Positions 1-64,000 of a DNA stretch of 64,000 bases are shown here, piece after piece. Source of the DNA: Thelephora terrestris (lineage: Eukaryota > Basidiomycota > Agaricomycetes > Thelephorales > Thelephoraceae); assembly GCA_015956445.1 (NCBI GenBank), contig WIUZ02000025.1, forward strand, positions 124,001 through 188,000. The letters run 5' to 3'. The translations under genes and the position numbers were made by a program. Below the pieces are notes generated by a model, which did no database searches, had not been told where the DNA came from, and was given only the letters and a program-made list of their open reading frames with translations. Every line of letters starts with the position of its first letter. The stretch's first letter is position 1.

Positions 1-804
1 CCTAACCTAACCTGCAGTGGTCTATCCAACCTGACTATAGCTTTGCTTAAGCTGACCCATGACAAACAAGTCCTAACTTAAACTTGACCTTGCCTAGCAC
101 ACCAACATGTAACATGGGTTACAGGAATGCAGTGCAAAGTGCATACCCCTTGGGGGACCTCCACCTGTATTTAGCCATAAGCTGGCTATCACTTGAACAC
201 ACCTACTAAGCTGGACCTACCAGTTGGTAGACCTGCAAGCCAACAGGTCCATGGACTATATTCCATAAGCTGTGCCTGCCACCCAACCATATTCACCTCT
301 CTTGTACCAGATATTAACTTGATGACAAATAAAGCCAATCCACCTGGCTGAACCTATGACCCATTGGACTCATTAATTCATAAGTCTATAGGTCTGTGGG
401 CCTGTAATGTGGAGGAACACACCCAGCTGGATTCTGGGTCTGTTCAGGTAGGTAAATTTGAGTTGTTGCTGAGTTTTGGCCTGGGCAAGAGATGTTTTGT
501 GAATGTGGTTGGTGGTAATTGAGTGGCAGGATCTTTTATGGAATACCAGTCCAAGGACCTTTTGGCTTGCAGGTCCACCAACTGGTAGGTCCAGGTTAGT
601 AGGTGTGTTCAAGTGATAGCCAGCTTATGGCTAAATACAAGTGGAGGTCCCCCAAGGGGTATGCACTTTGCACTGCATTCCTGTAACCCATGTTACATGT
701 TGGTGTGCTAGGCAAGGTCAAGTTTAAGTTAGGACTTGTTTGTCATGGGTCAGCTTAAGCAAAGCTATAGTCAGGTTGGATAGACCACTGCAGGTTAGGT
801 TAGG
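1..804. repeat. Foldback (inverted-repeat) element F1 with telomere-like ends
   Basis: The first ~270 bases are the reverse complement of ~535-804, with the symmetry centre near 402. The arms begin and end in CCTAACCTAA / TTAGGTTAGG, so the outer tips look like degenerate telomere repeat. The central ~270 bases are not paired. The left tip is the first base of the window, so the element may extend further left. No coding frame is credible. The arm sequence resembles the core of the large palindrome at 1663-5738 (same order of motifs around 3400-3560), so both belong to one foldback family. Confidence 0.85.
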
Positions 805-1009
805 GTGAAATGGGTTAGATTGGCTGTTTCAGGTTAGGTTAGGTTAGGTTAGGTTAGGTTAGGTTAGATTGGATGATGTTAGCTTAACCACTTTGGGTTA
901 GTCAGGACTACAAACAGAAAACTAATGCAAGAGGTGAATGGATTCCTGATCTGGCAGTGCCTTGAGGTTAGGTTAGGATGTTGCTATTTTCCAGAATCAA
1001 TCAGATATT
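805..1009. repeat. Short telomere-like tract and spacer
   Basis: Around 830-868 there is a run of about six TTAGGT units, with single units again near 962-976. The rest is unremarkable spacer with no gene. The units are the TTAGGT variant rather than canonical TTAGGG. Confidence 0.7.
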
Positions 1010-1289
1010 TCCTTTTTAGGTAATCCATCAACTATTTCTCTTTTAGGCAGTCAAGCAAATTTTTCTTTTTAGGTAATCCATCAAATATTTCCTTTTTAGG
1101 TAATTCATCAAATCTTTCCTTTTTAGGTAATGCATCAAATATTTTCTTTTTAGGTAATCCATCAAATATTTCCTTTTTAGGTAATCCATCAAATATTTCC
1201 TTTTTAGGTAATTCATCAAATATTTCTTTTTTAGGTAATCCATCATATAGTTCCTTATTAGGTTATCCATTAAATTTTTTTTTCAAGGT
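1010..1289. repeat. 27-bp tandem array
   Basis: About ten imperfect copies of a 27-bp unit built around TTTTTAGGTAATCCATCAAA. Because 27 is a multiple of three, the minus strand stays open and reads as a 9-residue repeat, but this is a by-product of the array and not a gene. Confidence 0.9.
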
Positions 1290-1662
1290 AATTCACCGTA
1301 CGGCACTGTACAATACATGGGCCATGGGCAAGGCATTCCACTGTACGGCGCCGTACGCTCCATGGGTCATGGATAGGGCATACCACCATACAGCACCGTA
1401 CAACCCATGGGTCATGGGCAAGGCATTCCACTGTACAGCGCCGTACGGTCCATGGGTCATGGGCAGGGCATACCACCGTACGGCGCTGTACGCTCCATGG
1501 GTCATGGGTAGGGCAAACCCCCGTACGGCACCGTACGACCCATGGGTCATGGGTAGGGCAAACCCCCGTACGGCGCCGTACGCTCCATGGGTCATGGGTA
1601 GGGCAAACCCCCATACGGCGCCGTACGCTCCATGGGTCATGGGTAGGGCAAACCCCCATACG
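1290..1662. repeat. 45-bp minisatellite M1, left block
   Basis: About eight copies of a 45-bp unit. It consists of a self-complementary block (CGTACGGCGCCGTACG), then CCATGGGTCATGGG, then a short variable A/C-rich link. Three perfect hexamer palindromes (CGTACG, GGCGCC, CCATGG) sit in each unit. Open frames on both strands through this block (up to 151 codons) are a consequence of the 45-bp period. The same array continues at 5739-6073 and 8395-8474, so it was split by the palindrome at 1663-5738 and by unit A1. Confidence 0.9.
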
Positions 1663-2819
1663 GCAGTAGTCCTTATTAAAAACATTAATGTTTTAGGAGT
1701 TTTTGTCGCAAATTTGAATGATTTTTCTCATGAGTTTTTGAATGGCCTGAGGGGGGATATTTTACTCATAAAGTTTTAATGGAAATTATGGGGGGGACTG
1801 GGACCCAGCTTACTGGGCACTGGTGCTCCCAATTAGGCAGGTGCCGACAGTGTGGGTGGCCCGGGAGAGTGGATTGCTTATATAATAAAAATTAAAAAAT
1901 TCAGGGAAATTCTGGAAAATTCTGGAAAAATTCCAAAAATTATTAGAAAATTCCCACGAGTGTCAGGGAGGGCAGAAAATGAAAAATGGACTGTGGGAAT
2001 TTCCGATCAAAATTTCCCAAAAAGGAAAATTTTGATGGCTTACATAAGCAATTCAAAAATGATTTTGATATTGAATTTCCTTTTTGGGAAATTTTGATGG
2101 CTGACATAAGCAGGTCATGTGACTGAAAAAAGTGGGTGTTGCTTATGTAATCAGGTCATGTGACTGACCAAAAAAGGAAAGTTTTGATGGCTTACATAAG
2201 TGTCTCAAAAATGCTTTTGGAGGGGTCTTTCCTAAAAGGGAAATTCCTTTTTAGGAAATATTTGATGGATTACCAAAAAAGGAAATTTTGATGGCTTACA
2301 TAAGCAGCTCAAAAACGCTTTTTGCAAAAATTACCAAAAAAGGAAATTTCCTTTTTAGGAAAGAGTTTTCAAAAAAGGAAATTTTGATGGCTTACATAAG
2401 CAATTCAAAAATTATTTTGGCAAAAATTACCAAAAAAGGAAATTATATGTTAGAAAATTCGGAAAAATGCCAGAAAAATCCTAAAAAATACTGAAAAAAT
2501 TCCCACACATCTAGAAAGTGCCCAAAATGGTAAATTATTCCCAGAAATATTCAAAAAATTGTTTTTCTGGCTGGAAAAATCAGGAAAAGATTCCAAAAAA
2601 ATTCCAAAAATTCCAGAGTATAGATAAATATTTTATAAAAATTATTTCAATTTTTTTGGTCCATTGAATAGCCCATAATTTCAATATTAATATATTTTTT
2701 GCCCAAAAAATTCAAAAAAATCCCAAAAAAATTGATAAAAATAGGAAAATACAAATTTATCTGTAATATTCATTATATCATGAAGTACAGACCAGTTTGT
2801 GGTCATAAACTAGCCCTAA

Positions 2820-3150
2820 ACCTAGTCCTGGACCTAACCTAACCTAACCTAGCCTAACCCTAACCCTAACTCTAACCCTAACCTAGACCTAAACCTACAC
2901 CTAACCTAAACCTAAACCTAACCTAACCTAACCTAACCTAAAACTAACCTAACCTAACCTAACCTAAACCTAACCTAACCTAACCTAACCTAAACCTAAC
3001 CTAACCTAACCTAACCTAACCTAACCTAACCTAACCCCAAACCTAACCTGCCCTAAACCCAGCCTGCCCCAAACCTATCCTAGTACCAAACCTAAACCTA
3101 AACCTAAACCTAAACCTAAACCTAAACCTAACCTGCCCTAAACCTAACTC
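2820..3150 (+). repeat. Interstitial telomere-like tract, left palindrome arm
   Basis: About 330 bases of CCTAAC and CCTAAAC units. Near 2855-2885 several consecutive CCCTAA units match the canonical fungal telomere repeat. The mirror copy is at 4251-4581. Because the two tracts face each other inside a palindrome they cannot be a chromosome end in place. Confidence 0.88.
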
Positions 3151-3171
3151 TGACCTGGCCTAGTTCAGCCT

Positions 3172-3202
<31 letters not shown>

Positions 3203-4199
3203 TCTTATTCTGTCTTACCTACCCTAGACCCAACCTAACCTGACATAGTCAACTTAACCTGGTCCACCACAGATCATCCAACCTAACCTAAAGTGGTCTG
3301 CCTGACCTAGACTGATGCAACTTGAGTTTATCTCTTCTAATCAGCTGTTATCTTATCTGGCCTTAATCTAAATACCGTAGCTAACCAACATCTAACCCAA
3401 CCTCACCTGGCTCACCAGCAAGTAGCTGGGCTACAGGAACACACCGTGAGCTGCACCATCCCATATCCTGTATCCAACTGTCACTCAAACACAAGAACTG
3501 TGGTGGACCTACAAGTTAGTGGACCCATAAGCCCACAGACCCACAAGTATAGGCTGTTCACTCAGTGGAAACATCTGTTATCCATCCTCACCCACGCACC
3601 ACCCTCGCTCTGTGTTCTGTGCCAGACTGCAACTTCACCACAGCTCAAGTTCAACTACCTGGCTAAACCCATGTACAATCAGGTCTACAAATCCATGGAT
3701 CCATAACCAGTAGTCTATCACCCTGACTTGCAGGTTCAGCCAGGTGGCTGAACATGAGCTGTGGTGAAGTTGCAGTCTGGCACAGAACACAGAGCGAGGG
3801 TGGTGCGTGGGTGAGGATGGATAACAGATGTTTCCACTGAGTGAACAGCCTATACTTGTGGGTCTGTGGGCTTATGGGTCCACTAACTTGTAGGTCCACC
3901 ACAGTTCTTGTGTTTGAGTGACAGTTGGATACAGGATATGGGATGGTGCAGCTCACGGTGTGTTCCTGTAGCCCAGCTACTTGCTGGTGAGCCAGGTGAG
4001 GTTGGGTTAGATGTTGGTTAGCTACGGTATTTAGATTAAGGCCAGATAAGATAACAGCTGATTAGAAGAGATAAACTCAAGTTGCATCAGTCTAGGTCAG
4101 GCAGACCACTTTAGGTTAGGTTGGATGATCTGTGGTGGACCAGGTTAAGTTGACTATGTCAGGTTAGGTTGGGTCTAGGGTAGGTAAGACAGAATAAGA

Positions 4200-4230
<31 letters not shown>

Positions 4231-4250
4231 AGATAAGGCTGAACTAGGCC

Positions 4251-4581
4251 AGGTCAGAGTTAGGTTTAGGGCAGGTTTAGGTTTAGGTTTAGGTTTAGGT
4301 TTAGGTTTGGTACTAGGATAGGTTTGGGGCAGGCTGGGTTTAGGGCAGGTTAGGTTTGGGGTTAGGTTGGGTTAGGTTAGGTTAGGTTAGGTTAGGTTAG
4401 GTTAGGTTTAGGTTAGGTTAGGTTAGGTTAGGTTTAGGTTAGGTTAGGTTAGGTTAGTTTTAGGTTAGGTTAGGTTAGGTTAGGTTTAGGTTTAGGTTAG
4501 GTGTAGGTTTAGGTCTAGGTTAGGGTTAGAGTTAGGGTTAGGGTTAGGCTAGGTTAGGTTAGGTTAGGTCCAGGACTAGGT
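4251..4581 (-). repeat. Interstitial telomere-like tract, right palindrome arm
   Basis: Reverse-complement copy of the tract at 2820-3150, written as TTAGGT, TTTAGG and TTAGGG units on the plus strand. It adjoins a short AGATA/GATAA microsatellite near 4198-4231. Confidence 0.88.
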
Positions 4582-5738
4582 TTAGGGCTAGTTTATGACC
4601 ACAAACTGGTCTGTACTTCATGATATAATGAATATTACAGATAAATTTGTATTTTCCTATTTTTATCAATTTTTTTGGGATTTTTTTGAATTTTTTGGGC
4701 AAAAAATATATTAATATTGAAATTATGGGCTATTCAATGGACCAAAAAAATTGAAATAATTTTTATAAAATATTTATCTATACTCTGGAATTTTTGGAAT
4801 TTTTTTGGAATCTTTTCCTGATTTTTCCAGCCAGAAAAACAATTTTTTGAATATTTCTGGGAATAATTTACCATTTTGGGCACTTTCTAGATGTGTGGGA
4901 ATTTTTTCAGTATTTTTTAGGATTTTTCTGGCATTTTTCCGAATTTTCTAACATATAATTTCCTTTTTTGGTAATTTTTGCCAAAATAATTTTTGAATTG
5001 CTTATGTAAGCCATCAAAATTTCCTTTTTTGAAAACTCTTTCCTAAAAAGGAAATTTCCTTTTTTGGTAATTTTTGCAAAAAGCGTTTTTGAGCTGCTTA
5101 TGTAAGCCATCAAAATTTCCTTTTTTGGTAATCCATCAAATATTTCCTAAAAAGGAATTTCCCTTTTAGGAAAGACCCCTCCAAAAGCATTTTTGAGACA
5201 CTTATGTAAGCCATCAAAACTTTCCTTTTTTGGTCAGTCACATGACCTGATTACATAAGCAACACCCACTTTTTTCAGTCACATGACCTGCTTATGTCAG
5301 CCATCAAAATTTCCCAAAAAGGAAATTCAATATCAAAATCATTTTTGAATTGCTTATGTAAGCCATCAAAATTTTCCTTTTTGGGAAATTTTGATCGGAA
5401 ATTCCCACAGTCCATTTTTCATTTTCTGCCCTCCCTGACACTCGTGGGAATTTTCTAATAATTTTTGGAATTTTTCCAGAATTTTCCAGAATTTCCCTGA
5501 ATTTTTTAATTTTTATTATATAAGCAATCCACTCTCCCGGGCCACCCACACTGTCGGCACCTGCCTAATTGGGAGCACCAGTGCCCAGTAAGCTGGGTCC
5601 CAGTCCCCCCCATAATTTCCATTAAAACTTTATGAGTAAAATATCCCCCCTCAGGCCATTCAAAAACTCATGAGAAAAATCATTCAAATTTGCGACAAAA
5701 ACTCCTAAAACATTAATGTTTTTAATAAGGACTACTGC

Positions 5739-6073
5739 AGGGCATACTGTTGTATGGCGCCGTACGCTCCATGGGTCATGGGTAGGGCATACCACCGTAC
5801 GGCGCCGTACGCTCCATGGGTCATGGGCAGGGCATAATGTCGTACGGCGCTGTACGACCCATGGGTCATGGGCAGGGTGGATGGCTGTCCAGCACCACCG
5901 TACGGCCCATGGGTCATGGGAAGGGCATACCACCGTACGGCATCGTACAACCCATGGGTCATGGACAGGCCATACTGTCATACAGCACCGTACAACCCAT
6001 GGGTCATGGGACCCACACACCATCGTACGGTCCATGGGTCATGGGGATTTGTACCTGTTGTACGGCGACGTAT
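5739..6073. repeat. 45-bp minisatellite M1, middle block
   Basis: About seven more diverged copies of the CGTACG/CCATGGGTCATGGG unit, continuing the array cut by palindrome P. It ends at the 5-bp target copy cgtat (6069-6073) of unit A1. Confidence 0.85.
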
Positions 6074-6178
6074 TGTCACGAACGCGTGACATATTAACCA
6101 AGATCTCTCAAGTAATCCAAGACATTGGTCTTATTCGCAGTAATAGTAGTACAAAAATAATTAGAAAGAACTACGAAC

Positions 6179-7151
6179 TCAGACAAGAACAAACGGGTCG
6201 GCATCACATGGGCAGTACTGAGGAAGGGGACAACGATGAGCAAAATGATGAGGGTTATGAACACTCTCAGGACAATAAGACCATGCTCGCGTTACCGGAT
6301 CCTGCCAACATTCCCTACACCCCAACACATCATGATATAGACTATCATGCATCTCCCGCTTTACGTCCGACAAGGCTGCACTCACTAAGGCGAATCCATA
6401 GCGGTCCTGGAGACCCGCCACTTCCACTTTCAACTTCATCCGAACCTGACGTGACTTGTCGGAGGGACGACAACGTTGACCAGAACGAGTCATCGGATTC
6501 TTGCGGTTCTTCTTCTTCTGGGATCGCTCCACCATCTGACGAACTGGGGCAGGACTCCAGGGAAGGGATGGAGGGAGATGAATGCCCTGATCCTGGCGGT
6601 GGCGAAGGGATGACTGGGGACTTGCAGGGGGGGTCGGTGCAATAAGCTCCGCGGCATTGATGGCCGAAGTACCGGAAGAGAGATGCCTGGAAAGGTCCCC
6701 AATGTTCCAAAGCAAAGTGAGAGAAATCCTCGTTCAAACTGTTAACGACCACGTACATGGTATCCATCCTCCTCTCCAGCCTAATGATCCTATCCTCTCT
6801 ATCCCGCTCCATAGCATCCAACAGACGAGGAACTCCAGGACGATCCAAATGAGCCCGGATGGGATCATTGTACTCCGCTTCCGACATGCGGCTAAGTAAA
6901 CCTCTTGCTCCAGCATGGGGAGCATCGAAACGATCAAGACGGGGGTCTTCATAACCGGCCTCCTCCCAGAACTGGGGAGGAGCGTTGTGAGCCGTAAGGA
7001 AGTTGATGGACGCCTCGTTGTCCTGAGCAATGGCGGCAGGGGTGTCGTACAAGTGTTGCTCCATGACGTAGGGAGCATCCGTCTCGAAAGACGGAGTAAA
7101 GGGGGTGGCGGCAGCATTGAGCATGGCGGTATTGGCGTCAAAAGCAGACAT
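6179..7151 (-). CDS. Reverse-strand gene inside LTR-type unit A1
   Basis: ATG at 7151. The first part encodes an acidic N-terminal region ending in a short charged helix with coiled-coil character (motif MERDREDRI). The downstream part (to 6179) is proline/serine-rich, then basic, then ends in a Cys/His-rich block with CRECW and HHFAHRCP, suggestive of a zinc-binding fold. The two parts lie in different frames, and an intron is likely in this family. The same layout recurs in A3 (18847 to 17944) and A4 (34668 to 35577). I do not recognise the family and assign no function. It is a component of a retroelement relic, not a host gene. Confidence 0.5.
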
Positions 7152-7599
7152 GGTGAAGGGTGACGGTTTATAGGAGAAGGGTGGTACTGGTGTTTGGTGG
7201 GAGTGGAAAAGAGACGATGAGGGAAAACGATCATTAATCCCCAGGACTTAAATACACCTTGACTCAAAAAGACCGAAAAGGGAGAACAATAACCTATTAT
7301 CCATTTAACGTCCCCATTAGGGTAAACGAACCCTCAGCCCCAATCGAGATCCCATCCATTCGGAGAAATCCCCATCGATCACGAGAAATCCCCATCGCGC
7401 TTCTATTGCTACCACGAAACACGAGAAATCCCTGAATGCTTCCATTGACCCGCGCCACTATTGTTCCCGTATAAGTAATTACTATCGGTCGTCCTAAGTC
7501 CCCTCATCCTGACTCATCCGCCCTACCCTAAACTACGCACAGACCATGTTGACTCTTGTTTGACTCGTTGTAAAATAATGACTCCTGTAGAGGATTGGG

Positions 7600-7606
7600 T
7601 ATATAA
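7600..7606 (+). promoter_or_regulatory. TATA box of unit A1
   Basis: TATATAA lies 145 bases upstream of the sense frame. The same box and flanks occur in A3 (19351-19357) and, on the minus strand, in A4 (34150-34156). It is the likely start of the retroelement transcript and marks the U3/R side. Confidence 0.65.
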
Positions 7607-7750
7607 GGAAGAGCGTTCGCTCCTTCTTTTCCCCATTCTCAATCTCTTCTGTACTCCCCTACCCACAACCTGAATAAAAGTAAGCTGAGGGATCCTCCTC
7701 ACACCTTACCTCTTCTAAACTCATTTTAGCAGGAATCCTCCTGCCAGTGT

Positions 7751-8374
7751 ATGTTCAGCGCCCCTAATCCTTTTCCCTCTACCAGCCCCGTCCAGCGACC
7801 AGTCATCCCCGACGCCAGAAGATCTATCTGGGAGTATAAACTCATCAGAAGTCTTCAAGTAAACCGAACTGCCGGTTTACTTACTCACTTTCCATACTAT
7901 CGACCCTTCGCAGCTCTTGACGCCGGAGTCACCACCCCTCCGTTTCTATTAGGAGCAGATCATCAATTCCTTTGGAATTCAGATCTTACTGAGAGCGTCC
8001 TCGCGACCGTCTACTTCAGTATTAGCCCGGCCTTTTACTTTCCCTCTCCACGCGTTCATCTCACGACTAATATCCATACCCATTCCCCTGCTATTATCGT
8101 TCTCTGGTGGGAAATTCCAGCTGAACTACCTTACTCTGTTATAGAATACCTCGTCAACTTCGAACGTCTTAGCGATCAAGACTTCGAACCGTTTGTGCAG
8201 CAACTTAATCAGTTCTGCCAAGACTACCACTCACCCGTACATCCTTATCAAACCGAGTCACCCCTCTCACTTGATATTCCTCCTCCCCTCGTCTCCACAC
8301 CCGGTACCCCCTTCAAAACCAGACCCGACACCCCTCATCCCGCCGCTAATCCTCTAGCGCCCCACAAACAGTAA
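7751..8374 (+). CDS. 207-codon sense frame of LTR-type family A
   Basis: ATG at 7751, 145 bases after the TATA box, and stop 20 bases before the 3' end of the unit. The predicted protein has an aromatic-rich middle (motifs FPYYRPFAALDAG and HQFLWNSDL) and a proline-rich tail. There is no membrane segment or known catalytic motif. The A4 copy differs at 7 of 207 residues and the A3 copy is very similar, so the frame has stayed open across copies. It could be a gag-like or accessory protein read from the LTR itself. I do not recognise a family. Confidence 0.55.
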   Translation: MFSAPNPFPSTSPVQRPVIPDARRSIWEYKLIRSLQVNRTAGLLTHFPYYRPFAALDAGVTTPPFLLGADHQFLWNSDLTESVLATVYFSISPAFYFPSPRVHLTTNIHTHSPAIIVLWWEIPAELPYSVIEYLVNFERLSDQDFEPFVQQLNQFCQDYHSPVHPYQTESPLSLDIPPPLVSTPGTPFKTRPDTPHPAANPLAPHKQ

Positions 8375-8394
8375 GCAGGCCTACAACCCTGACA

Positions 8395-8474
8395 CGTATG
8401 GCCCATGGGTCATGGGATTTTGTCACGCCATACGGTCCATGGGTCATGGGGAAAAAGTAGCTGAATGGGCTCGT
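8395..8474. repeat. Minisatellite M1 tail with shared 3' boundary
   Basis: About 80 bases with two CCCATGGGTCATGGG cores around a TTGTCACG motif, ending AGCTGAATGGGCTC. A homologous block of the same length and boundary lies at about 21036-21120, at the end of minisatellite M2, so the two arrays share an edge sequence. Confidence 0.7.
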
Positions 8475-8547
8475 ATGCCCTATGCTTAACGACTCAAAGT
8501 CCAATATGTGGAACGTGCTACTAGTCAAGATACCCCAGAAGACCCGA
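8475..8547 (+). mobile_element. Fragment of LTR-type family B (B3)
   Basis: 73 bases matching an internal stretch of unit B1 (about 10190-10262). It is cut on the right by the family C LTR at 8548. A fossil fragment. Confidence 0.8.
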
Positions 8548-10077
8548 TGAACTAGCCACAAAACCTTCGGAGTCCGAGAGGGCAGAGATGGCAGTTAGAA
8601 GGTCAGGTCCTCGGTTTAGAGGTGCGAGCCTCTAGGAAATCTGCGGGAAGCTAACGAAAGGTGAGAGAGAAAGTCGGGAAGAGAACAGGAGAACGGGGCA
8701 GAAGGCAACAGGAAAGCCAGGGCATGAAACTACCAATAGTAAACTAAGGGAAACGTTGGGAAACATCGGGACAAGAGAGTCAGAAATCGGGACACCAGCG
8801 GGACACAGGAGACCAGAGGGACGACGAGAACGAGGGCGAGACGACGAGGGAACCGAAGGGAGGACCGTAGCAACGCTGCTAGGCCTCAGAAGAGAGAGAG
8901 AGAGAGGAAGAGAGAGAGAGGGAACGCTCCTGATTGATTCTGTGGTCTATTGAATACAGGGGCCTTTATATACAATGCTAAGGGCTCTGAGAACGAAGGG
9001 AACCAAAGGGAACGAACCAAAATGATGTCAAGAGACCTTATGACGAGTCTATGACATAGGGAAGGCGGGGGATCGAAGGGAATGATGAAGGAAAGGAATG
9101 TGGTTGAGAAACGAACCAGAGGGAGGTCTGGAGTTGCAAGCAGGGCGATCGATCGAGACGTGATTGGGACGCAGGGAATGGAGATAGGGAGATGAAAACT
9201 AAAGATATAAAATGTACTGAAAAGTCGGGACACAATCGGGACTGATCAGGACGTGATCGGGAGGGAATGTGAAGGAAACAAAGTCCTAGGGGTACTAAAT
9301 GCTAAGGAACACAGGTCGCAGGTTGCAGGTCGAGGGGGCGCAGGTTGCAGGTCGAAAGGGGAAAACATCGGGAAGTCGCAAGGGAGAATAGGGAGAGAGG
9401 GAAGTGTGGTGAAGTGAAGGGACAGTGAATCCTCATTGGGACAGTCGAGAATGCTGAGGGAACTCATCTAGACCTCGCGCAGCGGTTGTCAATAGTTGAG
9501 AGAAGGTCGCGATTCCGGATAGTGTCCGAAATACGGTCACGACATCTCCTTGGGACTTCAGAGAGCAACCGTCCTCGGTTGTCTTGAGGCGCAAGAGGAG
9601 CCTTCTTGGGACTTCTGATAGAAACTCGGGAGGCCGAGAGAAAGGGATAGCAAGAAATAGGGAAAAGTCGGGATAGAGAAAGTGTGGAACAAGAGGAAAT
9701 CTAACTAGAAGGGGTGCTTTGTGGATATAGAAAGTGTAGCGTAACATAGGGATGGGATGTGCTAATTAAAGGGAAGGAGGGGATAGGGAAACATAGGAAT
9801 GGTCGTCGGGAAGGGAAGAAAGGTAGCGGACATCCTCAGGATCATCCCAAGTGAAGTCCTCATCATCGTCCAGATCAGAGACCAGCGGGATATTGGTAGC
9901 TGTGTGCGGGAAGTAGGGAATGAGTCGGAAGCCTGCGACGCAAAGCTGAGACTGTGCTCCATCGAGTTCGGCCACGATATATGATGTCCCCTTTGTCTTG
10001 CACACAACAACCATTGGACCGAGGTAGCGAGGCTTGGTCTTCCTGTTCAAGGACTCCTCAACGCGAGTGTTGCACAC
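8548..10077 (-). mobile_element. Ty3/gypsy-type element C, 3' LTR plus end of internal region
   Basis: 8548-9544 is an LTR of ~1 kb in minus orientation (it starts TGTCGTGACC on the minus strand and ends GCTAGTTCA). It matches the solo LTR at 12622-13655. 9545-10077 is the 3' end of the internal region. On the minus strand, 10077-9766 encodes the C-terminal part of a Ty3/gypsy integrase (motifs KPRYLGPMVV, SYIVAELDGA and FRLIPYF, typical of Agaricomycete gypsy elements). The element is truncated where unit B1 starts, so it is broken and only a small part remains. Low-complexity GA-rich sequence near 8890-8925 lies in the LTR. Confidence 0.85.
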
Positions 10078-12516
10078 TGTGATGATTTCGCCGTTTACCC
10101 CCTTCTATTTCCTTTATTTAACGCCTCATCACCACTAAGTCAGTTGGTGCCCTGCCCTAAACACGGCGGTAAACTGTTTATTATGCAGTATGCCCTATGC
10201 TTAACGACTCAAAGTCCAATACGTGGAACGTGCTACTAATCAAGATACCCCAGAAGACCCGAGGTATAATACGTGAACATGTACCGGCGGACCTTCGTAA
10301 GAAGATCCCCCCTACCTGGCCCTCCATTGCCCCTGGACGATTAGTAGATATTCAGACTACCGACAACAAGGGATGTATTAATAAGCGTCGCGCGCTGACC
10401 TCTCGCAGAAGTCAACCGGCTTATTAATCTGACCCTTGGATTGGACTTATGAAAACCATTATGCTTTATGACTCATGGATTACACGCAATAGACAAGAAA
10501 GAAGATTCATTGGAAGCCAACAGTACAAAAGAGTTATCTAATCAATATCTCTTCGGATCCTTTGTACTACTTCCAATGCCAATCTCACCAACTCCTCGTT
10601 CACCCAGTTCTGCTCCCGGATCTTGTTTGGGTCCACGTCCGACAAGTCATCGTAATCTGGAAGCTCCGTATCAGAGTTTGGTTCACTATCGGGAACGAAC
10701 TCGGCATACGGATCATACTCCAGAGCAGGCCATTGACGGCGACTACCCCAAGGAGTAGAAACGAACTCAGGACGAGGAGTGTCCCTACGGACGACTCCTA
10801 CGTTCTGATAAAATTCGTCGCTCCCAATCTCAATGACCTCATCATCGACGGGAACCAACCTGTTCTCATGACGGACCAATAAGCGGGCGGCGACTCAGCC
10901 CGGTTAGGGATGATCGGCGACCCGGCCCGATGCAGAACCTCTTCCTCTTCTTCCTCTTCAACTCGGACCTCCGACTCGTTGCACCTCCTCTGGAGATCCC
11001 AGACTTCTCCGGTCAACTCGGAGACACGACGAGTAAGACAAACCTAAAACGAATAGGGTTAGAAGACATCAAAAACGAATAGGGTTAGAAGACATCAAAA
11101 ACCTTCAACCCCTACCCGTTACCTTATCGTCCTCCAATTCTCCGGTTTTAGTAACCAGAGCCCGGACCAAGTCTTTAAGAGTGGTCACCTCTCCCTGAAG
11201 GAAATGTTGGGTTAGAAAAGTCAATTGTCTCCTGACCCCACATTTACCTTCAACAAATCGATGTCGGCGCCCTGCCGAACAACACTATCTTCTTGTCCAT
11301 GAATAACGCCTTGCATATCCTCCTTCCAATTCTCCAAAGCTTCTATCTCCTCATGACGACCATCAATACGTTCGTTGACATGAGCCACTTCATCCATTAA
11401 CATGGACCCAACGTTCCCCGTATGGAGAACGCTGGCCTCCAACACGGAGTTGAAGGTCTCGTTGGCTTCCGTCACGAATTCGACACCCCTATTGAGGAGC
11501 TCGTTCGCATAAGGGTTAGTCTCAATGCGCGCCAACTTGCGCCGAGACACCCTACGAGCGGCTTGGAGAAAGTCCCTGAAACCTAAAAGGAGTTAGCTTG
11601 GTTTCCTAAATCGGAATACGCAAGCAGGGCCCCCACCTAAATCAGAGAACCCTTCATTAGGGTCGGCGGTGGCGGTCCGGTCCATAACGGCTCCCAAGGT
11701 GGGATAAGGGCGGGAAGGATCATGACGGGCATGAGAGAAGCGGTCGATGTTGTAGTTGTTCTCCTGAACAGGAGAGTAAGAGGAAGAGCGGCGAGTGGGA
11801 TTGCGAGTAGAGGCACGAGGCATGTTGGCTGTGTAACAAAGGTGGGTTTGTTGAGAGACCCAGTCATCCAACCCCCTTTAGTTATATACCAAATGCCACG
11901 CCCCTTCCACGACTCAGGAGTTGAGTCATCATTTCTATTGTTTACTGCGCATGACCCACATGACATCATATGCCCCTATTTCTTAGTCATATGCTCCCCT
12001 TTTGCCATTGGCTGTTAGTCAGTCATACCCACATTCCTTCCGAACATTCCCAGGCTACGTCATGCTTTGTAACTGCTTTGTAATGCTCTCAAATTGCTAT
12101 TGGCCGCCACACTTTCGTTTATCAGCTGATAAGTTGTAGCATTAGTCACCACGAAACGCACAGACCATGCAGTGCTGTGCACGGACCATGTTTGTCTGTG
12201 CTTGTATCTTTAGGATAGTTACATGTCACTGTCACGTCACAAATCTAAGTAGTATATATACTCAGAGTAGTTTAGCCTGTACTCCTTAGATTTGTTATCA
12301 TCAGACTCTCCGTGACCTCTACTGCTGTGTGCTTAGAGCAAGAGTGCCTGAAGACCCTTGTCTCCTTCTTTCTCCTCTTCTCCAATCTAGTTTGTGAAGA
12401 GACTTCCGATATCCCTGGGTTTGCAACAGGGCTATAACTGTGTGTTTGATCCTTGTGTGCGATAGGTTTGGATAGCAAGAGTGCTATTGAACTGTAGAGG
12501 TCGCGTCGGCCTGACA
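10078..12516 (+). mobile_element. LTR-type unit, family B, copy B1
   Basis: It matches B2 (22506-24928) in reverse orientation over its whole length, with ends TGTGATGATTTCG and GGCCTGACA. A TATATATA box at 12253-12260 precedes the last ~260 bases. A reverse-strand gene occupies about 10538-11823. The bases flanking it (cacac and tttcc) do not match: the left side is truncated element C and the right side is the interior of unit A2. The locus was therefore rearranged after insertion. No polymerase or integrase region is present. Confidence 0.82.
10538..11823 (-). CDS. Reverse-strand coiled-coil gene in LTR-type unit B1
   Basis: Likely ATG at 11821-11823, 60-odd bases downstream of a minus-strand TATATAA (11881-11887). 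Frames read as several exons separated by short GT-AG introns: a basic N-terminal segment, a long heptad-rich coiled coil (motif ERIDGRHEEIEALENW), an acidic run of glutamates, and an acidic C-terminal tail. It is the counterpart of 23201-24467 in B2, and layout and intron positions agree between the two copies. Function unknown. It is part of a retroelement relic. Confidence 0.55.
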
Positions 12517-12621
12517 TTTCCCTTCTACAAGCCCAGTTCAGCGACCAGTCGTCCCTGATGCTAGGAGATCTATCTGGGAGTATAAACTCATCAGAAGTCT
12601 TCAAGTAAACCAAACCACCGG

Positions 12622-13655
12622 TGTCGTGACCGTATTTCGGACACTATCCGGAATCGCGACCTTCTCTCGACTATCGACAACCGCTGCGCGAGGTCTGGAT
12701 GACTTCCCTCAGCATTCTCGACTGTCCTGACAAGGATTCGCCTGTCCCTTCACTTTGCCACATGTCCCTCTCTCCCTATTCTCCCTTGCGACCTCCCGAT
12801 GTTTTCCCTTTCGACCTGCGACTTAGACCTGCGACCTGCGCCCTTCGACCTTAGACCTGTGACCTGCGTTCCCCAGTAGATAGTTTCCCTCAGATTCTTC
12901 TTCCCTCAGATTCTTCTTCCCTCACACCTTGTCCCGATTACCTCCCGACCAGTCCCAATCGTGTCCCGACCATTTCCCGACTCTCCACCACGTCTTGTTT
13001 CTTTAGTTTACATTTCCCTATCTCCATTCCCTTCGTCCCAATCACGTCTCGATCGATCGCTCTGCTCTCAACTCTAGGCCTCCCTCTGGTTCACTTTCCA
13101 ACCACATTCCCTTCCTTCGCTGTTTCCTTCGATCCCTCGCCTTCCCTATGTCATAGACGTGTCATTAGGTCTTTTGACATCATTTTGGTTCGTTCCCTTT
13201 GGTTCCTTCGTTCTCAGAGTCCCCAGTAGTGTATATAAAGACTCCTGTACTCGATAGACCAATCAATCACAGAGCAGCGTTCCCTCTCTCTCTCTTCCTC
13301 TCTCTCTCTCTCTTCTGAGGCCTAGCAGCGTTGCTACGGTCCTCCCTTCGGTTCCCTCATCGTCTCGCCCTCGTTCTCGTCGTCCCTCTGGTCTCTCGTG
13401 TCCCGCTGGTGTCCCGATTTCTGACTCTGTTGTCCCGACGTATCCCGACATTTCCCTTTGTTTGTTATCGGTATTTCGTTCTCTGGCTCTCCCGTTGTCT
13501 TCTGTCTCGTTCTCCCGTTCATATCCCGACTTTCCCTCTCGCTGTTCATTCGCTTCCCGCAGATTCCCTAGAGGCTCGCGCCTCTGAACCGAGGACCCGA
13601 CCTTCTAACTGCCATCTCTGCCCTCTCGGACTCCGAAGGCTTTGTGGCTAGTTCA
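12622..13655 (+). mobile_element. Solo LTR of Ty3/gypsy-type family C
   Basis: 1,034 bp, with ends TGTCGTGACC and GCTAGTTCA. It is flanked by ccgg on both sides (12618-12621 and 13656-13659; the exact duplication length is ambiguous at 4-5 bp). TATATAAA lies at 13232-13239, about 610 bases in, which gives U3 on the left and R-U5 on the right. It matches the LTR attached to integrase coding at 8548-9544, which fixes family and orientation. A polypyrimidine (CT)n block is at about 13281-13314. It holds no open frame with coding character. Confidence 0.85.
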
Positions 13656-13992
13656 CCGGTTTACTCACCCACTTCCCTTACTATCGACCCTTTGCAGCCC
13701 TCGACGCCGGAGTCACCACTCCTCCTTTCTTATTGGGCGCTGATCATCAGTTCCTTTGGAACTCCGACCTCACCGAAAGCGTCTTAGCGACCGTCTATTT
13801 TAGTATAAGCCCGGCCTTCTATTTTCCCAATCCACGTGTCCACCTCACCACTAACATCCATACCCACTCCCCTGCTATTATTGTTCTTTGGTGCGAAATA
13901 CCAACTGAATTACCTTATTCGGTTATAGAATATCTCGTCAACTTCGAACGTCTTAGCAACCAAGACTTCGAACCATTCGTACAGCGACTAAG

Positions 13993-16900
13993 TGTCAGGA
14001 ACATGGTATTTTTAAACTTTTTATAACACGCTCTTTCTTCGAACTCTTCTTATCACTTCTTATGTTTTGAATGCTTCACACTCCTTATCCTTCACACCAA
14101 TCATTCAAAACACACAAACGCGCATACATTCACGGCAATACGAAACAACCTGGCTATACAAATGCTTCTACAACGTCCTCAAAAGTCGACTCTATCCACG
14201 GCAGGCCTGAAGTTCATCAACTGTCCGTCCCGGAGATCGTAGTGCTGGCCCCTCCTCGCTAGGACCTCCCCGAACATGGCGTCACCATCTTCGGCACTCA
14301 GCTGAACGACTAGTTCAAGCCGATAGGAAGAGATACCTTCGAGCGGACCGATCAGCCTCCCAGATGTCACCGAACTCTGGAACACCTGGTTCCACATCTC
14401 CATCACCGGGTGACTGCTCGACAGTACTGTCGACGTAGTCGGCAAGCGACCCTCCGTCTCCCTCGTCGGACCCCTGGGTGGGATCCTGTATTGCGAGTCT
14501 ACGCTGGTGGCGAAGCTGGATCTCCGACTCGACCTGTCGGTAGGGACGGTTGACCCGATAGCGGAACTCTCGTCCCCTATCTCAACCAGACTGGTCACCA
14601 TCCGACTCAACTGGACGCGGGTATGGGTAAGCCGATGGAGCCATGCGATGAGCAGGACGGCGTCGAGAGCGTTTGCAACGTTGCCCCTTAGTCACCGGAC
14701 GTACCTCGGCGACCCTCGGAGCATCTTCAGCTCGGTCAACCTCCATGACTTCATCTTCAATCTTCACCAACCGTTGGATCGGCTGCAAAATGCAGTGCCC
14801 ACAGTTCTCCTTGTCGGAAGCGGCCAGAGTGGAAGCCGGACCTGGAGTCGGAACGGGAACCGCGTTCTCGATCGGAGGCGTCGCATAGGACGACGGGTTA
14901 GGCGATGGGAGTACCACCTCGTCGGCGTACTCCAGCTCGAACGGAACATCGGCGGTCCCCTCACCAACCAATTTGGGACCCTCCTTGCAGTTACAGGTCT
15001 TGTCCTGCAAAGACTCGACCTGCGCCGTCAACACAGCCACCACGTTCTCGAGTTCCTCCATCTAGAAGAAGTGTCAGCTTCCCTCATTTCGTCTTCGAGA
15101 TGAGGAAAGCTACCTTTTCATCTCTTCTGGCCAACGCCCCCTTAATGTTGTTGTCCCTGACCTTCAACCCTGCGATCAACTCTTGATGGTTGGCGACCAT
15201 AGCCTCCAACGCCTCGTTCGTTCCTTGTTGGAAGGCTGCCAAGGTCTCCTTCAATTGAAGACCCTCTGCTGATAGACGAAGGACGTCTGCCTTCGCTTCC
15301 TTTACCTCCCGCTCCAATCGTTCAACCTAGGCAGTCTGGTTAGTCGAGAGTCATACTCGAATATTCAGACAGAAAACCTACCCGGCTTTCTCCTTCTCGA
15401 ACGAGCGACCACAAGAGACTAGTGGAAGCGGTAGCATGGCGGATGGCCCGAGGAATGGTCGCTCCGTGTTCCAACAGGTCCTGATCGTAGATCCCCCTTT
15501 GCAGGGTGTACCAGAGCTCCTTCTTGATCGGATGCTCCAACTCTCCGAACCTACCCCTCATCTGGAAGGCCACCTTCTCGGCGATGATTGTACGGACCCA
15601 AAGCTCATCATCCCAGGTCAACCCCTTCAAATGAGGCATCGTCTCCCTGAGACGTTCGGCGTCCACTTCCGTGACGACCTCCAAGATCTAGAAGCCGTTA
15701 GTTTGACATCAAATGCCAAAAGAACGTTCCTCTACCTAGAGGAAGGCGTTAGTGCAAACACACGAAGCTCTAGGTCTCCCCCATACCTGATCATCCGTGG
15801 TATAGGGAGTCCCAGCCGCACAGGCATAAGTCTTGTGAGCAGCGGCACGACGGTCGATGCGAGAGATGGTGGAGATACCATTGGCGACTTTGTAGGTATG
15901 GTTGTTGGGGAAGGACATGTTTTGGTAAGATGATGGGGAAGTTGCTGGTGTTGCTGATCAAGGATGGCTCCAAGAAGACGTCCTTCTTATAGCCTAGATC
16001 GGTGATCCTTCACGTGACCTACCTCGACGAACCTCATTGGTCCGGGTCACATCAACTTCCGCCCCTGTACCATCATCGTCGGCTTACTACATCAAGCTGA
16101 CACCTCGGCCCGCGGGACGGCCTTGGAAGAACTTCGTTCCGGAACGCCTAGAACGCGCGCGCACTAAAAATAGGTCTCATGACCTTGACGACCCCTTGAC
16201 GAACCCCCTTTATGACCCTGATGACTCATTTATGACATCATGATAACGACCAACCCTGGACCCTGGAACACACACGTGGGCACGGGGTATCAACATTTGG
16301 ACACTGTGCTTCTAATCGGATAGTAACCTATCTGATCTAGTTGTGCTTTGGAAGCAGAGTAGGCCCGAGCCGAGAACGGCGGCCGAAGAATATAATCCCT
16401 GGTGCCACTTAGGAAGAACGATATTCCCAGGTGCTATGCCTAATCAAGACTGGGTCTGATCAAGCGATTACGGCTGCGACTCCCAGGTTACTGCCTGTCC
16501 GTTGGTATCATACCACCTACCGACAACAAGGGATGTGTAGAGTTCCTTCGATCTCTAGCCAATCACAGAAGCTCAGAGACGGTGCTCACCTGACCCTTGG
16601 GTGTGGTCTAGATTCAGGTACGAACTTTCATGACCCATGCCCCTTTTTCTTTTAGGACTAGTGTTATCTTTGCCCCTATGTTTCATGTGGACTATTGTTA
16701 TCTTTTATGCAATCCTTCACACGCTAGTAAGGCCCTTTGTCCTTTATTCTCCCACGCGTCATATTTGTTTGCTTCCTTTACTTAGCGTTCTCACACTCCT
16801 TATCTCCCTTTGTTCCAGACTTGATAAGGGTATATTAGGGTATTGACGTCATGGCCACTCCTTTAGTATAAGTAGCAACTGTGGCTGTATCGTAGTACCT

Positions 16901-17319
16901 TAGTTTTGTTACCTCAGGAAATCCTCTGCCCTTCTCAGCCCAGTTGCAGTTAAGGACAAGTCAGAGTTTCTTGTTTGATCCAAGACATCCCCATCTGCTC
17001 TCCCTCCCGCTCTGCGCGTCAACTGCGCCTCGTAACTATAGACTCCCAGCAGTCATATTAGAACACCTCGAGCGTCCAGTCGATCAACTGGTGGAGTCAT
17101 CAATCCTGTTGTAGGGATCAACCCTTGCTTGTTAAACCGAACGAAGTGCGGTTTAGGTTGGGTTTCTCTTTAGGATTTCGACCTGACTTGTAGTGACCTC
17201 GGACAACCTACCGGAAGAATAGAGACGTGATCGTTCTCTCACAAGCTAGTTGGACTAGTGAGTACTCTGCGGAGTCGGCTCAGTGAACTGGTAGTTGTTA
17301 GGGTAGAGTGGCCCTGACA
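13993..17319 (+). mobile_element. LTR-type unit, family D, copy D1 (solo)
   Basis: The 3,327-bp unit starts TGTCAGGAACATGG and ends GTGGCCCTGACA. It is flanked by the exact 5-bp duplication ctaag (13988-13992 and 17320-17324), inside the sense frame of A2. A TATA-like TAGTATAAG near 16864 precedes the last ~450 bases. A reverse-strand multi-exon gene fills about 14179-15918. No polymerase, integrase or second LTR is present. D2 at 47229-51682 is the same unit in the other orientation. Confidence 0.83.
14179..15918 (-). CDS. Reverse-strand coiled-coil gene in LTR-type unit D1
   Basis: ATG at 15916-15918. Reading frames suggest four or more exons with short introns: a small N-terminal exon, an exon with KELWYTLQRGIYDQDLLEHG, a heptad-rich coiled-coil exon (motif EREVKEAKADVLRLSAEG), and a long last exon starting with a second coil (MEELENVVAVLTAQVESLQ) followed by proline-rich and acidic sequence. 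D2 has the same order on the plus strand (48804-51496). The overall plan resembles the family B gene, without obvious sequence similarity. Function unknown. Confidence 0.55.
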
Positions 17320-17510
17320 CTAAGTCAGTTCTGCCAAGACTATCACTCACCCGTCTACCCCTATCAAACGAAGTCGCCACTCTCACTTGATATTCCTCCT
17401 CCTCTTACCTCTACACCCGGTACTCCGTTCAAAACCCGATCCGACACCCCTCATCCATCCGCTAATCCTCTAGCGCTCTACAAACAATAAGCAGGCCCAC
17501 AACCCTGACA

Positions 17511-17838
17511 ATGCCCCATGGGAAATGGATAGTGTTGTACAGCCCATGGGGCATGAAGAATGGGTATTGTTGTACAACCCATGCCCCATGGAGAAAGGAT
17601 AGTGTTGTACAACCTATGGGGCATGGGAAATGGATAGCGTTGTACAGCCCATGGGGCATGGAGAATGGGTAGTGTTGTACAACCCATGCCCCATGGGGAA
17701 AGGATAGGGTTGTACAACCCATGGGGCGTGGGAATTAGATAGTGTTGTACAACCCATGACCCATGGGAAATGGATAGTGTTGTACAACCCATGGGGCATG
17801 GGAATTGGATAGTGTTGTACAACCCATGGGGCATGGAG
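17511..17838. repeat. 35-bp minisatellite M2, left block
   Basis: About nine copies of a 35-bp unit with TGTACAACCCATGGGGCATGG. It ends at the 5-bp target copy tggag of unit A3 and continues at 20144. The core CCATGG/CATGGG is shared with M1, but TGTACA replaces CGTACG. Confidence 0.9.
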
Positions 17839-20143
17839 TGTCACGAACGCGTGACATAGTAGCCAAGGTCTCACAACTAATCCAAGACATTGGTCTCATT
17901 CGCAGTAATAATAGTACAAAGGTGGGTAAAAAGGACTACAAACTTAGACCAAAACAAAGGGGTCAATATCACAAGAACAGTCCTGAGGAAGAGGGCAACG
18001 ATGAGCAAAGTGGTGAGGGTTGTGAACACTCTCAGGACAATAAAACCATACTTGCGTCGCCGGATCCTGCCAACACTCCCTACACCCCAACACATCATGA
18101 GACAAGCTATCATACATCTCTCGCCGCACGTCTAGCAAGGCCTCGCTCACTAATGCGAACCCATAGCGGTCTTGGAGACCCGCCACCTCCACCTTCAACT
18201 TCATCCTCACCTGTCGTGACTTGTAGGAGGGACGACAGCGTTGACCAGAACGAGTCATCGGACTCTTGCGGGTCTTCTTCTTCTGGGACCTCTCCACCAT
18301 CTGGCGAGCTGGGGCAGGACTCCAGGGAGGGGATGGAGGGAGAGGAACGCCCCGATCCTGGCGGTGGCGAAGGGATGACTGGGGACTTGCAAGGGGGGTC
18401 GGTGCAATAAGCCCCGTGGCATTGATGTCCGAAGTATCGGAAGAGAGATGCCTGGAAAGGTCCCCAATGTTCCAAAGCAAAGTGAGAGAAGTCATCATTC
18501 AAGCTATTCATGATGACGGACATGAGATCCACCCGTTTCTCCAACTTCGCAATTCGATCCTCCCTATCCCTCTCCATGACATCCAACAATTGAACGGCTC
18601 CAGGGTGTGGAGCCTGAACTACAGGCCCAGAAAGTCTGGGGTCTTCGAACCCAGCTTGTTCCCAGAACTCGGCGGGGGCGTTATGAGCGGTGAGGAAGTT
18701 AACGGCAACCTGGTTGTCGTGAGCGATGTTGGCAGGAGTGTCGTACAAATGTTGCTCCACGTCGTAGGGAGCATCCGTCTCAAAGGACGGAGTAAAAGGG
18801 GTGGCAGCAGCATTGAGCACAACGTTGTTGGCAACGAAGGAAGACATAATAGTAGTGGATGATTGGAGGAGGTGGTACTGGTGTGTTGTGGGAGTGGAAA
18901 AGAGACGATGAGGGAAACGATCATTAATCCCCCTGACTTAAATACATCCTGACTCAAAGAGAACCGAAAGGGGAGAACAAAAACCCATTACCCATTAACG
19001 TCCCCATTAGGGTAAACGAACCCTCAACCTCAATCGCGATCCCATCAGATCAAAGAAATCCCCATCAATCATGGGAAATCCCCACTCGCCTTCTACTGCG
19101 ACCGTGAAACGAGAAAAATCCCCACCGATCATGAGAAATCCCCATCAGTCTTCTATCCCCGCCATTGATCATGAGAAATCCCCATTGTGCTTCTAATAAC
19201 TCCTTAACTATTGTTCCCCTATTTCATTTCGCTATTTGTCGTTCCAAAGTCCCACTCCTCTGACTCATTCACCCTGCCCTAAACTACGCACAGACCATGT
19301 TGATTCCTGTTTGACTTGTTGTAGAATAATGACTCCTGTAGAGGATTGGGTATATAAGGAAGAGCGTTCGCTCCTTTCTTTCCCCATTCTCAATCTCTTC
19401 TGTACTCCCCTACCCACAACGTGAATACAAGTAAGCTGAGGAATCCTCCTCACGTCTTACCCCTTTCTAACTCATTTAGCAGGAATCCTCCTGCCAGTGT
19501 ATGTTCAGTGCTCCCAACCCTTTCCCCTCTACAAGCCCAGTTCAGCGACCCGTTGTCCCTGACGCTCGAAGATCTATCTGGGAGTATAAACTCATCAGGA
19601 GTCTTCAAGTAAACCGAACCGCCGGTCTACTCACCCATTTCCCGTATTACCGCCCCTTTGCAGCTCTCGACGCCGGAGTCACTACTCCTCCCTTCCTTCT
19701 AGGCGCAGACCATCAGTTCCTGTGGAACTCAGACCTCACCGAGAGTGTCCTAGCTACGGTCTATTTCTGTATTAGCCCGGCCTTTTATTTTCCCTCTCCC
19801 AAAGTTCATCTCACCACCAACGTTCACACTCACTGTCCTGCTCTCATCGTCCTTTGGTGGGATCTTCCAACTGAATTACCTTATTCGATTATAGAATATC
19901 TCGCACACTTCGAACAACTCAGTGATCAAGACTTCGAGCCGTTCGTTCAGCAACTAAATCAGTTCTGCCAGGACTATCACTCGCCCGTTCATCCTTATCA
20001 AACAGAGTCATCACTCTTGCTTGATATCCCTCCTCCTCTCACCTCGACGCCCGGAACCCCCTTCAAAACTCGACCCGACACCCCGCATCCTCCGCTAATC
20101 CTCTAGCGCCCCACAAACAGTAAGCAGGCCTACAACCCTGACA
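17839..20143 (+). mobile_element. LTR-type unit, family A, copy A3 (solo)
   Basis: 2,305 bp with the same ends as A1. It is flanked by the exact 5-bp duplication tggag (17834-17838 and 20144-20148), inside minisatellite M2. Parts are a reverse-strand gene at about 17944-18847, a TATA box at 19351-19357, and the sense-frame region from 19501 to about 20106. It is mostly intact, with perhaps one or two breaks. No internal retroelement region. Confidence 0.83.
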
Positions 20144-20985
20144 TGGAGAATGGATAGTGTTGTACAACCCATGGGGCATGGGAATTGGATAGTGTTGTAC
20201 AACCCATGGGGCATGGGAAATAGATAGTGTTGTACAACCCATGGGGCATGGGAAATAGATAGTGTTGTACAACCCATGACCCATGGGAAATGGATATTGT
20301 TGTACAACCCATGCCCCATGGAGAAAGGATAGCGTTGTACAACCCATGACCCATGGGGAACAGATAGCATTGTACAATCCATGCCCCATGGGGAACAGAT
20401 AGTGTTGTACAACCCATGGGGCATGGGAATTGGATAGTGTTGTACAACCCATGGGGCATGGGAAATGGATAGTGTTGTACAACCCATGGGGCATGGGAAA
20501 TAGATAGTGTTGTACAACCCATGACCCATGGGAAATGGATATTGTTGTACAACCCATGCCCCATGGAGAAAGGATAGCGTTGTACAACCCATGACCCATG
20601 GGGAACAGATAGCATTGTACAATCCATGCCCCATGGGGAACAGATAGTGTTGTACAACCCATGGGGCATGGGAATTGGATAGTGTTGTACAACCCATGGG
20701 GCATGGGAAATGGATAGTGTTGTACAACCCATGTGGCATGGAGAATGGATAGTGTTGTACAACCCATGCCCCATGGAGAAAGGATAGTGTTGTACAACCC
20801 ATGAGGCATGGGAATCAGATAGTGTTGTACAACCCATGGGGCATGGGAATCAGATAGTGTTGTACAACCCATGCCCCATGGGAAAAGGATAGCATTGTAC
20901 AACCCATGAGGCATGGGGAAGGGATAGTGTTGTACAACCCATGGGGCATGGGCAACGGATACTATTCCATTACCCATGGGTCATG
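20144..20985. repeat. 35-bp minisatellite M2, right block, with higher-order period
   Basis: About 24 units of 35 bp. Between ~20200 and ~20690 the variant units repeat in the same order with a 245-bp shift (seven units). For example, the variant beginning ATGACCCATGGGAAATGG recurs at 20276 and 20521. Three minus-strand frames stay open for 235-304 codons, because 35-bp units cycle through all three phases without a stop. They are not genes. Confidence 0.9.
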
Positions 20986-21809
20986 GGTTGTACAATGGTA
21001 TCTTTTCTCCATGGGTCATGAGTTGTACAACCTGTTGTACAACATTGCATGGCCCATGACCCATGGAGAATTGTCACGATGTATGGTCCATGACCCATGG
21101 AGAAAAGATAGCTGAAGGGGCTCCAGAGAGTTCCTGAGAAGGTGAGCCCTAGGTTGTAGAATGTCAGGAAACTCCGAGTAGCGACTGGGGAACAGTTTTG
21201 AAGAAAGTGCGAAGGTGGAGAGACCAGAAGAGAGCTAGAAACAAAGCAAGCAAGAAGAACAGAGGGGTTCCAAGAGTTCCAAGGGGAAGATTCATTGGGG
21301 AAACTGGGGAACGTGATGGGGAAAGCGGAGAATGCGATGGGAAGACACTGAGGAAGACAAGAAGACACTTGAGGACAACGAGGGGACTAGGGCTAAGATT
21401 CAGTCTAGGAGGGGGGAAACATAGCTGACTGGGCCTCAATAGGATGGGGCGCAATGTTCTCCAGAGTAGCTAATACAGGATATGTATACCCAAGGTCTGC
21501 TCTGAGAAGGATCCAGAGAAGAAAGGAGGAAAACTGCAAAATAGGGACCTATGATGCAATGGTGAAGTCATAGGGGAAGAGGAGAAAAGGGGAAAGTCGT
21601 CATGAAAGGGGGAAACTAAGCAAAGAGGAAAGCATTGAGAAGAGGAAGTTCTGGCAAAGAGGAGATTGTGAAGAAGAGGAAGTTCCGGTGAAAAGGAAGT
21701 TGCAGAAGTTGCAAAGGTTGCAAAGAAGAGGAAAAGCAAAGAGGAGGAATGAGGACTGACGACAGCAAACACCGCAATCCCACATCCCCAGAACTGGAGG
21801 CACTACAGC
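20986..21809. other. Degenerate repeat edge and gene-free purine-rich stretch
   Basis: 20986-21120 holds diverged CCATGGGTCATGG cores and an 80-base block homologous to 8395-8474. From 21121 to about 21800 the plus strand is rich in GGGAAA/GAAG runs, resembling the composition of the family C LTR but without clear alignment. Frames on the minus strand are low-complexity (S/F/P/L) and not credible. Confidence 0.5.
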
Positions 21810-22358
21810 GCATTTAGATTACATCTCGGACAATTGATGAACATGCTGCACTGGGTCCAGGATAGAATAGGTTTCTGGGGATTATTCTAAATAATATTCA
21901 GAATATAATCAGAATAATAAACATGTCTTATTTTAAACATATTCTAGCCATATCCTAGGATTATTTTATTCAAATCTGATGCCCAGAGCCAACTCTGCTG
22001 AGAGTTCATTTGCATTTGCATATTCCTTGAATGTGGGCAGAATCTGTTTTGAAAATAATACATTTACTATTTTAATTATATTCAGAATATTGTTTAGAAT
22101 AATCCCCCAAAACCTATTCTACCCTAGACCCAGTGCTGATTAGCACTATCATATTTGCTGATAGGTCAAAAGCATCCCAGAAAAATTTGTTGAGAACATT
22201 TCAAATGGCATTGGTGGACATTGGTTGGATTACATGTCAAGGTAACATTTGAAATGTAATCAACCAGGAATTGGCGATTACAGTTATTGGAAAGTGCACA
22301 AGAACTCACCATGTAATCAAGATGTAATCACCAGTTCCAGGTGCCCCTGCCCCCAGTG
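21810..22358. mobile_element. CACTG foldback MITE E1, half copy, carrying E5
   Basis: Matches the right half of E4 (about 52925-53189) and ends in GGTGCCCCTGCCCCCAGTG. The left half is missing. MITE E5 (21849-22135) is inserted in it. Confidence 0.8.
21849..22135. mobile_element. Small foldback MITE E5
   Basis: 287 bp. Terminal inverted repeats begin CACTGGGTCCAGG and end with its near reverse complement. The 3-bp target duplication is ctg (21846-21848 and 22136-22138). AT-rich interior with repeated AGAATAAT/ATTCAGAATAT motifs, no coding. CACTG ends with a 3-bp duplication suggest a CACTA-superfamily non-autonomous element. Confidence 0.83.
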
Positions 22359-23133
22359 TTCATGGGTAAAGACAGCGCAATCTATGCAAAAGAGGTGGGA
22401 AAAGTTGCAAACAAATGGGGAAACAGTGGGAGAATAGGAACAACCAGATGGAACATCGGGACATCAGGAAGGTGCTACGATTGGTGTTGCCAAGAGGATG
22501 GAGTGTGTCAGGCCGACGCGACCTCTACAGTTCAATAGCACTCTTGCTATCCAAACCTATCACACGCAGGGGTCAAACACACAGTTATAACCCTGTTGCA
22601 AACCCAGGGATATCGGAAGTCTCTTCACAGACTAGATTGGAGAAGAGGAGAAAGAAGGAGACAAGGGTCTTCAGGCACTCTTGCTCTAAGCACACAGCAG
22701 TAGAGGTCACGGAGAGTCTGATGATAACAAATCTAAGGAGTACAGGCTAAACTACTCTGAGTATATATACTACTTAGATTTGTGACGTGACAGTGACATG
22801 TAACTACCCTAAAGATACAAACACAGACAAACATGGTCCGTGCACAGCACTGCATGGTCTGTGCGTTACGTGGTGACTAATGCTACAAATTATCAGCTGA
22901 TAAACGAAAGTGTGGCGGCCAATAGCAATTTGAGAGCATTACAAAGCAGTTACAAAGCATGACGTAGCCTGGGAATGTTCGGAAGGAATGTGGGTATGAC
23001 TGACTAACAGCCAATGGCAAAAGGGGAGCATATGACTAAGAAATAGGGGCATATGATGTCATGTGGGTCATGCGCAGTAAACAATAGAAATGATGACTCA
23101 ACTCCTGAGTCGTGGAAGGGGCGTGGCATTTGG

Positions 23134-23140
23134 TATATAA
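23134..23140 (+). promoter_or_regulatory. TATA box of the reverse-strand gene in unit B2
   Basis: TATATAA, 60 bases upstream of the ATG at 23201. It is conserved in B1 (minus strand, 11881-11887). With the TATATATA near 22762 on the other strand, it makes the unit divergently transcribed. Confidence 0.55.
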
Positions 23141-23200
23141 CTAAAGGGGGTTGGATGACTGGGTCTCTCAACAAACCCACCTTTGTTACACACAGCCAAC

Positions 23201-24467
23201 ATGCCTCGTGCTTCTACTCGTGTTCCCACCCGTCGCTCTTCTTCTTACTCTCCTGTCCAGGAGAACAATTACAACATCGACCGTTTCTCCCATGCCCGTC
23301 GTGATCCGTCTCGCCCTTATCCCACTCTGGGAGCCGTTATGGACCGCACCGCCACCGCCGACCCTAATGAGGGTTTTACCGACTTAGGTGGGGGCCCTGC
23401 TTGTGCATTCCGATTCAGGAAACCAAGCTAACTCCTTTTAGGTTTTAGGGATTTTATCCAGGCTTCTCGTAGGGTGTCTCGGCGCAAGTTGGCGCGTATC
23501 GAGACGAACCCCTATGCGACCAAACTCCTTAACAGGGGTGTCGAGTTCGTCACCGAGACCAACGAAACCTTCAACTCCGTGTTGGAGGCCAGCGTTATCC
23601 ATACGGGTAACGTTGGGTCCATGTTGATGGATGAGATTGCTCATGTTAATGAGCGAGTTGATGGTCGTCGTGAGGAAATAGAGGCCTTGGAGAATTGGAA
23701 GGAAGATATGCAGGGGGTTATTCATGGACAGGAAGATACCGTTGTTCGACAGGGGGCCGACATTGATTTGCTGAAGGTAAATGTGGGGTCGGGAGATAAT
23801 TGACTTCTCTAACCCAACATTTTCCTTTTAGGGAGAGGTGACTACTCTCAAGGACTTGGTCCGGGCTCTGGTTACTAAAACCGGAGAGTTGGAGGACGAT
23901 AAGGTAAGGGGTAGGGGTTGAAGGTTTTTGATATCTTCTAACCCTATTCCTTTTTAGGTTCGCCTTACTCGTCGTGTCTCCGAGTTGACTGGGGAAGTCC
24001 GGGATCTCCAGAGGAGGTGCAATGAGCCGGAGGTCCGAGTCGAAGAAGAGGAGGAAGAGGAAGTTCTGCATCGGGCTGGGTCGCCGATCATCCCTAACCG
24101 GGCTGAGTCACCGCCTGCTCGTTTGTTGGTCTGTCATGAGAATAGGTTGGTTCCCATTGATGATGAGGTCATCGAAATCGGGAGCGACGAATTCTATCAG
24201 AACGTAGGAGTCGTCCGTAGGGACACTCCTCGTCCTGAGTTCGTTTCTACTCCTTGGGGTAGTCGCCGTCAATGGCCTGCTCTGGAGTATGATCCGTACG
24301 CCGAGTTCGTTCCCGATAGTGAACCAAACTCTGATACGGAGCTTCCAGATTACGATGACTTGTCGGACGTGGACCCGAACGAGATCCGGGAGCAGAACTG
24401 GTTGAATGAGGAGTTGGTGAGGTCGGCATTGGAAGTAGTACAAAGGATCCAAAGAGATATTGATTAG
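23201..24467 (+). CDS. Coiled-coil gene on the reverse strand of LTR-type unit B2
   Basis: ATG at 23201. Frames and splice consensus suggest about five exons, with short introns near 23431-23460, 23776-23831, 23905-23957 and similar. The first exon is basic and serine-rich, and the next is a long heptad-rich segment (motif EIEALENWKEDMQGVIHGQ). Short coil exons follow (GEVTTLKDLVRALV, VRLTRRVSELTGEVRDLQ). The last exon has a run of seven glutamates and an acidic tail ending at 24467. Nothing points to an enzyme. A coiled-coil scaffold or nucleoprotein is possible but is inference. Copy B1 has the same exon plan. Confidence 0.6.
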
Positions 24468-24933
24468 ATAACTCTTTTGTACTGTTGGCTTCCAATGAAT
24501 TTTCTATTTTGTCTATTATGCGTGATCCATGAGTCGTAAAGCATAATGGTTTTCATAAGTCCAATCCAAGGGTCAGATTAATAAACCGGTTGACTTCTGC
24601 GAGAGGTCAACGCGCGACGCTTATTAATACATCCCTTGTTGTCGGTAGTCTGAATATCTACTAGTCGTCCAGGGGCAACGGAGGGCCAGGTAGGGGGGAT
24701 CTTCGTATGAAGGTCCGCCGGTACATGTTCACGTATTATACCTTGGGTCTTCTGGGGTATCTTGACTAGTGGCACGTTCCACGTATTGGACTTTGAGTCG
24801 TTAAGCATAGGGCATACTGCATAATAAACAGTTTAACGCCGTGTTTAGGGCAGGGCACCAACTGACTTAGTGGTGATGAGGCGTTTAAATAAAGGAAATA
24901 AAAGGGGGTAAACGGCGAAATCATCACAGAGTG

Positions 24934-25287
24934 ATTGTGAAAAATGAAGCCAAAAGGGGAAGTCTACAAGTCCAGGATCAGAAAATCACTACTCAAGTGG
25001 GATATCTGGAGCAGTCGCAAGGTGATAGGCAGGCGGAGGGATGGAATAGCACATGTCTGGACAGAGGGAAACTGGACCAGAGGGAGGACATGTCATCAGG
25101 ATGCGATAAGGGACCGGGAAGTGTTGGCTGATCAGGATGTCACGTGCCGCTTGGGGGGATGGCCACAGAGGCAAAGATAGCGTGGGGGTGGTGTTCGTTG
25201 ACGGGATCATGGGAACGGTTCAATGATCAGGACATTAGGCAGGTGTGACACTTCTGTGACTGATCAGGAGGCTGTTGGTGTTGTGCA
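24934..25287. other. Gene-free spacer
   Basis: About 350 bases between unit B2 and MITE E6 with repeated GATCAGGA-type motifs. No coding signal or known element recognised. Confidence 0.5.
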
Positions 25288-25649
25288 CACAGTGGGCAAT
25301 GGGGTGCAATCCAATCCGGATTTTCCCCTGTTTATGTCCCGATTAGGATAAATATTCAGTGTATTTTCTAAACTAGTATATACCTAAAAATCCGAGAATA
25401 ATCCAACAAGGATTATTGTTTGAATATTTTTTGGATTATCTAAAATTTTCAGCTGTGCCAGCCAATCAGCTGGCTCCAATTACAATATTCCGTGCTGGAA
25501 TATTTTACAAGTTTCCCAACATTTTCTTAGTAATATTACCAGAAATTTTCCAGTACTAAACTAATACAGAAAATGTAAGTAATATTTATCCTAATCAGAA
25601 AATAAACAGGGGATAATCCAGATCGGATTGCACCCCATTGCCCACTGTG
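25288..25649. mobile_element. Foldback MITE E6 (CACAG ends)
   Basis: 362 bp. Terminal inverted repeats start CACAGTGGGCAATGGGGTGC, with the reverse complement at the right end. The 3-bp duplication is gca (25285-25287 and 25650-25652). AT-rich interior, no coding. CACWG ends plus a 3-bp duplication fit the CACTA superfamily. Confidence 0.85.
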
Positions 25650-25732
25650 GCAGTTGGTGGTTAGCAGGGCAGTAGGAGTAGGGACTGAGATGGATGCTTG
25701 AGTCAAAGGTTGAGTGAATAGACGGCGGGTCA

Positions 25733-25852
25733 TCGAACAACCTACTGGAAGAACAGAGACGTGATCATTCTCTTACAGCTAGTTGGACTTGTGAGTACAC
25801 TGTGGAGTTGGCTCAGTGCACTGGTGGTTGTTTGGGTACAGTGGCCCTGACA
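25733..25852 (+). mobile_element. 3' end fragment of an LTR-type family D unit (D3)
   Basis: About 120 bases matching the last 120 bases of D1 (17200-17319), ending GTGGCCCTGACA. The rest of the unit is absent. A truncated fossil next to the receptor gene's 3' end. Confidence 0.75.
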
Positions 25853-25922
25853 GTGGTTGGACTGCATTGTATTTGTGCTCCTTCCTATCTAAGTCTCATC
25901 TACAACAGAAAGAAAGTCATAA

Positions 25923-28470
25923 TTATGGGTTCCAGTCACAAAGACAACACACTATGGATTCTTTTTGAGAATAAACATGACAGAAATTCAAAATCAAAAC
26001 CATTCCAGTGTCATAACCAGCAACCAGGTATTGCCCATCCCACTGTGCCACCTTAGGTTCTGCATATCTCCCACACAGTTGGAAAACCACTCTTCCAGTG
26101 ATCTTGTTTGTGATTCTGGTGGGTTCCATGGTAAATTGTAAACAAGATCTCTCTAAGAGTGTGCTGGGTAGTGGAACTGGGGAGGAGCCTGAGATTCCAA
26201 AGTCCCACCCCTGGATAGAAGAGCTTTGAAGTTCAATCCAGATTCTTGAGTCATCCAGATAGAACAAATCTCCATATGACTCCCTTTCCAACTGAACTTT
26301 GCCTATGGGCTCTCCTGTATATATTGGCCACACTTCAATGATAATGTCATGACTCAGGCAAAGAACCTTAGACCCATCCCCCAATATCTTGAGGCTCTGG
26401 CACTCTGGGACCTCTACTGTTTGCAGAAGTTCAGCCCTCTCAGTGTCCCAGATGCTGAATTTCCCACTCTCATGCCAGACCATGATTAGCTTCCCATCTG
26501 TCAGCTGAACATCCCTCAAATTACCACTGGCTGGGGTCTGCAAGGATGCTTTGCAGAGGCCAGTCAAGATATCCCAGGTCTTTACTACCCCATTGTTGTC
26601 ACTTGAGATAACAAGCCCATTCCCTGGGTTCAGACTGATGGACTTGATCAGAGCTGAAGTAAGTGGAGCGGACTTTTGATCAGAGACAACTTGGTCTGTT
26701 TGTGGAACACCAATCTGCCAAAACTTGACTGAATCATCCCAAGATGCTGAAATCAGAGTGGAGGGAGAACAGAATACAATGTCTGAAATCTCAGATGGTG
26801 TGGTGAATTGCTCTATGGGGTGAGAATCTGGCCTGGTTATATTCCAGAGATAGATGTTATTTGCAGTAGCAATTGCAATAAGCCTGCTGTCAGGGGAGAA
26901 ACAGCATTTTCTAGTGTCTCCACCAGCCACAGAGCATTCCACTACAGTCACTCTAGTATCAGAGTGTTGGACCATGACTGTATTTTCAATGCACAAAACA
27001 AATTGAGTACCATCTGGGGAGAAAGCAATGCAAGAACCATCATATGCTGAGCTAATCTGATGGCCATTGATGTCCCACTGCCAGACCTTGCAATTGGAGA
27101 TAGACATAAGGTGTTGGGGGTTTTTTGGAGAGAAGGTGACATAGTCTATCCTCTGGGCTTGCTTAATCATACAAGTGTGTTCCCCTGTCTGATGATCCCA
27201 CAAGAAGATTGTTCCACAATGATCCCCTGAGGCAATCACAGCAAAGTTTGTTGAAATGGAAACAGAAATGACCCAGTCTTTGTGACCATAAAATGTCTTG
27301 ATGACTCCACCAGTTTGCACATCCCAGAGTTTGACAGTCCTATCATCACTTCCAGATACAAACAATATCCCATCTGATGAGAATGTGGAAGATCTAACCC
27401 AATCAGTATGACTAGAAAAGACAGCAGCCTGGCTGCCAGTAACTGCATCCAAGATGATGATATCCCCAGATCTGAGGCCAACTGCAACAGTGTTGTTCCA
27501 GCATGATGTAGACATTGGGTATCCACCAAGAGAAACAGTTCGAGAACATGGTCCCCACCCAAGTGGAATTCCCCTGACCACCTTGACTTCATTAAACAGT
27601 TCTGCACTATACCACTTGTGAAGCCATGATGATGAAGGAGAGAATGGGAGAGCATGGTGGTATAACTGAGAAGGAGAGTCATAGATTGTTTCAAAGTGTT
27701 CCAACAGGAAGCGCTGGGTATCATTTGCCCACTTGCACACAATTCCTGCCTGAGCAATTATTAGAATGGGTCCCAGTGTATGCTTTAAATAGCACTCACT
27801 ACAGCACACCACTGTTCAACATCATTCATAGCATAAAGTCCAACACCAAGTTTTCCCGTAAGCACAAGGACTTCAATCCAATACAACAAGCTTGTTGTAG
27901 AGAACTCATCTATTGCCTCTGCTATTTCCTTGGCATGTGGGCTGCTTCCAGGGATCTCCAGAAGGTGCTTTGTCCAAAAGTGGCATGCATATTCCAAGGC
28001 ATCTCCAATTTTATTGCATTTTTGGGTGGAAAGTTCCTTCACCACACTGAGAACAATATGGTCATCAAGTTCACAAATGTTTCTCTTCAACCTTTCCTTC
28101 ATCAACCTCAGGCATGATAGCAAAATCTCTGCATGATGGACCTTTGGCTCTAGAAAAAACCACTTTCCCCCACATCTGTTGGTATCTGTGAGAAAGTCAG
28201 GAAATGACTTGTGAAATGCTTGAATTGGATCATCTGTCTTCCCAGGGCCTGGTATGAGGAGGAGAGAATGGAGAGAACGAAGAGTGGTGGAGATGTTGGA
28301 TATTTTGAGGAGGTCTGAGAGTGCCCTTGTTGAGAGAGGGTTAAACACTAGTACAACTGTTCCAAGGACAGCCTTGAAACAGGAGTAGAATTCTTGATTG
28401 CTTAGGTCTACATCATGGAAAGCTTGCTCCAGGACTTGGGTGTACAGGAGATCAACTCCTGACTTTCCTT
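25923..28470 (-). pseudogene. Receptor 3' part: linker and WD40 propeller
   Basis: The downstream piece of the split receptor. 28470 to ~27800 encodes the helical linker typical of the family (motifs AFHKSFPDFLTD and DALEYACHFWTKHLLEI). A long frame of ~620 codons (27812-25923) holds the WD40 repeats. A small frame change between the two near 27800 is probably an intron or indel. The propeller frame remains open along its whole length despite loss of the N-terminal half. Confidence 0.85.
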
Positions 28471-28849
28471 CATCTGGAAAAGTCCTCCCGACTAGGCGGA
28501 GCTACGCGAGCCTATGCACTGCTACTCGATCAACTATTGAGCACAGGCTATAATTACGAAGTTAGCACTCCTCCGATGGTCATAGCTGACCGATAGTTCT
28601 CACGTATCGCTCTCATACCACTCATTTCATTCGGCTAGCATTCTCACAACGGGCTCACATAGCTGAGGATAGTCCTACCATAGTATCTCCCTCACACTGC
28701 TTGTTGCCTTTGCGTAGCACTCTCATGCTTGAATGATAGACGGCCAATAGTTACACCCTAGGATATCCATGTACAGTCCAGGTAGCCGGTATTTGGGCAA
28801 AAAACTTGGCATTCAAAGTATTCGAAGTAATACTATGGGGAATCTCTAC

Positions 28850-30995
28850 GCTATGCCTTCTATTCCTCCATCGCGTCGATATCTATCACTAATTTCTTCT
28901 TTGGCTTGGTGGCGAGGGTGCCGGTTGGCTTGTCGCCATTGAGGCATCTCCTTAATATCGGATTCAGTCAGTCCCGCCGCAATCATGGACACCGAGGGTA
29001 CACTCACATGGTCTGGGTGTAGATCGTTGATAACATCCGTGAATGTTTAGATTCACCCTTGTCTGAGTCCCTCGTCGCTTGCATGGCCAAAACGTGATCT
29101 CGATAAATTTCCCGATGATCGGTTACGGTGAACGCGCGCTTGACTTGTACGCCTGTCTGCCACTCGCCGAGAGCTGCTTGAACCTGTGGTCAAGAGTCAG
29201 CCCGTGTGATCCGAGTCAGTGCTGGTGGGATAATTAGCTCACCGCTGTCGTAACGAGCGCGACCATTTCCTGCGGCATCTCCAGACCGTGCTTGCCACGG
29301 TGGAATTGCGCCGAATATGCAACGCCGTAACTGTTGCGACCCTTGAAGAAGTGGGAGATGCAGGATGCGATCTCGGGGTGTTGGTATGGAGCTCCCCTGT
29401 TTGGGGCGCCCTAAAAGTCGGTTAACGGTAAGGCAAATTTACCCGGCACTTGCCCGAAAAATCACGGACCGAATTTGTCTTCCCAAAATGGAACGCCTCG
29501 TCATCAATCAATTTTCCTACCTTTGCAACTATATCCGCTTGCTCCAATCCCTTTATTCCATACGTGCACTCTTCAGAATCAATCAACGCCCTTGCATGAT
29601 CAATTACAGGCTGCCGGGCATTGCACCACCTGCCTGTTGCCTGGTTTGACTCAGAAACCAAATTGGTTGGAACATGAAGGAATGTAAGCGACGCACCATA
29701 CTGATGAGTGATGCCATGTACTGGTGGTCCTGTTGGGCACGCAAGTTTACCTGGTGAGCCACTCGGTCGGTTTTCGCCTGATCTTGGAGCACAGTAACGA
29801 GAGATTGGCTGAGCCAGTCGTTTTGTTTTTCAGGGTCCGGAAATGCATCGACAAAGAAGACTTTCAAGCTTGCCAATCGGACCGTCTTCGAGATGTACCG
29901 GTTAATCTCGGGACTTTGCGCCGATTGCTGGAGTCGATTGTCATCCCCAACAACGAGGTCTGTAGCTGCCAACCATTGGGCGTTCCCGGGTTGAAGGAGG
30001 GGAGGTGTGACAGCAGCTAGTGCAGGAACTGGGGGCAGAACCGTGGGTAGAACGACAGCTGGCGCAGGAACGGGAACCGGGTCGACAGGTGGGATATGGT
30101 CAGGCAGCATGGTGTCAGGGATTGGGACTGGGATGACAGGTGAAATGTTGGGCAGCACGATGTTGAGGGCAGCGTCTTGACTGTTTTCCCCGATAGGTTG
30201 CCGTGCTTGCACTGTGGACGGAACCTGACCGCCCAAGTGGTTGAGTGTGTTGTGTCGGTATGCAGGGGCTCAACTCAGACTGACAACAGACAACACTTAC
30301 TTCATGCAAGGCTTGTGCCGCACGTTTTCCAACCCGTACTGCGTTGGTGGTCCTCGCGTTCGTGACCAATTCACGGTTCTGAACCGGGATTGGCCGCTGT
30401 TGTCATACAATTCAATTGCACCATCACTGTTTAAGTTCGCTCACTCACCTCAGCATTGATCTGTCTAGCGGTCAGTACGTCTGGCTCTGCGTCACTGGAA
30501 ACCAGTCCATCGCTTGCTTGAGCTTTAGGTGGTGAGTTAGCCGTGAGGTATGATTTGCTGGAACGGTCACCTTCACTTTCTTCGCCACTCTCTGCAGATG
30601 ACGAAAAATTTGGGCGCACTGGTGCAGCCCTCACAGCCCGCTGAACTGCTGTAGCCTCGACTTTAACAGTGGGTTGTTCACCCCAAATGTGAGTGTCAGT
30701 TTGGGGAGGGACTGCGTGTCAAACTTACCCTCTTTGTTGTCAGCTTCATCACTCAAAGGGTCTGGCAAATTGGAAAGATGTGGCCCTAATCCAGGAATAT
30801 TGAGCTCTGGTGCAGACGACGAGAATGAGTTCATCTACGCTTTTTAGACGTGACCTCCCCACCCTGTTCTGGTGGGTTCGTCATAGCTCTCTTCCTCTTC
30901 GGCTGTTTGGTCGTTGACCGTGTAGAACGAGTGGCCGGGGGCGGGGCTGCCTTCACTGACGTGTTCTTCTCGCTGGGCTTCTTTTTCTTCGCCAT
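28850..30995 (-). CDS. DUF6532-type gene of the Plavaka transposon
   Basis: ATG at 30993-30995, only 113 bases from the divergent transposase ATG. It encodes a lysine-rich N-terminus (MAKKKKPSEK), a serine/acidic linker, a proline-rich stretch (30100-29990) and then a helical domain with GLEQADIVAKVGKLIDDEAF, HPEIASCISHFFKGRNSYG and MPQEMVALV. That succession matches the basidiomycete DUF6532 domain, whose function is unknown. Several short introns are needed (e.g. about 29170-29240). The frame near 30832 is unclear: one frame stops just as the next begins. The end is probably near 28850. It is likely an accessory gene of the transposon. Confidence 0.6.
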
Positions 30996-31108
30996 GGTGG
31001 TGGGTTGGAGAGGAGCAAACTTCTGTTCCCACCGGTTCTTATGCGATTTCTGGCTCCGAAAAAAATTTCAATTTTCCCAGAAATTACTTCCCTTTCTCCC
31101 CAACGACA
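30996..31108. promoter_or_regulatory. Bidirectional promoter between DUF6532-type and transposase genes
   Basis: Only 113 bases separate the two divergent start codons, so both genes must share control sequence here. A short A-rich block is present. No clear TATA box. Confidence 0.6.
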
Positions 31109-34100
31109 ATGGCTGCAGCAACCGACAGATGCCCAGGATGTGGTCGGAACTTTACTCCCAAAGGTTTCGTGAACCACCTTCGACTTTCGCATGACCCCCG
31201 CTGTGCCTCAGCCCGAGACCGACTCCAACCAACCTACCCAAAGGAAATCAACGAGGAAAATCACCGCCCTCCCTCAGCAATCGATGTTGAAATGATTGAC
31301 CTCGACAATAGAAGTGACACCGGCTCCATTGACCCTGATATCGAGATGTCCCACTGCGAGGACAACACCATTCACAATAGGCACCTCCAGCATATACTTG
31401 AAGATGCTCCTGTTGTACACCCACCAAGTACCCAGGCCCCAGTTATTTTCGACTCCGACGCTGATGACTCCGATGCCGATGACTCCGATGCCGGTGAATC
31501 CGATGATGATAACAATCAGAATCAGGCACTCCGCTTAGAGACACAGCCCATGATTTCTGGTTCTGATGGAAACCTATCAGCCCACCAGAGCCAGTCACCC
31601 GAGGTTCAAAGTAACCCAACTGCACCGTTTGTTGTGAGGTTCCCAGGAGCTGGGGAAGCGTTGGAGACACGGCCATCACTGGTCGGATACCAGCTGTATG
31701 CCAACGGTCTTGGCGCCGATGGGAACGGGCCGTTAGAATGGGCTCCGTTTTCAACCCAGCTGGAATGGGAGGTAGCTCGCTGGGCAAAGCTGAGGGGTCC
31801 AAGTTCCAGTGCATTGTCAGAGTTGTTGCAGATCAACGGCGTGAGTCTTGTTTTTAATCAATTTAGCTGGGTCTGAGTCGTACATTTTCAGCTTTCGGAA
31901 GCCCTAGGATTGTCATTTTCGAACTCCGAGCAACTTAATAATATCATCGACAAGAAACTCCCAAATGGCCTTCCTCAGTTTATTCGAGAGGAAGTTGAGA
32001 TTGCGGGACAGAAATATGAATTCTATCACCGTGATATACTCGAATGTGTTCGAGTCCTCTATGGCGACCCTGAAATCGCGGACGTTTTGGTTCACGCTCC
32101 CGAAGAACACTACACTGGCCCAGATAAAAAGTGCCGTGTTTTTTCCGAGATGAACAGCGGGCGATGGTGGTGGACCCACCAGGTGAAATTCCACCTTCCA
32201 TACTTCTGTCATTGATCTAAATGTTTTCTACAGAAAGAGCTCAAACGAAAGTTCCCTGGGATCACGATCATCCCGGTCATCCTCTCGTCAGATAAGACGA
32301 GGGTTGTCCTCTTTGGGACAAAGGCCGCCTACCCAGTATACATGACCATCGGAAACATCCCAAAAGATATACGACGGAAACCCTCTCGACGAACCCATGT
32401 TCTCATTGGTTACCTACCAACAACACAGTTGCCTCACGTTTCGAGCACTGCCTCACGCCGTCGTATGGTTGCCAACCTTTTCCACCACTGTTTCTCCCGT
32501 ATTCTTGAACCCTTAAAGAATGTGGGCGAGACTGGAGTTGAGATGACCAGTGGTGATGGCATCACTCGTCGGACGCTCCCTCTATTCGCTTGCTTTGTTG
32601 GCGATTATCCAGAACAGGTGCTTGTCTCGGGGTGCAAGACAGGAGAGTGTCCCAAGTGTGACATCAATCGGAAAAAGCTTGGCGACCTTGACACCCCATC
32701 CTCATATCAAGACCTACAAAAGGTTTTGGACGTGTTATCAACATTCGATGACAACCCAGCTGGGTACTCTGCCGCCTGTTCCGAAGTTGGTATCAAGCCA
32801 ATCGTTCACCCCTTCTGGGAGACACTCCCGCACTCCGACATCTACTTATCTCTAACCCCCGACATCCTCCATCAACTGTATCAAGGGGTGATGAAACATC
32901 TTGTTTCCTGGGTTACGACGGCCTTCAACAAAAGAGATCTCGACGCCCGGTGTCAGTGCCTGCCTCCTAATTTCAACATTCGTTCATTCACAAAGGGGAT
33001 TACCTCCCTCTCACGTCTCACTGGAAAAGAACACGCCGACATGTGCCGCATTCTCCTTGGACTCATTGTTGATATGGATCTCCCTGGTGGTGCATCTCCT
33101 ATTCGCCTCATCCGGTCAACCCGCGCTCTCCTCGACTTTCTCTATCTCGCGCAATATCCAGTTCACACCTCCGAAACCCTCCAGCTCCTCCATCAATCCC
33201 TTCGAAATTTCCATGCCAATAAACACATCTTTGTCGAGCTCGGTATTCGCGAGGATTTCAACTTGCCCAAACTTCACTCGCTGGTCCACTATGTCGAGTC
33301 TATTGAGTTGTTCGGTACGACGGACAATTACAACACCGAATATACCGAGCGCCTCCACATTGTCAGGGTTGTAGGCCTGCTTACTGTTTGTGGGGCGCTA
33401 GAGGATTAGCGGAGGGATGAGGGGTGTCGGGTCTGGTTTTGAAGGGGGTTCCGGGTGTGGAAACGAGGGGTGGAGGGATATCGAGAGAGAGAGGTGACTC
33501 TGTTTGGTAAGGGTGCACGGGTGAGTGGTAGTCCTGGCAGAACTGGTTGAGTTGCTGCACGAAAGGTTCGAAGTCTTGGTCGCTAAGGCGTTTGAAGTTG
33601 ACGAGATATTCTATAACCGAATAAGGCAATTCAGTTGGGATCTCCCACCAAAGGACGATGATCGTGGGAGAATGAGTATGGATATTAGTGGTGAGATGAA
33701 CACGTGGAGAGGGGAAGTAGAAGGCGGGACTGATACTGAAGTAGACTGTTGCAAGAACGCTCTCAGTAAGGTCTGAATTCCAAAGGAATTGATGGTCGGC
33801 TCCTAAGAGAAAAGGAGGAGTAGTGACTCCGGCGTCGAGAGCTGCGAAGGGGCGGTAGTAAGGGAAATGGGTGAGTAATCCGGTGGTTCGGTTTACTTGA
33901 AGACTTCTGATGAGTTTATACTCCCAGATAGATCTCCTAGCGTCAGGGACAACTGGTCGCTGAATCGGACTTGTAGAAGGGAAGGGATTAGGGGCACTAA
34001 ACATACACTGGGAGGAGGATTCCTGCTGAGATGAGTTAGAAGGGGTAAGGCGTGAGGAGAATTCCTCAGCTTACTTGTTATTCAGGTTGTGGGTAGGAGA

Positions 34101-36252
34101 GTACAGAAGAGATTGAGAATGGGGAAAAGAAAGGAGCGAACGCTCTTCCTTATATACCCAGTCCTCTACAGGAGTCATAATTCTACAAGGAACCAAACGT
34201 GTGTAAACATGGTCTGTGCGTACTTTAGGGTAGGTTGAATGAGTCGGGGAAAGGGGACTTAGGGCGACGAACGGTAATGACTAATACTAAAACAAATAGG
34301 AAGAATGACTGGGGGATTTCTTCTGATCGACGGGGATTTCTCTGGGTTTCGGAAGTAGTAGAAGTGTGGTGGGGATTTCCCTTGATCGATGGGGATTTCT
34401 CTGGGTTTCGGGAGTAGTAGAAGTGTGGAGGGGAAATCTTCTGATCGATGGGGATTTCTCAGGTTTTGATGGGATCGCGATTTGGGGTTGAGGGTTTGTT
34501 TATCCTAATTGGGATTTTAATGGGAAAATGATTATTGTTTTCTCCTTTTGGGATTCTGTAGAGTCAGGATGTATTTAAGCCAGGGGGATTAATGATCGTT
34601 TCCTCCATCGTCTCTTTTCCACTCCCATCAAACCAACCACCACTCTCCTAACCACCCTTCGAATACTATGTCTTCTTCCGTCGCCAACAACGCCGTACTC
34701 AACGCCGCTGCCACCCCTTTCGACTTCACTCCGTCCTTTGAGACGGATGCTCCCTACAACGTGGAGCAGCACTTATACGACTCCCCTGCCAACATCGCTC
34801 ACGACAACTGGGTTGCCGTTGACTTCCTCACCACTCACAATGCTCCTGCCGAGTTCTGGGAGCAGGCTGGGTACGAAGACCCTAGACTTCCCATGCCTCG
34901 GATGCAGGCTCAACACCCTGCGGCCCCTCGTTTGTTAGACGTCATGGAGAGGGACCGGGAGGATAGGATTGCGAAGTTGGAGAAGCGCGTGGACCTCATG
35001 TACGTCATCATGAACAGTTTGAATGATGACTTCTCTCACTTTGCTTTGGAACATTGGGGACCTTTCCAGGCATCTCTCTTCTGATATTTCGGACACCAAT
35101 GCCACGGGGCCTATTGCACCGACCCCCCTTGCAAGTCCCCAGTCGTCCCTTCGCCACCGCCAGGATCAGGGCGTTCCTCTCCCTCCATCCCCTCCCTGGA
35201 GTCCTGCCCCAGTTCGCCAGATGGTGGAGAGGTCCCAGAAGAAGAAGACCCGCAAGAGTCCGATGACTCGTTCTGGTCAACGTTGTCGTCCCTCCGACAA
35301 GTCACGGCAGGTGAAGATGAAGTTGAAGGTGGAAGTGGCGGGTCTCCAAGACCGCTATGGGTTCTCCTTAGTGAGCGGGGCCTTGCTAGACGTGCGACGA
35401 GAGATGTATGAGAGTCTCTCTCATGATGTGTTGGGGTGTAGGGAATGTTGGCAGGATCCGGTGACGCGAGCGTGGTCTTATTGTCCTGAAAGCGTTTATA
35501 ACCCTCACCATTTCGCTCATTGTTGCCCTCTTCCTCAGGAATGTTCATGTGATGTTGACCCGTTCGTTCTCGTTTGAGTTGGTAGTTTCTCTTTCTTCCT
35601 TTTGTACTATTACTACTGCGAATAAGACCAATGTCTTGAATTACTTGTGTGATTTTGGCTACTATGTCACGCGTTCGTGACACACATCGATCTCACGAAG
35701 GACGCGTACCGCGCAACGAACCATCGTGACGAGTATGCACAGATGACCATTTGGCTCGAACGCAAAGAGAAGATCCTACGGCATCAGAGCTACCTGGAGT
35801 GGCGCCTTGGAAACAACACCAAGGTCACGACAAGCCGACCTTCCATGGCGTTCAACGGAGCCCCTACACTCACGAAATTCCCATCAAAAATGGCAGTTGA
35901 CCTGGACGAGATTATTACCAAGTACGGCGCCATCTTTTTCCGGGAAGCATTGCGCCGCTACCTTGTCCTCTCAAAACACCCCGGATCCCAGCTCACCTCA
36001 AACCAGCTCGAACGTGCTATCCTGTACACAAAACTTCCCTTTACATCGGTCCCTGTCTACCACTATATAAGAAAAACTCATCTCAAACTTCGACATCGTC
36101 AACGAGTGCCGCTGTTACAGCTCCCTGCACATCCCCGCTTTTTATCTCTGCCCCATTTATTCACCCTCAGCATCGCGTGCACACTGGACCTTGTACCAGA
36201 ACTGTCGTCCCCGCCACACCCACTCCTCTCTCACCACACAATTCTGCGCTGA
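31109..36252 (+). pseudogene. Plavaka-type transposase, interrupted by LTR-type unit A4
   Basis: ATG at 31109. Exon 1 is 31109-31840, exon 2 is 31892-32182 and exon 3 begins at 32234; both introns are GT-AG (51 bases each). The N-terminus has the Plavaka C2H2-like finger (CPGCGRNF...HLRLSH), followed by an acidic linker. The catalytic region has LSSDKT, YMTIGNIPKDIRRK, LTPDILHQLYQG and YNTEYTERLHI, consistent with an acidic triad. A4 (33361-35682) with its cacat duplication splits the gene right after this last block. Coding resumes at 35688 (DLTKDAYRATNHRDEY) and is open to 36252, though similarity fades after ~36070. The total would be ~900 residues, near the usual Plavaka size. The insertion makes it non-functional here. 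Confidence 0.88.
33361..35682 (-). mobile_element. LTR-type unit, family A, copy A4 (solo)
   Basis: 2,322 bp in minus orientation, with ends TGTCAGGGTTG and CGTTCGTGACA on the plus strand. It is flanked by the exact 5-bp duplication cacat (33356-33360 and 35683-35687). The 207-codon sense frame (34004-33381, minus) looks whole. The TATA box is at 34150-34156, and the opposite-strand gene starts at 34668 and runs to about 35577. No internal retroelement region. It is the youngest layer of the receptor/Plavaka/A4 stack. Confidence 0.87.
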
Positions 36253-36426
36253 TGTATCCACAATCAGACTGCTCCTCGATCTTGCCCCCATAAACTGCCT
36301 CTCGGACTTCAGTACACACTCTAACGCAGAGGAAATTCTGGCGGCGAGGCTTCACTCGGGCGGCTTCAAGCAGTACCAGCTGTCGTCCTGACCGACTCAC
36401 TTGAGCCCGAGGAACCGGCGAACCTT

Positions 36427-38298
36427 TTGTTATTGGGCTGTGGAGATCCTCGTAACATCCTTTTCACCGTCTACAGCCAAGAAAATGACAGTAAGTCTCA
36501 AGACTCGGCTCTTGTCTCTTTAGCTTACCACTCGATCCCCAGCCGAGAGAACGTTGGACTTCACTTGTTGCGACGTCGAACCCGCAGTCTTAGGTATGTT
36601 CTTCGTCTCGAGCCAAAAGTAACTCGCCCGCTCACTGACGCGCTTTCACTGTGTGCTGCAGCTTGAAATGTCCTCTTGGCGATGATCACGGACGTCGAGC
36701 TGTCCAACGAAGCACTTTCAAAAATCTGGAACTCGTTCTTCCATTTCTTCCTCGACGAAAAGTCTCATTCGTTCCTGATCGCGCAATGCCAGACCCTCAT
36801 CGAGGCTTCCGGATTCATCGCGGCATGGAACGGCTCAAAGTATGCCAAGCTTATCCGCATGTGCAACGAGAACACCCTTCTCGACCTTTGCCGTAACTGG
36901 AATCTTTATGTTCAGGCTGGCCAACCTCCATCCGCGAGGAAGAAGCGATTGAGAGAGATGGTCTTGTCGAGTATCGGAACCACAAGAGCTGTCAAGCATG
37001 GGGTATCCGGAAACTTTCCGTGTCGTTCAGCTGGCCCTTACTTTCGCCAATCCGGGGAACCGGCGACCAAGGTTTTCCGGCATTATCGGAAGACTGGGAT
37101 CACATCTCTCAACCCGTGAGTCATCTCAGCGGCGACGTTCGTCAACCCGACGTTTCTCTACTCCCTGACCGGGGAAGGGTTCGCCTTGCACTACGGTACA
37201 ACTCCGATTTCTCCCTTCCATCTGGCCCCCGCCTTCTTGATCAGCAAAAAACCCATTCCTACGATGCCGGAACTCGTTGATTGCGCAAGATCGCAATTCT
37301 CCAGTTGGGTCAAGCACTTTTGCGCATTCATTTGAGACAAGCCGGGAAAGCTTACCATCCGGCTCTTCGCTGGTGACGCTCTCTTTCTTTGTCGGACTCT
37401 GGTCCACCACGTTGGCACAGGGAAAATACCCGCGAACCTTACCGTTGCGCCGTGGAATACCGCTCCTCTCATCCTCGATGGTGGGGATTACGGCTTCGAT
37501 GGCGGCGCACCCACCTCGTTCAACGTCATCGAAACCTCAAACATAATGGATCACGTTGGGTTGTTGAACATCCTCGTCGCCGCGCTCCCTGTCTTATCCC
37601 CCGATCCGATTGAACGATGGCAGGTCCCTGCTGATGGGCGTGTCCAACTACCAAGACTTCTGCACCCAACTGTGTCTGGCGGGAGTATACGCTCCCGAGC
37701 TCATGCGAACCCCAATTACGAAGGAAGGAAGGATCCAGGAATGGACTCATGTCCATCTCACGGTTTCCGTCGTTCTGGTCGTCCCTCGCGAAAAACTCCG
37801 GGTTTTATCGGACATGGAACCCCCGTCCTGCACAGGAACCTTCACGGCCCGATCACACACAATACCTTCATTTCCTTGAAGGTGGGGTTTGGAGAGGTTA
37901 CACCCTCTGGTACCGATGCCCGTCCTGGGGTAATCTTCGAGCCGGACCCTTCTCCTTGGACCGGGACTTCTTCCCTCATCGTCTCATTCTCTGTCCCTTC
38001 ATGTGCGTTGCACATCGAACATCCGAGTCTCGTGAGCGTCTCCTTCAGCCTCCGCTCAACTCCTCAAACAAGCATGATGTTCATACCGAGGCTGGGCATG
38101 TTCCTCAAAATCTTCGCCACTCCACCAATGGATCACTCCCGCATTTTCGTGGTACCGAATGAACCTCGAGGATTGGGCGACTCGCTTGACAAGATGTTGT
38201 TGGCGATGTCTTGCCTCCATTTCCTATGCCGACTTCGGCACGTTTGGAAATTTTCTGGTCCACGACCACAACGATACACTTATTCAATGTGCAAGTAA
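36427..38298 (+). pseudogene. DUF4470-type (MYND-associated) gene copy captured in the transposon
   Basis: Plus-strand frames carry, in order, the landmarks of Agaricomycete DUF4470/MYND-finger proteins: LLGCGDPRNILFTVYS (36430), IWNSFFHFFLDEKSHSFL (~36730), GEGFALHYGTTPISPFHL (~37170), PANLTVAPWNTAPLILDGGDYG (~37430; about 22 residues, ends quoted only in part here), MDHVGLLNILVAALP (37546) and GVSNYQDFCTQLCLAGVYAPEL (~37630). They fall in at least four different frames with several shifts, more than introns explain, so the copy is decayed. The MYND zinc finger itself was not found. It lies inside the TIR element, so it was captured or is a decayed cargo gene. Confidence 0.7.
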
Positions 38299-38711
38299 AT
38301 ATACGATTATAGTAGCCACTCTCTAGTTGCAATCAACACTGTATAGATATCAGCCATCCCGCTCTTGAGTGAGACAAGATTGGGCTCGGCTTGAAGACAA
38401 ACAAACCTGGTAATTTGGTAGGTGCGCCATCTGCTTGGCACGCAGACGTGAATTTTAATGCCCAGTGGGAAATTGTGTCAAGCCGGTCAAAGATGGAGGT
38501 TCAACGTTCCCTTTATCATTTTAGATGGGAACCGATACACAATATACATACTTGAACATATTGCGCGCTGTCAGCACCCGCTCCTCTGACATGACAAGCG
38601 CCAAGGTTGGAAGGTCGGATCAGGAATCCTGACGTCTAGTTGATGAATAGCCTGTCATACCTTCAAATAGCGCCGGTTAGTGTCGTCTAGTCGGCAAGAT
38701 TTTTCCAGATG

Positions 38712-40627
38712 TTCATGGGCAGTATTGTGTGGGAAGGAGATGATGAGGGTGAGCCTCTCAGTGAGAATGTGATGTTGGGAGGTAACAAATTTGACAACTG
38801 TTGACGCATAGATGAACAAGCCAGCAGCCTTCTTGCAGAGAACATCAAGGTCATGTGAGCTTGGCCATTGTTCTGTAAAGTCACAGTCACTCCTTGTCTC
38901 AGCAATCTTGGCCAACTGAGTCCTGAGATATAGTTTGATATCTGCATCAACAGATGATCGTTCTACATTGTGGAGCCTGAGCACTTCTGTGATAGGGCGG
39001 AGTAGTTTGAGACGGAACCCAGAGCGGATGGGGGGTTCAGGACGTCCAGTGATGAAGAATTTGACATTGGGTATTTTGTTTGTGTAGCGGGAGAGCATGG
39101 AAAGAATGGCAGATGCAGGTTCTTTATCCTTGCACTCATCAAGGGCATCAATGATGATCATGGTTGGGATGGAGGTAGTATTGAGGGGTCCAACAATGAG
39201 TTTCTCCATCTGTGAGCAGAGAGATTCCTGTCCAACATGGGGCACTGCCTTCAAGATTCGCAATAACTCCCCCCGGAATGCTGGGTACTGGTAGGCAAGC
39301 TGGAAAGCAAGTGTTGGGAAAATCATCTGGAGATTGCTTCGGTCCACAAAGTCTCATGAACAGAAGAAGCTTGCTCCAAGTTTCCCATCTGCAAAGCTTG
39401 TTTCAGCAAAAGTTTGAGCAATGGTGGATTTTCCGGTCCCGGCCAGGCCATTCAGTCAGAACACACGTTGGTCTTGGTTGTCTGTCAACCAATCTTCAAT
39501 TTCCTTGAGGACATCCCACCTCATTCCCCTCAAACACCCCTGCCTGTTCCCAAAGCGGTAGCCAGCATCTGGAGTGTGGTACATCCTGTTGAGAAGGGCA
39601 AGGTCCGCAGATTCCTATTCATCACTCAGTCCACAAGGATAAAAAGTGAGAAGATGAGGCTCACAATAAGCTGGCAACTCTTGTTGTAGATGTCTTGCTG
39701 CAATAAAGTCTGGAGCGAACGTCAGAGGTGCCGGAGGTGTATCATCAATGCATACCTGATAATCCACCACTGCGTCACGGATGTCCTCAACCAGTCCGCT
39801 AAGCCTATCTGCATTGTTGATATTGTGGAAAAAACCTTGAATGTTTCCTTGTTTCACCAGCAGGTCCAGGTCTCTATGAATCTGTTGCAATTTCCTAGTG
39901 TTGCACACATGAGAGTCGGTACCAGATATTGGAGAAATCATCTCACTTTCCGAGATTGTCTCTCCTTGATTGCTCCTTGGCATCACCCTTGGGAACAGGC
40001 GCACAGAGCGAATCAACAAGGGCACAGATCCGGGGCGCCAATGATTCTATTGATTGTTTATTTGCCTTGGTTCTCTGATGTGTCTGTGAGTGCTGCAGAC
40101 AGCAGACACTGAACACCATTCATACCTCGCAATTTTCCAGGATAAAACAGAGCCCTGCTGCGACAGACTTGAGTGGAGGAAAGGCATCTGCGGAGTCTCT
40201 GACCCCACGGAGGAGTAGTTTGGCCGTAGAAGATGCAGCAGACTTCCAGTCCAATTTTTCCTCGTCCCCCGCACTCCCACCGACGATGAGATTCAAGAAT
40301 TCTGTGGGTTCGCTTGGTGTCTCGTCGACAATCGATCGGAATTGATCGGGGGCAGAAGGTTGGCCTTCGTGAGCAGAAAAGAGCTGTCAGATTGTTTGTT
40401 CGGGAAGATATCATCTGCGTACCGTTGGACTGCTGACCGCCAGCAGTATAGAGACTGTTTGTAGTCGAGGCATCGGTCTGAAGATCAGGGATCAACTGCG
40501 TGGGACGTGGCGGGGCTGAAACAACTTCACCTGTGCCTTTGGTGGGGCCAATTTCACTTCTTGCCCTTGATTTGCCTCTCTTTCGAAGAAAGCGTTTCGG
40601 TATACTGAGGAACTCTCGCAATCCCAT
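38712..40627 (-). pseudogene. Receptor 5' part: N-terminal domain and NACHT
   Basis: The upstream piece of the split receptor. It holds the start codon, two short introns, the N-terminal region, Walker A and Walker B, and the beginning of the helical region up to SFPHNTAHE, where the transposon enters. Three in-frame stops are listed in the full-gene entry. Two of them fit C-to-T (or G-to-A) transitions of the residues usual in the family. Confidence 0.85.
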
Positions 40628-41595
40628 GTTGTCGGTGATTCGGCGTAGATGTGGGGACTGGCAACGCGCCTTGGCCGTGCATGCTCATTTGAAATGGGTA
40701 CCTTGGTGAGAGGTACTCTGGCCCAATTTCTGGCACGTCTAGGGCGATTCCATCGGATTAGATACCTGGGAATAATGCGCAGCTCAGCCGTGCATGTTGA
40801 GCAGGTAGAGTATAATACTATACTACTACATGGGTACTCTAAGTCTTACCTGAAGGGGAGAGGCTTTATAATTGCTAGTGGGAGAGAGAGAGAGAGAAGC
40901 GATTGATTGATCTATCTACTCTATTGACGTCACAACTGTATAGTGTGACTGATGCAGGGTCCGTGCGGTGGCTTAAGGCACACGTGCGTCATACCGATCG
41001 ATCGGATCACTGATGTGATACCATTCCTTCGGGTCGCTTTATTCAGCGCTCTCCGGCATCAGCTCTCGCTTGAAGCGGTGGAGCCAGTTGACCAGTTGCC
41101 GGGCACAGACCTCTGGTTCAACAGTGCATTGATTCATGGTTTGGTTTTTTTTAAAGGCAATTCTCCTCGTAAAATCTTTATCCCAGCGGTCACGAAAAAA
41201 AAGCCCTTCCTCGGCAGTTGGCATTTTATGGGTGCCAAATTCTTTCGCAGTTCAAGTTGTCAAGCATGATGCCTTACTCTAAGGCTGACACCGCCAACAT
41301 ATCTTGCGTCCAACGCAGAGTATATGTTTTTTGACATTCACTGCTCCTTATGTCCGACTTATGGCCGTCACAGCGATCAAGTTGCGTTCGTTGCGGTGAT
41401 TCACACTGGGAGCGGCGGGCAAGTACATGGAAGCAATAACTACTGCACAGAATGTATTTGGCACGAAACAGAGGACATATGTGGAGCAAATAAGCTGTAT
41501 ATATTAATTAGTTGAACAGTAAACTAACACATTCAGCGTATAGCCGCCCCCGCACGTAAGTAGGTCTTTTTGCTGGTAATCGAGATGGCTCTCGG
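40628..41595. other. Upstream region of the receptor, no gene seen
   Basis: 40628-40900 would contain the receptor promoter; a direct/inverted TATAATACTATACTACT run is near 40810. A short (GA)n tract lies near 40881-40898. 40950-41595 has only short frames without similarity to anything I recognise. Confidence 0.5.
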
Positions 41596-42333
41596 TCAGC
41601 CGCCATTTGCTTGACCGTTGTAGTGCCACCAGGTACTGGACGGGGTGCCGAGATGCGCAACAAAATGGCAGCCGTTGCCGTATAGGGCAGCTGCAAGTCG
41701 GTAAGTGTGAGCTAATAATGTCAGTTCGAAGGAAGGCAGCACGACGCGGGGTTGCTCGATGAATACCTCGAACCATATCCAGGGCGGATGCAAGAACGAG
41801 CGCGTTAGCAAACAACCGGCGCTGCACCCCACACAAGACTGTGGCAACGACGATGCCTTCCAATTGAACCATCCTGAGGCCCACTCTTGCAACAACTCAT
41901 GATGTGGCGGGTCTTCTGAATGGGTGATAGAGGTCCAGGCACTGGGGGTTAACATATAAGGGGCACTGGCAGGAGTCAAAAACTTGAGCTTGCACCTCGA
42001 GCCGCCGCAAGACGAGATGAAGGAAAAGTATCGTGATGGGGTTTCACCGCTCGAGAGTGAATCAAGGATATTGACAAGGCAAGCATTGACGGGCCTGAGA
42101 CGCCTGAATGTCCCAGGCCTTTCTTCCGATAGAGCATCCCTGAAGGCATCACGACCACATGAGAATAAGGAAGGGGTCTGCAGGGTTGGTTGGTTTTGGT
42201 GTGGGCCTTTGATGGTGCAAACGATGGTTTTGAGATGACGGGAAAGGGTCTTCGCTGCAGCAGACTGGCCTACCCACGTCAACCTCCAGTGTTCAGCAGC
42301 ATGAAAATAAACCCAGGCGAAAGCCATGAACAC
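41596..42333 (-). CDS. Hypothetical 245-codon frame
   Basis: A long minus-strand frame rich in W, F, S and P. No domain, repeat or signal peptide recognised, and no supporting intron or promoter pattern. It could equally be a chance open frame in GC-rich sequence next to MITE E2. Confidence 0.2.
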   Translation of the reverse strand: MFMAFAWVYFHAAEHWRLTWVGQSAAAKTLSRHLKTIVCTIKGPHQNQPTLQTPSLFSCGRDAFRDALSEERPGTFRRLRPVNACLVNILDSLSSGETPSRYFSFISSCGGSRCKLKFLTPASAPYMLTPSAWTSITHSEDPPHHELLQEWASGWFNWKASSLPQSCVGCSAGCLLTRSFLHPPWIWFEVFIEQPRVVLPSFELTLLAHTYRLAAALYGNGCHFVAHLGTPSSTWWHYNGQANGG

Positions 42334-42431
42334 ACAGTCGTAAGAACAGGAGTAGTTGACGGGATCCCATCTGCACCCGAAATCGTAAATGTGTGGTGCC
42401 AGGATTGGTGAGTTGGAAGGCTGCAGGGTGG

Positions 42432-43242
42432 CACTGGGGGCAAGGGGTCACTTACCCAGCGATTACATTGTGATTACATTGTGATTTTTTAGACAATGTG
42501 TCCAGCCTGTGGCCAGGAGGTACATGTTGAGTTCCTCCACAAAGTACCCATCAATGTGACTACAATGTGGCCAGTGGATCCATCTTGATCACAATGTGCC
42601 CTGTGGGTCCATGCAGGATACATTGTAAAAGTATCCATCAAAGTGGCCACTGGGCACTTTGTGAAAGACACCCTTGGTTTCTTTCACAATTTTGTTCACA
42701 ATGTATCCTACTGGGTGCCTGAGCCACTCATTGAGAGTTCTTTCAAAAAGTACCCAGCAATGCAACCACAATGTCCCCAGGGGGTTCTTCTTAATGTTTT
42801 CACAATGACCTCTCAATGTGGTTGGATTTCACAACAAACTCTCAAAGAAACCATTGAGTATCTGGTTGAAAACTTTGTGGACACATTGCTGGATACTTTA
42901 TGAAAGAACTCTCAATGAGTGGCTCAGGTGTATGCTGGACACATTGTAAGCAAAATTGTGAAAGAACACAGGGGTTTCTTTCACAAAGTGCCCAGTTGCC
43001 ACTTTGATGGATACTTTTACAATGTATCCTGCATGGACCCACAGGGCACATTGTGATCAAATTGATGGGCACTTTGTAAAAGTGATCAAGATGGATCCAC
43101 TGGCCACATTGTAGTCACATTGATGGGTACTTTGTGGAGGAACTCAACATGTACCTCCTGGCCACAGGCTGGACACATTGTCTAAAAAATCACAATGTAA
43201 TCACAATGTAATCGCTGGGTAAGTGACCCCTTGCCCCCAGTG
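42432..43242. mobile_element. CACTG foldback MITE E2
   Basis: 811 bp. Long inverted arms, ends CACTGGGGGCAAGGGGTCAC and its reverse complement. The 3-bp duplication is tgg (42429-42431 and 43243-43245). The arms are built of ACATTGTGATCACAATGT-like short palindromes. No coding. It sits within one copy of the 203-bp tandem duplication at the 3' end of the gene at 43246-46503. Confidence 0.9.
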
Positions 43243-43650
43243 TGGGCGGCTGACAACGAGTGAGATCCGGAGGTTGTTTGTGGTGCTTGGCGTTGCTGAG
43301 GCTTAAGCCAACCTCATCGACAAGTTCGAGTTTGGCTTCTGACTCGTCGGAGGGAAGAGCTGTATCAGTTTGTTTGGTCATTGATCTTTAGTTACCAAAC
43401 ATGTCAGCTTCTCACCATCAATTGGTGGGTTGGAAGGTTGCGGGGTGGGCGGCCGACAACGAGTGGGATTTGGAGGTCGTTTACGATGCTCGGTGTTGCT
43501 GAGGCTCAAGCCAACCTCATCAACAAGCTCGAGTTCGGCTTCTGACTCCTCGGAGAGGAGAGCTGTATTTGTTTGTTTAGTCGTTGATCCCAAGTTAGCA
43601 AACTTGTCAGATTCTCACCATCTGCCATCACGATGTCAGATTCCACATCC
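43243..43650. repeat. 203-bp tandem duplication at a gene 3' end
   Basis: Two diverged copies of a ~203-bp segment start near 43244 and 43447 (each with GGGCGGC followed by GACAACGAGTG). Both encode on the minus strand the same acidic motif, ELVDEVGLSLSN. Since 203 is not a multiple of three, the copies are in different frames. Part of the first copy lies left of MITE E2 (about 42412-42431). Confidence 0.8.
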
Positions 43651-46503
43651 ACCGCCTTGTTACGGCGTTCCAATGCCCCCACAACTAGCTCCTTCATCTT
43701 CTCCTTCTTCACACCTGAAAACAGCCCTGCTGGCAGGCTGTTATCGCCATCCGCAACCCGATGCCAAACAAGCTGTCGCCTGAGTAAGTCGTTTGTTGGT
43801 TGTGATGCCGGCAGTGAACCAAATTCGTGAAGATTGAGGATTGGTTTGAACCCTTCAAGCATCCAAGACTCTTCCACTTTTCTCTCTTCCCTCAACTTTG
43901 CACGTCTCTCTGCTTCCCTTTGTTCCTCCTCAACAGCTTCCTTGTCTGCCATGGCTTGTGCTTGCCTTTCCTTTGATGGGAGCTTTGCGGCGTCCAGCTC
44001 TCTTGCCCTGCGACGGGTGAACGCAAGATCCTCTTCTCCAAGACTGTGATTGAACTTGAGAAGGCCAGGTCCACTGAGCTGGACCTGCATTCGTGCGTTC
44101 TTTTGGTGGGTCCTCATCCTAGGCGCTTGCCTTGACCACTGCTTGCTCATCGCGCCTGCCCCTTCATTATGGTCGTTTGTTGGAGAACGGAAAGCTAATG
44201 CCTTTTCTTCCGCAGTAAGCCCAGAGATTTCTGAATCCGGGCGAAATTCTTCCGTAAAAGCTGGCCACTTCTCACGGGCGCCCTTGAAAAATGCGACGAG
44301 CGCACGATCAAGGTGGGGGAACTTGTCTTGATGAAGCAGGATATCATCGATGATGTGCTGATTCCACTGAATTCCATAAAAGGCTCCAGTTGTATGTGAC
44401 ACAGCCTCGCCGATCAAGAGCGACAGTTCATTGATTATTGCATCGCAGTGGGTCACTAGGTCACTGTGTAATGGTCCTAGGTCCAGAGCATTCTTGTGCT
44501 CGTTGATGAGGCCATGAACCTGCATCGTGTATGGTTTGCTGACCGACTCGTGGTAGAGGGCCAGAACAGCCATTTCCGTCATCGTTTTCGGGTCCGTGAG
44601 GCCTTTCAAAATATTTGCTTCCATGTGGTTTGGTCCTGCTGCTCTCCTCTTCTTCATTCTGTGCTGATTGACAAAGTCAACATATAGATCTGGGTGTTGA
44701 ATAATCTCGGCAGCTGCGTCGCCGTAGCATTGGTACCGAACGTTCGAGGTGTCCGGGAAAGCGATCGGTCGTCCCAGGTGGTCTTCTGTATATATCCGGA
44801 ATTCCTCGGAACATCCCTTTCCCTCGTCCTTGTTGTTCACCAGAGCACCGACAAGGCTTGCTACCTTGACCGCACCCCCAACCGCTTGGTCTGCATCATT
44901 GTCCCCATTGTCTTTGGCCGCAAGTTCCTCCGCCTCCTGCACTCGGCTTAACAACTTCACCGGTCCATCCAAGCCCTCCTCCTTCCAGAACTTTGCCATA
45001 AAAACGGCTCCAGCCTTGAAGGTATTCAGGTCCTTGTGCATGGCACACCAGCTGTCAATGAAAAGAAGCTCAATTTGGCGCTCGGGCTCAGGCAAGCTGG
45101 CAAGATCCATCTCTCCAAAGTGGCACCAGGTGTCCTCGACCAGACATCCAAGGAATTGTAATTGATCCTCAAGTGGCAACCTCCCAACCTTCCCACCCCC
45201 CCATTCCACCCAGCACGTCCATCAACTTCTCTGTCATCACCGCCTCCACCTCTTCCGATGGCCTCGATGACATCGCTCCAATTCCATGAAACCTCACAAC
45301 CGCCTCATGCTTCTGCTTGCGGAGGTCCTTTGCAAGCTTTTTCTGGTCGGCCGCATGGTCCCCTGTGTAGCCGGTAAGTTTGTGAACGATTTCATCGGCA
45401 GTCATTGGACTCTCCCTCCCAGATGGGCTGTCGTTATGGATCTTCACAATGTCGTTGAAGAGGGTGAGCCAATTCCCGAGTTGGGTCGAAGACTTGTGAT
45501 TCACTTCTCGGGTCGAAGCGAGGAATTGGCGAAAGGGAACACCGGCTGTGACACCGACAACATTTTGCTCGAAGGGTACAGGTGGAAAGGTGGAGAAACA
45601 GGATCCAATGCTGACGCCCTTGCACGACGTGCCGTCTCCACTTGCCGTCCATGCTTGTTATACACGCAGGATTGAACATTAGTTCAATGTCAATTAACTA
45701 GACAGTAAAAATTATATACTGACACGGTGCTCGGTGGAAGAGTTCCCCAGCACATAGAAACGCCTTGACGTAAGCTTCCACCAGTATTTGACGAACAGAG
45801 CGGTCACTGATTGTCTGTTTTTGGGCGTTGCTGTCGGGTTCACTACCACCATCCCCAGCGATGAGACTGTGTCGGACCCTCTCGATCACTTGTGGGACTT
45901 TTTCGGTCGGGACTCCGTCAAGGGAAACGAGCTCAACAACAAGGTCGCGGACCCAATCCTCAATCCGACCATCAGGACGTTTGACCGTTCTGGTGTTGAC
46001 GGTCTCGAACCGCTTTCGGACCCTGTCGACCGCCTTTTCGACAGCATGGGAACGTGTTTCCTCGGCCCGATCACATCTCATCCTCAACCGGTGGACGCCC
46101 CGTTGGAGAGAGGTGATCCTCTCGTTCAGCTCTGAACAATGTGTTGTAGACTTTTGGAGCTCCTCCTCTTTGCTCTCGAGTGCATTTGATAAGTCAGTTA
46201 TCGTTGACTGTTTTGAACTAAGTTTTTCCTGAAGCCGAGCGACCTCGCGGATCTCTCAGCCTGCACACCCTCTTTCTTGCCCGCCGAAGGACCCACCTGG
46301 TTCTCTGTGCCGACAAGCACCTTCTTGCTCTGCTCTGCATCTGCCTCAGCTGCGTGTATCTGTTTCTTCTGCTGATAGATCGTCTTGCTCATGTCCTCTA
46401 GGGAGGCAGCTTGATATGCGATCGGGTCGGAGCGTGATGTGTGAAGCATAGCAATATGTCGCTTTTGGGCTTCGGAGCGGTGTTTTCGGGGTTTGCGAGA
46501 CAT
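43506..46503 (-). CDS. Transposon-associated conserved basidiomycete protein (DDE-transposase-like)
   Basis: ATG at 46501-46503 (MSRKPRKHRSEAQKRH). In order come a coiled-coil N-terminal region, a helical region (GRIEDWVRDLVVELVSLDGV, ~45960; ISDRSVRQILVEAYVKAFL, ~45780), GDGTSCKG (~45620), IDSWCAMHKDLNTF (~45040), FPDTSNVRYQCYGDAAAEI (~44730), KNALDLGPLHSDL (~44480) and SPTNDHNEGAGAM (~44180). An E/R-rich coil and acidic tail end at 43506. This order matches a large family often found with basidiomycete transposons. An Asp in GDGTS, a CxxH motif and a late NDxxEG resemble a DDE-type core, but the superfamily (perhaps KDZ-like) is not established. Introns are needed near 46200 and 45690. A one-base frame change near the G-run at 45193-45203 may be a lesion or an intron. 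Confidence 0.62.
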
Positions 46504-47228
46504 GGTTGCAGCGAGGATGTCGTTCGGAAGGAACATTGTGCTTACACCCCTGTCGGGCGGAGAATCTTCACCAGACTCGATCGCTGGGCTGAAGGGGTTC
46601 GCAGTGCGAGCCTCAATTTCTGGCGATTGAGGTCCTTTTCCTCCGAAGTGCAACCATGAAATAAAGCTTTGTTGCGCCTCCTCATGCTCTATGTTTTTTG
46701 ATTTGGTATTTTGTACAGTAGTCCCAATAAATTTAGTTTCGAAATATGCGGCACCAACTGGGTGTGTGAGAATTCACGCGCGGAATCAAAATTTGGCAGC
46801 GGGTTGCCGGTCCCCAGTAGATGGGGTGGCAGATAGACGGACACGTGACTCGTTGCGATTCTCGATTGCACCTCAAAACACTAAGGCAGCGAATGCATCC
46901 GAGTCCCGTCTGCCAATGGGAAGACTTTCGTCCCTCGCCAGTAACTCTCTCCTTCTCCTAGTTCAAGTTGCATTGCCTTGCTCATGTTTATCCGCCTAAG
47001 TTCCACTTCCCGAGGGTCACCAGGCGTATCCTTCCTCAACTCACGGATGCGACCGTCACTCATCCCAACGTTACACCCGCTGGTCTTTCACAGCCATGTA
47101 CTTGAGCTTTCTCTTACGCGGGGTTTTTCGTGGTACCGCACCCTTTGTAGAATGTGGGTGCTACAGAAGCAGCTATCGAGGGCATCCCAGAAGTAGCCAT
47201 TGCGGACTGATTTCCCCGAAGTAACGCG
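46504..47228. other. Spacer upstream of the transposon-associated gene
   Basis: No gene recognised. 46733-46830 resembles 61446-61540 over about 95 bases (shared TTTGGC...CCGGTCCCC blocks), a dispersed repeat of unknown type. The stretch ends at the target copy acgcg of unit D2. Confidence 0.5.
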
Positions 47229-47766
47229 TGTCAGGGCCACTCTACCCCAACTACTACCAGTGCACTGAGCCGACTCCGCAGAGTACTCACTAGTCCAACT
47301 AGCTTGTGAGAGAACGATCATGTCTCTATTCTTCCAGTAGGTTGTCCGAGGTCACTACAAGTCAGATCGAAATCCTAAAGAAAAACCCAACCTAAACCGT
47401 ACTTCGTTCGGTTTAACAAGCAAGGGTTTATCCCTACAACAGGATTGATGACTCCACCAGTTGATCGACTGGACGCTCGAGGTGTTCTAATATGACTGCT
47501 GGGAGTCTATAGTTACGAGGCGCAGTTGACGCACAGAGCGGGAGGGAGAGCAGATGGGGGATGTCTTGGATCAAACAAGAAACTCTGACTTGTCCTTAAC
47601 TGCAACTGGGCTGAGAAGGGCAGAGGATTTCCTGAGGTAACAAAACTGAGGTACTACGATACAGCCACAGTTGCTACTTATACTAAAGGAGTGGCCATGA
47701 CGTCAATACCCTAATATACCCTTATCAAGTCCAGAACAAAGGGAGATAAGGAGTGTGAGAACACTA

Positions 47767-47938
47767 CATCAGAATAGGTGGCAGCGACATTATTTGTCGA
47801 TTATTTCACCTTATTCACCTTTTCATCGGTTATTTCGTGATTGTTTGATGTAGGTCAAAAGGTTAGGTAAGGAATAACCTCAAATAACTTCAAATAACCT
47901 CACATAACTTCGATAATCTGGTGCCACCTTTTCTGATG
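47767..47938. mobile_element. 172-bp MITE with TA target duplication
   Basis: Terminal inverted repeats CATCAGAATAGGTGGCA and TGCCACCTTTTCTGATG match at 16 of 17 positions. TA is duplicated at 47765-47766 and 47939-47940. The empty site is seen in D1, where this stretch is absent. TA duplication points to a Tc1/mariner-type non-autonomous element. Confidence 0.9.
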
Positions 47939-48803
47939 TAAGTAAGGGAAGCAAACAAAGGTGACGTGTGGGAGAATAAAGGACAAAGGGCCTTACTAGC
48001 GTGTGAAGGATTGCATAAAAGATAAGAAATGTCCGCATGAAACATAGGGGTAAAGATAACACTAGTCCTAAACGAAATAGGGGCATGAGTCATGAAAGTT
48101 CGTACCTGAATCTAGACCACACCCAAGGGTCAGGTGAGCACCGTCTCTGAGCTTCTGCGATTGGCTAGAGATCGAAGGAACTCTACACATCCCTTGTTGT
48201 CGGTAGGTGGTATGATACCAACGGACAGGCAGTAACTTGGGCGTTGCAGCCGTAATCGCTTGATCAGACCCAGTCTTGATTAGGCATAGCACCTGGGAAT
48301 ATCGTTCTTCCTAAGTGGCACCAGGGATTATATTCTTCGGCCGCCGTTCTCGGCTCGGGCCTACTCTGCTTCCAAAGCACAACTAGATCAGATAGGGTTA
48401 CTATCCGATTAGAAGCACAGTGTCCAAATGTTGATACCCCGTGCCCACGTGTGTGTTCCAGGGTCCAGGGTTGTTCGTAATCGTAAAGTCATGAGGGGTC
48501 GTAAAAGGGGTTCGTGATGTCATAAAGGGGTCATCAGGGTCTTGAGACCTATTTTTAGTGCACACGTGTTCTAAGCGTTCCGGAACGAAGTTCTTCCAAG
48601 GCCGTCCCGCGGGCCGAGGTGTCAGCTTGATGTAGTAAGCCAACGATGATGGTACAGGGGCGGAAGTTGATGTGACCCGGACCAATGAGGTTCGTCAAGG
48701 TAGGTCACGTGAAGGATCACCAATCTAGGCTATAAGAAGGACGTCTTCTTGGAGCCATCCTTGATCAGCAACACCAGCAACTTCCCCATCATCTTACCAA
48801 AAC

Positions 48804-51496
48804 ATGTCCTTCCCCAACAACCATACCTACAAAGTTGCCAACGGCATCTCCACCATCTCTCGCATCGACCGTCGTGCCGCCGCTCGCAAGTCCTACGCCT
48901 GTGCAGCTGGGACTCCCTATACCACAGATGACCAGGTATGGGGGAGACCTAGAGCTTCGTGTGTTTGCACTAACGCCTTCCTCTAGGTAGAGGTACGTTC
49001 TTTAGGGCGTTAATGTCCAACTAACGGCTTCTAGATCTTGGGGGTCGTCACGGAGGTGAACGCCGAACGTCTCAGGGAGACGATCCCTCATTTGATGGGA
49101 TTGACCTGGGATGATGAGCTCTGGGTCCGTACGATCATTGCCGAGAAAGTGGCCTTCCAGATGAGGGGTAGGTTCGGGGAGTTGGAGCATCCGATCAAGA
49201 AGGAGCTCTGGTACACCCTGCAGAGGGGAATCTACGATCAGGACCTATTGGAGCACGGAGCTACTGTTCCTCGGGCCATCTGCCATGCTACCGCTTTCAC
49301 TAGTCTCTTGTGGTCGCTCGTTCGGGAAGGAGAAAGCCGGGTAGGTTTTCTGTCTGAATATTCGAGTATGACTCTCGACTAACCAGACTGCCTAGGTTGA
49401 ACGATTGGAGCGCGAAGTAAAGGAAGCGAAGGCAGACGTCCTTCGTTTGTCAGCGGAGGGTCTTCAAATGAAGGAGACCTTGGCTGCCTTTCAACAGGGA
49501 ACGAACGAGGCGTTGGAGGCAATGGTCGCCAACCATCAGGAGTTGATCGCCGGGTTGAAGGTTAGGGACAACAACATCAAAGGGGCGTTGGCCAGGAGAG
49601 ACGAAAAGGTTGTCTTTCAGCCTTTGCAGTTTGTGCAATAACTGAAAGACCTTCTAGATGGAAGAACTCGAGAACGTGGTGGCCGTGTTGACAGCGCAGG
49701 TCGAGTCCTTGCAGGACAAGACCTGCAACTGTAAGGAGGGTCCCAAATTGGTTGGTCAGGGGACAGCTGATGTTCCGTTCGAGTTGGAGTACGCCGACGA
49801 GGTGGTACTCCCATCGCCTAACCCGTCGTCCTATGCGACGCCTCCGATCGAGAACTCAGTTCCCGTCCCGACTCCCGGTCCGGCTTCGACTTTGGCTGCA
49901 TCCGACAAGGAGAACTGTGGGCGCTGCGTCTTGCAGCCGATCCATCAGTTGGTGAAGATCGAGGACGAGGTCATGGAGGTTGACCGAGCTGAAGATGCTC
50001 CGAGGGTCGCCGAGGTACGTCCGGTGACTAAGGGGCAACGATGCAAACGCTCTCGACGCCGTCCTGCTCATCGTATGACCGCGTCGGCTAATCCTTACCC
50101 TCGACCAGTTGAGTCAGATGGTGACCAATCTGGTCGAGGTGAGGAGCGAGGGTTCCGATATCGGGTCCACCGTCCTTACCGACAGGTCGAGTCTGAGATC
50201 CAACTCCAACACCAGCTTCGCCTCGCAAGACAGGATCCCACCCAGGGGTCCGATGAGGGAGACGGAGGGTCGCTCGCCGACTACGTCGATAGTGCTGCCG
50301 AGCAGTCACCCGGTGATGGAGATGTGGGACCAGGTGTTCAGCAGTTCGCACTGGGGACAAGGGCACAAATACCCAGTGGGTACATGCTGAACACATTGAG
50401 ATTACAGTCAACAAGTGATCACAATGTACCCAGTGGGGAAAATTTGAATACATTCAAAATGTGCCAGGCTATGTGAATCCATTGTGCCCACTGGGTACAT
50501 TTTGATTGTGATCACAATGTACTCAGCAATGTGATCTCGATGTGCCCAGTGGGCACATTTTGATTGCAATCACAATGTACACATCAATGTGAACTCAATG
50601 TGCCTGCTGCGCACATTTTAATTTCTTTCACAATGTTCCCATCAATGTGTTCCCAATGTACCCAGCTCATTACATAATAGTTTCTTTCACAATGTTGTCC
50701 ACAATGTGTCCAGCATGTGGCTGAGCCACTCATTCAAAATTCTTTCAAAGATTACCCAGTGATGTGTCCATAATGTCCCCAGGGGGTTCTTTTTGAAGTA
50801 ATCACAATGTAATCTCAATATTGTTCAATTTCATCATGAACTTTCAAAGAAATCACTATGTGTATGGCTGTACACATTCTAGACACATCACTGGATACTT
50901 TGTGAAAGAAGTTTGAATGAGTGGCTCAGCCACATGCTGGACACATTGTGGACAACATTATGAAAGAAACTATTATGTAATGAGCTGGGTACATTGGGAA
51001 CACATTGATGGGAACATTGTGAAAGAAATTAAAATGTGCACAGCAGGCACATTGAGTTCACATTGATGTGTACATTGTGATCACAATCAAAATGTGCCCA
51101 GTGGGCACATTGAGATAACATTGATGGGTACATTGTGATTGCAATCAAAATGTGCCCACTGGGCACATTGGATTCACATGGCCAGGCACATTTTGAATGT
51201 ATTCAAATTTCCCCCGCTGGGCACATTGTGATCACTTGTTGACTGTGATCACAATGTGTTCAGCATGTACCCACTGGGTATTTGACCCCTTGTCCCCAGT
51301 GTCGGTGACATCTGGGAGGCTGATCGGTCCGCTAGAAGGCATCTCTTCCTATCGGCTTGAACTGGTCGTTCAGCTGAGTGCCGAAGACGGTGACGCCATG
51401 TTCGGGGAGGTCCTTGCGAGGAGGGGCCAGCACTACGATCTCCGGGATGGACAGTTGATGACCTTCAGGCCTGCCGTAGATAGAGTCGACTTTTGA
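48804..51496 (+). CDS. Reverse-strand coiled-coil gene in LTR-type unit D2, cut by MITE E3
   Basis: ATG at 48804, ~75 bases after a TATAAG-like box (48729-48735). The exon blocks are about 48804-48933, 49035-49340, 49396-49608 and 49658 onward. They encode a basic N-terminus, a conserved region with KELWYTLQRGIYDQDLLEHG, a heptad-rich coil, and a second coil followed by a proline-rich, then acidic, region. The last exon is interrupted by E3 (50349-51301), with coding similarity resuming at 51302 and ending at 51496. It is the counterpart of 14179-15918 in D1. Function unknown. Confidence 0.55.
50349..51301. mobile_element. CACTG foldback MITE E3
   Basis: 953 bp. Ends CACTGGGGACAAGGG and reverse complement. 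The 3-bp duplication is tcg (50346-50348 and 51302-51304). Long arms of repeated ATGTGCCCAGTGGGCACATT-like palindromes. No coding. It is inserted in the last exon of the D2 reverse-strand gene, so it is younger than D2. Confidence 0.9.
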
Positions 51497-51682
51497 GGAC
51501 GTTGTATAAGCATTAGTATAGCCATGTTGTTCCGTATTGCCGTGAATGTATGCGCGTTTGTGTGTTTTGAAAGATTGGTGGGAAGGATAAGGAGTGTGAA
51601 GCATTCAAAACATAAGAAGTGGTAAGAAGAGTTTGAAGAAAGAGCGTGTTATAAAAAGTTTAAAAATACCATGTTCCTGACA

Positions 51683-52688
51683 ACGCGGCATTGGGGTTCC
51701 ATGTTTTCTTCGTTCGTCTCCCTTGATTTATCACGTCTCCTGGACCATCAACCTACTTCGCACCTCATCGAACTCAGACGATTTGCCGATGGGCTCTGAT
51801 GCTACGAGAAAAGTCATTCGTGCGTACTGCCCTTTCTCTCTGCATCGACGGTGGATCGCCAAGGAAGTTTATCATCACGTGCCTGGCCCAGCCACAATTC
51901 GCACTATCGGTCAATATCAAGCCATTCCAATATTGGTATCGGCAAAAGGGCACAACCTTGTACGAACACGGCTTCAGGTGATTATGATCTCCATAACAAG
52001 GAGGAGCGGCAGAAGATTCCGGGAACAAGTACATAGTTGTCCTTGACCATTCCATCAAGCGCAATCGCACGTACTGGGGAATGGTCAGAAAATGACGTGT
52101 ATGTTATATGCGAGCAAAAACGCATGACAAAAATAGAGATAAATACACAACAAAATTCTGTCCAAGTGTGAGACAGAGAAGGCGCAGTGGGTAGCTCGTG
52201 CCAAAGGCATCAGAAGGTAGAGCCACTCGGGACCTCCTTGACCAATCGGCGGCCGTTATGGACACGGGGCACCCGCCTGAAGCCGTATGCCTTCAAATTG
52301 CATGTGAAGTCCTTCTCAAGCACACGCCGATTACGGGGAATGGTGTCGATTCAGAGCGTCAGTGATAACGCAGCTTCTCGTCCTGGCGCTCAGAACTGAA
52401 TACAGCAGGCGCAGAAGTGATCACGTTCCACTTTGTCTTTGCGTTCATGCCCAGGGTTGACCGTAATTCGATGTTGACGGCGAGTTGGTACGGCGGCTCC
52501 TAGGGCATGCGGTAGCGACGAGGCAACATAGATCTCAACGATCCGATATGTACAACATCAATCTACCCGCCTCTCTCCCCACGCGCTTTACACGAACATT
52601 TTTTGTGCCGTACACTCCCCACTCTTTCACGCCCAAGGGGTTTTTTTTTTGCTTCGGCAGTTCGGGCAGCGCACGCGAAAGCTCCACC
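51683..52688. other. Gene-free stretch between D2 and E4
   Basis: About 1 kb of mixed-composition sequence with short frames on both strands, none with a recognisable motif. Possibly a decayed coding region, but nothing can be supported. Confidence 0.4.
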
Positions 52689-53189
52689 CACTGGGGGCAG
52701 GGGCGCCTGAAATCGGTGATTACATCTTGATTACATGATGAGTTCATGTGCACTTTTCAATAATTGTAAATGCCAATTCCAGGTTAATTACATTTCAAAT
52801 GTTACCTTGACATGTAATTCAACTGTTGCCACCAACTCCATTTTAAATGTTCTCAAAATGTTCCCAAGCAATGTTTCCTGAATGTGCCCAGTGAGTACAT
52901 TGTAAAAACATCTCATGTTTTTGAGCGCATTTAGATTACATCTCGGATGATTGAAGAACATGTTGACTACATTGCAGTATCATTTTTGCCAACGGGTAAA
53001 AAACATCCCAGTAACATTTTTTGAGAACATTTCAAATGGAATTGGTGGACATTGGCTAGATTACATGACAAGGTAACATTTGAAATGTAATCAACGTGGA
53101 ATCAGCAATTACAATTATTGAAAAGTGCACATGAACTCACCATGTAATCAAGATGTAATCACCAATTCCAGGTGCCCCTGCCCCCAGTG
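52689..53189. mobile_element. CACTG foldback MITE E4
   Basis: 501 bp. Ends CACTGGGGGCAGGGGCGCCT and GGTGCCCCTGCCCCCAGTG. The 3-bp duplication is acc (52686-52688 and 53190-53192). The interior has TGTAATC/GATTACA motifs in inverted order. It is the full-length relative of the half copy E1. Confidence 0.9.
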
Positions 53190-53412
53190 ACCCTACATCC
53201 GAATCGTTATCCACTCTCGGAAGTATTATCTAATCCAAACCGGCAGCAACAGTGATTATTGCATAACTCACGATTCGTTCACTTGAGCCCAAACAGCAAT
53301 CTGGAGAGCCGAGCAGCAAGGACTTTTCCGTCTGATGGGATCAAAGTGGAAGGCGATCACAGATTACGATTCGAAGTTTCAAATACGGGGGAGCGAGTGC
53401 AAGGAAGTGATA

Positions 53413-54599
53413 CAGCTGTTTGCGTTTCGATAGGCCTATTCGTACAGAATTAGGCCCCGCTTTTTTATTTATGTTTCGATGGTATTGGAGCCCGGCACCC
53501 CGGCATGACGCAGATGCCAGGGGTAGCCGCGCGATGCCGGGCCAATCACACAATGCTGGCTCAGGCCTCACATCGTCACTCGCTCCCGTTTTCATACCAG
53601 TCCCAAGAAAATTCCAGTACTTGCCTGAAATTGACCACTAGCTGCCGAAAACCTTAAAGACTAGAAACCGAGCAGATTAGACGAAGTTACGACCAGCCGC
53701 AGACCGATGTGCAAACCGGCCGGTGCCACGATCATCGATGCCGGGGTGCCGCGGAGTAGTTGACGGGGTGTCCGTTCTCGTAGGCAGGGCACCCTTTGGC
53801 AGGGATTCCTTGCTAGCTGGAGGTGCAACTCGGTCTGCCCCCCGGGGGGAACCAGAAGCCACCTGGATTGCCTTGACCTCCAGTACTACGGGTAGAGCTA
53901 GGGAGCTAGGGGGGGGATTGGGATTGTCGTTGGCCTTCGGGCAGGTACGCTTTCCATCGCTCTGCTGCGGCCGAAAGGCGGGCGGGCCTTTCCCCCCTTG
54001 TCAGCTCTCGCGTATGACTCATTGCGGGGTCCCTTCCCTCTTCCCGACTTTCCCCTATCCTTCCCGGTTTCCGCCGTCACCCAGATTCCCACGGACATTA
54101 AATGGGAGGCAACCGACCTGTGTTCGGTCATCGGTCTCGACTTCTCGCGCGAGAGCTTTTCTCATTGTACGGACTTAGCGGTGTGCGGCAACGTCAATCC
54201 CGCGTGTCGGACGTTCGATTCTTTTCACTTCCCTTTCCTCCCCCCCAGCGGTTGGAACCGCACCCTTTGAATGCTACCTCCACCTTCCCATTCATTGTCG
54301 ATAGTTCCTACTCCCCCCTCTCCTTCCCATTCCCCCCCTTCCTTTTTATTTTATTAGCATTCTCGGACTTCAGCCTAAAACAGAAATCAGGGTGTAGCGT
54401 TGTCTCCACTCTCCCCAATCCGCAATATTCTTAATTGGTAGAATACGCGATGTACGTAGGTCACTCTTAGAAACTTATGGTTTTAAAAAAAAAAAAAAAA
54501 AAAAGATGCCGGGGTGCCGGGCCGCAATACCATCAAAACATAAATAAAAAAGCGGGGCCTAAATTTGTACGAAGAGGCCTATCGAAACGCAAACAGCCG
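53413..54599. mobile_element. Inverted-repeat element with ~95-bp arms, interrupted by a retroposon
   Basis: 53413-53506 and 54505-54599 are near-perfect reverse complements (tips CAGCTGTTTGCG and CGCAAACAGCCG; inner ends CGGCACCCCGGCAT). The interior is unrelated, and most of it is the poly(A)-tailed insert at 53752-54504. Without that insert and its target copy the element would be ~420 bp. No clear duplication at the tips. Confidence 0.78.
53752..54504 (+). mobile_element. Poly(A)-tailed retroposon (LINE/SINE-type) with 15-bp target duplication
   Basis: It ends in a run of 20 A (54485-54504). The 15-base sequence GATGCCGGGGTGCCG occurs immediately before (53737-53751) and immediately after it (54505-54519), the mark of target-primed insertion. 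The ~753-bp body has no stable open frame longer than ~150 codons and no reverse-transcriptase motif. It is either a 5'-truncated LINE 3' end, a SINE-like element or a processed transcript. Confidence 0.8.
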
Positions 54600-55632
54600 T
54601 GACGGAATTTCGAAGGAGAACGACCACCAAAGGGGGAAAATGTGAGGTAGGCTCCCTGCGTATGTCACACGAACTGCACCCACCGTGCTCCCCCTCGATT
54701 GACATCTTGCCCTATTCCCGCAGGGAGTGGGCACGGAACGGTGAGCTCGCCAAGTGTCTCGTTTGCATGTACCAGTCATGTTCGCACACCGAGCACCCGA
54801 CTAATCTTTCCAAGCACGATCTCCTCGGCTACGCTTGGGTCTTCCTCGAAAGCCATATCAAAAAGTCGTACACAATTCGTGTGCAAGTGAACAACGAAGA
54901 TGTCCAATACGGCGTCGTTGCGTATCTGCTGCCAGTGTGAAAAGAATATGATGGCCCCTCAAACTCGAGCGCTGCCTCGTTTGATACAAAGGAAAACTAG
55001 TTGGTACCCGAAATTTCGGGTGTGGGGCTGACCGGAATGATAAGCACTTTCCGCCAGAAAACTTCTCTCTAGCCTAGCCATTCGGATGACTTTTCATGTG
55101 CAGCACCTCCTGATAAACCGTCTACACTTCTGTCAAGAGGTCTGGGGAGTTGCGAAACGCAGGGCCCTGCATATCTGTGGTAAATAATTATATCTTTATC
55201 TGTGTCACATAATAATAAAAAGGTACCCATCCGCGAATTGTTTCAGGATTCGGCTAGCAGTGGTAGCACTGCTTGCTCACCGACTCCGGGGCGGCTGGGA
55301 ATCGGATGATCATTGACCGATTGATCTGATTGCCTGCGGTCATTCCCGGTCATTCGCTGGAAGGTTGACAAAGTGTTTTTACGTTTATCGCTTATGAGAG
55401 AAGTTAGCCCTATTCGGATTCTTACCAGCAACTAGAAGATGATCTAGAATCACCTTCATTTCAATTCCCTTCAACGTGGGGCTGTCATGCAACTGGAAAA
55501 CATTTCCCGCCCGGTGACTTTGTTATATAAACCGGTCGCTCTCGACCACTTTCACCCCAATCTTCACCCTGACCACTCATAGATTCACTTGCCTGTGCGT
55601 ATACAACCCACTTGAAACCAAAAATTACCGCT
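54600..55632. other. Region upstream of the kinase-like gene
   Basis: A 114-codon plus-strand frame (54599-54940, ending in YGVVAYLLPV) begins at the edge of the inverted-repeat element and has no recognisable domain. 54945-55600 is non-coding. TTATATAAACC near 55522-55532 lies ~100 bases upstream of the ATG at 55633 and is a good TATA box for the next gene. Confidence 0.5.
55522..55530 (+). promoter_or_regulatory. Probable TATA box of the kinase-like gene
   Basis: TTATATAAA, ~105 bases upstream of the start codon at 55633, with pyrimidine-rich sequence following it. Confidence 0.5.
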
Positions 55633-56983
55633 ATGGTTTCCCCCACCCCCCCTGCACAAAGTTCACGTTTCTGCCTGAAAACTTCGATCTCTCACCTTCT
55701 CGCATACCTTCGCCTCCTTCCTCGCTTTGATGGTTCACCCAATGGGGCCAGCTCTTCCTCGGACACTTCCAACGCGCCTCGCCCCCTGGGTCCGCCTATA
55801 CCAGAAGTTGATCAATGGTTTCCGACAGACCCTGAAGAGCTGTGCGAACTCCTCGTTGAGCTCGTTCTTCAGCTCCGGCCGCTCCTGCCAGGCGACTGTA
55901 ACTGGCTAGAAGATGGAGCGATTGAGATCCTCAGTGAATGTCCCGTAGCCGCCGGCGAATTCACCAACATCTTAATCGGCAGGATGGGAAACCGGAAGGT
56001 CGCGATCAAACACTACCGCATCTATTCATCTTCTGACTACTTCACAACCTACACGGTGAATGTCATTGATTCGCTCTCTGCTGCTTCTCGCTGACCGGCA
56101 ATTCCACGGTAGAGGTTCTTCAATGCGGCCCTAGCTTACGGCCGGTTCACGGACGATAGCTTTGTTCCATTCGTCGGGATCTACAGTACGCCGAAGCATC
56201 CGATGTGCCTCGTCTTCGAGCACATGGACAACTACAATCTTAGGCAGTACCTACACAGCAACGAGCACCTTGGGAGATGTGAACTTGTATGCTCCATTCT
56301 ACATACCCGTAGCCCCGTCACATTAACTCCTCGAGGCAGTTGCTGGAAACGGCACGTGCTGTGGATTTTTTGCACAGCAGAGACGTGGTCCACAAGAATC
56401 TGAAGATTGTCAGGTCCCTTCTCTACTCTTACTTTGACTGCGCGCTCACGCTCCACTTCTCCCCAGACAAACGTCCTAGTAGACTGTAAAGGACACGCTC
56501 GCCTCGCAGGGTTTGGGTCAGCATCCCTCCCGTCTGCTCCGCCGGGGATGGACATCGACAGGTCCTTCCACGGTGCCGCCCCCGAGCTCATAGAGCATCA
56601 ATACGGCGGGATGACCGAGTCAGGAGCCACGAAATTCACGGACGTCTTTGCCTTTGGAGTCCTTGCGTGGGAAGTGAGTGCGCGAGTCGCAGCAGACTCT
56701 CCACAACCTACTGAATTGGTGGATTTCTCCTAAGGTTTTTGCTGGCCGAGTACCGTTCTCGGACAGGCCAAAGGTCGCGGGGGTGGTCTCGATGTGGAAG
56801 GGTCATCGCCCAGACCGCCCCCATCATCCAGAGCTCTCCGATCGTTTATGGAAGACAATCGAGGGGTGTTGGAAGGTGAACCCTGCGCAGAGGATGACAA
56901 TCGCTCAGGTGGTTGGCGTCCTTGAGGCGGAAGTCAAAATTCACCAGTCAAGGTCTCTCGCCTTGCGTCAAGACCAGGCTTGA
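55633..56983 (+). CDS. Protein kinase-like protein (TKL type), probable pseudokinase
   Basis: ATG at 55633. Five exons with four GT-AG introns: 56056-56112, 56287-56339, 56409-56466 and 56674-56734; all joins keep frame. The kinase fold is recognisable: VAIKHYR (ATP-binding Lys), CLVFEHMDNYNLRQYL (hinge), DVVHKNLKITNVLVD (catalytic loop), LAGFGSAS (position of DFG), AAPELIEHQYGG (APE) and DVFAFGVLAWEVFAGRVPF (subdomain IX). GCWKVNPAQRMT closes the C-lobe. The usual catalytic Asp of HxD is Asn and the Asp of DFG is Gly, so phosphotransfer is unlikely. TKL-type kinases with such loss are common in Agaricomycetes. About 375 residues. A short N-terminal extension precedes the lobe. Confidence 0.8.
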
Positions 56984-58381
56984 TGTGCGAGTTGGGGTCA
57001 AAGTTCGCTTTTTCAATCTCCGCATCTGAGAGCACGCGCGTGTCACTTTCACATACACAGCCAGTGGCTTAATCTACTGAACATGATGTTGATGTTTTAC
57101 TCTATCTTGTGTTTTGTGACGCGTGATTGCGAGGTATATTGGATGACGAATTAAGGACTGAAAACAAGCAGCCTTCCCGCCGCTTTTTAACACTCGACTG
57201 TTCCGAGCATCAGTGCCTGGATTCATCGAGAGGAGGACGTGTCCCAGACAGTTTCCTGATTCCGGAGTTCGACCGTTTTCCGAGTTCAAAATCGGAATGA
57301 TGGAAATTCCAATTGACATGGATTCGGGGGGGTCCTGATTCAAATGACGAACGTCGAGCCCCTTAAACATCATTGCCTGGGCTCGAACACGAAGCTGGGT
57401 CCGCGCTCGGATGTGGGACCAGAAGATGAGCTCCGCGAGGTGATCTTACATTGATATTGACCGTGTACCAATCAGTGGATCAATTTATGGAACAGACCGA
57501 GAAGTTGATCTACATAAAGCGTGATAATCCTTCCCAGGACCTTCAAGGTTTAAATCTCGAGTTAGTACAACGGCTTGAATATACCCCGTCCGCCCAGCAT
57601 GACCAAAGCCATAGTAGCTCATCTGCTGACCAACCACACGTTCATCGTGACGTATACCACATCATCAGGGTGGAGCTCCGGAACTAGGGAGACGGGCCTA
57701 AAAATGAGGACTCTCAGATCCCAGCGAAAAAAGGACCGCATACCTTTGGGTACAAACAGGGGTCAAGTCTGGCCTTGAACACGAACTAGTGCCGATGAGC
57801 CCAAACGGATCCCACCAACAATTGGTCGGACTCAGCATTCCCTAGCACCTTCGGCGGAAAGCCGGTTGAGTCTCCTACCTACCAAACTTTGAGCGCTAGG
57901 ACTGATAAGCCCCCCTGGTCAAAGCTGTGGTTGAGAAGCCTTTAGCGGCGTTCCCATTCAGGGCGGCACTGAGCGCTTTAGTTCGCGCCACATGACTGGG
58001 GGTCTTGGCGTGAAAGTTGGTGGGAGAATGGTCTCCAAGGCGGGGGGCGAAATCAAGTTGAAACAGACGAGACCTAACTGCATGCAAGTAATCGAGGACC
58101 ATAAGCCCAGCTTGCGCTGACCATGGACCAGCGTGCACCCCATTTTTCTCCCTCCACGTTCTGGCCCTAACCGTTTTCGAAACTGTCTCCCGATTACCAA
58201 ATATTTGGTGACGTCAAGTGTCCGGTCCCCACCGATTGTTTCGAACTGCGTACTAGGAGAATCACGCACGGGGCGGAGCTTGACTTTTGAGCCTCGATGA
58301 ACACCACTCTCGGGAATCAACGGTGCGATTCGTCCTGATGCAGGTTGTCTGATTGTCGAGATTAGGGGTGCAACACGAGTC
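56984..58381. other. Intergenic stretch without recognised gene
   Basis: Short frames only. None carries a motif I recognise on either strand. Confidence 0.5.
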
Positions 58382-58436
58382 GTGGAGCCCTTCAAGAAGT
58401 TACTCGTTCTCGAATCCTTCTTCTCCTCAATCAAAA

Positions 58437-58824
58437 TGACCTTCGGACAACAATCAATTGAAGACGAAGACGCACCCGTGACTCAGCATTCTCGCAACCC
58501 GCCAAGTACGTTCCCGTGTACTTTCCGTCGCCCCGACCGACGTCCAAATCGTGTTATCTGCACCTGCTTCCCAGCTGCCTAATCACATTCACATTGTTCC
58601 AATTCCTTTGCCTACTTCACAGCGTTCAAACCCCACCAGGATCTCTTCTCTTTCAAATTTCAGGCCCCGATGATTTCTCACGTTTTTCCACTCGACTTTC
58701 CATTTTGCAATCTGCTCCGTCTTTAAGGACGGCCAAACGTGGCCTCGCAATTTACGAAAACCACGAGAAAGCCGGAAAATCTCCATTCCCAACCATCCCC
58801 ATGCGAGAACACAGTCTTCGGTAA
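58437..58824 (+). CDS. Small hypothetical gene, possible two exons
   Basis: ATG at 58437 (MTFGQQSIEDEDAPV), followed by a good donor (GTACGT near 58507) and an acceptor-like CACAG near 58620. A frame of ~65 codons then runs to 58824 with basic sequence (RTAKRGLAIYENHEK). The splice join is speculative and no family is recognised. Confidence 0.25.
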
Positions 58825-60332
58825 ACGTATCCCTTTCCTTTTTAATGCTCCTTTCCCTTCCTTGCGCCGAATGCTGTGATGAATGGTGATGTACTCATCT
58901 CGGCACTAGGTAGAAGAAGCTCGCCTCCAGACTATCCAGGGCAGTGATACCCGCAACGTTTCACTCGAAACCAAGACTCGACAAAAGTCATCAGGATCCG
59001 AAGTTTGCCAGGTGCGAGGCCCGGTCGCATTGGCGTGCATACGAACTGTAGAGTATTGGCCCTATCAGCGATTTGAGACACATGGCAGAGCCTGACAAAA
59101 GACTCGAAATTGAGGTGCCCTGCGGTATCTGTAAAAATTTCCAACTCGGTTCACCAATTGACGCGATCTGATCTACTCCCAGTGCGATGCAAAACGACGG
59201 ACGTGTTTTTGGAAGATAGGACGCTTTTCTCTTGGTTTACAACGTGACATAAGCAAAAGAAGAGCGTCCTAGTTTTTTCAAAAGACGTCTATTGTCTTGC
59301 AACACGCCAGATCAGCCAAAATTCTGGGGAGGCCGGAACGACTTGCCACGGCGGACATGTTTCGTTTCAATTGTGTCGCAAGTATACTTTTGCGCCCTTC
59401 ACGTAAAGGCGCTGCTCTTATTTCTCATGGGTTACGGGATAGAAAAGCGTCCAAATTAAAACAACGACCTCGTCACGTCGTCGCGAGCGCTGGAATTCTC
59501 CTGTCACGGACAAGTAAGGTTGCCCCGGTGATCCAAGGTCCTCCATCATGGACCTCGACCACTGTGCCGGGCCGGGAATAGTACCTCTGAACCCCTCATC
59601 TGGAAATTACACATTCATTGGCATTCTCTGGGCGCTGCAAGCGCTTCGGACGCGAGGCACTGGTAAAAGAGACGGTTCATCGTGGATCACCACCCATACA
59701 GCAGTTCCCCCCCGCATCCCCCTCCCCTGCTCTGAATTCAAGGCTGTATTTCACCCTAGCTGCCCACGCATAGCCTTTGTTCGGTCCCATAAACGGGCAG
59801 TGAGTAATAGGAGCCTATAAAACATGAGAAAGTGCCGCATAGTGACTTGTAGGAGTTCATCGAGGAGGAGGTCACCATCCACGGCTGAAGTTGGTTTGCC
59901 CGTTCCTCTGCGTGCACCATTTTTTTATTCCCAAGGTCGATGCACGCAAACACACCCGGTTTATGGCATTGCCTCACAAATAGTCACTTACGGTCCACTA
60001 TACCCCAAAGGGGGCGCCTTTGTCCAAATGCGCGGTCCTCGTAAACGCTGGGTCTCAAAGCGCTCACCAATCAATGCGGTCCCAACACGTCTCCGAACCT
60101 TCCGACACCATTCCTCATTGCCTGGACCCCGGTCATGGTGATGGGACGGGTGCAATTTCCAGTAAAAGGGCTTATAGCTCAGGAGATCCATAGAGCGCCG
60201 GGTTTCAGGGTTGAATTTGAGTTGTCGAGAATTGCCAATAGTTTGCCCATAGCTAAATCGGTTGATATCGACTGGATCTCAGTCGATTTAGACAACTGAA
60301 ATTTAGCAGTTATATTTCTTACAGCGATATAT
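58825..60332. other. Intergenic stretch without recognised gene
   Basis: Frames of up to ~105 codons on both strands lack domain signatures. No tandem or inverted repeat was noticed before 60333. Confidence 0.45.
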
Positions 60333-60707
60333 TGGGTGACTGTCCGTAGGATCTACACAATGTACACTCGAATCGAGATGAGTATCCATGCACTTTTAAG
60401 GAAGGTGGAGGGACCCCGACCGCTCTAGTGGGTCAGGAACACTGCGACTCTCGGCTACTGGCACCCTTCTACGACGGATATTAAATTATCTAGTGCTACG
60501 GATAGTCACCCATTCTCTAGGATTATTGGGTGACTATCCGTAATTCTAGATTTAATTATATCTGTCGTAGAAGGGTGCCAGTGGCAGACTTTCACAGTGT
60601 TCCTGACCCAACAGAGCGGTCGGGGTCCTTTCGCCTTCCTAGAAAGGCTCGAAAAATATGTTTAGAAACGGGTAGAGTCTTATGGACAGTCACCCATTTA
60701 TAAAATT
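60333..60707. mobile_element. Palindromic MITE-like element with internal copy of its tips
   Basis: Arms of ~180 bases (about 60333-60515 and 60525-60707) pair around a centre near 60520. The tips read TGGGTGACTGTCC and its reverse complement. The same motif (GGGTGACTATCC) appears again in inverted form around the centre, so a hairpin would stack four related copies. The arms share GGGACCCCGACCGCTCT. Target duplication not clear. Confidence 0.75.
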
Positions 60708-61746
60708 CCTCAATATTCATTGTTATTTTTCCCCCGGTCGCAGCTTCACGTCACCTATCAAGGTGAATATCAAACGGGGATTGTAAACCTTCCCCCAGGC
60801 ACGCTCGTTCAAAATCGGTACCCCAGTGAGAAAGAGTTTTTTTGATACAATTTACAAGCACCTCTGCGGCGAGGGAACCGGAATGAATTAACGCGCAGCG
60901 TCTGGCGGTAACAGGTTTCGAAGGCGATGCTGAGTGTGAAACTCCTTGCCCTTGCCAGGAAATACTCCTACTCCCAGCTGCCGGGGGTATGGGCGCGGAG
61001 TTCCGCCACACTCTCCGACGTCGAACGTCACACTCAGCACTGCAGTTAACGACGCCCCGGTGCACTTCATAGCAAGCTCATCGGACGCACTCGTGCCCCA
61101 CGGCCCTTACATTAAAGCGAGAAGTTCCCCGCTCGGTGGAGTTTCCTTACGATTTGGGCGCCTTTCTTCGGTCCCGCTTGAGGAAGGGAAGATGGACCCC
61201 CCAGAAGCCGAGCCGCCCTTGAAGACCATTCGTTAGCATGGCTGCTGTTGTGTTGGCACAAGGTCCCAAATTATCCCCCTGGTCGAACGGACGATCAAGC
61301 CGCCAAGCGCCTCCATGAGAAACTCGACCCAGGAGAAACCTCGATTCTTGCCCCGTGAGGCACATCCCCCCCCCCTCATAAATGACCTTGTCACCCAATC
61401 GTAATCTACGGCGCACCCTCTTGCTGCATGTCGTTTAGTCGAGCGCCCAAATTTCGAAAGAATGCGTACAAAATTGAGTGTGTGGGGGACCGCGCGCAGA
61501 ATCAGAATTTGGCGGAGGGTGTTACCGGTCCCCATATCGAATGCGTACGATTTGTCTACTCCCACCGGTCATGGGGGCGAAAGTCGAAATCCTTCGGAGA
61601 GACCGCCGGATAACCCACTTGTTGTCGGACTGAGGACTTTGTGACCTGGTCAAACACAAAACAAGTTTCCCCACACTCACTTTCCGTTCGTTCCGTGAGC
61701 CAGGCATTCAAACATTCGAATATTCAAACGCCTCGGAAATTCGCCA
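60708..61746. other. Intergenic stretch downstream of the ADGF gene
   Basis: No gene recognised. 61446-61540 resembles 46733-46830 (a dispersed ~95-base repeat). The poly(C) runs near 61370 are low-complexity. Confidence 0.45.
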
Positions 61747-64000
61747 TCACAAATCGCTCGCATCCCTCACAACGTCCTCCAAAAACTTCACCCACCGCTT
61801 CTTCCACGCCGCGATGGCTCGTTCCTTCTCCTCACCTTCAAGCGTCGAATACTAAAAAAAGGAAAAGGTTTGAGCCCATCGTCAGCTGCGATGAACGTGA
61901 TTCTTTCAATGCCGGGGAGGGGGACCCAAACCTTTAGACTGTCGAGCGCGATCTCGCCCAGGGTGATCAACCCCGTCTGTTCGCTAGACACCAACACTTG
62001 ATAAAAATCAAACGACAGGCCGAGGTTCCCAAAGGCCGAAGGGTCGTCGGAACACAAACAGACCGGCATGCCGTGGTTTAGCATCGACGCGATCGGGTGC
62101 ATGGGTATCGAGGTGGTATAACGCTGGATACCGCGACGACCGCGGGAAGTTTGAACCCTGCAGACAAAACTCGATACTAACAAAACGACGCACCAGAATC
62201 TCGTTCCTGCAAAGGTGAGGAAAGTTCAGTCGTGGTCTCACCACACGAAGTGGCAAACGAAAAAAAGACGAACGAGATCGGGCAGACTTCTATAGCGATC
62301 TTTCGCTCCTTACAAATCTCCATGAGCTTCGGATGCTTGATCATCGAAAACCTTCCGCCCCACAAAAACAAAAATCAGACCCGTGACCCCAAAAAGACAC
62401 AACCAAGACGAGAGAGACACCCTCACCCGTGTCCAATCCGCTTGGTTCCCAGCAAGATCGCATCGTACAAATTATCGTCGGCAGCCGTCCCATCGCCAAG
62501 CGTCTCCCCCGCGTGAAATATAAATGGTATCTCAACGCCCAACTCCCTTTGGCGGTCCTTGAAGCGGAGGAGGGGTACCAGGTAATCGACAATCGGTTTC
62601 GTGGTATCCTCTGGACCGACGAGGTCGAATCCTACCCTCACAAAAAAAAATAAACAGGATTGAGCTCAAGTCCCCCTCCCACGTGTCTTCACAGGCATCG
62701 GTGGATGTGGCACGAACCAGCGATCAAATCGGGGAACTCTCTCTTGAGGGCCAAGCAATCCTCCGTGTACCACTCGAGTTCCTCCGGCGTGACGATCTTG
62801 ACTGTACAATAAATGATCTTTCGGAGAAACGGAGAGACGCACGGTTAGCGTGTAGATGACCGCGAAAGCCAGCGGGTAGAAATACCCTGGACCCAACGAA
62901 CTCGTCTTCCCTTCCTTGCTTCTTCATCTCATCCTTCACCCCTCGCACGACGTCACCATATATCCTGAGCATATCCCTGTGAGCCAGCGTGCTACGGCCG
63001 TCCGGCCCAAAGAACGTCCTATCCCAAAAAGTTAAAACCACGTAAACCCGAGAGAAAGATGCACAAAGCCAAGAGATAGCTCACTTGAACAAAAAGTTCA
63101 CCCTCGCTTCCACATACGAGATCCCATCCTCGATCGAAGACAGCAGAAACTCCCTGACGTACGCTTCAAAGATCGGGGAGAACCTGATAACATCCTAAAT
63201 CCCCCCCCCAACCACCTTCAACGGACGGTCTCGAACCAAACCGCGTGGAAAACGCTCACCCTAGTAACACCAAACGTCTCCCGGAACTTCTCCCAAATCT
63301 AGAGAGAGAGAGAGAGAGAGAAATACCGTGAATTGGTCCACCTCCGTCGAGGTTTTACAAAGGATAATCACCTTCGTAACAGTCTTATGCGTCCCATACG
63401 CTTCAGCGGGGTTAATAGTCGTCGACGCCACGTACCACCCGTCGAATCCCTCAGGTCCACCAAGCTCCAACGAGAAATTATCCCTGGCGACTTTAACGGG
63501 GATCCAACCCCCATCGTACGACGGGTCGGTCACGCTTTTCCCAGCAGATAACTTCACTTCTGATTTTGGAAACGGCGAAAACTCCGGGAGGACGTTCGCG
63601 GTCGGGTTCAAGGCGGTCAACGGAGCACAAGTCCGGACGTATATCGCATCTTGTTCGAGGATCCTACCCAACAAAAAGTTGACGTCGACGGTGGCGTCCA
63701 AATGAGCATGGAGCAAAGCTCCCTTTGGCATCTAAATCAAACCACACATACACACATAACAATCCGTGCCGACCCCACAAAACACAACCACAAGAGAGAC
63801 AACGACGAACCTTATGCAACAGCTCAAACACCCTTGTCTTCGTGATCACCGACCTTGAGGTCAGAAACTCCATTCCGGGAAACGTACGCTCGATATCCGC
63901 ACGCTCCGCTCCCCACACCGACACCGCTTCTTCCGCTTTCATAGCCCGAACGATCTCATCCGCCGCCGCTTCGGTAGCGGAGAGGTTGTCTAGCTTGATC
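61747..64000 (-). CDS. Adenosine deaminase-related growth factor (ADGF/CECR1-type), 5' end outside window
   Basis: The minus-strand gene enters from the right edge and stops at 61747-61749. Exons read 64000-63811, 63731-63327, 63298-63260, 63194-63085, 63018-62886, 62817-62718, 62631-62427, 62351-62274, one or two blocks in 62206-61930, and 61847-61747. Short GT-AG introns separate them; details near 62200 are uncertain. ADGF hallmarks are MPKGALLHAHLDA (zinc His-x-His), DGISYVEARVNF, FIFHAGETLGDG (catalytic Glu and zinc His), GTKRIGHG, IAIEVCPIS, HGMPVCLCSDDPSAFG (zinc Asp) and the C-terminal ERAIAAWKKRW. All active-site residues visible are intact. It should hydrolyse adenosine to inosine. 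Whether it is secreted depends on the N-terminus outside the window. The (GA)n run at 63301-63320 lies within an intron. Confidence 0.9.

Follow-up and report, generated by a model that had tools for sequence, protein, structure and literature searches.

Three families of LTR-like repeat units lie close together in a locus of the fungus Thelephora terrestris, and a sequence-only reading proposed that every copy carries, on its reverse strand, an intron-bearing coiled-coil gene that matters to the element. Are these genes real, and what kind of unit carries them?

The repeat units

The window analysed comprises 64,000 nt of contig WIUZ02000025.1, and the units are placed by their positions in it (Table 1). 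They are unusually long, at 2.3 kb in family A, 2.4 kb in B and 3.3 kb in D, and seven were counted (A1, A3, A4, B1, B2, D1 and D2), the fragmentary copy A2 being left out. The TG...CA termini claimed for them are present in all seven, with a short terminal inversion of only about 5–7 bp. The 5-bp target-site duplications claimed alongside are exact around A1, A3, A4, B2, D1 and D2, but B1 has none, its flanks reading CACAC and TTTCC. That the families share no obvious sequence was borne out within the window, where BLAST of A1, B1 and D1 returned same-family matches only (length >40 bases, E 1e-5). Searches with Rfam (gathering thresholds) and ARAGORN gave no matches.

Table 1. Repeat units and their predicted features, in window positions.
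Feature	Position	Strand	Remarks
Unit A1	6074..8394	+	TGTCACG...CCTGACA; duplication CGTAT
A1 antisense gene, first part (frame f1)	6543..7151	-	N-terminus, coil, Cys segment, Pro-rich segment
A1 antisense gene, second part (+1 frame)	6179..6535	-	118 codons from ATG; basic, then Cys/His-rich
A1 antisense TATA-like box, TATTTAA	7248..7254	-	103 nt upstream of ATG; same motif in A3 (-97) and A4 (-96)
A1 sense TATA box	7600..7605	+	
A1 sense 5'-UTR intron signature	7680..7729	+	GTAAGC...CTAAAC...TTTTAG; kept in A3 and A4; 49-50 nt
A1 sense ORF	7751..8374	+	207 codons; dN/dS 0.02-0.04 in pairs with A1
A2 fragments	12517-12621, 13656-13992, 17320-17510 (span 12517..17510)	+	Split by C-family repeat and D1
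Unit A3	17839..20143	+	Duplication TGGAG
A3 antisense gene	ATG 18847; second part 17944-18300	-	
A3 sense ORF	from 19501	+	1-nt deletion near end
Unit A4	33361..35682	-	Duplication ATGTG
A4 antisense gene	from 34668; second part 35221-35577	+	In-frame TGA in first part
A4 sense ORF	34004 to 33381	-	
Unit B1	10078..12516	+	Duplication absent
B1 antisense gene	11823 to 10538	-	Broken by 4-nt deletion near 10881
Unit B2	22506..24928	-	Duplication CACTC
B2 antisense gene	23201..24467; exons 23201-23387, 23442-23776, 23832-23903, 23958-24467	+	367 codons; TATA 67 nt upstream of ATG
Unit D1	13993..17319	+	Duplication CTAAG
D1 antisense gene	14179..15918; exons 15918-15787, 15687-15382, 15326-15114, 15061 to about 14409, then +1 frame to stop at 14179	-	In-frame TGA 14584-14582; TATA 73 nt upstream of ATG
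Unit D2	47229..51682	-	Duplication CGCGT; nested MITE-like inserts about 50349-51301 and 47767-47938
D2 antisense gene	from 48804	+	Larger insert at or near exon 4 end, may be intronic

Antisense genes under selection

Judged by the placing of substitutions within codons, the antisense genes are under clear purifying selection in all three families, with codon-position p values of 1e-5 to 4e-32 for the genes of A and B and the main part of that of D. A pair of C-family repeats used as negative control (87% identical, 990 columns) had 45, 41 and 42 differences by phase, and no codon periodicity. Avoidance of non-synonymous positions, which had been proposed as a check, therefore holds in the antisense gene of each family; because it does so, the view that the gene is real and important to the elements is supported. 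The further statement that it is present in every copy needs qualifying: the gene is recognisable in all seven units, but only A1, A3 and B2 are without a lesion, three others having a stop or frameshift (an in-frame TGA in A4 and D1, a 4-nt deletion in B1) and D2 carrying some 950 nt inserted at, or close to, the exon 4 end.

Introns are likewise confined to part of the set. Three canonical introns (GT...CTAAC/CTGAC-like...AG) were found in each of the B and D genes, but an acceptable intron was looked for in the A gene and not found. In family B, dN/dS is 0.066 (p 3.5e-32), with neither a frame switch nor a Cys/His tail, and in D the four-exon part gives 0.10 (p 1.2e-26); wrong frames in these two families give 1.9–4.2. 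Beyond exon 4 the D frame moves by +1, with CCC_GGT_G near the inferred switch, and the sign of selection is weaker in the C-terminal piece (p 0.009 over 75 codons, 3e-4 over 62 codons, the boundaries having been picked after the frame was seen). The change of frame in D may be a frameshift or a fourth intron, for which there are three GT-AG candidates of 91, 70 or 49 nt, all of which end in CTCGAAG and have a CTGAT 19 nt upstream of the acceptor.

The selected frame of the A gene also shifts by +1 near the C-terminus. The first part has a dN/dS of 0.14–0.18 (0.17–0.18 in pairs with A1) and the second, in the +1 frame, of 0.11–0.18 (0.11–0.13 in pairs with A1), while wrong frames give 0.6–7. 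Of the acidic or proline-rich tail formerly described, the acidic frame, which continues the first part, has a dN/dS of 0.7–1.6 and is not under selection; the selected tail is instead basic and Cys/His-rich, with basic stretches, a CxxC and an HHxxH pattern. A CCC codon lies near the inferred switch (CCC_AGT_T in A1 and A4, CCC_AGC_T in A3). Candidate introns that would bracket the switch start at poor donors and lack a CTNAY branch match. A 70-nt candidate from the GT at reverse position 1638 was rejected, since the sequence that follows it still shows selection in f1, eight of the ten A1–A3 differences there being silent in f1 and none in f2. The A units hold long open frames in several phases; one of them, a plus-strand ORF over the left part (5674-6645), was rejected at a dN/dS of 0.6–1.1.

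A conserved sense gene in family A

The strongest conservation of any feature found belongs to a sense ORF of family A that the sequence-only reading overlooked (dN/dS 0.018–0.054, p 1e-28 to 9e-38). It stops just short of the unit end, and its protein has no coil, unlike the antisense proteins of A, B and D. Solved structures, searched by sequence with this protein's profile only, gave a single match with an E of 0.68, taken as chance.

Coils, domains and relations between the families

The heptad-rich coils described in the antisense proteins are confirmed for the four tested (A1, A3, B2 and D2), with 0–5 of 1,000 shuffles reaching the observed score at both window sizes of the coil analysis. 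A Pfam search with six proteins at E up to 10 gave no match above the cut-off, and no bZIP, TRP28, Gag or zinc-knuckle. Two AlphaFold models had very low confidence (pLDDT 34 and 46), too poor for a fold search. In the viral contig collection there were 38 pattern matches to the A sense protein and 15 to the D protein, and in the bacterial and archaeal genome collection 98 to the B protein; none was a relative, and both collections are uninformative on fungal relatives.

Convergent origin of the plan in three families, as formerly suggested, is not shown. Profile comparisons of the A first part with B and with D, of B with D, and of the A tail with D found no significant similarity (probabilities <2%, E of 0.03–0.23), and homology between the families is not claimed, but B and D are alike in exon layout: both have four exons, and their last two introns are of phase 0 and lie near or within the coil. 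This shared layout suggests that common descent followed by rapid divergence is no less likely than convergence.

Putative promoters and non-coding DNA

A sense TATA box, placed by the earlier reading 260–800 bases from the 3' end, was found in all seven units, at 793–796 bases in A, 262–264 in B and 454–455 in D. A second, TATA-like box lies 65–103 nt upstream of every antisense ATG (7/7), and the boxes of both strands occupy matching places in all copies of a family. Between the antisense ATG and the unit end, 10 of 693 positions differ in B, against 36 of 160 four-fold sites, and 50 of 1,391 in D, against 41 of 202. Such low change is as expected if something specific reads this DNA; recombination between copies could yield the same conservation. 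In part of family A the argument for conserved control DNA fails, since the stretch from antisense ATG to sense TATA differs at 20–28% of positions, which equals or exceeds the level at most antisense four-fold sites (13–30%). Within A, the leader from TATA to ATG alone is conserved (6–7% differ).

What are the units?

Taken together, the repeats look like small gene cassettes, more than promoters. The preferred reading, which we judge to have an even chance of being right, is that they are solo LTRs of three fungal (agaricomycete-type) LTR retrotransposon families, serving as two-way promoter cassettes for accessory, probably regulatory, proteins. We infer LTR status, function, gene expression and intron splicing, and the case for LTR identity is circumstantial, built on the ends, the duplications and the TATA boxes. 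The 64-kb window shows no full-length element, and neither a primer-binding site nor a polypurine tract was identified, so LTR status and orientation are unproven. On this reading each LTR would be a divergent promoter pair, in which the sense TATA would start the element RNA, and in family A also drive the 207-codon protein, while the antisense TATA would drive the coiled-coil gene in the upstream part. The antisense protein would most likely be an element-encoded accessory factor, dimerising through its coil, that may act in trans on the control DNA or RNA of the element and tune its expression or packaging. The B and D introns would survive because the genomic RNA carries them in antisense orientation, and each solo LTR with an unbroken gene would stay an independent source of antisense protein. 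A bolder version, advanced tentatively, is that some fungal LTRs are self-contained two-way cassettes encoding an antisense coiled-coil regulator (in A possibly with a +1-frameshift tail, plus the extremely conserved sense protein), that solo LTRs form a distributed genomic memory controlling later copies in trans, and that this plan has been kept by three families diverged beyond recognition.

The intron signature in the A sense leader counts against solo LTRs: it lies on the presumed genomic-RNA strand, and reverse transcription of spliced RNA would erase it. A different reading takes the repeats as complete mobile units of DNA type, with TG...CA ends, that an integrase-like enzyme moves in trans and whose genes serve their own movement. 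It fits better with intron signatures on both strands (A sense leader, B and D antisense), since passage through RNA tends to remove introns, and with the finding that none of the seven units pairs with another to enclose an internal region within the window. Such units are nevertheless unlikely, given so short a terminal inversion. TG...CA ends with a 5-bp duplication are the usual LTR signature, solo LTRs are common, and retroviral-type elements, too, package unspliced RNA and so retain their introns.

A somewhat smaller probability is given to the same LTR setting with a structural, Gag-like or packaging, antisense protein, whose coil would serve assembly and whose Cys/His-rich basic tail would bind RNA, the tail of A, and perhaps also that of D, being made by a Ty-like +1 frameshift. 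The A gene does shift to +1 near its C-terminus without a convincing intron, its tail has the CxxC, HHxxH and basic stretches, D also shifts to +1, and a CCC codon lies near both inferred switches; Ty3 GCG_AGU_U and Ty +1 shifts near the gag 3' end are comparable (PMC5009743). B, however, has no frame switch and no Cys/His tail, the genes lie opposite the presumed genomic RNA, Pfam gave no Gag or zinc-knuckle match, and the possible fourth intron in D lowers the odds of this reading. If the repeats had captured host genes, or given rise to domesticated ones, and selection acted on these in the host instead of the mobile lineage, strong purifying selection and introns would be accounted for, but this is improbable when the copies occupy separate sites, six of which have a duplication of their own, keep similarity across the whole unit, and show in four of seven antisense genes (three with a stop or frameshift, a fourth with an insertion) the lesions expected of post-insertion decay. 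That these are chance open frames in GC-rich repeats, an idea to which the several open phases of the A units lend something, is scarcely credible against wrong-frame and wrong-strand controls with dN/dS of 0.6 to 7 and a control repeat pair without periodicity.

If LTRs contain antisense genes under selection, then solo LTRs, which are usually regarded as dead remnants of promoters, could go on supplying element proteins, and a directly testable model of copy-number control in fungal genomes would follow. Such genes may be missed or annotated as host genes.

Comparison with known systems

Retroelement antisense genes are described, in the portions of the literature covered, from HTLV and other retroviruses and from plant elements, which have them outside the LTR; the deltaretroviral ones are known to be regulators, and the plant ones are suspected of being so (PMC10186651, PMC7264820, PMC11963269). 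Among the titles and abstract beginnings listed, with the subscription literature mostly outside the search, no description of an antisense gene inside a fungal LTR was found. The plant aORF-3R (Grande gene23, RIRE2, Retand TRP28) resembles the genes here in being antisense, to gag-pol, and conserved family-wide; that of Grande has its own promoter, and a regulatory role is suspected. It lies between pol and the 3' LTR, whereas here the gene is wholly inside a duplication-flanked unit, in a fungus, and has introns in B and D; the Retand-type TRP28 domain had no Pfam match among the six proteins at E up to 10. The accessory ORF3s of bdelloid LTR retrotransposons are extra ORFs, some with coiled-coil motifs, but in the main text describing them 'within the ltr' and 'opposite' are absent, and 'antisense' occurs once, about small RNAs.

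HTLV-1 HBZ and APH-2/3/4 are spliced antisense genes read from an LTR promoter, as the genes here would be, with splicing predicted in B and D. HBZ transcription begins in the 3' LTR, whereas here the TATA-like box and the entire coding region are inside the unit. The comparison with HBZ, drawn by the earlier reading, is fair as an idea of how an antisense protein works, but HBZ is of bZIP type and no Pfam bZIP match was obtained here, though a coil is present; no sequence relation is claimed. MMTV sag/naf offers a protein gene inside the LTR (U3), as in the present units. The sag gene is sense-strand, whereas the gene shared by the units here is antisense, and family A has an extra sense gene downstream of its sense TATA.

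Coding selection on both strands

When copies were aligned and their differences tallied by codon position, substitutions in the antisense gene, the coiled-coil gene on the reverse strand of the solo-LTR-like units, were found to avoid non-synonymous positions in families A, B and D alike (dN/dS 0.066–0.18), the outcome for which the sequence-only reading had proposed a test. Among the three A copies (83–85% pairwise identity), dN/dS is 0.14–0.18 over 179 codons of the first part (frame f1) and 0.11–0.18 over 119 codons of the second (frame f2, +1), with codon-position p values of 1e-5 to 3e-12. The B gene gives 0.066 (p 3.5e-32, 366 codons), the four D exons 0.100 (p 1.2e-26, 435 codons), and the D tail p 0.009 over 75 codons or 3e-4 over 62. 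As controls, the wrong A frames and the overlapping plus-strand ORF gave 0.6–7, and the wrong B and D frames 1.9–4.2; a negative control pair from the C-family, another repeat (12623–13652 against the reverse of 8549–9620, 87% identical over 990 columns), has 45, 41 and 42 differences by phase. The p values are guides, as differences were taken as independent and frames picked after inspection, and the effect lies far beyond this caveat, the short D tail excepted.

The best-conserved feature of the units is a second gene, missed by the sequence-only reading. On the sense strand of all three A units, an intron signature of 49–50 nt lies in the leader, 3' of the sense TATA, and beyond it a 207-codon ORF (dN/dS 0.018–0.054, dS 0.8–1.1, p 1e-28 to 9e-38), its end altered in A3 through a 1-nt deletion. 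From sense TATA to unit end, the longest open stretch is 53 codons in B1, B2 and D2 and 72 in D1, so B and D hold no comparable sense ORF.

The coiled coils proposed for the antisense proteins were recovered as heptad stretches of 28–35 residues, significant in A1, A3, B2 and D2 (0–5 of 1000 shuffles); by the same test the stretch in the A sense protein is not significant. Pfam matches of the B and D proteins are sub-threshold only and mostly to coiled-coil families; the A tail has two sub-threshold matches (E 0.14), and the A first part, A sense protein and D tail have none. A basic segment followed by Cys/His pairs is kept in the A tail of three copies. No relationship was detectable between proteins of different families.

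Introns and frame changes

The description of the antisense gene as intron-bearing holds for B and D, with three introns each, and is not confirmed for A, where no acceptable intron was found. The B2 introns are 54–55 nt, the third being longer in B1 through a 25-nt duplication, and all B introns are GT...AG with CTAAC close to the acceptor. Those of D measure 99, 55 and 49–52 nt, with 7/99, 0/55 and 25/49 aligned positions changed, respectively. In both families the last two are in phase 0, near or within the coil.

In A, the selected frame shifts +1 at about reverse position 1852 of A1; of the two frames, only f1 shows a silent bias ahead of the switch, and only f2 past it. A +1 change in D lies between reverse positions 2890 and 2984, where three conserved GT-AG pairs (91, 70 and 49 nt), with CTGAT matched 19 nt ahead of the acceptor, suggest that it may be a fourth intron; if so, that intron would contain the large insert of D2, which follows D1 reverse position 2949. 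Close to both switches stands a CCC codon. The A1 and A4 site, CCC_AGT_T, resembles the Ty3 frameshift site GCG_AGU_U (PMC5009743). For the A tail, +1 frameshifting is a candidate route; alternatives are an unusual intron, or a separate cistron starting from the ATG at window position 6535.

Putative promoters and conserved blocks

In 7/7 units the antisense ATG is preceded, at a distance of 65–103 nt, by a TATA-like box, and a sense TATA stands 262–796 nt from the 3' end, in agreement with the 260–800 bases first read. Between antisense ATG and unit end, changes are rarer than at four-fold sites: 10/693 against 36/160 in B and 50/1391 against 41/202 in D. The B introns (11/161) also change less than B four-fold sites (Fisher p 7e-5), and the D introns are mixed. 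A is divided: the TATA-to-ATG leader has 11–13 differences in 175–176 sites, but 20–28% of sites differ between antisense ATG and sense TATA, set against 13–30% of antisense and 37–46% of sense four-fold sites. The B1/B2 promoter-to-end block (11830–12516, 22506–23192) is 99% identical and the neighbouring gene block 88%, the identity changing abruptly close to the antisense ATG. Modular exchange or strong constraint may lie behind this, and conserved blocks in general could stem from constraint or from recombination between copies. A hairpin motif, AAACCGAAC...CGGTTT, occurs downstream of the sense TATA in A1 (7861–7878), D1 (17134–17154) and, with one change, D2 (47394–47414); it may be a signal in the leader RNA, or chance.

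Copies, lesions and neighbourhood

Positions of the units and of two MITE-like inserts nested in D2
Feature	Position	Strand	Length	Remarks
A1	6074–8394
A3	17839–20143
A4	33361–35682	minus
B1	10078–12516
B2	22506–24928	minus
D1	13993–17319
D2	47229–51682	minus
D2 larger insert	50349–51301		~953 nt	long inverted repeats; at or near antisense exon 4 end
D2 smaller insert	47767–47938		~172 nt	ends CATCAGAA/TTCTGATG

TG...CA ends were confirmed in 7/7 units, and the 5-bp duplications also attributed to them are exact in 6/7, B1 having none. In BLAST searches of the window (matches >40 bases), A1, B1 and D1 matched only same-family copies and fragments. A2, a further fragmentary A copy omitted from unit counts, is interrupted by D1 and by a C-family repeat with a duplication of at least 4 bp (CCGG). 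A C-family element occupies 8549–10077 and 12622–13652, with LTR-like copies in opposite orientations; its putative pol-like C-terminal coding fragment (9800–10077, minus strand; our own reading, with no Pfam match) adjoins B1. A Plavaka transposase, a WD40 protein and an NPHP3-type domain, encoded near the units, make the host look like a mushroom-forming fungus.

A3 is flanked by 35-bp tandem repeats (17412–17956, 20037–21071) and seems inserted within the array, because its duplication, TGGAG, belongs to the repeat unit. A 45-bp array (1240–1712, 5694–6079) adjoins A1, and an inverted repeat (1663–3054/4347–5738; 1392-nt arms, 99% complementary) encloses another (3170–3669/3733–4232). A 120-bp fragment of the D-family 3' end (25733–25852) is followed by GTGGTTGGACTGC, which may be read as a primer-binding site, or be chance.

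The antisense gene, first read as present in every copy, is indeed recognisable in 7/7; it is without lesion in A1, A3 and B2, counting the A frame switch as functional, is broken in A4 (TGA), B1 (4-nt deletion) and D1 (TGA), and in D2 has the larger insert at or near the end of exon 4. This mixture fits selection in a mobile lineage followed by post-insertion decay, rather than host service.

Mechanism and known systems

The most economical reading is that the units are solo LTRs doubling as gene cassettes. In favour of a genomic sense strand, a spliced genomic RNA of the antisense strand would lose the B and D introns. The A leader intron signature, on the sense strand, speaks against so simple a story: either the copied RNA must be unspliced, which is the retroviral way, or movement of the units does not go through RNA. 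Under the cassette reading, the plan of the antisense protein and its parallels suggest a regulator: antisense proteins made from the LTR of deltaretroviruses are regulators (PMC10186651), and the same role is suspected for plant-element antisense ORFs (PMC7264820, PMC11963269).

Among the papers listed in literature searches, none was found to combine a whole antisense gene inside the LTR, under selection in several element families of one fungus, with an additional sense-strand gene in one of these families; such listings leave absence unproven. Each component is known singly: the LTR-borne ORF in MMTV sag (PMC9412291), and antisense genes in HBZ and the plant aORF-3R.
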